The translations under genes and the position numbers were made by a program. The notes beneath the pieces are model-generated. The model saw only the letters and a list, made by a program, of their open reading frames with translations, was not told where the DNA came from and searched no databases. From Caenorhabditis remanei (Eukaryota > Nematoda > Chromadorea > Rhabditida > Rhabditidae): DNA of 64,000 nucleotides. The stretch is from NCBI RefSeq assembly GCF_010183535.1, contig NC_071329.1, positions 8,556,001-8,620,000 of the forward strand, written 5' to 3'. The number at the start of each line of letters is the position of its first letter. Positions within the stretch are counted from its first letter, which is position 1. Positions 1 to 64,000 of the stretch are shown here, piece by piece.

Positions 1-1316
1 AAAGTGAGAACGATTCTGTCGAAATTCAGTGATGACGTCATCGACCAGTTGTTCCCTTCAAGACAAGTTATTGACAATGCGAATATGGAAGAAACTGGAG
101 ATTTTTGCTCGGAAGCTAAACTGATTAGTCTTCACAAAAGGACAATTTATGCTGTTCAAACATTGAACAACGCTACTGCGCAGTGGAAGTAAGCGAAGAA
201 GCAAACTAGAGATATGCAGTTTCTATATTGTTTTGATATTTCCAGAGTCCTCGTTGATCGTGCCTTGTTTCTGGAAAATCTCGCATTCTCCGAGTCGAAT
301 GGTTACAATCTGGATCTTGCTAGAAATACATGCGTGCCGATTGGAATCCGCCGATTTTGGTATACTCGCCTACAAACTCCATTCTGTCGAGTGTTCGGTG
401 TTCTCACTGTGTTCATGACATTCTTCGTTCTGTTCTCGGAATGCACATTCTTCGTTGTTTCCTATACAGTTTCTCCAGCGGCTTTCGTCACGGAATATGC
501 ATCGAATCGGTTTCATTATAAGTATACACAGGTGTGATTATTCATTAATTTTTGATTAGAATGTTCAGTTTTTCAGTTTGTTGCCTTCGGTATCATCGTG
601 TATCTGATGACTTGCGCCTACTTTACAATCTTCCGGTTACAAATCTACAAGTACTACCATTTGGATCCTAATGGACATACCGATGAAAACAGTATTCTTT
701 TCAGCGCGATGTTAGTATATTTGAACATTTTTCTTAGTTTGAATTTTGAATTTACAGTCTACTTTGCCGTCTGACACCACCAATCTGTTTGAACTTCCTT
801 GGAATGATTCATATGGATTCTCATATTTCGATGGCAAAAAGTTTCGGAGTAGAAACTCAATTCACCAAATTGATGGGACATCTCGATGTTATTCCAATTC
901 TTGCCAAAGGAATCAACATTTACCTTCCGATTTGCATCATTTTGTTGTGTGCCATCCACTACTATCGAGTTGGAGCATACGTTCTTCATAACATTGGTTT
1001 CGATCAATTTGTAGAATCAGATGAGATGACGAATGATATGGTCAATTCTGGACGGTCACTTGTTCAAATCGAGCGGAATTCAATCAAGAGATCAAACGAG
1101 AGAAATCAAAGAAATCAAAACTGGACCAATTCAATCGGGAATAATGCAAATGCATCCAATCCGGTGCCGAAGTACAAGCGTTCTCGAAAAAATGAGGAAG
1201 AAAGACCAATGCTGGAAGAGGAGGAAATGGAAGAAAGAGAACTGACAAGTAGCACTCGAATATCCTTGTCTCCTACGGAACATCCATCGTCCAGTGGATT
1301 CTTCGACGATATGTGA
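1..1316 (+). CDS. LMBR1 domain-containing protein 2-like (LMBRD2 family), 3' part
   Basis: Only the C-terminal 388 residues are inside the window. I read exons 1-188, 246-531, 577-710 and 758-1316; all junctions are GT-AG with 46-57 bp introns and the frame is kept to a TGA stop. The protein has several hydrophobic segments (one around [14 protein letters not shown], one around [16 protein letters not shown], one around [14 protein letters not shown]). The stretch [16 protein letters not shown] is characteristic of LMBRD2. The tail after the last membrane segment is polar and acidic, with an [13 protein letters not shown] low-complexity part. The family comprises multi-pass membrane proteins; human LMBRD2 has been linked to beta2-adrenergic receptor signalling. 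The gene ends 191 bp before the trans-splice acceptor of the next gene, so it may be the upstream member of an operon. Family assignment is firm; the C. elegans orthologue name is not certain. Confidence 0.82.
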
Positions 1317-1499
1317 AAAAAGATCTCGAAATATGGGAAATATATGCTTGTAAATGTGTTATTATTTATTTATTTATTTGAATTAGATTGCCAAATGAAT
1401 GTGAATAGGTTGTTTGAAATGTTTTATTTTTCTAACGTAGAAGGTCTCAATATCCTTCAAAATCTTTCAAGAATTCAGGCTTTCAGTTGTTCACATCGA

Positions 1500-1507
1500 A
1501 GTTTCAG
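1500..1507 (+). promoter_or_regulatory. probable trans-splice acceptor in front of the TIM22 gene
   Basis: A GTTTCAG acceptor abuts the ATG at 1508 with no 5' UTR. This is typical of spliced-leader addition in Caenorhabditis. The preceding 190 bp after the LMBRD2-like stop hold a TTATTTATTTATTTATTTG stretch, a U-rich element of the kind found between operon genes. I see no canonical AATAAA here, so operon membership is inferred. Confidence 0.55.
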
Positions 1508-2644
1508 ATGGCGCTGGCCTCTTCCTCAAATGCCATTCCAATGGAAGAACTATTCGCAAATCCATTCAGACCAAAAAAAGAGAAAGTAGTGACAGAAGAA
1601 AAACCATTCGTGTATACACCATCAGCCTACGTGCAAATGATTGATCAGATGATTGGAATTAAGACACGACCCTGGAATCCAGAGCGGACGCCGATTAAAC
1701 CGATTCAAATGTTAACACTTCCTGAAATGTCACGAGAAGAACGGTGGATACAATGGGGAATGGAAAACTGTGGAGTGAAGGCAACAATTTCTGGAGTTCT
1801 CGGAGTTGGAGTCGGTTTCGCTTTCGGTCTTTTCACTGCTTCAGTAGATCCACAACTTTCAATGGTTGGTGGTGATCCAACTAAACAGGTAATTTTACTT
1901 CCGATTTTAGAACTTCATCAAGATTTTTTTCCGATCAAACATTTATTGAAAAGTATACAAAAAACAATTAGTTCGTTTGCTGAGACGGTCCAAATCCAGC
2001 TTCTCTCTTTCCGTAGTAACCATAGGCTGATCCATATCCATATCCACCATAATAACCATTGTAAGCTCCGAGACCGTATCCGCCATAGTAGGATGGGTAA
2101 TAGGAAGAGTATCCATAATACTGAGCAGAAGCTTCTTGTACGACAGAGCACAAGACGACTGCCAAAACACAGAGAAGAAATTTAGCGTTCATTGTTCGAG
2201 TTGATTTTAGTCGTAGGAAATGCAACTTTTATACTAGTCGTCGTTGTTTGCTTTCAACTTTTTTTGGGTCTCCGCACAAAGAGTTTAGTGTGAAATGTGT
2301 CAAATTTAGAACTAGTCAACTGATGATTGAAAGTAAATGAATGAAATGTTTACTGCTACGTCAACTCGAACTTTTTTCAGCTCACACTGAAACAAACATG
2401 GAAAGAAATGTCGAGTCGAATAAAGTCATATGGAAAGAATTTCGGATCCATCGGTCTCATGTTTTCCGGAACCGAATGTGCACTTGAAACGATTCGAGCA
2501 AAAAGTGACTGGCGTAATGGAACTTATTCTGGAGGAATTGTCGGAGGTCTTCTTGGTTTACGAGCTGGAATTATGCCAGCTTTATGGGGAGCTGCTGGTT
2601 TTGCGGCATTCTCCACAATTATTGATCATTATATGCGTGGATAG
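1508..2644 (+). CDS. timm-22: mitochondrial inner-membrane translocase subunit TIM22
   Basis: The gene has two exons, 1508-1888 and 2381-2644, encoding 214 residues (human TIMM22 is 194). TIM22 is the channel-forming core of the carrier translocase, which inserts multi-spanning proteins such as metabolite carriers into the mitochondrial inner membrane. A polar N-terminal region is followed by Gly-rich membrane segments of the Tim17/22/23 family ([14 protein letters not shown]; then [20 protein letters not shown] and a final [11 protein letters not shown] helix). The ATG was chosen because a TTTCAG acceptor sits immediately before it. The single intron is 492 bp, unusually long for this window, because it carries an antisense nested gene. 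In C. elegans the TIM22 gene also lies near unc-130 and cut-1. Confidence 0.9.
1942..1947 (-). terminator. AATAAA polyadenylation signal of the nested peptide gene
   Basis: TTTATT on the plus strand (AATAAA on the minus strand), 20-25 bp after the nested gene's stop codon and still inside the TIM22 intron. Confidence 0.5.
1968..2192 (-). CDS. secreted Tyr/Gly-rich peptide precursor nested in the TIM22 intron
   Basis: This single-exon 74-residue ORF lies antisense inside the TIM22 intron. The start at 2192 gives a clean signal peptide ([17 protein letters not shown], cleavage near EASA). The mature part is dominated by Tyr and Gly (motifs [17 protein letters not shown]), then a dibasic KR and a short tail [10 protein letters not shown]. 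This composition resembles the YGGY/YGGW neuropeptide-like and antimicrobial peptides of C. elegans (nlp-24 to nlp-33 type) and also short cuticle-like Gly/Tyr proteins. Its own TATA-like box lies about 34 bp upstream and an AATAAA lies 20 bp downstream of the stop, so it looks like a full transcription unit. The product could be a processed peptide (cleavage at KR) or a structural Tyr-crosslinked peptide; I cannot decide which. Confidence 0.75.
2226..2233 (-). promoter_or_regulatory. TATA box of the nested Tyr/Gly peptide gene
   Basis: TATAAAAG on the minus strand, 34 bp upstream of the nested gene's ATG. The spacing implies a very short 5' UTR. It supports independent transcription of the nested gene. 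Confidence 0.5.
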
Positions 2645-5600
2645 AGGAATTTAGTTGTTTTTTTTCTAATTATTGTTTTATAGCTTATAGTGAGTTACAA
2701 ACCCCTTTGTTTTTGTTTCCTTCTGATTTTCATCATATAATAAATTCAAACAGTGTCCTCCTCCCTTCCCAAGAATCTACGAAAAATCCAAAGGTTCCCA
2801 TCATAAATCTGAATGTCGCCGCCGTGTCTACATCAACCGACCCCGTTCTCTCACTTGCTCCTCACCATGTCATTTGTCGCTTTTCAATTCAGAAGTTGCT
2901 CTTTTCAACAAGTGTCGATTACCTTCAGTGACCCTCATCGGCGGAAAGGTGCAAAGTGGGGTTGTCACTCAAAACAAGCGGATATTCTTCTTTTCTCTCT
3001 ATCGTGTCCGACAAATCGTTTACGATGCAACAAAGGACACCGCGCGGAAACAGCTGTCTATTGTCTTCCGGGGCCAATTTCTTCTTTCTCGATCACCTGT
3101 TTTACAGTATTAACTGTGCATATTACGCCAATTGAAAGCCATCAGTAATTGGCCACACGAGTCAGTTGACTCTCTTGTTGCGCAAGTTTTAATGACTCGG
3201 AGAAAGGCGATAGGTGTGAGAGGATGCTGGTTACATCATCTGTAGAACACTTGTTTGAGAGTGTGATTAGAATAAATCGACCGTAAATTATTAAGAGAGA
3301 AAATAATATGTTTGTTGAGTCATAAAGAAGATTAATTGATCATTATTATGATATGATACCAACACTTTTTTGAATTTCCTGTGCAGGTTTTTTGAATACA
3401 ATCAAATATGAACATTTTTCTCATCGCACTAATAAGTTGGATCAGGACTTGAAACTGTATACACTAGAAATCTGACTGAGCAATAATCTACTACTTTTGA
3501 GTTTTTGAAAAGCCAAGGCTTCTCATTTCAAGTTTGCTCTGGTTCGATTCTGAAAGAGATTCAGTTAAAAATAGAGTGAGGTTAAACTCTGAAGCTCCCA
3601 AGTTTTCAAGAGTTTGTCTCAAATTTGGAAAAATTTTTCGGTGAGATTACTGTAATACTTTGCTTTAGTTTTTCAATGATTATATTTCTTTGTTCTCTGA
3701 ACTTCTCAACTTAGAACCAGTTACTGTATTTTCTTGTGCATTTTCTAGTATTTTCAAGAGCTAGATTTTATTCTCAGATAAGTCATATTCTTTTAATGGA
3801 CATTCTACTAAACTAAGTGATGTTTCGCGGAAATAAATAACCACTGTGAGTTTTAATCTGCTAAAATACGGTGCTTTTTGGAAGGCTGAAATAAAACTCG
3901 TCTCTACCAAATTTCAAATTTCTGGACGCTGTCCAAGCAATAACAATTACCTAAAATTTCTGAAAGTTACTGTAATGATGTCCGATCTTTTCTATTATGA
4001 TTTCATTCTTACAAGTCTTATTTTTAGGATTACGACACTGCTGAAAATACTATTTATTTGATGTTTGAGCTCAGATACTATGATACTCAAAAAACAATTA
4101 CTATCACAAGATACCTGTTATTACAAAGATCAGTGGATTATTAGTTTACAAAGATATGGGGGGGGGGGGGGGGGGGTTACTGTATCTCTCTGAATGGAAA
4201 TGAAAAGAACTTAATTGGATATCTAAATAATGGAACCATGTCGTGAAAGGAGCACTATCTACTTAGCTGGTAAAAATTGTAAAATGTTGCTCTCTAGTCT
4301 TTTCCAGATATTCCCAGTCTTCAAATCATATCCTGACCATCTCCTACAGTCTTCATTATGTAATTTCTGTAAACTCAAAAAAAAGTGTCGGTCCCTTCTC
4401 ACATCATCTAACATCAATTGTTATTCTAAAACCCGTCGCCACTGACATATCACTTCTGTATCGTCCTCATCGTCGTCGTATTTCTCTTGTTTCGATTCTT
4501 CATCTTCTAAATAAATCGGTTCTTCTTCTCCACATACGCTTCACTGAACACCGTATTCTAGAGCTGATTGTATCGGAGGTCCGGTAGTCCCACAGTACGA
4601 ACCTTCTTTTTCTTTTCGGTCCAACCTATTCTTCTGATTACAATCATCACGCGGGGCGCCCGTTTTCTTCCTTCTCCAATCCCCTCTCCCCTATTTTTGA
4701 CATCTATGCATAGTGTCAGTTACAGTATGACTCGAGAAAAATAGAAGGAGGCCGTTGGAATATGTCGGGCGGGGCCCCCCACCACCACCGTAACACAAAT
4801 ATTTGCATTCGAAAATATGTTGTGACAAGAAAAATGGGGGTGGAAATAAGAAGATGTAGAGGAGAAGAAGTTGCGAAAACGCGATATCGGATCGCAATTT
4901 GAAAGCGATGACGCTAATTTAATTAGTGTGGCCTATGATCTGGTTGAGTGAAGAAGTTTCACTGTTTGTTGTTTTTGATTCATGGAGACGACACGACCCC
5001 ACGCTTCGACACCACGAAGAAGCTGAAGAAGTGGAAGACGTCGGAGACGCAGAAGCCGACGGAGAGATTACTGTAGATGATGAGGAAAAACTTGAGAATG
5101 TTTATATTGGGAAAGATACAACAACTAATTGTTATTAGAACTGTCTTCGAGAACAAAACACGATTTTTTCAATTTTCCACAAATTGAGAGAAGTTGGTTG
5201 TTGGAAGCGAAGACATTTCCGATGCTGAACAAGTTAACGTTTTCATTCGTGTCCCGGTGAATTCAGAATTTATAAAAATTTAACTGTTGGATAATTACTT
5301 TTCAAAAACAACTCAGGCTTACCACCAAAAACGTAAAATTTTGTTAATGAAAACATTCAGTTGGGAAAAAATTCTACTCATGCAGATCACAAATGAAACG
5401 AATCCTTATTACCAGCAGTGTGTGTTCTGTTAGAACTTCAAAATCATTTGGATTTCATTAGGATTGTTTTGCTCGAAAATTGAGAAATAAACCCGTCATA
5501 TTATTTGAGTAATTAGTGACAATTCCGTGCTGAATGAAAAAAGGGGAACGGAGTTTGCGAATTGAAATTTCAATTTCAATTTAATACCCCGCCCCTCAAA

Positions 5601-7920
5601 ACGAACAGCAGAGGAGCTGGTTTACTACAACATCTATAAATAATTTGTTAAAACTACGTTTTTTTAATGAATTCTGTAAAACTGTTAAACAAACTCTCCA
5701 AACACAAACTACCCATATTCCAGCTGTCACTTTGACCACCCTCCGAGTGAGAAACGACATGAAGAGAAACGAGCAAATGGAGACTACTGTATCAACATTG
5801 ATAACATAATGTTTCCCGTTAGTTGCTCTCCTATTCTACTCATTTACTCGTTCTCCATGCCAATGATTACTCTCACTTTCCCCCTTTTTCTCTTCCCTCT
5901 TTACCTTATTTTATTCATCTGCCCTTCTTCTCCAAACATATATATTTTTATGTATTATGCCCGTAGGTGTTACTAGTTTATGTGTTTCTCGGGTCAATTA
6001 CATAACAAGATGGTATTCAAATGCTCGTTGCATCACACAGCTCACTTGCCAACTACCTCTTGTCCTTGATGTCTGTCGTCTCTTCTCAATCCTATACTAT
6101 TTCTTTCTGCTATCAGATCTTGGTGCATCTTCAGAGTTGCGCCACCTCCAACGACTTGTGTATGTCGCACCTTATAATTTGCGGATTAGCCGCCCGACAT
6201 CATCGCATTTGTATGGAAATACTCCCTATGTCGGCTAGTTCTTTAGCCGGGTACTTGGATACTGTAGTCGTCTTCAAACTGAACACTTCAGAGTATTATG
6301 TATTGTGCTCAACATACTTGAAGTAATCCGGATGGTCCCTGCAGGTGACACATCTCTTTTTTATTGTGAATAGAACGAAAGTGTCACTGTCTCTAGAGTT
6401 GTTCATGAAAGACGAATGAGATAATTACGAGTGTTCAAAAGAGAGCAAGTGCCTGTCCCCTCAATTGACATGTTTCTGTTATAAACAGATGTAAACAACC
6501 GATAAAAACAAGATCAATTTGTATCTAATCGACATATACCGTATATGTATACGAACTACTACTGATTTCAAATTCGACACCAGCGACACCTAATCGGGGT
6601 TGTCACAATGTGCCACACATCAAACCGTTTGAAGAGAAGGGTGGCATAAGGTGGAAACTTCTCGATAATTTGATTTGACGTGGCAACTTGATGAATGGAT
6701 TTGATAAGGAAGGCAACAGATGAGGGGGTGACAACAAATTGTATTTCCGATTCGTATATATTATATATGTGGATATAGGTATTATGAGATAGAGAAAACA
6801 GTTGAACCCATTTATGAAAAATTGCAATCTCAAAAATTTTTCTAAGGAATAGGATCGACCAGCTAGATTCTCCGAACGAAAAATCAGTTCAATGGGTACT
6901 GTTCCAGGGATAAAAATTTCAGAATTCCGGAACGGACCAAACAATTCTCAATGATTCAAATTGTTTTAAACGAAAACTCGGAAAGGGCGGTTCTGATTTT
7001 TAATTTAGGCCCCCGATTCCTTTTTTCTGAACGCTGTTTTCTATAAAAATCGGCTGAAAATTTCATTTTTGTGAAAAAATAACTTCAACCTCTACGAACC
7101 ATTCCATTTTTTCATAGATTTCTAGTTTCCCCACCTAGATTTAAATTATTCTCAAAAACTTTTACTGAACCTATCGAAATTTTCAAACATGAGTCTTTCG
7201 AGTCTTCTGTCAATAAACCCAGGTACAGTAACCCTTATTTCTGATGTTGGTTCGAATGGAATACCGTAACCTTAGGAATTCAACATGGAAGGACTAGTTT
7301 CATCAATACAGTAATGCCTGTTTTCTAGAAAAAACATGAAGAACTCTGTTTGAAATATGAACTGATGTTTCCAAAACTAATTAACTTGCTCATCCAAATT
7401 TGGAACAACTCCTAGATTTTAAAACTTTGTATTTCTGTATCCCTCCCCTTACCATTTCATAATATTGTATTCATTAGTAGTACGTATTCCCTGATATTGC
7501 ATTTGCAGATAGACTCATTTCCACCATTAATACCATCTCATTACCCTCCGTATCAATCGTTATCAGTGTCTTGTCTCTTCAACTGATCGGCTCAGAAGCT
7601 TCTGTCGGTCTCCTTTCATCTTACTGTTTACTTCTCAAATTCACTAATACTCTTGACACTGAAAATGAAATATGATTTATTTTTGAATTATGACGGTTGA
7701 AGCTCAAAAGAAAAAGATCAAAAATGAATGGAAGAAAATGATGGGAGGGGATTGTACCACGTGCATAATAGGGAGAGAGAAATGGAACATATTGAAATAA
7801 TGATTGCACGAATGAGATCGATTGGAACGGAAGCGTAGAATGCTGAAAGGGATGGGAAACGGAAGGAATGAAAAGACTAGAAAAGATTAAAACACAATGA
7901 AAAACAAAGAAGAATTTTAA
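2645..7920. other. gene-poor stretch between TIM22 and the unc-130 3' end
   Basis: About 5.3 kb with no gene I can name, although the two flanking genes converge on it. It is AT-rich, with dispersed TACTGTA/TACAGTA motifs common in Caenorhabditis non-coding DNA, a 19-G tract at 4158, GC-box-like sequence near 4760, and two short acidic open frames (4421-4528 minus and 4926-5138 plus) that may be coding scraps. No tRNA-like A/B box pair and no transposon ends were seen. Confidence 0.5.
4158..4176 (+). repeat. homopolymer tract of 19 G
   Basis: An uninterrupted run of 19 G residues in otherwise AT-rich intergenic DNA. Tracts of this kind in C. elegans can fold into G-quadruplexes and are deleted in dog-1 (FANCJ helicase) mutants. 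Its length may also be a sequencing or assembly artefact. Confidence 0.95.
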
Positions 7921-7926
7921 TTTATT
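7921..7926 (-). terminator. polyadenylation signal of unc-130
   Basis: AATAAA on the minus strand, 23-28 bp past the stop codon. It would make a very short 3' UTR; other signals further downstream are possible. Confidence 0.45.
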
Positions 7927-7948
7927 TGATAATTGAATGAATAAAATA

Positions 7949-9724
7949 TCATTCGGATCTTGGAGAAGATCCATTTTCATTTGGGGAGGAATTCGAAGAA
8001 GATCTCTTTCGACCGGAAGAATCTACATTAGTATCCAGAGGAAGTACTCTAGAAGCCATCATGGATAAAAGTTTTTGACTATCGATTGGGGGAGGAAATA
8101 GGTATGCAGGTAGATTACGAGCATTCATCGGATGAGGTGGGCCAATCATCGGCATAGCTGCCATTGGGTGCATCATTCTCGGTGGAAAACATATACCGGG
8201 AGGGAGGAAAGGAGGAAATGGCATTGGATGATGGGCAAGCATTTCAGGAAAATCTTCGGACGTCTTCTTGTATCTGAAATTATGAGGTATTGAGTTTGAG
8301 TGTCGGATGTCTTACTGTAATTCTGATCCACAGAAGTTTCTAGAGAATTCCAAATTATCATTAGTTTACCCAACAATCCCAAACATTTTCATATTCCCAG
8401 GATGCACCCCTCCGATACCCTCCGTGGGTGCGATTAATGACAACAAATTGGTGACAAATTATCGAAACAACTGTCTTTTTTCTTTCTCTTTCTCCCGTCT
8501 TCGTTGTCATTATGTGTGTGCTCACAGAGCCCCCCTCTCAGGTTGTAATACTTTTCTTCTGATTCTTCCTCTCACCTTTTCCTCCTGCGCAAAAACGATC
8601 CATTGTCAAACATATCCTCACATTTGGGATCCAGAGCCCAATAATTTCCTTTTCCGGGATTCCCGGGTCCACGTGGCACTTTTACGAAACAGTCATTCAG
8701 ACTCAAATTGTGACGAATAGAGTTTTGCCATGCCGGAAATTTTTCTTTGTAATATTCGAAACGATTGATTATGAATTCGCAAATTTCCGAGAGAGTCAAC
8801 TTCTTCCCAGGAGAGTTTATAATGGACATGGCGATTAGAGCGATGTATGAGTAGGGTGGCTTTGAGTGACTGCTTTTTCGGTGTCCAGACATTGAGGTTG
8901 GTCTGGAAAATTCTTGCTTTTGAAAATGATGGAAAGTTGGGAATCTTTGATTTCAGGACGATTTAGTGGCTACTTCGTTTTGATTGTCTACAATAAGTAA
9001 GTGGAACTTTAATCGGTGTCCAATTTAGATACAGTAATCCTGTCACTTTTCCTCTCGACCGGAGGGATTATTACAGATTCTTGAATAGAGAAAATTAGTT
9101 GGACAGGAACAAGACAGCTCATTCTTATAGATTCTAGTTGTATTAACTATAAACTTCTGCTGTTTTTCATATTTTTCTCAGTTTCTTCCATTGTATGGTT
9201 CTTTATTAATATGACTACTGTAGATTTCTTTTGTTCTACGTGAGACGAGTAATTAAGTGAACATAAGGTAAATCATTACGTAGTTGAGTAATCAAATCTA
9301 CAGTAACCCATCTAGTTTACCTAATTTACTCTCTAACTAACTCCAAATCTGTTTTGATTATCACTTACGGAATAGAAGAGTCCTCATCGTCGTCTTCTTC
9401 TTCTTTTTCATCTTTTCCACTCAGATCATCCGATGAACTTTCCGCTGTGCTCGACGTCGAGTTGTTCCTCTTACTTGACTTTCTCACTGGTTCATCATCA
9501 TCTTCTGTTGGATCATCTCCAAGTGATCTACTCCTTTTTCGACTCTCCAACTCTGGTTTGACGTCTTCTAAAGATGCCGATGTCGATGGTTCCGACAGTC
9601 TTGTGTTGCTACGAGATGGTTCCTGTTGTTCCTCATTGAAAGTGACTTCTGGTTCCAACTTTGGAGGATTATCGAAATCCTTTTTCGGTTTAGTAGCCAG
9701 AATGGATTCCATTGAGAAGAGCAT
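7949..9724 (-). CDS. unc-130: forkhead transcription factor UNC-130 (FoxD)
   Basis: The gene has three exons, 9369-9724, 8576-8902 and 7949-8273, giving 335 residues (I recall about 333 in C. elegans). The forkhead DNA-binding domain covers about residues 133-230: [14 protein letters not shown], the recognition helix [15 protein letters not shown], and a basic end RRRKRYKK. The intron after RRKR splits the wing 2 region from a Pro/Met-rich C terminus ([19 protein letters not shown]). The N terminus is Ser/Glu/Asp-rich, with a nuclear-localisation-like RKRSR. FoxD proteins act mainly as transcriptional repressors; in C. elegans unc-130 controls dorsal-ventral axon and cell migration, through unc-129 TGF-beta repression, and the specification of some sensory neurons. 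Starts at Met1 or Met5 are both possible. About 7.6 kb of upstream DNA without another gene suggests complex regulation. Confidence 0.95.
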
Positions 9725-10855
9725 CGTTTTATTCTCACTTTTCTATTTCTACCAAAATCTGTAAAAGTTTATTTTAGAACTGGTTGTAAAAAACGGGGAG
9801 AAAAGATAAGCAAGACTAATATTTTCATAGCGTTATCGAAATTATGAAAATGGAAATCGAAACTAAAAGGACTGGAGATGATAGAGACATTGAGAGAAAA
9901 TGATAATTATTAATAATAAAATTGTCATTATCGGATAGAAGACGAAGTACGGTAGATGAATAATATGAATAAGAAGAAAAACGAAAAAGAAGAAGAAGGG
10001 ATGATCATGGATAAGGGCTGAGCACTTGAACTCATGAATGGATACTGTAGGAATATTAAAAGGGCAGATGATCATTGTTGGGGAAACATACTAATAATTC
10101 TCAAGAGTGTGAATTAGAAGAGAACCGATTATAGTACATGAAGAGAGGGTTCGGTTTGAGAGAAGAAGAAGTGTTCGGTTGAAAAACAAGAGAGTCATCA
10201 TTGAAAAGAAAACAGAAATTGTATCACTTTCAATATCAGTTATCTTAGTTAACACAAACAACATATCAAATGTCAGAGGATCCTTCTGAGAGAGAGATGT
10301 GATTTGGTGGCTCCCAGGGAATGAGAAGAACAATTGAAAAATGATGGAAGGAGAAGTGGAAGTTTGGAGGAGAGTGGGATACTGTAGATTTATGATGGAG
10401 GACATGTGGACACAAAAGTTGAGCAAGTTTTTTCGTGTTGTTGGAAAGTGGAGAGAAGAATCAAACTCTTGGGAGACAAGTTGTAAATTGATGAGAGGAT
10501 GGAAAAGCAAGACAAAAAAAACCCGGAGGTGTTAAGAGTTACCGTAATCCTTAGACGAGGGAATAGAGAAAGTAGAGCATGTACAACTGATTTGAAACTT
10601 TAGTGATACGTGACCCCTAATTAGGAAACCTGTAGAAATCCAATGTTGTGAAAAAGGAAAAAGAGAGAAACCGGTAAACGCGGGCGCCACGCTGCAAACT
10701 GAAAAGTACTCGGATGTAGGTAACAAGAATAATATATACTGTGGTGTGTTCTAGATCTTCAATAATATTAATTTTCTGGTCCAATTCTTCCGTTTTCATG
10801 TCTCATCATCGAAAAAAGAGCGGGTAAGAATTATAAGAAGACTTCGGTAATTGGC

Positions 10856-10906
10856 CGACCCCGCCCCCTCTCATTGGTCCACCGCCTCGGCTCCGCCCAC
10901 GCGTCG
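10856..10906 (-). promoter_or_regulatory. GC-box and CCAAT cluster, candidate unc-130 distal promoter
   Basis: Within 50 bp there are CCCCGCCCCCTC, an inverted CCAAT (CATTGG) and GCTCCGCCCACGCG, in a region that is otherwise AT-rich. It lies 1.1 kb upstream of the unc-130 ATG. Similar GC-box clusters occur in front of the PAN protein gene (about 28.8 kb) and inside the phosphatase-like gene (52.8 kb). Promoter function is inferred. Confidence 0.35.
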
Positions 10907-13900
10907 CCTCGAAACTGAGACTCATCACTAGTGACACACAGAGAGAAAAGACATACATACACACTAATACATATATTTTATCACTGTGATGATGATGATG
11001 ATGATCCTCACGATCCAATCATAAGAAGAGAAGAAAACTACCAAATTCAGAAGACGTTGGGGCGGGGTGAGAGAGGTCGGGCATTCTGATTACTCAATTT
11101 TCAACTACATAATTCTGGGTGGCAATCGCCACTGTTTTTATCTGATTAAGATTGATGAGAAAAGGAAGTGTCGGCAAGAAAGAGAGAATATATAATAGAA
11201 GACAAATGAGGGAATAATGAGGTAATAGATGGCCCCGGAGGACGAGGGGCATATCACATAAAAGAAGAAGAGGGACCATTCTCTGATTAAGTTATCAGTA
11301 AGGGACGAAAGAGGTCAGTTAAGTGTACAAACAGCCTGTTCGGAGCCGGCGAGTGATAGCGAAAGAGCCATTCAAAGTATAATAACTAATGTTGTTAGAT
11401 AATAATTATGTATTAGTTGTGGTGTCAAGGGGTGTTGAGGTCGGGAAATGAATCCTTTGAGATAATATGTTTCCGGTTTGAGATACACAGATTAGGTTAG
11501 TGAATTAACATAGACAATACTTCTAAATATTGTCGACTGTGGGTTGAATACTGAAGCTTGAGCTTAGAAAACTTCTCATTTCCTGAAACTTCTGAGGGAC
11601 ACGTAAAGTCAAAATCTAAACGTTCACACAGCCGTCCCACAGTTTTCATTTGTTGAGATGACTGAAAAGTAAGTTCATAAAATTCACAATTACCTAATTC
11701 CCCCTCTCACTCCCCAATAATGGGTTCTTTTCAGGACTATACCTAATGATATGACGAGGCGGCTGGTCTCAAAATGAAGAGATGGGGCTATAAATTTGGA
11801 AGAAAATGCATTTCCTGCTGTATTTGGTTTCTTCAATTGTTATTGCACTTGCAAATTGACGAAGACGACAACGAGTTGAAAGGGTGGGAGAGGGGAAAAG
11901 TTTTGATAGTGACAAGAAGAGAAAAGGAGCAAAAGTGACATGAGAACATGTGACGTGAAATCTTAAAACAAGGACTTGCTCTGAAACAGGTCCAATCACC
12001 AATCTAGATGTACGGAAAAAAGAGAATTCGATTCTATAAAAATATAATGTATCCATCTGGAAACGTGAAAGATGATTGGAATACGAAAAAATTCCAGTAA
12101 ACAATCTAGAAAAGTCATAAAGTTTCCTGAATTACCAAGGTAATGTGTCTAGAAAACTTGGTTATTTTTGGTTTAACATTTTCGGAAAAATTCTCAAAAC
12201 GAAGTGAAGTTTCTGAGAATAGGCGAAAAGACATATCGATGGGATACAGTAGAAAATTGCTGGTAGTTTTCTCCCAATGAAAAATTCGAACCCAGAGGGA
12301 AGATAAAAGCACGATAGAGCATAACATGAGGTTAAGATCTTTACCTTATATTAGAACTACAATATAAACTAACTCTGCCTGTTCGAGAAACCAATGAGAC
12401 CCCAAAAATCTACAGTCTAATAGGAAAATCGGTGTGATTCCACCAATCGGGTCAACCAGTTTGGCCCCCCTAAACATGTCAAACTTCTCAGGCGCCAATA
12501 CCAAAATATCAGCAAATAACCAAAAGATTTACAAGGCCATAAACACGTAGGTAACCCCTTCTCCTTCTTCTTTTATGATCGACCTTACTTTTTATTTCAT
12601 ATTTCTGGCTGGGGGAGGTATCCATTATGAGTTGCTTTGGCAACTGATACCCAGTAATAATCAAAATGCGGGAAGAATCAGAAGAAGGCGGGAAAATAAA
12701 GATAAAGTCATCAAAACGTGTCGGCACCCGTTTGTGCAAACTTTAACTGCTTATCTTCTTGCTCGCTGGCTCCGACCGGCTCGCGACAAGCAGGTGTCAC
12801 TAAAACATGTTCTTCGACCACAATAACCCAGAAGAAGCACTTCGGGACGCCCCGGCGCCAAAATCGATCCATCTTCATTCGAGTGCCGGGTGCCCGGTTA
12901 TCTGCGACAGAATCTAAAATGGTTGAAGGGGGGTCTTCATGAAGAAACATAGGTACAACACAACGCCAAGTTTCACAACGATGCGCTGACACGATACCGT
13001 CTTTTAACTTGCCGCTCCTCATCTCTCCAAGATCCTCTCTCCTCCTCTTCCGTTTCCCAACTAATTGTCGCTTATTTTCCCAGGCTCGATTTGCTTTCTG
13101 GAAGGAGACCGTTATCCGATAATTGTAGCGGATGGAATGGAAAAAAAGCGGTGAAATGAAATAGTAACTTTCCTCGGAGAAAAGTTCGAGGGCAGGTGTT
13201 TAATGAGGGGATTATGTAATAGAGAGAGCCGACGACACTTCCGTTTTGACGGGAGAAGTTCTCCTGACAGTAATTGCTTCTCTTTGATTAGATGCCGCAA
13301 TATTGCAATCTATATGCCGATCATTTCCTATAGGAATGAGAACATGGTACCGGAAGACAGTAGAGGAAGGGTAAAGAAAACACACGAGAGTAATAAATCA
13401 AAAAGGTGTCGAAATGCGGGAATGACTAACTATTTGCGGAAATTGGAAGAGATTGAGATCTTGTTGAGGTTATCAAGTTTGACCTATTTACTTGTTTTGG
13501 AATAAGGAGTTAATTGTGACTGATACACGAGCAATCTCGCAAGTAATTTTAGTTGAGCGCTATTGGAAGTGGGCGGAGCAGATGAAAAAAGTGAGTTGCT
13601 CAAAAGATGACCTGCCTCCTCGAATCATCCACTTCTTTCTTATCTTCCAATTTCTTTTGTTTTCCAAACATTTCATTTCGAAACATCATGAAACAACTTT
13701 AGCAATAGCACATGTGCACTTCCTCCCTGACCGATCCTCCAATCACATCCATCTCAATTCTTCTCATCTCTTTTATCACCATCAACAACAATCAGTCCTA
13801 CTGTAGGTGCCACAACTGGCCACGTCATCATCGATCCTCCAGGCGGGTGTTTGTTGATCCAACCGCTTGTAAAAACGGCTGTCAGTAGCTCGTAGTGTAC

Positions 13901-16663
13901 CGGGAGGTCTTCTCTCTCCGAGCAGAGTAAGAAGAAGATGAATTAGAAAATGGGATTGATGAGAAGAAAGTACGGGGGTACTGAGTAGAACTTTATGAAA
14001 GTTGGAAGAGAAGGTCTTTCTGGTTTCCCTTGGATTCAGGTACTGTAACAATCAAGGATTAAGAAATTGAAGAGGGTTGTGGTGAAAGAATAAAAGACAA
14101 CATTTAGATAAGCGAAAGAACTTTTCAAAGAATGGTATGTACGCACCGTAGTAAAAATTGAAAACCTACATCTATAGAAATAATGAAAAGAAAAAATAAT
14201 TGTTCAATAAACACATATTTTGTCTCTGGATTTAAGATACTTACAGTACTACATCTGACCTAATACTCTGACCAAAATCAGCTGAAATATCCTTATGTTC
14301 AAGTAATAAAAACCGCACACCTCCAAGTTGATAAACTAGACAGAGTGTTATTTTTTTGTAAACTTTCCGTCTCCCCCACAGAAAACTTTACACTCTCGGA
14401 TGGTTGTGTTCACACTGAATATAATCAGATTAGTGTTTGCAGAAGAAGCATTGGATCCTCATCTCTGCCGTTATTCTCGGCAAGTGCATCATCACAATTT
14501 GTCACCAATTGATATATCGATGGAACAGCCGTGTATTCTTATTCTACTAAAGAAAATCAACCGTTCGGAATGAGAATGAATTGGCTCTAGTAAACAGGAC
14601 AATATTTCTCTCTCATGTGCATATAAATTCATAATGGGACATTGATATCTAATTGAATATGGATCAGAAAGAGAGAGAAAGGGGAAGAAAAATAATAATA
14701 CTGCGAAATGTTATGGAAAGTTTGGTGAGAAAATGTGGAAAAACCCATTAGAATTGTGCATGATTACTGAGTGGTTTAGTTTATGAAGTATGGCAAATAG
14801 GACTAGGTCCATTAAATAAAACAACCTCGGGTTCTGATTGTTTTTGACACTTTGGAAAAATATGTGGAATTGGAAAATAAACTGAAAATAACAATAACTT
14901 TATATGATTCAATTAGGAATTGGGCCATTTGATTATGATTGTTTTTCCAAACTCTCCCGGATACGGACAACTTTGAACCGAGGGATCAATTGGGAATTAG
15001 CTTTTTGGTTGATCGAATCTTAGGTGAGACATCACTACTGTAGTTTTTTGGTAGTAATACATAAAAAAGTGGGCGGCTCATTCGGTGTGCAACCTGCCTG
15101 TCAAATTGGGCGGCGGGAAGGTGAAAGGGTAATCGGATGGGCAGTTACAAAGAGTTGTCACTTGTACAAGAGACAATGGCTTTTGCTCAGAAGATTTAGG
15201 TTGAAGGTGTCACATTAGAGTGTAGCATTGAATTATGAACGGGTTCGGTTTCTTGCGGAAATCACTATCCTTTTACTATGTCCAATATTAAAACAATTAT
15301 TTGTGGGTGATCATTCTTTAGCCAAACTGCAATTTTGAACTTACTATGCTACAGTATCCTGCAAGAATAGTATGATTCAAATCTGGAAGTCATTCCACAT
15401 GACCTACCGTAATCCTATCTCCCAAGACCACTAGTTTCAAATAGAAGAAGTACCTGAGGACTCAATTTACGGCTGCCACTTAATCTTCATTTACAAGTCG
15501 TTTTCGGTCGCGGTTGTCGAATGCCCATTTCACAAAACAATGAGCCATTTTCGGCGCTCATCAAACGGTCGTTTTTTGTAAGAGTGTGTAAGTACTGCTA
15601 GTGGGAGGCGTTCTCTCTTTTTAAATGTCACTGATCCGAACGCATGATTAGGAGACCGCAAAAAGTATGTAAAAGAATGAAAGAGGAGGGGCGAAGGTAA
15701 TCCGGTGGTGAACGGAAGTGATTGACTAGGTACTGGGATTACGGTGAAGGTGTTTGAACAAATAGAGGGAGCATCTTGAGTCTTAATCGAATGATTAACA
15801 TGAAATAGGCGGAAGTTGAAAGAGAAAGAGAAGAGCGACACAGGTATTTACATGATTAAGTGTACTATGGGAACATCGAATAAAGGGAAACTGTTCAAGA
15901 TTCTCTTAATACAAATTAATGCAACCTGCGGGGAATTAAGAAAAAGTTACATTCTGAAAAAAATCTAAAATTGAGTAGATGATTTTCAAAACAACTTCAA
16001 GATTTTGTTGCTTTTCATAAGAACATTTTGGTACTGTTTGTTGCTGTATTGTTGAAGATAAAATTATTTGACAACAGATGAGAAAACGTTCTAAAATAAA
16101 TAAAAATCACAAAATTATAGATGTGTACTTGTTTAACACCTTCTTGTGCTTTTTTTCCTGTCCTTCCACATTCTTTTCGATTTGAACATTTATTGACGAT
16201 GTCTCCACCCACGCGTTGAAAGTTATAGTCTTTTGTTTCTTCTTCTTCTTCTTTTTCTGCAAAGTACACCCCAGCCTCTTCTTTTCTCTTTTCCTTCTTC
16301 ACCCTATCCCGGGTAAGGGTGATAAAACAATGATTTACCCTCTTCAAATCTTTTTTTTGGACGACGGACTCGTAAAAAACTAGGTAGACCGTTCGTGCCT
16401 TCTATTTTCTTCGATGTCACAAATCATTGGGCCTCCGACGTCGACGAAGTCAGTTTTCTGTCGGTGAGATGAAACATAAAAGAGACACCCGACTAGGTGG
16501 GCTTCTTAAATGATCACACTTTTTTGTCAGTTTTTGGGGGAAAAAAGAGGAAAGAGTGGACACAGATACGGTATTTTGGATTTCGAACTTATTTTTCCTA
16601 ATAATATTGAAGATGTCGGTGCTTCAAAGGGTGCGACAATTTACAAAAACTCAAATTCAAAGA

Positions 16664-16840
16664 CATTTCTTCTCATCTAAAAATTCGAATTCCAGAAAAT
16701 TGGGTCTAGACTTTGGAAATTTTAATTAAGGGATAGTCCAAGACACAGTAACTAGCGTGCTAGTTTCTCAGAACACTATACTGTATTTCTTCTCATCTAG
16801 CATTCCTAATTTCAGAAAAATGGGTCTAGATTTTGGAAAG
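16664..16840 (+). repeat. imperfect direct duplication, about 57 bp at 120-bp spacing
   Basis: Two copies, 16664-16720 and 16784-16840, share ATTTCTTCTCATCTA, then a diverged stretch, then a CAGAAAA-like segment, ATGGGTCTAGA or TTGGGTCTAGA, and TTTGGAAA. A perfect short palindrome (AACTAGC-GT-GCTAGTT) lies between them. It is either a local duplication of a regulatory block or a relic of a small repeat element. Confidence 0.7.
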
Positions 16841-17333
16841 TAATGTATCTTCGGAATTGTTAAGACTATCTCTCGAAAACCTAATGCAAATTGTGTCGCG
16901 AGATTAAAGGTGCACCTGCTAAATTGCTATCAATAAATATGTTTTTTTCAGCCAGTCTCTTAAACTTGAATCAACGAAAACCACTTGTCGAACAAAAACG
17001 AGAAAATCCCTGCTGCCAGGAATCTATAATTACTTTCGGAATTCTCGGGAGTTCCAGACAAAGTGACTGTCCAGAGACTGATATTTAAAAAGTAGTTATA
17101 TTAGCTTATCACCCAAAAAAGAAATCAAGTCAGTTAGAAAAAATCAAGTCGTACTATTTCATCTATTTCTGACCAACTAATACTTTGAAGTTTTCTCTTT
17201 TTCCGAATTTAAAAAAGTCAAAAAGTATGAAAAGTAGAATGATTCAAACAGAAATTCATTCACAAAGAAGTACCGGTCAAAATAAAAAATCATTGGCTCA
17301 TCGCTTATAAAGCCGGATGCTCAAAACGAAAGG

Positions 17334-17339
17334 TTTATT
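17334..17339 (-). terminator. polyadenylation signal of cut-1
   Basis: AATAAA on the minus strand, about 130 bp beyond the cut-1 stop codon. No other gene intervenes. Confidence 0.5.
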
Positions 17340-17469
17340 GCACGGTATTACGTACAAATAAATTAGGTGTGGGGGGTGGGGAGTGGTTGGAAATGAACTT
17401 GATGGATCATGGTTGGGGCAAAATAAATTAGGGAAGAAATAATTAGAAGAAGAGGAGAACATATTTGAG

Positions 17470-19674
17470 TTAGTGTTTGTGGGAAGTTGGACGAGCCACG
17501 TAGAAGATTGTGGCAGAGAGAGCAGTGGCAACAACGGTTCCGATTCCGAGGAAAGAAGCGAATCCAATTGGTGTCAAGCAGATTCCACTGGATGAGACAC
17601 GACGACGGACGTCTTCTTCAGAGACGAGGGCGGCGGCTTCTGGAGCAGATGGGTTGGCTCCCTGAATTGATTTTTGATTAGTTTCTGAATATTGTTTTAG
17701 CTTTACCTCCATGATGTCCAAAGTGTTGATCTCAACACGAACATCGAGGATTCCTTCATTCTCTCCGAATGATCTCTTCTTTCTGAGTAATCTCAATTGA
17801 GCGAGATTTGCACGAGCAACTGCTGGAGCTGCTGGAGCGGCGGCTGGAGCAGCGGCTGGAACTGCAGCGGCGGCTGGAGAGGCTGCCGGTGCTTCTTCAG
17901 CTCCAGCTTGAGCGATTGGAGCTGCAGCGGCATGAGCTCCTCCAGCACCGGCTTGCTTGACTGCTCCGAATCCTTGTGGCTCAGAGCATGTTGGACGTGC
18001 ACATTCACTTCCTGGATCCTTGATAGTGATAGAGATTTGGCATTGGTAGAAGAGTTGAGAGCGATCAGCGTATTTGTAGACGTGAGCTTCTTGTCCAGCC
18101 ATCAAATCAGTTGGGTACTCCAAGTTATTGAGCAAAAATTTGTCAAGAGCACATCCCTCCTCGTTGAGGATTTGAACGGTGTCACCATTTCCATCATCGA
18201 CTGTGCAAGAGTGAACAACAGCACAGAAAGTGTCAGTTGTCTCTGAATCACACGTCCATTTGTGGTAAACTTGTTGTCCAATGGTAGCGAACTGGATTGG
18301 TTGTCCTGATGGTCCTCCATCAAGAATCTCGTATTTACAGACTGGCATTGGAACAACTTGAGTCTGGAAGGCGGTGGTAAGGTCTGAAACCTCGATTTGA
18401 GTCGAGACGGTTTTGTCGGATTCCATGTAGAAGCATTGGATACGGTAGGCGCTGAAAAGAATGGAAATGTCAAGAGATTTTTGAAATGTTTGTTTCGTTC
18501 GTCGAGAAAACAGAAATAAACAAAAAAGTCCCTAGTTTTTTCTGCATTTTCAATTTCGGAGTTGTCTTTTTTTTTTCTTTAATTCATTTCAAAATCTTTC
18601 TTCTATTATTAAATGTTCTGTGAAGCGTGCTCATTTTCTGGATGATCTAAAAGCGAGGGCGTCGGAGAACAACTGACTCATAGCTCGCCTCGAGCCATCG
18701 AATATTCAATTCTTCTTTTTTTCTCTTGTTTTTTTTTTGTTTTGTTTCCCGTCCCCCGAATAAACAGACATACCGATCGACTTTGGTAACAAATTGAGGA
18801 TGGAATGAGATGACAACAGTTGTGGAAACAAATACTCCCTTTGGATTGAGTGAACGAGTACGGGCAGTGTTACATGAATCGAATGGAAGTTCAATTCCAG
18901 CAACTTGACGACCTCCTTCATCGGATCGGCAACCTGCTTGATCGTAGAGTCCCTTCACATAGACGTGTCCCTCGAATGGATTACGAGTGTTGAAGTTCAC
19001 TGGAATTGTATTTTCGGGTTGTTTCTGACCTAACACTGGGATAGTATGTTACCAGGATACAGGTGTCCCCCTTTATCAACTTCAATCAAACTTGTTTGAT
19101 TATTCCTTAACAAGCCTTTCAAAATTCTGCGCTCATGACGCACTGGTCCCGTTCGTTCTATCTCGAAATCTCACTCTTAATGAGCCGTGACTCGTAGACA
19201 TCCGAAAAGCAAACTCCCTACTATCCTAATTTGAAACGGAATTTCGTAAAATCGGAAGGAAACAAGTTACTAATTTTCGAATTTCCTTATTTTCGAAAAA
19301 TCTTTGGTCAGAATTTCGAAAGCAAACATAAGCGGATTAGGACATGTTGCTTTCAGTTTTTCTCGTAGATGAAATGTTGCAAAAGGAAATGAGAGAGAGA
19401 AGGCTCAAAAATTGAAGACCAAGGCTACGCTGGAGGTTTTGGAAGGTATAGAATCAGTATAGATGGATTTTTCTAAAGAAATAATTTAAACAATGGTTCA
19501 AAAATTATAACTAAACGATCTGGATTAAAATTTTTTTTAAATGCTGAAAAGTATACCAGTGATGGAGTTTGGTCCGCATTCGACCTCTGGCTCTCCTTCC
19601 ACATTGTTATCGACTGGAATTGCAGTTGCCGAGAGAACAAGTGCAGCCAGACAGATGATCGGTTTCCACGTCAT
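17470..19674 (-). CDS. cut-1: cuticlin CUT-1, ZP-domain cuticle protein
   Basis: The gene has four exons, 19557-19674, 18774-18999, 17707-18451 and 17470-17661, giving 426 residues (C. elegans CUT-1 is about 424). Residues 1-18 are a signal peptide (MTWKPIICLAALVLS). A zona pellucida domain runs from about residue 33 to 275, with conserved Cys in VECGPNS, DQAGCRSDE, RIQCFYMES and FYQCQISI. An Ala/Pro low-complexity segment follows (about 280-330), then a furin-type RKKR site at 338-341 and a C-terminal membrane segment (LGIGTVVATALSATIFYV). ZP cuticlins polymerise into the insoluble cuticle; in C. elegans CUT-1 forms a ribbon under the dauer alae. The 45-bp last intron happens to be open in frame (17662-17706), so a naive ORF reads through it. 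The ATG follows an AG acceptor directly, suggesting trans-splicing, although its pyrimidine tract is poor. Confidence 0.95.
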
Positions 19675-20992
19675 CTGGGATTCCAGAAATATTTTGAATT
19701 TTAATACGAATAGATATAATTTAAATGAGATACAAAAAATAAGAAGAAAAACAAGAAAAAGCAAGAAAAGCTTGAGAAACTTTAGGAAAGAAAGAAAGGA
19801 AACAGTAAGAATGGAATGTGAATTAAGAAATAACAAGTGTTAGGGAACTTGGTTAATACTGGATAATATAATGTTTGGCAATTGAGATGCGTATTGTTCG
19901 CAGTCATCATTATCCTCTTTCTTCTTCTTGTTTAGGCCCCCGATTAAGGAAAAGAATAATATCAATAGTGGTGACGGCGTCTTTATACCACATCTACAGT
20001 AATGTATCATTTCTAGCTGGTTCTTGCTCGTTCCTCTGCCCGCCCCAAGCAGCTTGTTCGCAAGAAACAGGGCGCGCCAAGGCATATCGCCACCCCGAAC
20101 GATCCAACTGGATTACTGTGTTGTTACCACTTTCCAATCTCTAATTAATCATTTTAATCTGACACCCCTCGGCCCGAAGTCTTTTTTGGCTGCAGCCTTT
20201 CCTCTCTCCTATTTTGGATATGAGGGAACGAGTCATCCCCCGTTTCTCTCCGTTTACTACTTTTTATTGTTTTCTTTGCCATTCGACACTTATCGTTTAT
20301 TATGATCTCCGAACAGCTTACGAGTACAACACAAACATATTGACAACTTACTATTGAAGGGAGTTCCGCGTCTGTTTCTATCTGAAAATGACGTCTTCAT
20401 TGAGGGACCGACGCAGCACAAAGGAGTCCCCAGAGAGAGTGTTCCACGTCAGTTTCAGATTGTCTATCAACCTTCAGAAATAGTCTCAAAAATCAAGATA
20501 TGAAGTAACTACGATGACGATGTGACAGAAGCTGATGATCTTCTGACAAAATTTCGGATGAAAACAAGTTTTGTTCGATCTAACTTGTACTTTCTGATGA
20601 TCAAGAAATCGTGGATTTTTGAAGTCGGGGAGGAAGTATTGGTCAAAAAATATATCTGAAAACGATCAAGGTGCATGCCAACAAGCTGACGGACAACAAT
20701 GATTTGGTAAACTCGTACATATATCTCGATCCAAGAATGTTTCATTGTCTCTTGCGTATGAGTTTGTGAAAAAAGACACTTTCTGTTGTTTCCAATTCTG
20801 AAAACTAAAAAGATCCTTAATTTTTTTAAAGAACTCCCATTGAAAAGTTATACTCCTTTCCCTTTAAAAATTCAATTTTCTCGAAGATTTCTCAAATCTA
20901 TTTGAACATCACCAGGAATCTCTTCCCGTCTTGTGTGATATCATTTCTAAAAATTTTGAACTGGAAAGATCAGCTTGTCACTACTAGATAAT

Positions 20993-21616
20993 GAATACAA
21001 CTTCTCCTCATGAGCTTTTCCTTAAAATCGACGAAGCCGCAAGTCAACTTTCTGTATTTTCTTCTTGATTATTCTGAGAAATTCAACTTTTTTTTTTCCA
21101 GATTAATCATAAGTTGTCTGTCTGCAGTTCCAACTTGTTTAATTTTGGATTATGACTTCATTTCACGTGTTGTTCTTTCCTTGGAAAAGTCAAGAAAAAT
21201 TGGAAAAGACAAGAACATTTACAGAATATGTTGAAAGGTTTCTCTCGGAAAAAGATAGATGTCGGTTTTAGATTTTCGAGAGATATTTTGAGAATGGATA
21301 TATGTCATTTGATCGAAGTTCTAAGGAAAGACACATGCTCAATTCTGAAAGTATGCTGAAAAAGCTTCATGTTTCTGGATTACCAACTTTGATTACGAAC
21401 ACGTCATTGGCGGTGGGAACCGTATATTGGTATTTTAAGAAGGATCCAGAATCGTTTGCTCCATTCTTTTATTGTTACTTCCCTGCTTCTGGAGTCATTC
21501 CTCATGAGACTGTTAAAATGTTTATTTTCTTAACTTGTGAAATCGTTGTTCTCCAACTGGTTCTTATCATTGGTTCGTTCTGCATAAGCCAACAAAAAAA
21601 CTTATTTGCGAAATAA
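20993..21616 (+). pseudogene. possible chemoreceptor-like 7TM gene remnant
   Basis: An acceptor-like GTTTTAG at about 21270 opens a frame starting IFERYFENGYMSFDRSS that runs to the TAA at 21616 and contains two hydrophobic stretches (TLITNTSLAVGTVYW, MFIFLTCEIVVLQLVLIIG). The ERYF...-hydrophobic-Cys-hydrophobic order is reminiscent of nematode serpentine chemoreceptors. Upstream, an ATG at 20993 (MNTTSPHELFLKID) could be an N terminus, followed by a 52-bp intron-sized gap, but the middle region (21100-21260) breaks in every frame and the protein ends after too few membrane segments. A broken receptor gene fits best; a chance hydrophobic ORF is the alternative. No specific receptor family is claimed. 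Confidence 0.3.
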
Positions 21617-24600
21617 GGAAAAGCCTTTTGACAGTATCATAAAATGGTTGTTAAGATAACAAAACAGTTTCTCTCTATTATCATTTTTATCCGTCACGTA
21701 CTCTGATAATCTCTTCTCATTAAATATAATTGTCGAAGCAGTAATGATGCAAGAAAGCATGAACTGGTTTCTCCTCCGAGAGTAGTGACCCCTTCTTCGT
21801 CTTTTCTCCGTGGATCTCGTATCTATGTATTCCCATAAAGAATCTAGGGGAGATGCTCATCTAAAAACTGCAGGTGTTACTACGATTACTACGTAACACA
21901 TCCGCTTTTCTCAATTAAATCAGTTCGTTGTTTTTTATCTGATTCGATATTTCCGGAGACAAAATGTGGCCTTCGAAATAAAAGAATATTTCTCCTTCAC
22001 GCAGTTGTTGTTTTGATCACTTGTGTTGTCTTACTCGGTTTCTCTACATTCTTCAAACTGGTTCAACATCCCCCTTCAGCTTCATCGCAGTAACTTTATG
22101 CCAATGATTGTTTCGCTCTCCCCCCGTTCCTTTGACGGACGAAATGACCATTTCATGGAAAGTTCAAGGAAAGAGGGATAAAGATCTAAGTGTACATATG
22201 GATACATTTTCGAATTGCTTACGTGACGCTAGAGGGAACTAAATTACTTTCTTCCGGCTAATCGCTACCTAAAGTTGTACTCAGTTTTTGACGTCAGCAA
22301 AATATTAAAAACTCGAAATAACTTTACTGGTGTGGGAAGCAGTTTGTATCGGGAAGATACAAAGTCCGAATTGTTCTGACACGCTTCTTCGGATCTTTGG
22401 AACTTGGAAGATCGGAAATGAAAAATAAAAAATTGTGTAAATTGGCTGTAATCGGTGTTCCGATTAGAGGAAAGTAACATAGCAAAGATTAAAAATTGTT
22501 CGAATCAAAAACTTTTTTGAGAGATTTCAATGAAGCCAAAGTAACAAGATAAACGACGAATTTGTAAAGTTAAAAATATTTGTAAAGTTAAAAATATAGA
22601 TTTTAAGAAAACTAAATGTGTTTTATACGTATGAGCAAACGAATTCCTCTCTGGATGGCGACTTTTCAATAAACTGTACCAGCTTCTCAGATTGTTTAAA
22701 AAATGAAAAGTCAACGTTTTCCTTTTTTGAACCACTATCATTGCACAACAGCGCTCCACTGAAATCCTACTGAAAATTGCTGATTTTCTGTGCGTTGTGT
22801 TTCTGCTTACTCAACTGTGTTCAGATTCGGTGGGGCAGAAACCACATCTTTTAAGTATGGACTAAAAAAATAATCTTAAATCGTCTCCATTTGAAAACCA
22901 GGCAAATGTTCTAAACTTCTTCCTGTTCGAGAACGAACATTTTTGTACAGTAGTCACTAGACAGGACGGTGATGATGTCACTTCCAGATCAAACACGATG
23001 ACGCTGATATTTGAGGCTCTGATCTCCTGCTGTATGTGCAACATTGTTCACGTATCTTTTTTTCAAAATATCTAAACTAGACGAGGAAGTGAGGTGGCAA
23101 GTCTGATTGATTAAAAGAGCATAAATCGGACAGCTCGCATAGAATGACTCAGTTACCTGACTTTTGGAAAATTGCTTTTTTGGAAGAAAAACAGGATGAG
23201 ATCAAGTTGGCTTGATCTGGATTGAAACATCACAAAAAAAGCTTTTGTAGCACGATGGATGATCCAATTTGTTTTACACCATTGACGCACATTTTGGATT
23301 ACTGTAGCAGTGACCTGTTTTCGGAAAAAATATAAACTTGTTTTGGTTCTGCTATTTCAGGTTTCTTTGCTCGCTGGTCACTTTGGTCTATTTCTGAATT
23401 CCTCGAGTATTTTTTGGTCTGAAAACTCTGAAATTTCAGAAAACACGTGGAATGTTGTGTTCTGTTCCCTTTTCTATCTGTCTCACTCCCAAAACGTTTA
23501 TCCTCTTGTGGGTTTTCTCCACCCAAATTTAGATCCCTCGTTTTACGTAATCATTGGTTTACGAGACCAGAAAAAGAAGGTTCTCAACTTTGCAACCAGT
23601 CACACCAGGTTTAAAAGTGATGCCATTTTTTTGAACTTGCTGGATCCATTCGAGTGGAATCTGATTTCTCTTCTGGATATCCTTGACTCAAGTTCAAACT
23701 ATCGCCGCCTCCCCCTTTTTTTCTTTTTCCTGTTGACCACCAGCCCCTTTTTTCCGAAAAAAGAGAAAATCATGCGGAACTTTTAAGCGGGAACTCGAAA
23801 GTGAAGGAGGAGTAGGAGGATGATAATTCGAATTAATTTCTAGTCGTTTATCTCAACCAACAGATCCGAGACCCTGCTTGTTTTTTTTCATTTCCAGAAT
23901 TGCAACATCCTTCGCTCCCATCAATTAGTGCATTTCTAGAGACTGTGTGACGACAAGAAGGCGTGAAAACAGAGAGCAGAAGTAATGATGGAATGACGTC
24001 TTCTGGGTTATCTGACATTACGATCATCGTTCTTTAGTAATGGGTCTAAAGGCGACGTAGAGTGATGTCAAGGTACGGAAGTGTTGAATAGAGCAGGTAC
24101 TGCAAAAATATTTTTGAGAGAGAAGCGAAAACAAAAGCAATTGTTAAACGGAGAAGTAATCTAAGCTTCAGAAGATTTGAACGTTCAAAACGATCCAGAC
24201 GTTCAATCAGTGAGACGTCAATCCTGGTTATTATAGTAGCACGGAGAAGCGCAAAACATGAAACAAGGAAAAACACAGACTTTTGAGTTGTTATCTTTGG
24301 TGTTGGTATGTGGATAAATCCGAATCTGGAGCGTATCGAAAATCAAAATGATTCATAGGGCCTCCGCAAGAAATTGTTTTGTGTTGACATAAAAAACGAT
24401 TGGATTATGCATATAGGATTGTCTGGAATACGGTAACCAAGATAGGTTATAACATTGAATTTCTTGGAACCAATACTGAAGTTTCCAAACTTTCTGATTC
24501 CAAATCTGCTTTTAATATCTCTGAATCCAGAGGACATTCTCTCTGTTGAATATTTCAACAAGTCTCATCTCATTTTAGATTCCTTACGTTTGCGGAAGTC

Positions 24601-25309
24601 ACACTCTCAACTTTCATCTTTCATATTTCTTTGATACCATAACCCCTTTTCCACTCGAATATTCTCGTCAGGAAAAAATGACGAAATTTGAGTTTTGAAC
24701 CACGCCTAGTTTGGAACACTTGAGCCAACTTCTTAGAGTTTATGTCTTCTCTTGCGATCTTCGAAAATCAGACAAGGTGGACATAATCAGAAAATAGGAT
24801 CCCTTTTGCGACGTTTGCTGCATTCCAGTGTCTAAGTGCAGCAATCTTGTCAGGAGACCCATCTTAATCATGTTACCAACGAAAGAACTCTGATGACACA
24901 CTCCGTTTTTTTCTTCTCCTTATTTAGTTCCGTTGTCGTTACGTCCTTCTCAGGAGAGAGATCTAATCAGCTTTTCCGATTTGTCCCCCCTCCTTTTCTT
25001 GCGGTTCTCTTATTTATTTCCTTGTTTTGAAATACATATGAATATATTAATGAAAATATTTGTGAACAAGTCAAAAAATAATGTTTATTCTGTTTCCAGA
25101 GGTTACCTTTAACGATATGTGTGTCGTTGTTTTTGACGTAGAAGTTTATTTTAAGACAGAGAAAATAAGATTGAAAAAGCAAATGGGACATTTCTGGACA
25201 CTATAAATTATTTTCTACGAACGTTCAAAATTTGCGGGGTTTCTGAATTACGTAGACCAGGAAATGACGGTTCTTAAGGATTGATGATGACTGATTTCTT
25301 TAATTCTAG

Positions 25310-25692
25310 GCTTACAGATAATCGAGGCTAGTGGGACGAGATGGCGAGATTCTAGGTGAGGATTAAGTGGTAACCTGTACTCCCTCAGAATTTTGAAACG
25401 AAATGATTGTCAGCCAACGGGTCAAGATATACTGATGCCTAACTTTCTGTTGTTATATTTCTAGAGCAGTAGACTCTGAATTGAGCTGTTTTGATAGCAT
25501 ATTCCCTACTGAAACTATACAATTCAGATCTAGCTCCCATGTAGACAAAACCGAAAATAGTAAGACATCATGTGCAAACAAGCTCTCGAACATATCTTTC
25601 CAGAGAGCAACAGCATCAGCACCCCAAGAGAAAGTAACATTTGTGCCAGACATTCCCTCGACAGATCAGTTGATGAATCTCTCGTTTTGCTA
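25310..25692 (+). other. spliceable open frame of unknown identity
   Basis: Two exon-like pieces, 25310-25355 and 25465-25692, are bounded by good signals (TTCTAG acceptor, CTAG/GTGAGG donor, TTTCTAG acceptor) and join in phase to give about 91 open codons (LQIIEASGTRWRDSR then AVDSELSCFDSIFP, ending STDQLMNLSFC-stop). Base composition is more even than in the flanking DNA. I recognise no domain and find no convincing upstream exon or start codon. It could be the last two exons of a small gene, a decayed gene, or chance. The opposite strand is also open over 25453-25653, which lowers confidence. Confidence 0.25.
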
Positions 25693-28600
25693 ATGAGGAT
25701 CACATGAAAGAGAAGTTTCCTTGCGTAGTAGTAGTAGTATTTGTTGATGATTACGCGTTACTATGTTTTTGCGTAATCTTTGAGCTGAAACTACCAGAAG
25801 AAGAAGCACACAATCTTTATTTTTGGTAGGCAAATTTTTTGGAAAACCAGTAAACAGGAACCAGAAAGAAATGAGAAAGACGTCGAAATGTGTGTTGTGT
25901 TCCACTTTTTGTCCTCCACCGCCGCACCATCCCAGGCACTTTGAAGTGCTCGAGGACAGGAACTTCTTTTGTGAAAAAACTTTCAGAGAAGGGTAAACAC
26001 GATTAATTTCGGTTTTGTGGATAGTCAGACAGATTTCTCAAAGAGGATCACTCTCTGAATCCGGTTAGTTTTGATCTTATTGTTTTGGATAAACTGAGGA
26101 TGAGAACATACTTTACTAGCCCCTCTGGACTTTGCCACTAGAAAAATAGTATTTCGTTTTGTACCAATTGATTTATGTGGCTTGACTGAAAGATTCCAGC
26201 TAAAAGAAATCTGAAAATTAAGTTTTCTGATGCTCATATTTATTTACGAAAACTATCGAAAACAGATTATTTTGCACTCGTTCTACTCAAGTGTTGAATA
26301 ATGAACAAGGTTGAGCTTAGAACATGAAGATATGAGTAGAAGAAGACGTGCTCAGAATATTGTATGTGCTCATTCATCTTCCAAAAAAGACATTTATAGA
26401 ACTAGGAACTTGTAGATATGTTGCCAAAAAAGAAGAAGAGAAATTGATGGAAAAAAAGGAAGAGGGTGGATGAAGAGGACAAGAATAAACAGAAGATGTC
26501 GACGTCATTACTCATTCTGGAGGAAATGATTTGATTATTATGTTCATTTACAAAAAAGGATATTTCCGTCGTGTGTGTCGTAATGGAACAAAAATGACCG
26601 AATTAGTTCCATTTTTAAAAGATGCAAACGTGCACTTGGCTCTGTGCCAAATGCGGCGTTTGAAGAAGATATTCAGAGAATCCATGACATAAAACATTCA
26701 AGAAGAATCTAAGCCATTTTGACCTGCAGACATGGGTTACAGTAATCCTTTGATCTGTCAAACTTCAAGCCCATTTTTGCTTTCGAATGCTAGTTTTCGG
26801 TCAAAAGTCTTTACTCTACTAATCCAATCAAATAGTATTCTTTCACAAATTTTGATACCTTTTTAACAATTTCTACGCATTCTTCAATACTAATACCTTT
26901 CGTAATCCTCATCTGTCGACGACTCCCACCTTCTAATTGATCTGTTTTCTGATATAACAAAAAAGTTGTCTTTGGTTTCTTTGAAACGCCTTCAGTCTCA
27001 AAAACGAACTTTCAGGTAATTTCAGAACGAACTGAAACAAACTTCATTGAAAAATAAGAAATATTTGTTTTCTAGTTTCAGCCTAAACCACATAAACACA
27101 ACCACACTATACGAAAACCTTTTCTCTTTTTTGTGTTCCCCGGAACATTCCGAACACTTTTGGAATCATGCCAACCACCACTTCCTTGTTGTTAGAAAAA
27201 AGGAAAGTCTGCTCCTTAATTAGAAATCCTCAACTTGAATTTGAGTAGAAAGGGGACATGTTATATAGAAGGAAGTTATGTGTAATAACATCCCCTACAC
27301 AACTATAAAATCTTGGATAAGCTGCAGATGTTCATCGCCCCGACTGTCGGATCAGCTCATTCTCTCTACAGAGCTGTTTCAGATGAGAGAGACACGGAAC
27401 AAGAATGATGTAAGGGAAGGGGATTCATTGGCATTTGAATCCTGTTTGTTCCTGTGCGGTCTCTTGTGAGAAGATGTGAAGACGTCATTCTGAAATACAG
27501 ATTGTTTTGTGAATCACTTGACAATGAATTGACATAAAATTACTATTTTCTCTTTTAGTCGTCCTCGTCAGAATCGCGTTTCTTTGGTTAACCTAAGTTT
27601 AGAAGCCACAGTGAATACGTCTGTGATAATTGTTATTTTTGAATATGGTTGAGGAAAAAGGTACACTAGACATCTCAGCTTCCGTGAACTGATTCGAGGA
27701 ATTTGATAGAAGAAGGAAGAAGAAAAATGAAAATATTTAGTTTTGCATTCCAGATTAGTATTGCTTGAATGTTAAATTGGGAGCGTGAAGAACCCACTGA
27801 AGTTCGTAATTTCAGAACCTTGAGCTTGGTTTCTTGTCGACTTCTGATATCGATGATTATGTTGCAATCTCATTTTGAAATTCCAGAATCCTGTTGGTAT
27901 TACCTACACCGTCGGATCCCAAATCTCCGTAGCCACTTTCAGCAAATCCACAAAATCAGATTAACCATATGGCAAATAAGTCCATAAGCCTGAAATATCA
28001 TCACTTCGCAATTTAAAGGACGGAACTTCCGGTCTCATATGCAGCTTACGGTACTCCTCCTCGACTTTAAATTACTAAACACCTGTTAAGATGCTTTCAA
28101 CAAATAAGCTCTCACAGTTAGTATTTTTCTGTTTTTGCTCTGACTAGAATGCACTGCTTTTCTATTTTCAGATGAAAACTTGAAACCCTATTTATAAAAA
28201 TATCTAATTTCAGATAAGAGATATTTTAGACGTGTTCGTTTTATTCATTCATTAAAACATCGCTTTGTTTTTATGTCTTCTTCCATTCAGAAATCACTTT
28301 TGTATTGACAGAGTCAAGAGAAAAAAGATCAAGATTTAGTTCAGAGAACATTGTAATGTTGCCTTGTTGTGGAGTATCAGAAAACATGGAATGACGTGAG
28401 CAACGTCTTCTGGAGAATAAATTGAAGTGACCACCGGGAAGTTGTGTTTCATTTAAAATTAAAGATATTCAAATGATAGAGAAAAGTGTACGAGTTGTTG
28501 AGAGACGACGTCATTCCTCCCTCTCAAAAAGTTTTAGGAAAAGAGGAAGAGGATCAAGAATCGTTTTTGAACACCCGGGACGATGACTACTTCTTCGATG

Positions 28601-28800
28601 TCTTCTTCCACTTCTTCTTAATTTCAGGAGCTTCGAAACACTGAAGCAACAGGAAACGAGGAAGTGCTCTGGGCGTCCGTGCTCTCTTTTTGCTCTATTC
28701 TCGCTTATGTGTGTGTATGTATATGCTATGTGTGTATGTGCATCTCGCCGCCCAAAGAGGCAAGAGACGAGTTATTTTTTATTAGAAATCCCCGCCTGCC

Positions 28801-28852
28801 TGTGTTGAAGCCACGCCCCTTTTTTAGACGCCGCCCGCCGCCCAGCGGTCTG
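28801..28852 (+). promoter_or_regulatory. GC-box cluster in front of the PAN protein gene
   Basis: CCACGCCCC, then a T/A gap, then CGCCGCCCGCCGCCCAGCGG lie about 50-90 bp upstream of the most likely ATG at 28892. A TGTGTGTATGT stretch is just upstream (28700-28740). The combination recurs near other genes in this window. Promoter role is inferred. Confidence 0.35.
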
Positions 28853-28891
28853 GTGTCACCCCACAGTGTCGCCCACCACGTATTCTGTGCA

Positions 28892-31035
28892 ATGTGTTAC
28901 GAGCCATCAACCTCATCTGTTCCTCCCCCAAACTGTTTTGATTCAACAGATACAGTACCCGAGGATACTGTAACTTCTACAGTACATTTTTTATTTGATT
29001 CTGTATTCAGGATAGGTACTCGTTATCAGTGCATTATCCTTCTTCTTATTGCTCTTATTCTTCCTTGCTCAGGTGAGTTATCTCATTCTCTGCTTTTGTT
29101 CCGAAATGTTTCCTCCGGATTTAGATCCTCTTAGATTGGGGTGAGACAACAAAAACAAAGCAGTTACCAATCGGGAAAAAGAGAAAAAATAGAGAAATAC
29201 GTCACTCAGACACGAATTTAATCGTGGTCCCGATTGGTCATCTGAAAGAACAAGATGAGCCCCCCGCCGTAAAAAAGATAGGGTTCCGTTTCCTGATTGT
29301 CTATTTTCTGTGTTCGGGTCGCATGACGGAATGGAATAGCCAAAATAGTTTTTATTTCTGAAAAAGGGCTATCAGGTTTTGGAAAGAGATAGAGTCCACA
29401 CCTGGAATAAACTATCCCAATGAAGCACATCCGCTCTCGATCAGTTTCCAAATAGTGTCGATTCTAGGAAGAATGATTCAAGATTTAATGGGATATACGT
29501 CTATCAAATCTAGCAAAGTTCTGATTTCTGATAATGTCTGTATAAGAAAATCTGTATAAGCATGCTTTCGCATATTTTTCTGTTTGCATTCCTGCCATTT
29601 ATCCTGATTAATCTGGAATCTTAGTATTGGAATATTCGAATTCTGTGAATTTAAATGAATTGAATGGAATGAGAAGGGAGAAGACCAATGAGGAAAACAC
29701 AGGACATTTCAAAGATTCTCCCGTTTTTTGATCTCACTTTTTGGCGGTTTACATTTTTTTGCAAGAAAACAATGAATCCAGAACCCAGATAAATCTGATC
29801 ATTCACACGAGTGAACTTGCTCTCCTCCGTGTTCGCATTATCCATTATTAGAGCATATTCTAGCCCGTAGGGACATCTTCGGCGACATTATTTATGTATA
29901 GTTTTCACACAATGCCATACCAAATCATGACGTGACATTGATGATGATGATGATGATGAGTGTGATTCACTGAAGATGAATCTGTTAGTTCCTGAAGTGA
30001 CCGCCTCGTGTCTTCTTCCTGCTCCGCATACACACCGGGGCGTCGCCGTGAAATTTCAGTCCCACCAGACGTGCGACGAAGCGGAATCAGAATAATTCCA
30101 ATTGTAGAATAGAAAGAGGAGTGTGCGCAAATGGGCCCCCTGACAACCCCCGCATCTTTTCACCTTGATTTTTGTTGATTCCATTGTCATTTTGCAGCCA
30201 AAGGGAAGTGCTTCAACACACAGATCGGAATGAGCATCGAGGGAGGCAATTACCGAAGGATACGAAATTTCGAGGATCGAGCGTAAGTTTTCATTTCTTT
30301 TTGACTATTTTTTGGTCGATCAGACGTTTCTAAATTTAAATTCCGTGCCACCGAAAAGTCTCCTGATTACGTCTCATTAACGATTCATAGGGGAGAGACC
30401 ACGGCGAGAAAGACGACGTCGGAATCCGATATCAGATCAAAAATGTATATGTTGCAGATGTGCGAAAGAGTGCATCGAAGATTTCTCATGTTTTGGCTAC
30501 GAATGGAATAGTGAAGAACGTGTTTGTTACTTGAAATCAAGAAGCACTTCTGGAAAGTTGGTCGCCAAACCGAACACCATGGTCGGATTCTGTCAAGATG
30601 ATGGTGAGACCCATTGAAATTTAGAAGTGATTGCTCGAATGTAAACTTGTTTAGAAGATGAAGTACGGTATCGCCTTCAAGATCATGTAATAGTTGGCCC
30701 AATCGTGTTGGAAGCTGATGATGTGCCGGATGGAGAGGAATGTAAAGACAATTGTCGGAAGGTTGGATCATTATACTACAGTTGGAGACCCAATAGTGAT
30801 AATCAAAGGAGTAATGTTGTTCCAGTTGAGGAAGAGGAAGAAGAAGAACAAGAAGTATTAGGTAATATTCTATTCTAAAAACTCAGTTCTTGAATTCTCA
30901 AACGTTACAGGCCACTGTGAATGCATCAGTACAATGAACGAGCTTCGACTAGAATACGACGCTTTCTCCGGATTCATTCCAGCTCCAAGACACAAACATC
31001 GTCGAAGTATTTTCCTTCGACCTTTCGAAGTATGA
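28892..31035 (+). CDS. small secreted PAN/Apple-like domain protein
   Basis: The gene has five exons: 28892-29072, 30198-30282, 30458-30603, 30655-30861 and 30911-31035. From the first in-frame ATG that is not deep in low-complexity DNA this gives 247 residues. A strong hydrophobic signal or anchor (QCIILLLIALILPCS) ends right at the first intron, and the mature protein starts near KGKCFNTQIG. A PAN-type Cys pattern follows (CFNTQIG, CAKECIEDFSCFGYEW, RVCYLKS, GFCQDD). A second, poorer Cys-rich module (EECKDNCRKVGSLYYSW ... HCECIST) carries an acidic Glu run in the middle. The tail has a dibasic RHKHRRS. PAN modules bind proteins or sugars outside cells. The exact start is uncertain because an acceptor-like TATTCAG at 29010 could mark a different first exon. 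The related, much larger PAN gene at 56-64 kb may be a functional partner. Confidence 0.72.
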
Positions 31036-34000
31036 AGTACTGTAGCTTTGAAGTCAGTGTAGTCGTTTAGTTTTTATTCGTCTATTATTTCTCTCTCTCT
31101 CTCTCTCTCGCTCTCTTCCACTTATTTCAATACGGGTTTGAAAATGATCCTCACAATTCTTTCTTGGTACTAAATCCTCTGTTTCGCTTGCGTTGTTTTT
31201 TCTTGTTCTGACTTATCACAAACACTTTTCCAAACGAAACTAAACGGTTAATGAACACTTTACACTGTATTTCTATGAATCGCTTGATTAAATAAATCAA
31301 TTTGATTTTTATTTGTGTCTTATGTTTTACAGAAAATGCTTTTGAAATAAAGACAGGTTGATCTGATTAGATAATTCTAGCTAGAATAAGAAGTGAAGAC
31401 TGATCCGGTAATGATGAGATGTAAGCCTAAGCTACTGAGATTCAAAAAAAAAAGTCGGTAATTTCAGATGGCTCGGTTGTTGCCACTTGACATTTCCTTC
31501 AAGTTGATATCTCACCACTCCAGACTCATATTTCAACTTATATTCGTGAGAACTGTACCTTTCTAATGCACATAGCCAAGCAGTTATAATTTTCGAAAAA
31601 AATAATTTTTGAAAGATTAGAAGATTTACATCCTGATTTTTTATCAAGACAAGTAAAAGCATAGTTCATCGTAATTTAGTTTTGAACTTTTGCTTTTTGT
31701 ATGTTCTGATTGGCGTTTTTGTATCACAAAATGCGGAAGATATCTTCAGTGCAGAAATAGGCGGTGCCGAACGTAAATACAATTAAACCTATAGCACTTC
31801 TAGGTTAAGAATATTTGAAACAAACAATCAATTAAACATAAAAGCTGCTTGCCTTACAGTATCCGTTGACTTTATTCAGATAGTTCTGGAACTGGTGTCT
31901 GTTGTTTTTTGTTGCCTTCGAAGAAATATTTTCTTTATTTCATTCTTTCCAATATTCCTATTTCTGTTTCGAAGAATTCGAACAAACTTCTTCAGTTTTG
32001 TTTTCAAAGGTCGGCATGCCAGTGGGTGGTGAACGAACTTTGACTACTTATACAAATACATTCAATAGAAAAACCAAACGCGGAAGTGGAATGGCCCTCC
32101 TCATTTTTAGAATAAAGGAAAAAGAAGCCACGGGAAGAAAAAAGGAAAAAAGAGAATAGTTGTTTGTCCTATGTTTGCAACACATCATTTTGATCTCCAT
32201 CCTTGGAAACCTAACATTATTAATAATCCCAAAATGAGAAAGTTGGTCTCTCAGAGCTTGTTCTGAATCATTCCAGAACAAAACAGAATCAGAATTAGAT
32301 CAATGATTTAATTTGACTTCTCAGAAAGGGTGAGTTAGTTTCAGAGAATGATGTGGGGGTGGCGAAGAATCAAGTTTCAGAAAATCAAGTCTTTCCTTCA
32401 GTCAGAATTCAGCGAATTCTACTGAAATGCAGAACATCGGGTGACATTCATATAGATTTCTAATTCAGGTTTTACAATCTATTCAATAAATTACAGTTTA
32501 ATTGAGCAGTCGACATATCCAGAGGGGCTGAAAACTAAAATTTCAGACAATCAAATTCCTGAGTATTGGGGGATCTGATCATACTGAAACATGAAAATTA
32601 TGTTCGTAGAATACAACTGTTATTTCAGCTGTCAGTAGTCTCTGAAGTTCTATTTTTTCTGTGTTTGCCACTTGCACCCATTTTCAGCCCGATTCCAACT
32701 CAACCATCAACATACATCATTTCTATATTTAACCTTGTCTGCTAGACTCCGAACACCTTGACCTACATCCCGACCCGCATTTCCTGATCCTCTATTTTTT
32801 GTGAACACCAACGTGTCAACTCAACCGTGTCTGAGGTGTCTTATTATTATGATTCTTATTCCGGGTGAGGGTGGTAAACGAAGCGAATAGGTTCGAATCG
32901 AAATAAAAAAGAAAAGCAAAAAGTGCAAAACGGAAAACCGATTTATTGGATTTGGATTTTAGTTGAGAAAATGAAACACACATTTCAGAAAAAGAAATCA
33001 GACTATCTCATAGATTTAGAGGACCTTCGTTTAGTTGAACTTTTGGGTGTTCTCTGTCGGGAACCCATTTTACAAAAAGTGGAAAAACTGCACAACAAGT
33101 ACACAACTACAACTCACTTTTTTTCAAAAAGGAAATGACTCAGCTGACTATCTATTTTTAAGGAACGAGCAACTTTTTTATTTGGAGCAGTACGTGACTC
33201 ACCGCATCACTTTTGTTCCGTTTTCCAGACATCCCATGAGGAAAAGAAAAGTAACATTAAGATTGTTTTATTGGATGAGCAGAGCACGTGGGGGTGTTGA
33301 AATAATGGATGGATAGTTGTTGAAGATGGCCATTATTCCAAAAATAGGAAGTAAAATATCGGAAATAGAATGATGTGAGGAACAAAATCAGTTTGAAATC
33401 AGATTTATAATTAGGGGGTTTCCAGATCAAGATAATTTGTTTTGAATCAAATTTAAGTAGCATCATTGTTTAAAATGTTTTATAGGGAAACATTTCTTCT
33501 TAAAGTAGTTATTTGAAAGCTGTGACATTTCTTAACTCTCGTAGCTTTCACTGAAGACCATCCAAGTTGTTAAAATGATAATGAGTATGGGACCAATTGG
33601 TTAAGTAGGACGAAGTAAGTTGATGACAATTTGACGGAGTTTTTTTAATTATGAAATCTTTTAAAATGTCGTTCCATGTTCACATAGAGTAAAATGGGAA
33701 CACCAAGTCTGAACGATTTCGGATAAAATGGGTTCTTGCACATTTTTAGAAACTCAGACAGCTATCTTCAAGTTCAGAAAGTCTGAAAAAGGATCAAATT
33801 AACTTTTGAGAAATTGAAGAGCACTTGAAATAACCGGAACAGCACGATATCTTCTTCTGAACTAAAAGAGTTTTGGATATAGTTTACAATGGTATGATAC
33901 GGTGGTCTGAAATTTGAAGCAGAGGATATGTTGCAAAACCGATTCCCTTGACAATATTTCGGAAAGGAATCGTCCCCAGATACCCGTATTACCCATCAAA

Positions 34001-34772
34001 TCGACAATAGGTTAGTGCAAATCAGCTCGAGAACACCTTCCCTTTCTGCGGAAATCCCAAAATCCTGTACCACTTGAAAAAGGGAACAAAAGTCATTGAT
34101 TTGTTCAGTTCAAAACCGCAAACCAACTCGAACCAGCTTCTTTTTCTCCTTCTTCTCTTTCTACCCACTTCCTCTCTAATTACCTCTCATTGTGTTCCAG
34201 TTCCTTTTCTTTTTTCTTCTCCGGCCGACTCAACTTCGATCATAATTCGAATCACCGAATACCTTCAGTGTCATCCGGCGTGTCGTATTCAAAACAGAAG
34301 AAGGAGACCCGAAAAACGGGTTGCCCTCCTTCCTTCTCACCCCTCATCTCTTTTTTTTTGGAAGATAAACTGACGTCGAACTTTCAACGATCAAACCCTT
34401 TCTGTATCCGTCGTCCGTCATCTTTTGCCTCCTTCCTCCTATCGCCTTCAGCTTCTTTTTTTGGCGCCTGTCCTCTTCGCCCTACTCGCAGCGACGTTGC
34501 CTCGTCGTCCTTCGTCGTCGTCCTCACTTTCTCGTCCACTCTTCCAGCCAATTCAATCCGGTTCTGGTCATCTCTTTATCTGAGGTACTGTCACGGTGTT
34601 ATGCAATATGCATCTCCTCTCTCCGCCCCTCTCACGGACTGTATAGACTTCTGCTTTTCCCCCCTCCCAACTACTTTTTCTGCCCTATGTCACATTTGCC
34701 ATAGTTTCGCTTTCCGCGTAGTGTCGTATCTCTGTGCCCCCCTCGTATCAAACAGTGTCCGAAGAAGTAGCC
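31036..34772. other. intergenic stretch between the PAN gene and the peroxidase
   Basis: About 3.7 kb with no supported gene. It starts with the PAN gene 3' UTR: a pyrimidine (CT)n microsatellite at 31090-31115 and an AATAAA at 31291-31296. The last 700 bp (34.1-34.77 kb) are strongly pyrimidine-rich on the plus strand, which creates long but meaningless open frames; this is typical of DNA just upstream of Caenorhabditis start codons and probably contains the peroxidase promoter. Confidence 0.5.
31291..31296 (+). terminator. polyadenylation signal of the PAN protein gene
   Basis: AATAAA about 255 bp beyond the stop codon at 31035, the first canonical signal on this strand. Confidence 0.5.
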
Positions 34773-37700
34773 ATGCGGCGACTTGTACTCTACTTATTAG
34801 TATTCGGCGGAAGCTCTGTTTATGCTTCGAATATTCCTTGTGGAAAGTCATTCATCCCGTGTGAAAATGATATTCTCAATCATCAACAGGGATTGATCGA
34901 TGAAGGTGAGCACGAACTTTCCAACCTATTTGTTTCCTCGGTTCAGTTATTTTGACCTGGGCTTTTCATTTGCAAAAAGTTCATGATCCGAAACCTTTAG
35001 AGTATCTAGGTTATAGGTTCGGAAGGTCGAATGAGATCCCTGATTTTCAAAAACTATTATCCTCATCTCTGATATTCAGGAGCATTTGTATCTCATCGAG
35101 TCCCAGACGGGCTTCTCTTCGTAGCTGCCAAGGAAGGAGAACGAGAATCAGCGAAACTTTTTGACTTCCGAGATGTTGCATTCCAATACTCTGGACACCC
35201 TCTATCTACATCAACTTCTCAGTTCACCAGAATTCACAAAGCCGATAAGAAAGCCTCGGATCGAAGCAGATCCGCTTTCACTTCATTGGCTATCACAAAG
35301 AGATTGACAGCGTAAGTACCACTTTCCTTTATCCCAATCAATTTCAAACTTTTCAGACTAGGCCTTCGTGAAAGAGAGTTAAAGTACGGTCTACCACCTA
35401 ACCAAATCTCCTCAACCATCTCCAACTGCCCAATTCCAACAATCGATCATTGCTTTGCCACCAATTACCGGTACGAATTAGTCAGCATCGTCCACAGCTA
35501 AAGTGTCCAATGTCTCATTTTCACTTTTCTTCTCCGTCGCTTTTCATTGCGCAATCTTATTAAGTAGATAAGCGTCGATGTCGCTTTCGGAAACAGATCT
35601 AGTTCCTCACTGTTTTTTCTCTTTTCCGATAATTCACTTTCATTTTTTGTTTCTTTTCTCCAGATCATTCTCTGGTATCTGCAACAATGTAGCACATCCA
35701 GAATGGGGAGCATCTCATACTCCAATGGCCAGAATCATGAGACCAGACTACTCTGATGGAGTTTCTGAGCCAAGAACTGCTGCAGCCAGTAAACCATTAC
35801 CATCGGTCAGAAGTCTTTCATTAACTCTTTTCACTCCAAGGGGAGAGGTTTGTTGACGAATATTAAGCTTCTAAATATTCACAACAAAACAATTCAGGTT
35901 CACTCTGAAGTGACAACAATGATGGGTCTTTGGATGCAATTGATCTCTTCTGACATGGTCAATGTCGTTTCTTTTCAAGCTGTAAACGAGGGAACGTCGT
36001 CCGCCTTGCCATGTTGCAAACGAGGATTTAATCATTCCGAATGCGATGCCATTGATATACCAGCAGCTGATCCAGCATACAGGTATTAGATATTCAAAGA
36101 TCAGAAAACATGAAATACAATGTTTCAGAACTAGACTGAACTGTATCCCACACGCCCGATCAATAATCGCTCCGAGGGAAGCATGTCGATTGGGGCCAAG
36201 AGAACAGGCGAATTTCGCTTCATCTTATCTTGATGCTTCATTTATTTATGGATCCAATATGGAAAAGGCAAAACAATTGAGAACTTTTAGAAATGGTTTG
36301 TCATTTTCAGTGTAAATACAAAATCATGTTCACTATGTTATTATAGGACAACTCCGAACTGCTGGAAGCATCGGAGAGCTTCCAGCTACCGATGCAACCC
36401 TCCAATGCCAGGCCACTCATTCCAGATGTGCTCTTTCTGGAACAGATGAAGTGAACATCCTCCCAAGTGTAGCTGCTCTACATACCGTCTTTATTCGTCA
36501 TCACAACCGTCTTGCTGATAATCTCAGATCAATCAACCGTCACTGGACTGACGATAAACTGTACGAAGAAGCCAGAAAGATTGTGTCAGCTCAAGTTCAA
36601 CACATCACTTACAATGAGTTCTTACCAGTTCTTTTGGGAAGAGAAAACATGAGAAATTATGGATTGAACTTGCATTCAGCTGGATTCGATTCAAATTATG
36701 AAATGAATTTGGAAGGAACCACTTTCAATGAGTTTGCAGTGACAGTTCCATATTACTTCTGGGCACTTCTTCCTTCTGAGAAATCGTTTGTCGATTTCAA
36801 TAATCCATCGAGACTTTATGAGCAAGGACCAATCCAAATCATTCGTCAATTGTTGAATACCAATATCTATCAGCCGACACTCCGTGCAAATGACGAAGTT
36901 AAAAGTGGATTCTTGAAGGATAATCATGAATTTGGATTAGATTTGATTTCGATTGCTTTGAAACAAGGAAGAGATCACGGAATTCCTGGATACACTGCAT
37001 TAAGAGCAAGTTGTGGATTGGGAAGAGTTAGTTATCTAATCGGATTTTACTCCTTAATTCATAAATGTTACGTTTTCAGATCGCTTCTTTCAACGATCTC
37101 CGTGAAATTTTCCTTCCTGAGGTCAAGTTTGAACACCTCTCGTCTGCCTATCAACGAGTGGAAGATATTGATCTTTTGGTTGGAGTTCTTGCCGAGAAGC
37201 CACTGAAAGGATCTCTTGTTGGACCAACAATGGCTTGTATCATTGGAAAACAGATGCAGAGAGTGAGCATTTTACATTCAATTATTGGTAATAAACGGTC
37301 TTCTTTAAGACAAGAAGAGCTGATCGTTTCTGGTACGAGAACTATTTCGCTCAATCTGGATTCAGTGAGGGCCAACTTTCTGAGATAAGAAACACCAAGT
37401 TGGCTGAAATTATCTGTTCTAATATTGATATTCGAAGAATTCAAAGAAATGTTTTCTTCAGAGAAGACGTTTTCGAGTGAGTATTTTTTTTCCAAATAAT
37501 TTAAGTCATAATACCGAATTCCGTGTTTTTCAGCAACATGGCAATCTCTTGCAACTCAACCGTATTGAGTAGCCCTGACTTCAATGAATGGAGAGATGCG
37601 GAAGGAAAACCAGTATTCCCAATCCGTCAAGAAACTATTGAAAAAGTAATAAGCTTAGCCAAAAGAAATCTTAAGGATCAAGAGAGAAGAGAGATTTCGA

Positions 37701-40070
37701 ATTTGAAACATAATCAAGGAAGATTCCAAAAGGGAGACCCACTTTTTGCCTATTCGAACATGATGAGAGCCAAGGAAGGAGCAAAACAAGTCTCTCAGAT
37801 TTCTGCTCTTCTTTTGGAGACAACAAAGTTATTGATTAAAGGAGAAGGACTTGATACTGATGAACAATTGCCAAAGTTGGATACAAATACTCTTCAAAAG
37901 ATTCTTCCGGATATTGATGTCACTTCATTTGTCAATAATTACACCGCTTTCCTTTCTGAAGATGGACAAGCAAGTCAAGAAGAATGCAGTCCAAAAATGC
38001 TTCCATGTGACCATACAACTCGATACCGTACCTTCAATGGATGGTGTAACAACTTGAAGTTCCCAGAATATGCCAACTCATTCGCTCCACTCCGCCACGT
38101 CCTTCCACCTCAATACGACGACGGATTCGATGCCCCGCGTACTCGTGCCAAGTCAGGAAGATCTCTTCCAAATCCACGTCGAATCTCGAACCTTGTATGT
38201 GAAGATAAAGATGTATCTCATGTGAAATTCACTCACATGGTCATGCAGTTCGGACAACTTTTGGATCACGAATTGACTCATTCGCCAGTTGCTCGTGGGC
38301 CAAATGACGAGATTTTGAATTGTACCAAGTGTGATTCCCCCGAAAAGATTTCAGTTCACTGTATGCCAATTCGAGTTGAGAAAGACGACCCATTCTTCCC
38401 AACCAACTATCCAAATGGAGAACCACGTTGTCTTCCATTCGCTCGTTCTCTTCTTGGACAACTGAATCTTGGATACCGTAATCAGTTGAATCAACTCACC
38501 GCCTACGTAGATGGTTCTGCAATTTATGGATCCACGAAATGCGAAGCGAAGGCGTTGAGACTTTTCACTCGCGGTCTTCTCAATTTCACTGATTTCGGTC
38601 ACGGACAAATGATGTTGCCTCAAGGAAATCAAGAGAAAGATTGCCGATCATCTCAAGAGAAGAGATCGATGCCATGCTTCGTGGCAGGCGATGAGAGAAA
38701 TTCCCATCAACCTGGATTGACAATTATGCACACTTTCATGGTCAGAGAGCATAATCGTATTGCAATGCAATTGTCTGCATTAAATCCACACTGGAATGAT
38801 GATACTGTATTTGAGGAGACTCGTCGTATTGTTGTTGCTGAGATGCAACATATCACTTTCGCTGAATTCCTTCCCAAAATCATTGGATTGGATCTTCTCA
38901 ACGCACAGAATTTGGTTCCTAAGAAAAATGGATATTTCGGTGGATACGATGACACTTGTGATGCATCAATCTCTCAACCATTCGCCACTGCTGCATTCCG
39001 ATTTGGGCATACATTGATCCGAAGAATGTTCCCAAGAATGAATTACAACTACAAGAATATGAGTGAACCTGTTGATTTGGCACAACATTTCGGACACGTC
39101 GGACCATTATATGAACAAGAAAAGGGAGGCATGGATGCAATGTTGATGGGACTTCTCGGAACACCTTCAATGGCGTTCGATCGACATATTACAGATGCTG
39201 TCAGAAATCACTTATTCATGAGAAGAGGAGAGAAAACGAGTGGAATGGATCTGATTGTTTTGAATATTTTGAGAGCAAGAGATCATGGAGTACAGCCATA
39301 TAATGATCTTAGAGAGTTCTGCGGACTGAGGAGGGCAGTAAAATGGGATGATTTGAAGAGTGAAATGGATCAAGATAACATCAATATTCTTCAATCACTC
39401 TATGAATCAGTTGATGATATTGATCTGTTCCCAGGACTTGTCAGTGAGCGTCCGTTGAGAGGAGCTCTTCTGGGAACAACAATGTCATGTATCATTGCTG
39501 AACAGTTCGGAAGACTCAAGAAATGTGATCGATTCTATTATGAGAATGATAATAATGCTGCCAAATTTACTCCAGGGCAGTTGAATGAAATCAGAAAAGT
39601 GAAATTGGCGTCGATTTTCTGTTCGAACAGTAAATATTTGAAAACTATTCAACCAAATGTATTCGATGTAACCGACGAGTTGACGTGAGTTTCTTAGTTT
39701 TGGAACTTTCTTAACTGAAACTAATTTCAGAAATGCTCAAGTACCATGCTCAGATATCCCTCAAGTTGATCTATCCCTCTGGAAAGAAAGAAGTGAGTTT
39801 GGTTTCTATAACAATAATGTTTTTTTTTTCTTCCACCAGAATAAAAATGTGTTTTCAGAGACTTGCGAAATGAATGGAAGAAGCATCGCATTGGGAGATT
39901 CAGTGCACATGACACCTTGTGTAACATGCACTTGTACTCTAGAAGGTGTCGCATGTAATCCAACCAAAGTGGACAGTTGTGAAAAGCTGACACACAAATA
40001 CCTGCTGACCGACATCGCAAAAGACACATCATGTATGATTCAGTGCACTGATTACATGAAGAGGGTGTAA
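34773..40070 (+). CDS. secreted double-domain haem peroxidase with inactive first domain
   Basis: Twelve exons (34773-34905, 35080-35311, 35357-35470, 35664-35847, 35898-36082, 36129-36295, 36347-37026, 37080-37262, 37310-37476, 37534-39684, 39731-39792, 39859-40070) encode 1489 residues. Residues 1-18 are a signal peptide ([18 protein letters not shown]). Two animal haem peroxidase domains follow (about 155-680 and 830-1400), then a short Cys-rich von Willebrand C-like tail (CEMNGRS ... CVTCTC). Domain 2 has the distal motif QLLDHE (His927), catalytic Arg1070 and proximal RFGHTLI (His1174), so it can bind haem. Domain 1 keeps the fold signatures ([21 protein letters not shown]) but has Ser239, Glu373 and Trp477 at the matching positions, so it should be catalytically dead. 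Relatives include peroxidasin and MLT-7-type cuticle cross-linking enzymes; tyrosine cross-linking in cuticle or matrix is the likely process. I believe it matches C. elegans T06D8.10. The 3' end converges with the SARAF gene. Confidence 0.92.
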
Positions 40071-40334
40071 GAAGACCGGACGCAAAATTGATCTTTTGAT
40101 TCTAAATTATTTAATTTATTTGTTCCCCGTTTGTACATATTATCTTTTGATTTTCCTCCCGTGCCTTGACCACTCATTTCATTTATTACAACTTTATTTG
40201 TTAGTGCAATGCCAGATAATAAACATAACGATATTTACACTTTCAGCGATATCCATTCAACATATCGTACGCTTTTGAAACAAAACAAAAAACTAGTAGT
40301 AGCTGCACCCGTCGTTCATTTTGCAGGAATAGAT

Positions 40335-41488
40335 CTAGCGTCTCGTGGTTCCACCGTATCCAGAACTTGAGCGGGTGGACGATGTCGAAGGTGAAGCCCA
40401 TGAATCAGAGCTCGAGAAACCCGTATCTTGGAAAAATCCTCTATTGTAGCGTGGACGGGCATAAGCGTTGTTGTTATTCAAAAAACTTGATGCCAAATAT
40501 CCTCCGATCGCTCCTAAACTAGCACCAGTCCAAAATGATCCTCCCTCGCCACTTCTGCCGCTTCCACTTGCTCCTCCACTAGAACTGCCCTGGCTGAAAA
40601 ACTTGACTTGTGTTTAGTATGAGATTTAGGTCACACTCAAAAGACTTACCATCCTCCTCCGGATTGCGAGTCACCGCGAAACCCATATGGTGGCGGTTTT
40701 CCATAGTTGTCGTCATATGGTGGTGGAGCACTTGGGTAGCCACCTGGACCACCACCTCCACCAGAACCTGGTCCTCCTGGACCTCCCGAGCCTCCAGCTC
40801 CTGATTGATAACCAGAATTTTCTGGGCTTCTGTATCTATTCGTCCACATTACATAAATTATGTAAGCAATGAAAGCGACAACAACGAATGTAGCAAATTG
40901 ATCCCATCGATCTTCAGAAGATTTTCGAGATACAGAACGATTTCCACTGCCAGAATTGTACTCTAACTCATACTCAAGACCACATGATCCTCTCAAAATG
41001 TATGGATCATCAGAATAGTCGTATCCCTCGCATGAAACGCTCAACTGAAAAATAAGGTTTTAAAATATTTTCAAGCTTTTCTGATATCTCACCGAACCGA
41101 ACTCCATATCATGAGGCAATTCGGCATCACATTTCCATTGAACATCTGATCCGTCGAAACCTTGATTAGAGCATTGTACAACCTAAGATTTTATTTTTCA
41201 GAGTAGGCAACAACTTTGTTTTAGTTTACTTTTGGTGTGAATGCTCCTTTCGCCGATCCTCCAACACACTTCAACTGGAGTGTAGGTGCAACACGTCGTC
41301 CCGTTGTCATTTGTCCTTTGTTAAGAGTTATTGCTGATACATCTCGGAGAAGAACTTTGTCAGAGGATGCTGAGAAGAAATGTTTTTGATGTCCGTTGAA
41401 AAAAAATCGTACCTGAAGTTTCAAGAAAAACGACCGTCAATACTAAGAACATCCATAGTAGAAAACTTGTTGTAAGTTGAGAAATCAT
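40335..41488 (-). CDS. SARAF (TMEM66) homologue, regulator of store-operated calcium entry
   Basis: Exons 41413-41488, 41230-41369, 41093-41182, 40650-41044 and 40335-40593 encode 319 residues. A signal peptide (LLWMFLVLTVVFLE) leads into a lumenal domain with conserved SARAF features (KVLLRDVSAITLNKGQMTT, VVQCSNQGFDGSDVQWKC, CEGYDYSDDPYILRGSC). One membrane segment sits at about 153-170 (ATFVVVAFIAYIIYVMW). The cytosolic tail is Gly/Ser/Pro-rich, with two PPPY motifs (APPPYDD, KPPPYGF) that could recruit WW-domain ubiquitin ligases. SARAF is an ER membrane protein that slows STIM/Orai calcium entry after store refilling. The gene is divergent from rpn-9, with 939 bp between the starts, and its 3' end meets the peroxidase tail to tail (264 bp apart). 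Confidence 0.88.
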
Positions 41489-42427
41489 TTCTGAAATTGA
41501 AAAATAGCAAAATAATCGATTTCAAGAGTGAATCTGAAGTGTAATAGATAAGAACATAGGACATCATAGATTATTTTTGAAAAGTTAAACTGCGAGAGAT
41601 AGAGAAGAAGAAGTAGAACGTGGGTTGTGGAAGAATGCAGCGGCAACGAGTAATGTGACGTGTAACAACATGCCCCTCAAAAATGAGCAGTGAAGAAATG
41701 GTATTTCGCAATGTATTATATGTATAACTTAGATAAACAGCGAAATGCGTGACTTGTCTGGAATAAAAAGTTCTGAGACATGACATTGGATAAAAAATCT
41801 TCCCGAAACATTTTATCAGAGGAAGCAGAGAGAAGAGGAAAAACTAGTTAATTTTAATTCTCTCGAAAATATTTTAAAATCCGGAAAAAGTTGGAAGTCA
41901 CATTGATACAACAAAACTTCTGTACAGAACCGCAAATTTCAGCAAAATTCCAACTTTTTCTGAAAATAAAAAATCAGCAGCGACGCTCTACCGGATATGT
42001 TGAAGAGATGCGAGACGCAGGAAACGTGGCCGTGGCCGAGAAAATTCTTTTCGTGGTCAGATATTAGGGGTGAAAAATTCTGTGCGCCTTTATTGGCTGA
42101 CAAATGCAATTCAAATCTGAAAAAAAAACGGCTAAGCTGAACTTAAAATAGCTTTAATCTTTAAAAGTTTTCTTTTTCGTATTTTTGAATTGTGTTTTCA
42201 AGCTTGATAATCATATGATATCTCATATTGCATTTGTCATCATTTGTTAATATTTTCTTACAGAACTCATTCATTAACTTCTTATTTAACTTTGATTGAC
42301 TGTCCATTAACTAGCCTAGTAATATAATTCGTTGTATAGTTCCTAATGGTTACCTGTTGAACGTTACGCAGCTCTTGATTTAATATATTGTATCGCTATG
42401 GGCAACGTTTTAGTTAGTTTTTTACAG
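41489..42427. promoter_or_regulatory. divergent promoter region of the SARAF gene and rpn-9
   Basis: The 939 bp separating two divergent start codons carry no gene. There is a GC-richer patch near 42020-42060 (CGTGGCCGTGGCCGAGAAA), then AT-rich DNA up to the TTTTTACAG acceptor that abuts the rpn-9 ATG. TTTGTCAT at 42233-42240 fits the SKN-1 consensus WWTRTCAT; proteasome genes are known SKN-1 targets, but one short match is weak evidence. Confidence 0.4.
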
Positions 42428-43693
42428 ATGGCAATCGAGAAAGTCGACGTTTATCTCTCAAGAAAGCAGAACGCCGCAAAAGGCCCGATCGCGGACGACT
42501 GGAAGACTCTCAATGATTACTATTCTAAAAAGTGAGTTCTCATTTCGAAGCTTCACAAGTAATATAATTTTTTTCAGACTTTGGCATCAGTTGACAGTTT
42601 TGACACGTTCGCTTGTCAAAAAGCCGAAGTTCGTCGCTGATGTCGATTTGGCCGAGTTCTACGATAACTTTATCTCCGAATGGGAGCTTCGTGCCAATCC
42701 TCTTCAGCTCGTCGAAATCTGCATTCCAATTGCTCAAAGCATTGCAACGAAAGACAGACCAAAATCTTTGGAGTTTCTAGCCAAAATTGGGAAGGTTGTG
42801 AATAAGGACAAGATAGCCATTGCTCGTCTTCACACTGGAGAAATCGAATCGAAACTGGAGACAAAGGATCAAAATGGCCAGATTGTCGATCTCAAAGGAA
42901 TCAGAGTTCAAATCGATTCTACCCAACACGAAGTCGATTCTCTTGTCGGCGTCACCGAAGTACATGCTCCGTTCTACCGCGTGTCTTCTCTGTATCTTCG
43001 CGAAGTTGGAGATTTCGCTGGGTATTATCGCGAAGCCTTGCGCTATTTGGGAGTAGAAGATGCCAAAAATCTCTCCGAGGAACAGAAGCAAGTTCACGCA
43101 GTTCTTCTTGGATTTGCAGCTCTCTTGGGTGAGAATGTCCACAACTTTGGAGAATTGGTTTGTTATACGTTTTAAATCTATGCATTTCTACTTTTCTTTT
43201 ACAGCTTGCTCATCCTATTCTCAAATCGCTTGACGGAACCCGCGAGCGCTGGATCGTAGACGTGCTTCTCGCTTTTAACGCCGGAGATTTGCCCCGATTC
43301 TTCTCACTGGAAGGTGACTGGGGAAGCTGGGATGACTTGAAAAGACAAAAAGACTTCTTGACCGCGAAGATTCGTCTGATGGCTATTATGGAACTGGCCC
43401 TCGCTCGTCCGACAAAAGCAAGAACAGTTTCATTCAAAGAAATTGCTACGAAGTGTCAGATTCCATTCGACGAAGTTGAATTTTTGGTTATGAAAGCGTT
43501 AAGCAAAGATCTCATTCGCGGAGATATCAATCAAGTTGAACAGGTTGTGTACGTCTCCTGGGTACAGCCAAGAGTTCTAGATAATGCACAAATTATGCTT
43601 ATGGCTACTCGTGTTTCTGAATGGAGAAAAGACGTCACACTAATGGAAGGAATTGTCAGCAAAGAAGCTCGAGAAATTCTTACCCAAAACTGA
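42428..43693 (+). CDS. rpn-9: 26S proteasome lid subunit RPN-9 (PSMD13)
   Basis: Exons 42428-42531, 42578-43157 and 43205-43693 give 390 residues (human PSMD13 is 376). The N-terminal two thirds are helical repeat sequence (WHQLTVLTRSLVKKP, YYREALRYLGVEDAKNLSEEQ). The C-terminal PCI domain includes SFKEIATKCQIPFDEVEFLVMKAL followed by the winged-helix end RGDINQVEQVVYVSWVQPRV. RPN9 is a structural subunit of the 19S regulatory lid that helps position the deubiquitinase RPN11. The ATG directly follows TTTACAG, so the mRNA is probably trans-spliced. A canonical AATAAA at 43857 ends it about 120 bp before the next gene's acceptor, the classic operon arrangement. Confidence 0.95.
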
Positions 43694-43856
43694 TTCTCGC
43701 GCACTTTAATTTATTTTTGTATCCGTACCCGTGCCCCGTTCTTTACCGATAACTCCTTTATTTTTATAATTACACACCTACGTGTATTCTACAACTTCAA
43801 GATCCATCAGTCTCTCCCTTGTGTATTTATTCGAATTCATAAATTAAACGACTGCA

Positions 43857-43862
43857 AATAAA
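43857..43862 (+). terminator. polyadenylation signal of rpn-9
   Basis: AATAAA 164 bp after the rpn-9 stop and 119 bp before the TTTCAG acceptor in front of fndc-1. This spacing fits cleavage of an operon pre-mRNA followed by SL2 trans-splicing. Confidence 0.55.
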
Positions 43863-43983
43863 TGCTTCCATTTACCTTCTACCGTTTAGTTCATTCACTA
43901 ACAACGTGTTCCAAGTAGCTCACTCAAATACCTGTAGAACTGAGTTTTCACCCCGTTTCGTAGACGACAAGATAATTTCAGAA

Positions 43984-44492
43984 ATGACGGAACTATCAAA
44001 AAACGAAGGAAGTGGGAAATCGGGGAAAGGTGTGAGCGAAGTAGTGGACACTGTCCTATACTACGTTGTTGACCTGAAAAAACAACCACCAATGGCTCAG
44101 TTAGGAGTAGGAGCCGGATTTGGAACTGTGACAGGATACTTTGTCACGAAGGTAAAATAGGCAGTGATGGACATTCAGATTTTCAGATTCCCGTGATTTC
44201 AGGGTGGTCGTCTTGTCGCTGCAACTGTTGGAATCTCATTTTTGTTGGCTCAATTCGCCATTCACAAAGGATACATCACTCTGAACGAATCGAAGATTGA
44301 AAGAGACATCAAAAACCTTCAGAAGTCAGTAATGAAAAAGTTTGTTAGACAATCATTGTTATAAACACATTGTTCATATTCAGAGTATCGAAAAGAGATA
44401 CAATCAACATTCCGAGTTCTTTCATTACGGAGAACCGGTGGATTCTTGGCGGATTTGCAGCTGGCATGCTAATTGGATTTAGTATTGCTTAA
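43984..44492 (+). CDS. fndc-1: FUN14-domain mitophagy receptor family protein FNDC-1
   Basis: Exons 43984-44151, 44203-44324 and 44384-44492 give 132 residues (human FUNDC1 is 155). The FUN14 domain is recognised by GAGFGTVTGYFVTKGGRLVAATVG, the helix FLLAQFAIHKGYI with the Tyr-Ile loop, and the C-terminal membrane helix ILGGFAAGMLIGFSIA. FUNDC1 proteins sit in the mitochondrial outer membrane and recruit Atg8/LC3; C. elegans FNDC-1 works in hypoxia-linked mitophagy and paternal mitochondrial elimination. The human YEVL LC3 motif is not at its usual place; YYVV at about residues 27-30 is the only nearby candidate. A TTTCAG acceptor lies 2 bp before the ATG. It is the second gene of the rpn-9 string. 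Confidence 0.9.
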
Positions 44493-45040
44493 CCAACAAG
44501 TTTTCATTATTTTTCTCCAATTCTCCCGATTGTTCCGATCTGTACAATATTCGATTTACTCGATGTGCTGCATAAATAACCTTCTGTACTCTTACCTCCG
44601 CATTTCTAGTCGTCCTGTCTAGTTCATTTTTCAAATTGTACTATCAAACTAAAGTCTAGTCTGCTGATAAACGATTTTTTGATTTCTGAATGTTTGCGTT
44701 TTATTCTTCACGCCTAGGTGTGGTTTATTCCATAATTTTTCTCTCAAAATAGTTTTATGCAAGCAATATTTGCTGAAAATAAGTAATTTTTGGATGTTTT
44801 GTTTAAATTGAGTTTTTATTTTCTATGTTGTATTGTTGCGGCACGTCAGTAGACAATGGTTAAAACTAAATACACGTGCAACGTTTTACAACGAGGCGCC
44901 GGAGTTACGCGGCCTAGACATGCGCTCTGTTTACCGAAAGTTCCCACTCCCTTACATCATTTCAGTACTCCGAGCATCTCACGCCTAATTAAAAGTTTCA
45001 GCCGAAACTATATTACATTTTTTCAGGTAAACATTACATC

Positions 45041-46223
45041 ATGGGGTCTTCTCAGTCAACTCCGAAGGTAAGAAAATCTATTTGCTGGCTGTCAGTTAGA
45101 GTATTCCATGTTTAGGTGCAAGACAAAGTCCTCAATGATTCCGATAGAATTCGTCAAGCTCAACATCATATGGCTGCTGCAGGAGGAGGCTCCCAATGCC
45201 CGCTTACTCCCGAACAACAACAACAACATCAAGCTGTTTCCGGAGAAAGCTGTGGAAGTGCAAGTGGTGGATGTCCTGTAGGCGCCGACAAAGGAGGCAT
45301 TAATCCACTTAACAACGTATGGTTATTGACAATTTTACAAAAATTATTTTGCTCATTTTAACATTTATTCAGGAACTCGAACATCCTAACCAAAAGCCGG
45401 CCCCAGATCAGCCATTCCCACTTCCGACCAAAAGAGTTCAGTCAACTATTCCAAAGGCTGGAACTGAAAAAGACACTTGGGTTTATCCAAGCCCTCAAAT
45501 GTTCTGGAATGCTATGCTCAAGTAAGTTTTTTGTTAAAAATTGGATTGAAAAGTTGCATTTTACATTTCTGGTGTTGAAAAACGGCAATCTTATATAAAC
45601 TAATACCGAAACTGTATACTGAGAGTTTTTTTTCAGAAAAGGATGGAGATGGCAAGACGATGGACTCAGTCAGAAAGATATGGAGAACATAATCAGTATC
45701 CATAATGCAAACAACGAAGAAGCTTGGAAAGAGGTTCTCAAGTGGGAAAACCTTCTCCATCCGTGAGTAGTTTTAGTTTAAAAAAATTGTTGTCAATGAA
45801 TTTTAAACATTTTTAGAGAATGCGCAGAGCCAAAGTTGAAGAGTTTCAAAGGAGATGCTAAAAACATTTCTCCACGAGCTCGTTTCCGTAAATTGGTTCT
45901 CGGATACGCGTATCCATTCGATCGTCACGACTGGATTGTCGATAGATGTGGGCAGAAAGAAGTACAATATGTCATTGATTACTATGATGGAGGAGCTGTC
46001 GATCCAGAGTCAAAACTATTCACAGTTCTTGATGTACGACCAGCTATGAATTCCGTTGGAAACGTCTGGGACAGAATGGTAAGTTTAATACTAGAAAATA
46101 ATACAGAAAATTGTTATTCAAATTTTACAGGTTGTCGCGTACTGGCGCTTCAAGTTTGAGACTCTCGGAATGGCTCCAAACCTTCCAATTCCACCAACTG
46201 AAGGACACAGTGTTAACCATTAA
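45041..46223 (+). CDS. cchl-1: holocytochrome c-type synthase (cytochrome c haem lyase) CCHL-1
   Basis: Six exons (45041-45067, 45116-45316, 45373-45521, 45637-45762, 45817-46078, 46131-46223) encode 285 residues. The enzyme attaches haem covalently to apocytochromes c and c1 in the intermembrane space. Two haem-regulatory Cys-Pro motifs lie in the N-terminal part (QCPLT, GCPVG). The catalytic core shows [20 protein letters not shown], the haem-ligand region [13 protein letters not shown], and the conserved [12 protein letters not shown] and YYDGG segments. The N terminus MGSSQ has Gly2 and may be myristoylated, as also proposed for relatives. A TTTTTTCAG acceptor at about 45025 precedes the ATG by 15 bp. 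The 548-bp gap after fndc-1 is long for an operon, so an internal promoter is possible. Confidence 0.93.
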
Positions 46224-46561
46224 TCCCTGCCTTCCTCATCTCGATTCTTGTTTTATTTCCATTCATCAGCTCTGCAATTAGCATATTTCGTAGATAGTTT
46301 AGTACTGTTTCTTATTTTTCCCCCTATCATTGTTTGCTGTTGATTATATCATTTGGGGCCCATCATGATCTTCCGTTGTCTCCTACCCGTTACTTTACTG
46401 TGTTCCCCTGTTCGTTTGACTTTCTTTCAAACATTTTCTGAATGAAAATGGAGTGAATTTATGATTTTGAGAATTATTGAAAGCGGAATACAAACACCCT
46501 ACAGATCTTTGGAAAACCAACCAACAATAATGGAGTTTGATAGTGAAAACATTCAGGTAGC

Positions 46562-47939
46562 ATGTGGCTTTTAGCCAGCAAACAGCTGACGAAGTTTTCA
46601 CAGCTGCCAAGAGTTTCTCTGTTAAATCAGGGATATCAGAACGTGAAACAAGGCTTCCGCCGGAATTTGGGAATATCCGTGAAAGATGTGGATGAAAAGT
46701 CAAGAAAAAGAATTGGATGGTGGCTAATGGGATGTGCTGGAATGTGTTACGGAGCTGTTGCTCTTGGTGGTGTCACCAGGTAAGAAACGATATAATTCTT
46801 TTTCAAAACTACGCAGTCTTTTCCAGATTAACAGAATCCGGGCTCAGTATGGTAAACTGGGATCTGTTCAAGACGATGAAGCCACCATTTGGACAAAAGC
46901 AATGGGAGGAAGAATTCGAAAAATACAAAGCATATCCAGAATACAAATTGTGTGTTTCATCGCATTTTGCTTTCTTTGAACTATATTTTCAGCAAATCAT
47001 CAAATCAAGAAATGACATTGAACGAATTCAAATTCATTTGGTCAATGGAATACGGACACAGAATGTGGGGTAGAGCCATCGGAATCGTCTTCTTGCTTCC
47101 GTGTGCATACTTCTGGGCACGTGGAAGATTTGCGCCTGATATGAAACGACGAATGGCTTTGGCAACAACCCTTTTGTTGGCACAAGGTGGAATCGGATGG
47201 TGGATGGTCAAATCAGGGCTCGATCCATCACAAAATTCGTCCGATGTACCGAGAGTTTCTCAATACAGACTTGCAACTCATTTGACAATGGCATTCGTTC
47301 TTTATTCAATTTTCTACTGGAATGGTCTCACACATCTTTTGAAGCCACATGATGTAACTCGTTTGTGTTGCTTTATGGTATATATTACACCTTTGTTTGC
47401 AGCTCACAGCAGTTCGATCGAAACTTGGTGCTCTTCGTGGAATGACTCATTGCTCCAAATTGATGGTTTTCTCGACTGCTATCATGGGAGCATTTGTGGC
47501 CGGTCTCGATGCCGGTCTTGTTTATAACTCGTGGCCGAAATTCGCAGATAAATGGATTCCCGAAAATATGTTATCTCGATCTCCAGCATGGAAAAACTTC
47601 TTCGAAAATGACGTGACTGTTCAATTTGTTCATAGAAATCTTGCTTATCTCACAGTTGTCAGTGTACTGGCCACATTCCTCATCGGTAGACGAGCTCCGA
47701 TTCCAAAACGTACACGAATGGCTCTGAATTTGACGGTTGCTGCGGTATTTGGACAAGCCGCTCTCGGAGTTTTTACTCTCGTAAGAAAATAAAACATTTA
47801 AATAATTCTGCAATTTCAATTTCAATTCCAGATTAATTATGTTCCTGTCTGGCTCGCAGCGTGTCATCAATCTGGCTCAATGGCTCTTCTCTCTTCTGTT
47901 CTGTGGCTCAGTCATGAACTTCGTCGACTACCAAAATAG
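46562..47939 (+). CDS. cox-15: haem A synthase COX-15
   Basis: Exons 46562-46779, 46827-46949, 46993-47353, 47403-47780 and 47832-47939 give 395 residues (human COX15 is 410). The N-terminal 50 residues are basic and Ser-rich, as in a mitochondrial targeting sequence. Eight membrane helices follow; the first is [20 protein letters not shown]. The four haem-binding His are visible: [27 protein letters not shown] and AACHQSGSM. The enzyme converts haem O to haem A for cytochrome c oxidase. An ATTCAG acceptor lies 5 bp upstream of the ATG, so it is probably the fourth gene of the string. Its 3' end converges on the CEP104-like gene, with 161 bp between stops. Confidence 0.95.
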
Positions 47940-48100
47940 TGTCATCAAAAAGATCAAATTGTTATCAAAATCATCAATCATTCTTAATTTATATATAGCA
48001 TCATCTTCTTTTTTCATATTTCATCATTGTTTTTATTATTATTAGAATTAGTTTACATAGATTTTCCAGTTTTCTTCTTTGTTATTCTACTTTTTGGTTG

Positions 48101-50902
48101 TTACAGCATAAACGAGATTTTTTTCTTCTTTTCGCTCTTCGGTCTGCTTCCGTCGAAGTTGTAAATTTCGCGAACGATCTTTTGATAAGTGGGATTGTTT
48201 GAATCCGATGACGCGAACTTGTCCAACTCGGAACGGACGATCTGAAAAAAGAATGAATTGTAGGGAACTAGAATCTCGGGGTTTTTCATTTATATACTTT
48301 TGCTGATCCATTCTTATAGAGTTTAACCATCAAATCTTTTCCAATTGTTCTCACTTGAGGATCAGAAGTTCTGATGCATTTTGTCGAGAAACCAGCCACA
48401 ATTTTATCGGTAAGCCCGCTGAAAAATAAATTCAAAGTTATTTGAAGTCCCAAAAATATCTTACATTTGTTCATTAGGAACTGCATGAAGCTTCGTAATT
48501 ACTTCAACAAGAATTGCTCTTCCTTTCAAATTTTTCGAATTCGAACCGAGTAGTTTCGTAGCGTATGCTTTTCCAATTGAAGGAACCTTCGAAGCATCTC
48601 GGAATACTGTCAATGTCTCAGATACTAGTCGTTTTTCCTGAAATCCGGAAAGTTTTAGATGTCATTGTTAATTCAAACTTACACTAGACAAAACTCGAGT
48701 TGCCAAAATATCACTTGATTCAGAAGCGACTCGTTGAATATATCTTTCCAAATTCAACTCGAGAAGACGTGAAGTGCAAAAGTGATGCCATAGAAGAAGA
48801 ACGTCTTTGTATACATTGAAGAGTGGTTCCTTGAGTAAATGAGCCAGGAGACAATTGATACTTTCAAAGTATTTCGACGTTTTATCCGAGTTCAATGTGT
48901 CTATTTTCTCCCGAATTTCTTCGATTCCTTCTTTTCGGTTTTCGAAATGTTTTGAATAGATTTTGGCAATCTGAATCACAGTTTCTAAGTGTCAGAAACA
49001 TCACAAAACGTACAGTTTCCAAGCCAAACAGCGAAATTGCAGACCGAACATTTCCTCTCTGATCAGGTGGAACCATTGCAAGCACTTGATCTTCACTAAT
49101 ATCTTCCGTCGATTTGTCAACAAATTCTGGAGTTTCGTAATTCACAGATGATGATCTTTTCCGGTTTAATGCAGCTGGAACAATCATATTTTCCTTCTCC
49201 AGGAACTTATTGGTACCCATTCCGATGCTATTACTTCTTCCTGGAACTCAATTAAAATAGACTCAACAATTCTCAAAATTAGACTCACTTCTAGAAGAGG
49301 AAGCAGTACTTGGAGCCTTCTTGACCACTGGAGATGGTGTTCTTTTTCTCGAAACTTGAGAATTTGTAGTTGTTGGTCTAATTGGAACTTCCCAACTTGC
49401 ACTACTCCTTCTTGTTGATCCAGAATGGTTTGTCGATGGTCTTCTAGGTGTAACTGATACTTTCGAAGAGTTAGAAGGTGGTCGAGGTGGAAGAAGAAAT
49501 GCAGTTGATGGATCAGCAGATACTTCAGTTGGAGACAGATCTAAAACACGAAAAAGCTAGAAAACCATTGTAAAAATAAACAAAACCTACCGACTGGCTG
49601 GTAGAGTTTGGGCTTCGAAGGCACTTCTGAATTCTCCGTGAACAAGTTTTTGGGGCGATGAATCTCATCATGTCTTGGCTGAAAAAGGAAAACGTCTTCA
49701 AATTTATTTGAAAAATTACCATAGTATCCTCCAGAAGTTGAGGATCAACCGAAGCTAAAATGTTGGAACGGAGAGCAGTGATTTCATCTGGAAAACGTCA
49801 AAAAGGAATGTTTTTAAACTTTTGTCAGAAACTCACCTTGCAAATCATTAGCTCGTTGAAAATCTTCATCCATAATCGCTTCATTCTTATCATTTTCCAA
49901 TTCTTCCATTTCCTTCGTCGACTTTTTCAACTCTCGAACTGCCAGCTGAGCAGATTTCGCTAGCTTGAAGTCTTCATTCTAAAACTTCACACTTCAATTA
50001 TATGTTTCTTTTTCTGAATCTCACCGCCACTGCTGTCTGTTTATTCTTTTCAATTGCATGAATCATTGCTTGAAGTTCTTTTGAATACTTCTGATCCGGA
50101 ATCACATTTCTCGTTACACCAGGTTTGAATGCCCTCGGATCTATATCTAGAGATACGGAAAGTTCATTTTCAACTGGAAGATACTTCCCGAAAAGTTTCA
50201 CGTCTACTAGTCCAACCTAAAATCAACTTTTTTCCATCTCTCTGAATACAAAAGCTACCAAAGAATCCAAATTATTCACAACATCAATATGTGCTTCAGA
50301 GACATTCAAAATTAGTTTTGAGCACTTTTCATCAAGAAATATATTCTTCAGCTCGTACTTCTGATCATCCGTTTTACGACTTTTGAATTGAACTTCTCTG
50401 AAAATCAGATCAGTTTTGAAAGTAAAAATGAAATCAGTCAAACCCAATATATCCTTCCTCGTCTCGTTCAGAAAATATTCCAATCTTTTTGGCTGAAAAT
50501 AAGGTTGAATTGAGATCTCTTGGAGGTGACTTACGGATGAATTTATTATGAGCAACTATTTCAATCTTCTCAATTTCACTCTTCTGTCGGAGATGAAGTT
50601 CGATTTCTACCGGCAGTGAGAGAGATCTGAAATTGATTAGAAATGAAATCAAGAGCATTTTAGTTTTAGAATTGAATATAATGACTGAAAGAAGGAAATC
50701 AAATTCCTCGAGAACTTGATTTTGTCGAATTTCAAATCCAAATAACCATGAAATTAGAATGAATTATAGAAAAAAAAAGAATTTGATATCCCAAAAAAGA
50801 TCAGCAGACTCACTTCTCAGAAATCCATTGCTTCTCTACAAGATACTGTCGATCAGTGTTGGGAATTCCACCAATATGAGTGACGACATACTCCAGTTGC
50901 AT
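48101..50902 (-). CDS. CEP104-like centrosomal/ciliary microtubule protein
   Basis: I read fourteen exons (50814-50902, 50535-50626, 50444-50492, 50259-50397, 50025-50216, 49837-49978, 49720-49787, 49591-49678, 49289-49540, 49014-49240, 48683-48970, 48465-48637, 48298-48418, 48101-48241), which keep frame for 686 residues. The first 150 residues match the CEP104 jelly-roll-like domain (EIELHLRQKSEIEKIEIVAH, KNIFLDEKCSKLILN). A charged coiled coil follows (about 188-235, LAVRELKKSTKEMEELEND), then a Ser/Pro/Arg-rich linker (RPPSNSSKVSVTPRR) and an all-helical TOG-like array to the end (SKYFESINCLLAHLLKE, VRTIGKDLMVKLYKNG). Human CEP104 (925 residues) adds a C-terminal zinc-finger region that I do not see. 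CEP104 binds microtubule plus ends and ciliary tips. A TTTCAG about 30 bp before the ATG may be a trans-splice site. Confidence 0.7.
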
Positions 50903-51297
50903 TTTCGTAATATCTCTTTTTTGTTTTTGCAACTGAAACACGCCGTCTGGTGGACACAAAAAGTCATGGATACAGTTGCCAAGGTGAGGAAAACGAAGGG
51001 GATTGAATAATTTATTCGGGATGATGCAGACGGAAAATGAAGTAGAAAAACAAGAGAAAAAAGCGGAAAGACATTCGGAGAGAGCGTGAGAGTGAAGAAA
51101 GCTGGATATATACATACAAATAATATGAAATTAGGGGAGTTAATTAGGATTATTAATTAAGTTTTTTTGATATATTACTAACGGGAAAAGGGCGGAGAAA
51201 TGAGAGAGCTGATGAGCATATAAGGAAACTGCCGAGAATAAGAAAACTGGGTTTTTGAGAGAGAACAAAAGAAGAAAGAAAAAGTGGAAACGAGTGT
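50903..51297 (-). promoter_or_regulatory. intercistronic region: polyA signal then trans-splice acceptor
   Basis: Reading the minus strand, the phosphatase-like gene stops at 51298, an AATAAA lies at 51016-51011, and a GTGTTTCAG acceptor ends at about 50933, 78 bp further and about 30 bp before the CEP104-like ATG. That is the normal geometry of a two-gene operon. A plus-strand open frame at 50759-51010 has no support. Confidence 0.4.
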
Positions 51298-54036
51298 CTA
51301 GTACTGATATCCACCATTCTGTTGAGTTTGTTGTGGTGGGCTGATTGTTCGATGGAAGGATTCTGTTGTTGTCGTCACCTCGTACTGACGATCCCGGTTA
51401 CGACGATGACGTGGCATTGTGCCGTCAGCTCTCACCACATCTTCTTCGTATACTCTGCAAAAAGAGTGGAAGAGTATGAGAGCGTTGAGGAGAAAAGAAC
51501 TTACTCATATTCTTCCTTTACTGATGGAGCCTGAACACGTGGCAATCTGAACCAACTGAAGAAGGGAGACACTCGTTCTTCTTGCACAATTGGAGTACGT
51601 TCGACGGTTATGTGATAGACTTCTTGGAAGCAGAGAACACAATAACACTGGAATAAAAACAGTTACTTTAGATTTCTAATATAAGAAAAACTCACCAAAA
51701 ACCAAGCCATGAAAACTCCAATAACCCACGCAACCCAGATATCACGCCAATGATTTTTGTATCCATTGATACGTGAGAACGAGTCGACAATGCAGAGTCC
51801 GATGAAACCGAAAATAAGAAGTGGACGAAGAAGTGGAGCACCACGCAGGTTGATCATGTAGTAGATGTAGAGCTGAAATTGAATTTTAGTCATTTATGAA
51901 GGATGAAAAAAAACTGACAGATGCAAAACAAGCAGCGTATGATGAGACGACGGCGTGAAGAGATGGGAATGTGAGCCATGCGTAACGGAGTTCATCGGCA
52001 CCTCTGAAAGAAAAAAGTTATATTTCAGTATAATATAGAATTGGTAAAAAGTAGTAAAACTAAAAATAGTTCACCTGTAGTTGCAAGCAAGATGAGGAGA
52101 TGGAGATGGAGAGTGTTCCAATGGAGCTGTGCAGGCACTGGAAATATTAGAAGTTATTTTCAGAGTGATAGATTTTTGAAATATGGAATAGCTTGCGAGA
52201 AAAATCATAAACAAAAAACATACGTGATAGAAACATTGCAGAGTGACAAGAAGTACGGTCTCTGGTATCCAGTCATCAGCTTGATAGTGTCAACGAAAAT
52301 CTGAACGATCAAAAGACCGGCCAAATAGATAATGACGAAACGGAAAAGTCTTCTGGTGAAAAGATGAACTGGACATTCTCCACAGTTGGCGTAGACAATC
52401 TTCCTTGGCTTCGTACTGAATAGCCAGAACATAACTTCTCCAATCAGGATGACAAGTGGTGGGATTGTGAATGCAAGAGTGTAGAGTAAGGGATAGGAAA
52501 CGTATACATTGAAGTCTTCTGGTACAAAGTTTGGCTTGTAGAGGTGAACATCACGACAGTAGAACACACGGTGATGGTATGGGAAAACACTGGTGAACCT
52601 GAAAAAAATTTGCTGTTGTTTTCGGATTGTTACAGAGCTCTATCTCCTTTTCCAAAAATTATTTCATTTTTTAATGTGAAGCCTCAGCGATAGTGACAAA
52701 ATTGATCACAAACAATCACTCAAACATTTGGTTATATTTTGGTAATCATCGGCTTTGGTGTTGAGAGACGCACATTGACTACCCCTACTGCAGCAGCCGA
52801 CAACTTGCGGGTTCCGCCGCCCGCTATACTTTGTGTGTACGTTGGCCCCGCCCACATGTGGGCTGTGTAACATTGGCAAGGCTGTGGGGAAAGGAAAGCA
52901 ACTGATGAGTAAGAACAGTTACGTTATGAAAAAAAACGAGATTTGCTGATTAGAAAACTTCGAAAGAGCCAAAAATTGAAAATAATCCAGATTTTTATTC
53001 GTTGTACAGAATTATTTCTGTTTGGGAAATACCGTAAGAATTTCTCACAACGATTTTTTAAAAACTTCAGTATTTTTCATATCTAAAAAATATTTTTACT
53101 CCTTTCTCAACTTCAAAATCCTCAGAAGCATCTTGAAAATAAGAGTTTTGTTTCACTAGATGCCAAAGTTCTAAATGTTTCTTGTTGCACATTTTTAGTG
53201 AGTGCTCATCCTATTTCTCTTCTCCTATTTTGGGCAAAACAAACGAGTGAAGATGAAGAAGACAATGCGAAAAGCTTCCAAAATGGTCAAAGTATTGTGT
53301 TTGTTCAGCTTTTGGCTGACCGCACCCGACCCGTTGTTTTACACCGTTTCTCTCAATTTGCGACAAACACTTTTCTGTTTCTCTCTAATCAAAACTCAAG
53401 TAATTTCGAATGATAATGACCATTTGAGCCGAGCAAACAACAACTTTCTCTAACTCCTTTTCACCCTATTTGCCGTATTAATCTGTCACCCTCGATAAAG
53501 AACAATAAGGAACTGTCAAAGAATATAATAAGGGAAAAGAGAAAGAGAGATTACCTCAAGTAGTACCAAAGAGCAGCGAGACATGCAATTCCGACGACGT
53601 GAAGGACTGCAGATGGAAATATGAAATAGTTGATGTAGGCACGGGGTCGTGGAGCGGGTACTGTGGTCACACCTCCGTATTGGCTCGCCGAGAAAACCTG
53701 TGAAAATGAAAAAGGTTTATTAGTGAAGGGACCAGTGCTTGAAAACTTTAGAAACTGTTTATTGGTTGTAATTGAAGTTGCTATACTGGAACAACATTGA
53801 TTTGCTTTTGACAAAAGTTTCAACTATCGTTATTTCTAGATCTTTCCAAAAACTCTGAACTCAAACTTTTGAGAAGATTCGTTACAAACTTTAAACTAGT
53901 GAATGACTCACAAAAAATCAGAATTCAATTGAAATCCGGAATGTATTTGTTCAAATACTAGGACACCTTTTCAGATACTTTTTTCGCTTTTTCAAAAAAT
54001 TACCTCGGAGTGTGCCCGCGAAGGTGGCACGGACAT
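51298..54036 (-). CDS. phospholipid phosphatase-related (PLPP/PLPPR) membrane protein
   Basis: Exons 54004-54036, 53555-53697, 52224-52598, 52075-52137, 51919-52003, 51696-51872, 51505-51647 and 51298-51454 give 391 residues. Six membrane segments of the PAP2/LPP family are visible (AVLHVVGIACLAALWYY, LLYTLAFTIPPLVILIGEVMF, FVIIYLAGLLIVQIFV, and three after the second catalytic motif). Motif C1 is intact (K165 ... R172-P173 in KLMTGYQRP). C2 is PSLH (His221) instead of PSGH. C3 reads SRINGYKNHWRD, with Asn273 where the phospho-accepting His should be. Active LPPs need that His; the catalytically silent PLPPR proteins carry Asn there (YRNHWSD). The protein is therefore probably an inactive lipid-phosphatase relative, although C1 looks enzyme-like. 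The cytosolic tail is charged and Gln/Tyr-ending. Probably C. elegans T06D8.3. Confidence 0.85.
52780..52870. promoter_or_regulatory. GC-box, CCAAT and E-box palindrome inside intron 2
   Basis: The 956-bp second intron of the phosphatase-like gene contains GGGTTCCGCCGCCCGC, then TGTGTGTACG, then GGCCCCGCCCACATGTGGGC with a perfect CCCACATGTGGG palindrome, and CATTGGC (inverted CCAAT). The same kit of motifs precedes other genes in the window, so an internal promoter for a shorter isoform, or an enhancer, is plausible. Confidence 0.35.
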
Positions 54037-56260
54037 TTCGTTTCGCCCCGGAATTTTCGTGGTGGGGTCGTTTTTTGGTTTCTGGAATCCTTTTGATAGA
54101 TGTGAGTGGAAGACTTTTAAGAAGTATGGCAACGCGATTTAGATTGCCTTGATAAGAAAAAGATGATCATTAGGAAGATGAAGAAAATAAGTAAAAGTGG
54201 AGCTTGGGAAACTATAGAAATAGTTTGGGGTGATCAAATAAAAAATGGTTCAATGACGACATGAGTTTTGAAGTGACAAGATACAAGAAATGGGATGGGA
54301 AGAAACACAAAAATCGGAAAAATAATGAGTCATGATTTGAAAAATGTGTTGTCTGAAGGTGTGTCCTCTTCCGGAGAGAAGAATCATGAGTCGATCGATC
54401 GATGCTCAACTGCTCTTAGGGGGCGACCTGTTAGTGCGCGGATGCTTTCTCCGCAGAGCCCAGTCGACAGGTAGGCGGACGTATAACTAGCTTGTCTGAG
54501 TCTCCTGATCTTCCCTTATCTATTCACGCTGCGCTTCAGGCTGCGTACTGTACGTGGTGGGCAAACATTCAAAGAAGCTGGCGCTGCCTCGGATTCCCGA
54601 ATGACTAATGACTTATTTCTAGGGACAAAGTTTCAGTGTTTGAGAAAGCAGGTAACTAGTTTATATGTATATACATTGGAATGATCTTGGGAGTTATGCA
54701 TGATCAGCTCAAAAAGAAGAAAAAGAAAAAACTATAGGAACACTAAAGTTCTAACAACAATGGTTGAGAAGTCGTTAAATGTTACTTGAGAAAATTGAAC
54801 CAACTAGAATATGGAGACGGAACTTAGCTTTCATCACTAATAATTCGAAAAATGTTATTTTTGAAACTAAATCAAGGTTACATCAAAGTTATTCTAGCTC
54901 AGAATCTAAAAAATATTGCTACGATTTTGTTTTTTTTCCTGTATCTCACTAGGATGCAATAGTTCCAGGTGTAGTATAGAAATCCTTAGAAGATTTCACG
55001 TGAAATTTGTTCACTGAGAACTAAGAAGTTTCATTAAGAAATGACTTGTAGTTTGAACTACTCTAACTTTCCGAAAGAAGCTCTAGACAACTTTGCTTCG
55101 ACCCTTGAGATCTATCACTTCACACCTCTAACTCTTCTCTGCCAATGATCTCAATTACTTCCTCCCCCTTCTTGATAAATATCAGCGATCAAAAAGAAAT
55201 ACCGAGAGGGGAAAAGTTTTCGTCATCACCTCAAGAAAAAGAAAACTTGCAGCAGAAACACAAAAAGATAATCTGGACGACGAAGACGCGAGTGAGAGCG
55301 CGCATTTGTATGCACATTGGCGACAGACAAACTGACCGGCTCCGCTGCGGCAGTGAACCACTCGTCTCGAGACAGTACGCAATGTACGGACGAGAAGAGA
55401 TTTTTGCATGAAGGAGTTTACGGGGAGGTGCTCCTCTCCACGCGCACGCGGCATGTTCTTGCGCCGAGCTGAAGGTAGGACCTGTTCCATGTTGCGATTC
55501 GACTAATGCGTCTTAGACATACTCTTTTGTTAGGAGTGAGACACTCGATGATTTCTCGTCTATTGGGGATTGTTAATGGACATTCACAAGATACTGAATG
55601 GTTGACCTAACTGATATTGAACTGATTCAGAACTAGTGCGGAATACAATGACTCGGTTTAAACGAAAATCTTTGTGCGTTTTTGTAGTTTTTTTGTATAA
55701 TAAGCTCTTAAATGACCACTATCACGTGATTCAGTAGTTCTACCGTAGTTTCTGTATATTTGTGCTTGCCGAACTGAGAGAAACATGAGCAATTTTAAAT
55801 TTTAAAACCATTTATTTTGAAGCAAATATACAATCTCTTAAGGCGAACAAACAAGAAAAATAAAACCAGCTGAGAAGAAATGATCATCGGAGAAAAACGG
55901 GAGGGAAATGAAAACAAAGTTCATGGACACCGGTAGACATGGGCCATTGGGACAAAAAAGAAATGGATTGATTCGGATATAGGATGATAGAAGACAACAC
56001 GTGGCATAAATATTACGAGAAAAGAAAGAAGAGACAAACGGGGAAAACTAGCGATAGGCTACACGTTTCAGCAGGAAAAACGGCAGGGATAAATACGGAA
56101 AATAGAGAAAACAATTATGAGCAAATGGGCGAGTTGTTTAAAGAATTAATGAAGATAACTCATCATTAGAAGATAATGAAGCAAATGATTTGTCAACAGA
56201 GATTACAAAGTATTCAAAAGGACCTGAATTTTGAAGAATGGGTTAGAATAAGAATATGAA
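54037..56260. other. intergenic stretch between the phosphatase-like and proteoglycan-like genes
   Basis: About 2.2 kb. The left part should hold the phosphatase-like gene promoter: a TCGATCGATCGATG run near 54395 and a GC-richer block at 54410-54560. A second GC-rich patch lies at 55285-55480 (GAGAGCGCGC, GGCTCCGCTGCGGCAG, CACGCGCACGCGGC). The right 450 bp are AT-rich and contain the 3' flank of the large gene; TTTATT near 55811 is a possible polyA signal for it. No gene supported. Confidence 0.45.
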
Positions 56261-59200
56261 TTAATTGCCAGAACACTTTACACATTCGATACTAATTGGC
56301 AGCAGAGAGTCGTGGATTTGTGTGGCAACTTCTTGAGGACACGTTTCCTCGGTTACTGGTTCCCGAGTCATTGAGCAAATCTTTGTGTTGTTTTCATATT
56401 TGGCCATTGTGCATTTCATATCTGAGCACAGTTTGGCACAGTCTTGAACGTTTTCCGCTTTCTCATGAACCTTCATTGTTGGCATCGTCCTTGTTGGTGT
56501 TACCGGACGAATGTTGTAGGTACAAGCTGAAATTTAGAATTTAGCTGCGTCTGATTAGATAAGAGTTTACATGTGCATCTGATGCAAGACACCACGAATG
56601 GATGGAGAGCAGCGTGTTGGGGAACGAAGTCGGCGAGGTTACCGCAGACGACGTCGTCAGATGTTAGGAGACAAACTCCTTGAGCAATGGTTCCTGATGG
56701 AGATGGAATGAATCCAGCTGTTTTGCAGTGTTCCTGAAAAAAAAAACAATCAGAGAGGGTTTCTTAAAGAGATTCTTACAGTCTCAAAGCATTTTCTTGC
56801 ACAATCAGCTGGAGAAGAAGCAGGAACATCGTTCGTGATATTCAATTTAGGGAGACTAGCCACTGGGATGACTTGGAATTCTACTCTTCCGTCACATTTT
56901 GAGCTTACTCCTGTGAAAATAATTGAATACTTGGAAACTCGAGTGAGACAATTACCTTGGTGAATTGGGGCATTCTCAGAGCTGGATGGCTCATCAACAG
57001 AGAATGACGTGATGTCATGAGCCTTCTTCTCATCAGCTGAAATCAGAATTTTTGTTAGAGGATGTCATTAGTATTTACTACTTTTTAACTACGTCTACAT
57101 ACTGAAGAGATAAAAATTGGTTTTGAAAGTTGGTTGAAATTATTATCACTACGAGTTTATAGTATTAAAGTAATGATTGATTGAGGTGAGTACTGATGGA
57201 GGTGAGTGTTGATAGTCAGGGTTTCCGCTTATCCTAAGTAACTATTAGCAAAATTTGCTTTCTGAAGTTTATATTCCCACTTCGAATATGATAACTTTAA
57301 CTGAAATCTTGTTACAGTCGGCATAATTATCTTGTCTATCGTATTACAATGAATCCTTACTCAAAAATAAAATAACTTCGTATAACTTTTCCTTAACCAA
57401 ATGTATATATTTTTCACCAGACTTACGTATTTTTGGTGTGCTTTTTGGGTTGTGACATGAGTAACGTGATTCACAAGTGTTTGACAGAATTTTACAAGGA
57501 ACACTATCAAATAGATTAATCAGTGATTGATTGAACACACAGTTATGTATACGGTAGTAAGTGCGATTGGTCAGTTTTTCGGGTTTTTACATAGGGTTTA
57601 CAGAGGTCCACATAGGATTTTTTTTAGAAAGACTTTAGTTTAAATTTCTTTGAAATTTGTTCACATTAACATACCACACGTTACACAATCAATTGCGACA
57701 ACTTGATTGATTTTGGTGAAAGTCCACGAGGTGGTTGGGACAACATCAGTACAATTAGTGTCAAGATGGGCCGTCTTTTGATCTGCATAGTGCATCAGAC
57801 ACACAGGACGTGGGAATCGAGTGAATGCAGCACGAAGACACGAAGTCTCGTAGCACATACGAGCACAGTGCTCCAGAGAGAATGCGACGGCGTCACGTTC
57901 AAAGTGTTGACTCAGGTCGACCATCTCGGAGGCTACGAAACGGACTCTGCCAGTGGTGCACTCTTCAAAATATTAGGGGCGATACAGAAAACAAATTACT
58001 GAGAAGTTGGGTTAAAAACTATTAGAACAGAGGGGTTTGATAGCTAATCAAATAGGTTAAAAGTACGCGGACATACCATGTTTATTCTCAATTGCTTGAG
58101 GTAGTAGTCGTTGAATTGGACCTAGAATAGTTGTGATTGGTTAGTTGGGTTTTGTGATTTTAGAATGATTTAAAGACAGAAGTTAGTTTACTTACTAAGT
58201 TTTCGGTTGATTAGGTCTTGAGCAGCTTGAGATGTTGGTTTACGTGGTCTTCCGAGGACGAAATCTAGTCCTCCTGCCGCCAAAGCATCAATCAAATCCT
58301 GAAAACAGAAAATGAAGATTTATCAGAATTAATAGTTTTTACTTTCACAAGCTGAACAGGTGGCTCAGTCGTCGATTCAGAAACTTCTGTGGTGGTTGTT
58401 GGTTCAGCAGTTGTGCTGTCTTTCTTGGAAACATTATCTTCATAGTCATTTGTCTGAAAAATTAAAAATTGGCACTCGAAATTCAATATTTGTCACAAAC
58501 CTTTGTACCAGACTCTTCTTCCTCTTCTTCCTCATCTTCACTCTTTGGTTTTGGCTCTGAAGATGGAACAAATCCAACGTTATTAGGGAGATCTTCTCTG
58601 TGAGTGTCGCCGATTAAACTCTGAAAATTTGTTTCAATTCAACCAAATCCAACTAAATTTTTCTGACCTTATTAAACATGGTTTCATCAATACCCGTCAA
58701 GAATGCATTAGTATCAGATCCTTCCTCTTCAGAACCATCTTCATCGCTATCAGTAGTCTTTTCAGTTACAAATGATGAAGATTCAGTTGTTGATGATTCT
58801 TCATCCTTTGATTCAGCAGCAGCAGCAGCCCCACTTCCTTCAACATCAGAAGTGGTGGAAGATGATGAAACTGTTGTCGACTCTTCTCCACTTCCCTCTT
58901 CAACTGGTGTTTCAGAAGAGGTAGATGATTCAGAAGAAGATGATCCGGTGGTGGCCTCGATGTGTTCCTCTCCACTAGATTCGGCTGTAGCAATCGAAGC
59001 TTGGCTTGTCTCTAATGTAGTTGTTTCTTCTTCTCCACTTGATTCTGTGTTCTTTGTTGTCGACGAAACTGTTTCTTCTGCCGATACAGTACTGACTTTA
59101 ACTGATTCTTCAATGATAGTTTGAGCGGTGGTTTCAACACTGAAGGGCGTAGTTTCTTCACTTGTATCAGTTGTTTTCGTAGAAGGTTCAGTTGGTGCGC

Positions 59201-62200
59201 CGGTCACAAACGCTGGCTTATCATCGTCTTCTCCTCCAGAAGTAGTCGTCTCATTTTCTTCAGTGGGTGCAACAGTTGTAGTTTCTCCTACAGACGCAAC
59301 AGCAACAGCAACGGTGGTGGATTCTACTCCTGAAGCTTCGGTCACAGTAGTCGTGGTAGTCTCCTCTCCAGACGCTTCGGTGACTTGGTCATCTTTTGAG
59401 GGACTCACTTTCTCATCTTCTGAAAGAGCTACTTCACCAGATCCTTCTGAATCCGTAGTTGCCGTTAAATTCACACCCTCATTTGCTGCCAGTTTAGCAA
59501 GATCTGCAGCGAATTGCTTGCCGAGTTCTTTAGCCATTTTTATATTTTCATCCTCAACTCCGGTGCCTTCTGTTGTTTCCTCTGTTTGAGAAGTAACTGT
59601 AGATGTTGACACCTCCTCACTTGTAATTCCACCGTCAGTAACAAATGCTGGCAAATCTTCATCTTCCTTTTTGTCGCCAGATTCTTTTCCTGTGTGGGGA
59701 TCGCTCACAATTTTTTTCTGAGCAACTTCCTCAGTAGATGAAGTTGATGATTCGACCGTATCGGTGGTTAATGCAGTTGATGAAACAGCAGGTTTTGGAG
59801 TGATCACAGGAATGCTGGGATCATGAGTGGTAGTAGGTTCAGAATCGGACGATGACGGAATTTCAATCTCAGAACCAGTGACAAATGCTGGTCCTTCTGT
59901 TGTGGTGGAATCAGTAGCAGTAGTAGTTTCTTCTCCGGAAGCTTCAGTGACGGCAGCAGTTGTGGTCTCCTCTCCGGAAGCTTCAGTGACGGCGACAGTT
60001 GTCGACTCTTCTACGGAAGCTTCAGTGACGGCAGCAGTTGTGGTCTCCTCTCCGGATGCTTCAGTGACTGCGGCAGTTGTGGCCTCTTCTACGGACGCAA
60101 CGGCAACATCAACGGTGGTGGATTCTTCTCCTGAAGCTTCGGTCACAATAGCCGTGGTAGTCTCCTCTCCAGACGCTTCGGTAACTTGGTCATCCTTTGA
60201 GAGCTCAGACGGAACTGAAGTTGATGAAACGGCTGGTTCTTCACCAGATGCTTCAGTTACGGCGGCAGTAGTAGCTTCTTCTCCGGAAGCTTCAGTGACG
60301 GCAGCAGTTGTGGTCTCCTCTCCGGAAGCTTCAGTGACGGCAGCAGTTGTGGTCTCCTCTCCGGATGCTTCAGTGACTGCGGCAGTTGTGGCCTCGTCTA
60401 CGGACGCAACGGCAACAGCAACGGTGGTGGATTCTTCTCCTGAAGCTTCGGTCACAGTAGCCGTGGTAGTCTCCTCTCCAGACGCTTCGGTAACTTGGTC
60501 ATCCTTTGAGAGCTCAGACGGAACTGATGTTGATGAAACGGCTGGTTCTTCACCAGATGCTTCAGTGACGGCGGCAGTAGTAGCTTCTTCTCCGGAAGCT
60601 TCAGTGACGGCAGCAGTTGTGGTCTCCTCTCCGGATGCTTCAGTGACTGCGGCAGTTGTGGCCTCTTCTACGGACGCAACAGCAACAGCAACGGTGGTGG
60701 ATTCTTGTTCTGAAGCTTCGGTCACAGTAGCCGTGGTAGTCTCCTCTCCAGACGCTTCGGTAACTTGGTCATCCTTTGAGAGCTCAGACGGAACTGATGT
60801 TGATGAAACGGCTGGTTCTTCACCAGATGCTTCAGTTACGGCGGCAGTAGTAGCTTCTTCTCCGGAAGCTTCAGTGACGGCAGCAGTTGTGGTCTCCTCT
60901 CCGGATGCTTCAGGGACTGCGGCAGTTGTGGCCTCTTCTACGGACGCAACAGCAACAGCAACGGTGGTGGATTCTTCTCCTGAAGCTTCGGTCACAGTAG
61001 CCGTGGTAGTCTCCTCTCCAGACGCTTCGGTAACTTGGTCATCCTTTGAGAGCTCAGACGGAACTGATGTTGATGAAACGGCTGGTTCTTCACCAGATGC
61101 TTCAGTTACGGCGGCAGTAGTAGCTTCTTCTCCGGAAACTTCAGTGACGGCAGCAGTTGTGGTCTCCTCTCCGGAAGCTTCAGTGACGGCAGCAGTTGTG
61201 GTCTCCTCACCGGATGCTTCAGTGACTGCGGCAGTTGTGGCCTCTTCTACGGACGCAACGGCAACAGCAACGGTGGTGGATTCTTCTCCTGAAGCTTCGG
61301 TCACAGTAGCCGTGGTAGTCTCCTCTCCAGACGCTTCGGTAACTTGGTCATCCTGTGAGAGCTCAGACGGAACTGATGTTGATGAAACGGCTGGTTCTTC
61401 ACCAGATGCTTCAGTTACGGCGGCAGTAGTAGCTTCTTCTCCGGAAGCTTCAGTGACGGCGGCAGTAGTAGCTTCTTCTCCGGAAGCTTCAGTGACGGCA
61501 GCAGTTGTGGTCTCCTCTCCGGATGCTTCAGTGACTGCGGCAGTTGTGGCCTCTTCTACGGACGCAACGGCAACAGCAACGGTGGTGGATTCTTCTCCTG
61601 AAGCTTCGGTCACAGTAGCCGTGGTAGTCTCCTCTCCAGACGCTTCGGTGACTTGGTCATCCTTTGAGAGCTCAGACGGAACTGATGTTGATGAAACGGC
61701 TGGTTCTTCACCAGATGCTTCAGTTACGGCGGCAGTAGTAGCTTCTTCTCCGGAAGCTTCAGTGACGGCAGCAGTTGTGGTCTCCTCTCCGGATGCTTCA
61801 GTGACTGCGGCAGTTGTGGCCTCTTCTACGGACGCAACAGCAACAGCAACGGTGGTGGATTCTTCTCCTGAAGCTTCGGTCACAGTAGCCGTGGTAGTTT
61901 CCTCTCCAGACGCTGCGGTAACTTGGTCATCCTTTGAGAGCTCAGACGGAACTGATGTTGATGAAACGGCTGGTTCTTCACCAGATGCTTCAGTTACGGC
62001 GGCAGTAGTAGCTTCTTCTCCGGAAGCTTCAGTGACGGCAGCAGTTGTGGTCTCCTCTCCGGATGCTTCAGTGACTGCGGCAGTTGTGGCCTCTTCTACG
62101 GACGCAACAGCAACAGCAACGGTGGTGGATTCTTCTCCTGAAGCTTCGGTCACAGTAGCCGTGGTAGTCTCCTCTCCAGACGCTTCGGTAACTTGGTCAT

Positions 62201-64000
62201 CCTTTGAGAGCTCAGACGGAACTGATGTTGATGAAACGGCTGGTTCTTCACCAGATGCTTCAGTTACGGCGGCAGTAGTAGCTTCTTCTTCTCCGGAAGC
62301 TTCAGTGACGGCAGCAGTTGTGGTCTCCTCTCCGGAAGCTTCAGTGACGGCAGCAGTTGTGGTCTCCTCGCCGGAAGCTTCAGTGACGGCAGCAGTTGTG
62401 GTCTCCTCTCCGGAACCTTCAGTGACGGCGACAGTTGTGGTCTCCTCGCCGGAAGCTTCAGTGACGGCAGCAGTTGTGGTCTCTTCTACGGACGCAACAG
62501 CAACAGCAACGGTGGTGGATTCTTCTCCTGAAGCTTCGGTCACAGTAGCCGTGGTAGTCTCCTCTCCAGACGCTTCGGTAACTTGGTCATCCTTTGAGAG
62601 CTCAGACGGAACTGATGTTGATGAAACGGCTGGTTCTTCACCAGATGCTTCAGTTACGGCGGCAGTAGTAGCTTCTTCTCCGGAAGCTTCAGTGACGGCA
62701 GCAGTTGTGGTCTCCTCTCCGGATGCTTCAGTGACTGCGGCAGTTGTGGCCTCTTCTACGGACGCAACAGCAACAGCAACGGTGGTGGATTCTTCTCCTG
62801 AAGCTTCGGTCACAGTAGCCGTGGTAGTCTCCTCTCCAGACGCTTCGGTAACTTGGTCATCCTTTGAGAGCTCAGACGGAACTGATGTTGATGAAACGGC
62901 TGGTTCTTCACCAGATGCTTCAGTTACGGCGGCAGTAGTAGCTTCTTCTCCGGAAGCTTCAGTGACGGCAGCAGTTGTGGTCTCCTCTCCGGAAGCTTCA
63001 GTGACGGCGGCAGTTGTGGTCTCCTCGCCGGAAGCTTCAGTGACGGCAGCAGTTGTGGTCTCCTCTCCGGAAGCTTCAGTGACGGCGACAGTTGTGGTCT
63101 CCTCGCCGGAAGCTTCAGTGACGGCAGCAGTCGTGGTCTCTTCTACGGATGCAACAGCAACAGCAACGGTGGTGGATTCTTCTCCTGAAGCTTCGGTCAC
63201 AGTAGCCGTGGTAGTCTCCTCTCCAGACGCTTCGGTAACTTGGTCATCCTTTGAGAGCTCAGACGGAACTGATGTTGATGAAACGGCTGGTCCTTCACCA
63301 GATGCTTCAGTTACGGCGGCAGTAGTAGCTTCTTCTCCGGAAGCTTCAGTGACGGCAGCAGTTGTGGTCTCCTCTCCGGAAGCTTCAGTGACGGCAGCAG
63401 TTGTGGTCTCCTCTCCGGAAGCTTCAGTGACGGCGGCAGTTGTGGTCTCCTCTACGGACGCAACAGCAACAGCAACGGTGGTGGATTCTTCTCCTGAAGC
63501 TTCGGTCACAGTAGCCGTGGTAGTCTCCTCTCCAGACGCTTCGGTGACTTGGTCATCCTTTGAGAGCTCAGACGGAACTGATGTTGATGAAACGGCTGGT
63601 TCTTCACCAGATGCTTCAGTTACGGCGGCAGTAGTAGCTTCTTCTCCGGAAGCTTCAGTGACGGCAGCAGTTGTGGTCTCCTCTCCGGAAGCTTCAGTGA
63701 CGGCGGCAGTTGTGGTCTCCTCGCCGGAAGCTTCAGTGACGGCAGCAGTTGTGGTCTCCTCTCCGGAAGCTTCAGTGACGGCGACAGTTGTGGTCTCCTC
63801 GCCGGAAGCTTCAGTGACGGCAGCAGTTGTGGTCTCTTCTACGGATGCAACAGCAACAGCAACGGTGGTGGATTCTTCTCCTGAAGCTTCGGTCACAGTA
63901 GCCGTGGTAGTCTCCTCTCCAGACGCTTCGGTAACTTGGTCATCCTTTGAGAGCTCAGACGGAACTGATGTTGATGAAACGGCTGGTTCTTCACCAGATG
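56261..64000 (-). CDS. giant secreted-type Ser-Gly repeat protein with C-terminal PAN-like modules, 5' end missing
   Basis: The exon from 58668 runs open to the window edge (at least 1777 codons). It is followed by exons 58501-58620, 58343-58453, 58196-58298, 58077-58121, 57675-57962, 56956-57036, 56780-56910, 56571-56733 and 56261-56526, all in phase, adding 435 residues. The big exon encodes a Thr/Glu/Ala/Ser-rich array built on 13 residues of the type VTEASGEETTTAA, then a less regular Ser/Thr/Glu region with four PAFVTG-like motifs. Three Cys-rich PAN/Apple-like modules end the protein (LEHCARMCYETSCLRAAF; ADCARKCFETEHCKTAGF; VQDCAKLCSDMKCTMAKY), each closing with a C-x-x-C (CVTCG, CIRCT, CVKCSG). 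Ser-Gly with acidic neighbours is the chondroitin attachment pattern, and Thr runs suit mucin glycosylation, so a cell-surface or matrix proteoglycan is likely. Probably C. elegans T06D8.1-like. The signal peptide lies outside the window. Confidence 0.8.
59932..64000 (-). repeat. coding satellite: 39-bp monomers in 270/309/387-bp higher-order units
   Basis: The DNA is a continuous minisatellite reaching the window edge. The basic monomer is 39 bp (13 residues). A recognisable spacer encoding VSSTSVPSELSKDDQ recurs about 13 times, near 60211, 60521, 60791, 61061, 61370, 61679, 61949, 62219, 62609, 62879, 63266, 63575 and 63962. Distances are about 270, 309 or 387 bp, that is 270 plus 0, 1 or 3 monomers; one 390-bp unit has an extra GAA-type codon. 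Copies are nearly identical even at silent sites, so the array has been homogenised recently. Array length may be collapsed in an assembly. Confidence 0.93.

Follow-up and report, generated by a model that had tools for sequence, protein, structure and literature searches.

A minus-strand gene of Caenorhabditis remanei, lying partly within the window (the 64,000-nucleotide stretch of contig NC_071329.1, positions 8,556,001 to 8,620,000, that was analysed), is a putative orthologue of C. elegans srap-1, predicted to encode the core of a giant secreted chondroitin proteoglycan, aggrecan-like in principle and held in the apical matrix by PAN domains, a reading to which a probability of roughly 0.6 is given. 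The protein possesses some 150 repeated sites matching the worm chondroitin attachment motif, so that the 'mucin' SRAP-1 is probably a giant, space-filling molecule resembling aggrecan.

Gene model and domain organisation

The gene model, drawn by eye from splice sites and compared with relatives, consists of 25 exons encoding 4424 aa and extends outside the window. The encoded protein comprises a signal-peptide-like start, six PAN modules, an array of 2605 aa and three C-terminal PAN modules (Table 1). A first-pass annotation of the DNA had counted three PAN-like modules; nine were found, each with eight cysteines, the six upstream of the array adding to the three downstream of it. The Pfam PAN_1 cut-off was exceeded in six of seven scanned pieces, the exception being module 7. 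Module 9, the only one modelled, gave a structure with a pLDDT of 68, and a fold search with it returned a best E value of 0.008 and no match at or below 0.001; its matches were largely to what we take to be PAN/apple proteins. A signal peptide had been proposed as a check on the earlier reading, and the full model does start with a hydrophobic, signal-peptide-like stretch (judged by eye and hydropathy), no other 15-residue segment of the protein being as hydrophobic. Hydrophobic starts were also identified in four relatives (P0009-P0012), preceding KPLNLPQTI and variants of it. No hydrophobic C-terminal tail was found in the model protein.

Table 1. Features of the putative srap-1 locus (window coordinates)
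Feature	Position	Strand	Remarks
Neighbouring gene, PAP2-like exons	51663..52639	-	Open frames; synteny marker for C. elegans T06D8.3
Protein end	56264	-	Stop codon to 56261
PAN module 9 (8 Cys)	56273..56524	-	Pfam PAN_1 26.3 bits; structure model and fold search
PAN module 8 (8 Cys, two exons)	56575..56896	-	Pfam PAN_1 23.4 bits
PAN module 7 (8 Cys)	57676..57960	-	Pfam PAN_1 16.6 bits, under cut-off of 21.4
Four linker exons	58501-58620, 58343-58453, 58196-58298, 58077-58121 (58077..58620)	-	First two acidic/Thr-rich
Array exon, 3' part	58668..59906	-	Ser/Thr/Glu-rich; five more [DE][GA]SG sites
Ser-Gly array, in-window part	59907..64000	-	13-residue units VTEASGEETTTAA in supra-units of ~90-130 residues

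The Ser-Gly array

The array lies within one long exon that continues past the end of the window, running from 67721 down to 59907, so that the window edge truncates it. The dense Ser-Gly array, mostly EASGEE with interspersed Thr triplets, that was first noticed here is confirmed by the minus-strand translation of 59932-63998, whose 1355 residues hold 78 Ser-Gly (~10 would be expected if those residues were randomly ordered), 72 of them as EASGEE, and 43 TTT triplets. Tandem Repeats Finder reported a 39-base unit in ~104 copies over 59916-63929. An open frame of 1391 aa on the plus strand over the array was set aside as a gene, as it is the complement of the repeat: that strand is open because it mirrors an in-frame 39-base unit.

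Across the whole model protein there are 171 Ser-Gly (152 in the array and 19 elsewhere), with 90 encoded inside the window and 81 outside. The motif [DE][GA]SG accounts for 155 of the 171, against ~1 by shuffling of the whole protein, counts within a single array being non-independent events. The thirteen-residue units (n=178) carry Ser-Gly in 152 cases, Ser-Val in 25 and Ser-Glu in one; thus a candidate site is not present in every unit. Ser itself occurs in 178/178 units by construction, since the unit filter demanded it. Successive Ser-Gly in the array are 13, 14, 25, 26 or 39 residues apart, gaps that are explained by an insert and by SVEE and SEQ units, so there appears to be no grid position without Ser.

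E/D-G/A-S-G is the motif cited for chondroitin sites of C. elegans (PMC8418075), which agrees with the earlier proposal that these acid-flanked Ser-Gly are chondroitin sites. The same account cautions that the motif is ambiguous by itself, that some proteins bearing it escaped detection, and that a site might seldom be used or might bear heparan sulfate instead (PMC8418075). Heparan sulfate in place of chondroitin is nevertheless very unlikely here. The heparan-initiating enzyme EXTL3 is favoured by acidic residues C-terminal of Ser-Gly (PMC10570366), but for the vertebrate enzymes chondroitin is described as the default, with heparan sites needing more, such as further acidic residues and Trp (PMC10570366); the array has just two Glu after Ser-Gly and no Trp, and its motif is that of the mapped worm chondroitin sites (PMC8418075).

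The main rival to a proteoglycan core is a plain mucin, in which Thr and Ser of the array would bear short O-GalNAc glycans only and Ser-Gly would rarely or never be xylosylated. SRAP-1 was named a predicted mucin (PMC3362295), the repeat region is rich in Thr (23.2%) and Ser (12.5%), and TTT is enriched (113 observed, 36.9 expected). Pro, however, makes up merely 1.9% of the array, and a plain mucin leaves unexplained why most units have Gly after Ser and Glu-Ala before it, as well as the synonymous bias of the core codons described below. On balance the plain mucin is regarded as unlikely. The mucin and proteoglycan readings can both hold.

The supra-units are near-identical to one another and the number of sites varies greatly among relatives, as might be seen if a minisatellite had expanded in a tolerant spacer whose sites receive no special modification. 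This is very unlikely: the array runs for 7.8 kb without a stop or frameshift, the same motif occurs in relatives that have a different flanking repeat, and the core codons (E-A-S-G-E-E) vary mainly synonymously, with 22 synonymous against 8 non-synonymous changes among 38 distinct units (a synonymous fraction of 0.23 being expected; p-values are rough because units copy one another). The array has likely grown by slippage, which would not conflict with its having a function.

Conservation among relatives

The arrangement of PAN modules, array and three further PAN modules is common to the full-length relatives. Twelve relatives were compared with shuffles of their own sequences for [DE][GA]SG (P0002-P0008, short pieces with no motif, were left out), and seven exceeded all 200 of theirs. 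Motif counts in Haemonchus, Parelaphostrongylus and a partial Necator entry were not above their own shuffles, and the Onchocerca relative has no motif. Filarial Bm18019 was considered as a possible relative and provisionally set aside.

Such shuffles also bear on whether a Fam20C-type secretory kinase, which targets S-x-E, might instead phosphorylate the sites, giving an acidic phosphoprotein. S-x-E fits nearly all units, including those with SVEE, its 195 occurrences exceed the 84 expected, and a Fam20C-family gene is present in the genome. In contrast, S-x-E without Gly was above its shuffles in none of the 11 proteins compared (P0001 and P0013 left out) and is low in this one (37 against 79), while [DE][GA]SG without a following Glu is enriched in two of the 11, C. 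auriculariae and Pristionchus, a pattern expected of the chain motif but not of S-x-E. On these results phosphorylation was set aside as the main reading, and it is considered improbable.

Relationship to C. elegans srap-1

Both architecture and gene order point to srap-1 (T06D8.1) as the apparent C. elegans counterpart, and the family would thus be one already known, published as a predicted mucin. SRAP-1 is described as combining a signal sequence with PAN domains and a region of multiple repeats, and T06D8.1 neighbours a PAP2 (T06D8.3) and a GILT gene (F37H8.5); extra copies suppress rol-3 lethality, and RNAi of T06D8.1 in wild type causes no lethality (PMC3362295). These structural features have equivalents here, the signal sequence as a signal-peptide-like start and the neighbours as a GILT gene and a putative PAP2 gene. 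The two differ in that SRAP-1 is described just as a predicted mucin, the comparison covering its published description and gene order. C. elegans SRAP-1 was absent from the matches of the protein searches.

The GILT gene lies ~7 kb upstream and was the best of 9 matches. The open frames of the other neighbour contain KLMTGYQRP, PSLH and SRINGYKNHW, presumably marking a PAP2 protein; Pfam PAP2 gave an E value of 0.018, below the cut-off, and none of the seven matches of a genome search for PAP2 falls at this locus. Synteny with the srap-1 locus is partial. H43E16.1, given in the literature as a mucin-like gene, was at first considered a possible counterpart and was set aside when gene order pointed to T06D8.1. 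No link between srap-1 and chondroitin was found in the literature excerpts searched, where, among the matches listed, only PMC3362295 shows 'srap-1'.

Proposed mode of action and comparison with known proteoglycans

Following cleavage of the predicted signal peptide, the unstructured array would transit the Golgi, where xylosyltransferase may prime many serines among the ~150 E-A-S-G-E-E sites as starting points for chondroitin chains; Thr runs in between would probably bear short O-glycans. Extended polypeptide measures ~0.35 nm per residue, so the 2605 residues could form a core of up to ~0.9 um if fully extended, with a side chain roughly once per 13 residues. At each end, a cluster of disulphide-rich PAN modules is suggested to anchor the protein in the apical matrix, where it would bind water and resist compression, as aggrecan does in cartilage. 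Matches to the chondroitin synthase family (CHGN) were identified on C1 and C3 of the genome, and Branch-family matches are also present. A search for Xylo_C gave no match in this genome and none in control genomes either, and is thus uninformative. The PAN domains of LET-653 bind the loose matrix of the lumen, and it is in this matrix that chondroitin proteoglycans reach their highest abundance (PMC4970718).

SRAP-1 is absent from the 24 cores identified as CPG-1 to CPG-24 (PMC11632948). This absence is qualified by composition, as the array is Lys-poor (0.9%) and has no Arg, so that trypsin would leave huge peptides. Nineteen extra cores were reportedly predicted by Noborn in 2018. The CPG proteins are likewise secreted (here, a prediction) and share the E/D-G/A-S-G motif, but none has a PAN domain in the domain table of PMC11632948, compared with nine here, and CPG-10 to CPG-24 are listed with one or two sites each (PMC8418075) against ~150 predicted. 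The CPG proteins are identified cores, whereas the present protein is a candidate. No chondroitin core with PAN domains was found in the literature excerpts searched, the closest being papers on LET-653 and other PAN-ZP matrix proteins. LET-653, NOAH-1 and CUTL-18 also have several PAN domains and belong to the nematode apical matrix, but possess a ZP domain; the scanned pieces of this protein, and relatives P0019, P0011 and P0009, yielded no such domain.

As in aggrecan, globular ends flank a long disordered region that is rich in Ser-Gly. The protein differs in that PAN domains are the only ones found at its ends (its scanned pieces, and relatives P0019 and P0011, showed no link-type N-terminal or C-type lectin C-terminal domain of the aggrecan/lectican kind), in its wider site spacing and in its animal lineage; worm chondroitin is also described as mostly unsulfated (PMC11632948), unlike the chondroitin sulfate of aggrecan. 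The likeness is convergent and not one of kinship. The earlier label of an 'extreme' proteoglycan holds for site number, ~150 compared with the ~100 chondroitin sulfate chains of aggrecan (PMC11942259), and not for density, at one site per 13 residues. The chondroitin-carrier reading as first proposed is partly supported.

Implications for the nematode apical matrix

Chondroitin inflates the vulva lumen of the worm; published accounts describe the cores that carry it there as unknown (PMC10802606) or as still unassigned (PMC7544507), and FBN-1 is the only core with a part in shaping the vulva (PMC11304992). It is possible, though on balance doubtful, that SRAP-1 is the nematode's aggrecan in full, that is, a convergent chondroitin bottle-brush of ~150 chains with PAN heads at both ends, and so among the missing core proteins of the swelling matrix of vulva lumen and precuticle. 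The length of the array, changing in steps of whole supra-units, might then determine how strongly the matrix swells in each species, and the SVEE unit that occurs once in every supra-unit could act as a built-in gap free of chains. The SRAP-1 family offers a concrete candidate for a vulva chondroitin core, whose predicted sites outnumber the chains of aggrecan. A protein described as a 'mucin' and genetically linked to rol-3 is thereby recast as a candidate proteoglycan. If the chains are present, the design of aggrecan arose twice.

Gene model and gene neighbourhood

To complete the srap-1-like gene, the sequence was extended 20 kb past the window, so that coordinates above 64000 lie beyond its end. 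The resulting model has 25 coding exons, encodes 4424 aa in a single frame and has GT/AG at all 24 introns, this last after one exon boundary was moved by one base. It opens with a signal-peptide-like sequence (FLISAVTLILISTTFSEA, then KPLNLPQTI), and the signal peptide that the first-pass annotation required of the full gene is putatively present. In alignments, the model matches a protein of Caenorhabditis auriculariae (P0009) at 54% over residues 32-944 and those of Necator (P0019) and Cylicocyclus (P0011) at 42% each, rising to 50-53% for the latter two over its C-terminal 436 residues.

Features of the window and its extension
Feature	Position	Strand	Basis or remark
Studied gene, start to stop	75683-56261	-	Gene model
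Array exon (9143 nt)	67810-58668	-	Gene model
Ser-Gly array (7.8 kb)	59907-67721	-	Residues 972-3576 of model
Open frame, 1391 aa, SSPEASVTAAVV repeats	59827-63999	+	Antisense, overlaps array
PAP2-like exons, next to studied gene	51663-52639	-	Sequence motifs; Pfam score under cut-off
COX15 family match	46880-47524	+	Family search
PSD13 family match	42414-43172	+	Family search
SARAF family match	40649-41059	-	Family search
Animal haem peroxidase, two open frames	36316-37203, 37505-39685	+	Pfam E 5e-57, 3e-191
CUT_C (cuticlin C-terminal domain) open frame	17473-18531	-	Family search

The neighbouring exons are PAP2-like in their motifs, and a GILT match about 7 kb upstream of the gene's first exon is the best of nine in the genome. 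In C. elegans, T06D8.1 (srap-1) lies in a 40-kb interval of chromosome II in which the only other complete genes are T06D8.3 (PAP2) and F37H8.5 (GILT), and its product is described as a predicted mucin that combines PAN domains and a multiple repeat with a signal sequence (PMC3362295). From gene order and the published description of the C. elegans protein, the studied gene was concluded to be the probable orthologue of srap-1. We assume that the T06D8 region also holds rpn-9 and cox-15, which would lengthen the synteny with the window. The CUT_C frame is a further apical matrix-type gene within the window.

Ser-Gly array

Minus-strand translation bore out the dense Ser-Gly array, mostly EASGEE, first noticed here: the region originally annotated holds 78 Ser-Gly in 1355 residues (72 in EASGEE), where composition predicts about 10. 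The complete array comprises 178 thirteen-residue units, with Ser-Gly in 152, Ser-Val in 25 and Ser-Glu in one, and successive Ser-Gly are 13 residues apart in 101 of 151 intervals. A genome search with the unit gave at least 33 matches, those reported all lying inside one 3061-aa open frame. The Ser-Val unit, mostly VASVEE (one SVDE), occupies a fixed place in nearly every supra-unit; at this conserved position Ser-Gly is lost and S-x-E kept. Codon changes were counted on a minimum spanning tree of 38 distinct unit sequences. The E-A-S-G-E-E core shows 22 synonymous and 8 non-synonymous changes, where a synonymous fraction of 0.23 is expected, and the TTTAA tail shows 17 and 12, where 0.33 is expected; multiply changed codons were left out (2 and 8, respectively). 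The plus-strand 1391-aa frame probably results from the 39-base repeat, which is in frame.

Candidate attachment sites

The stringent C. elegans chondroitin attachment motif is E/D-G/A-S-G, in a review that tabulates CPG-10 to CPG-24 and cautions that the motif by itself is ambiguous (PMC8418075). It occurs at 155 sites in the protein, whereas shuffling the residues outside the PAN modules gives a mean of about 1 and at most 7. The initial reading as a chondroitin carrier is upheld in part, as to this array of sites; the step from motif to chains on its serines is one that we infer. The count exceeded all 200 own shuffles in seven of the 12 database relatives run: Necator (28), Cylicocyclus (27), C. 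auriculariae (12), Pristionchus (11), Angiostrongylus cantonensis (8), Gnathostoma (4) and A. costaricensis (3). Haemonchus (3) and Parelaphostrongylus (2) only equalled the shuffle maximum, although Haemonchus exceeded it when the test was repeated; a partial Necator entry (1), Onchocerca (0) and a short Diploscapter fragment (0) showed no excess. Since the EASGEEP core is common to several relatives and the repeats around it differ, the sites read as an ancestral type expanded per lineage, rather than independently invented.

The Onchocerca flexuosa protein (P0017, 1435 aa) bears PAN domains and zero E/D-G/A-S-G; filarial worms may have lost or may lack the array, or this gene model may be incomplete. 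Residues 1124-1163 of P0009, in its Ser-Gly repeat region, match Pfam DUF6894 (E 1.4e-13), possibly as a composition effect only.

S-x-E, the target of Fam20C-type kinases, overlaps SGE and occurs 195 times against 84 expected, and a Fam20C-family gene was found on contig C6; phosphorylation of the array serines is nevertheless very improbable, as S-x-E without Gly exceeded its shuffles in none of 11 proteins. Heparan sulfate in place of chondroitin is possible because acidic residues C-terminal of Ser-Gly help EXTL3, although chondroitin is the default chain in the vertebrate system studied (PMC10570366). A mucin-type coat alongside the candidate chain sites is also likely, with 113 occurrences of TTT against 37 expected. 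Chondroitin synthase (CHGN) family matches lie on contigs C1 and C3. The Branch family, to which xylosyltransferases presumably belong, has at least 23 matches; a Xylo_C family search gave zero matches in this genome and likewise in control genomes.

PAN modules and proposed function

The 72 cysteines of the model fit nine 8-cysteine PAN-like modules by a spacing pattern devised for this analysis, in place of the three proposed earlier; the Necator and Cylicocyclus relatives have ten. Pfam PAN_1 scored above cut-off in six of seven pieces scanned, module 7 falling below. Structure matches of the AlphaFold model of module 9 (pLDDT 68) are largely PAN/apple proteins, in part judged by protein name, with weak E-values (best 0.008).

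The protein would be a secreted core with about 150 candidate chondroitin sites and a PAN cluster at each end, these clusters holding it in the apical matrix. Such anchoring is plausible by analogy, since the PAN domains of LET-653 bind loose luminal matrix, roughly at the chondroitin proteoglycan maximum (PMC4970718). Additional srap-1 copies suppress rol-3(s1040) lethality, and srap-1 RNAi is non-lethal in wild type (PMC3362295). The latter would fit redundancy among vulva chondroitin core proteins, which are described as unknown and likely to be several (PMC10802606; PMC7544507), with FBN-1 named as one (PMC11304992). Such a protein would act much as aggrecan does, which carries ~100 CS chains (PMC11942259), although its own sites are more widely spaced. 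We claim that the protein probably works like aggrecan, reserving the CPG label until a chain is demonstrated; the gene family is already known and, as far as the literature searched on srap-1/T06D8.1 and PAN-bearing chondroitin cores extends, its proposed proteoglycan nature is new.
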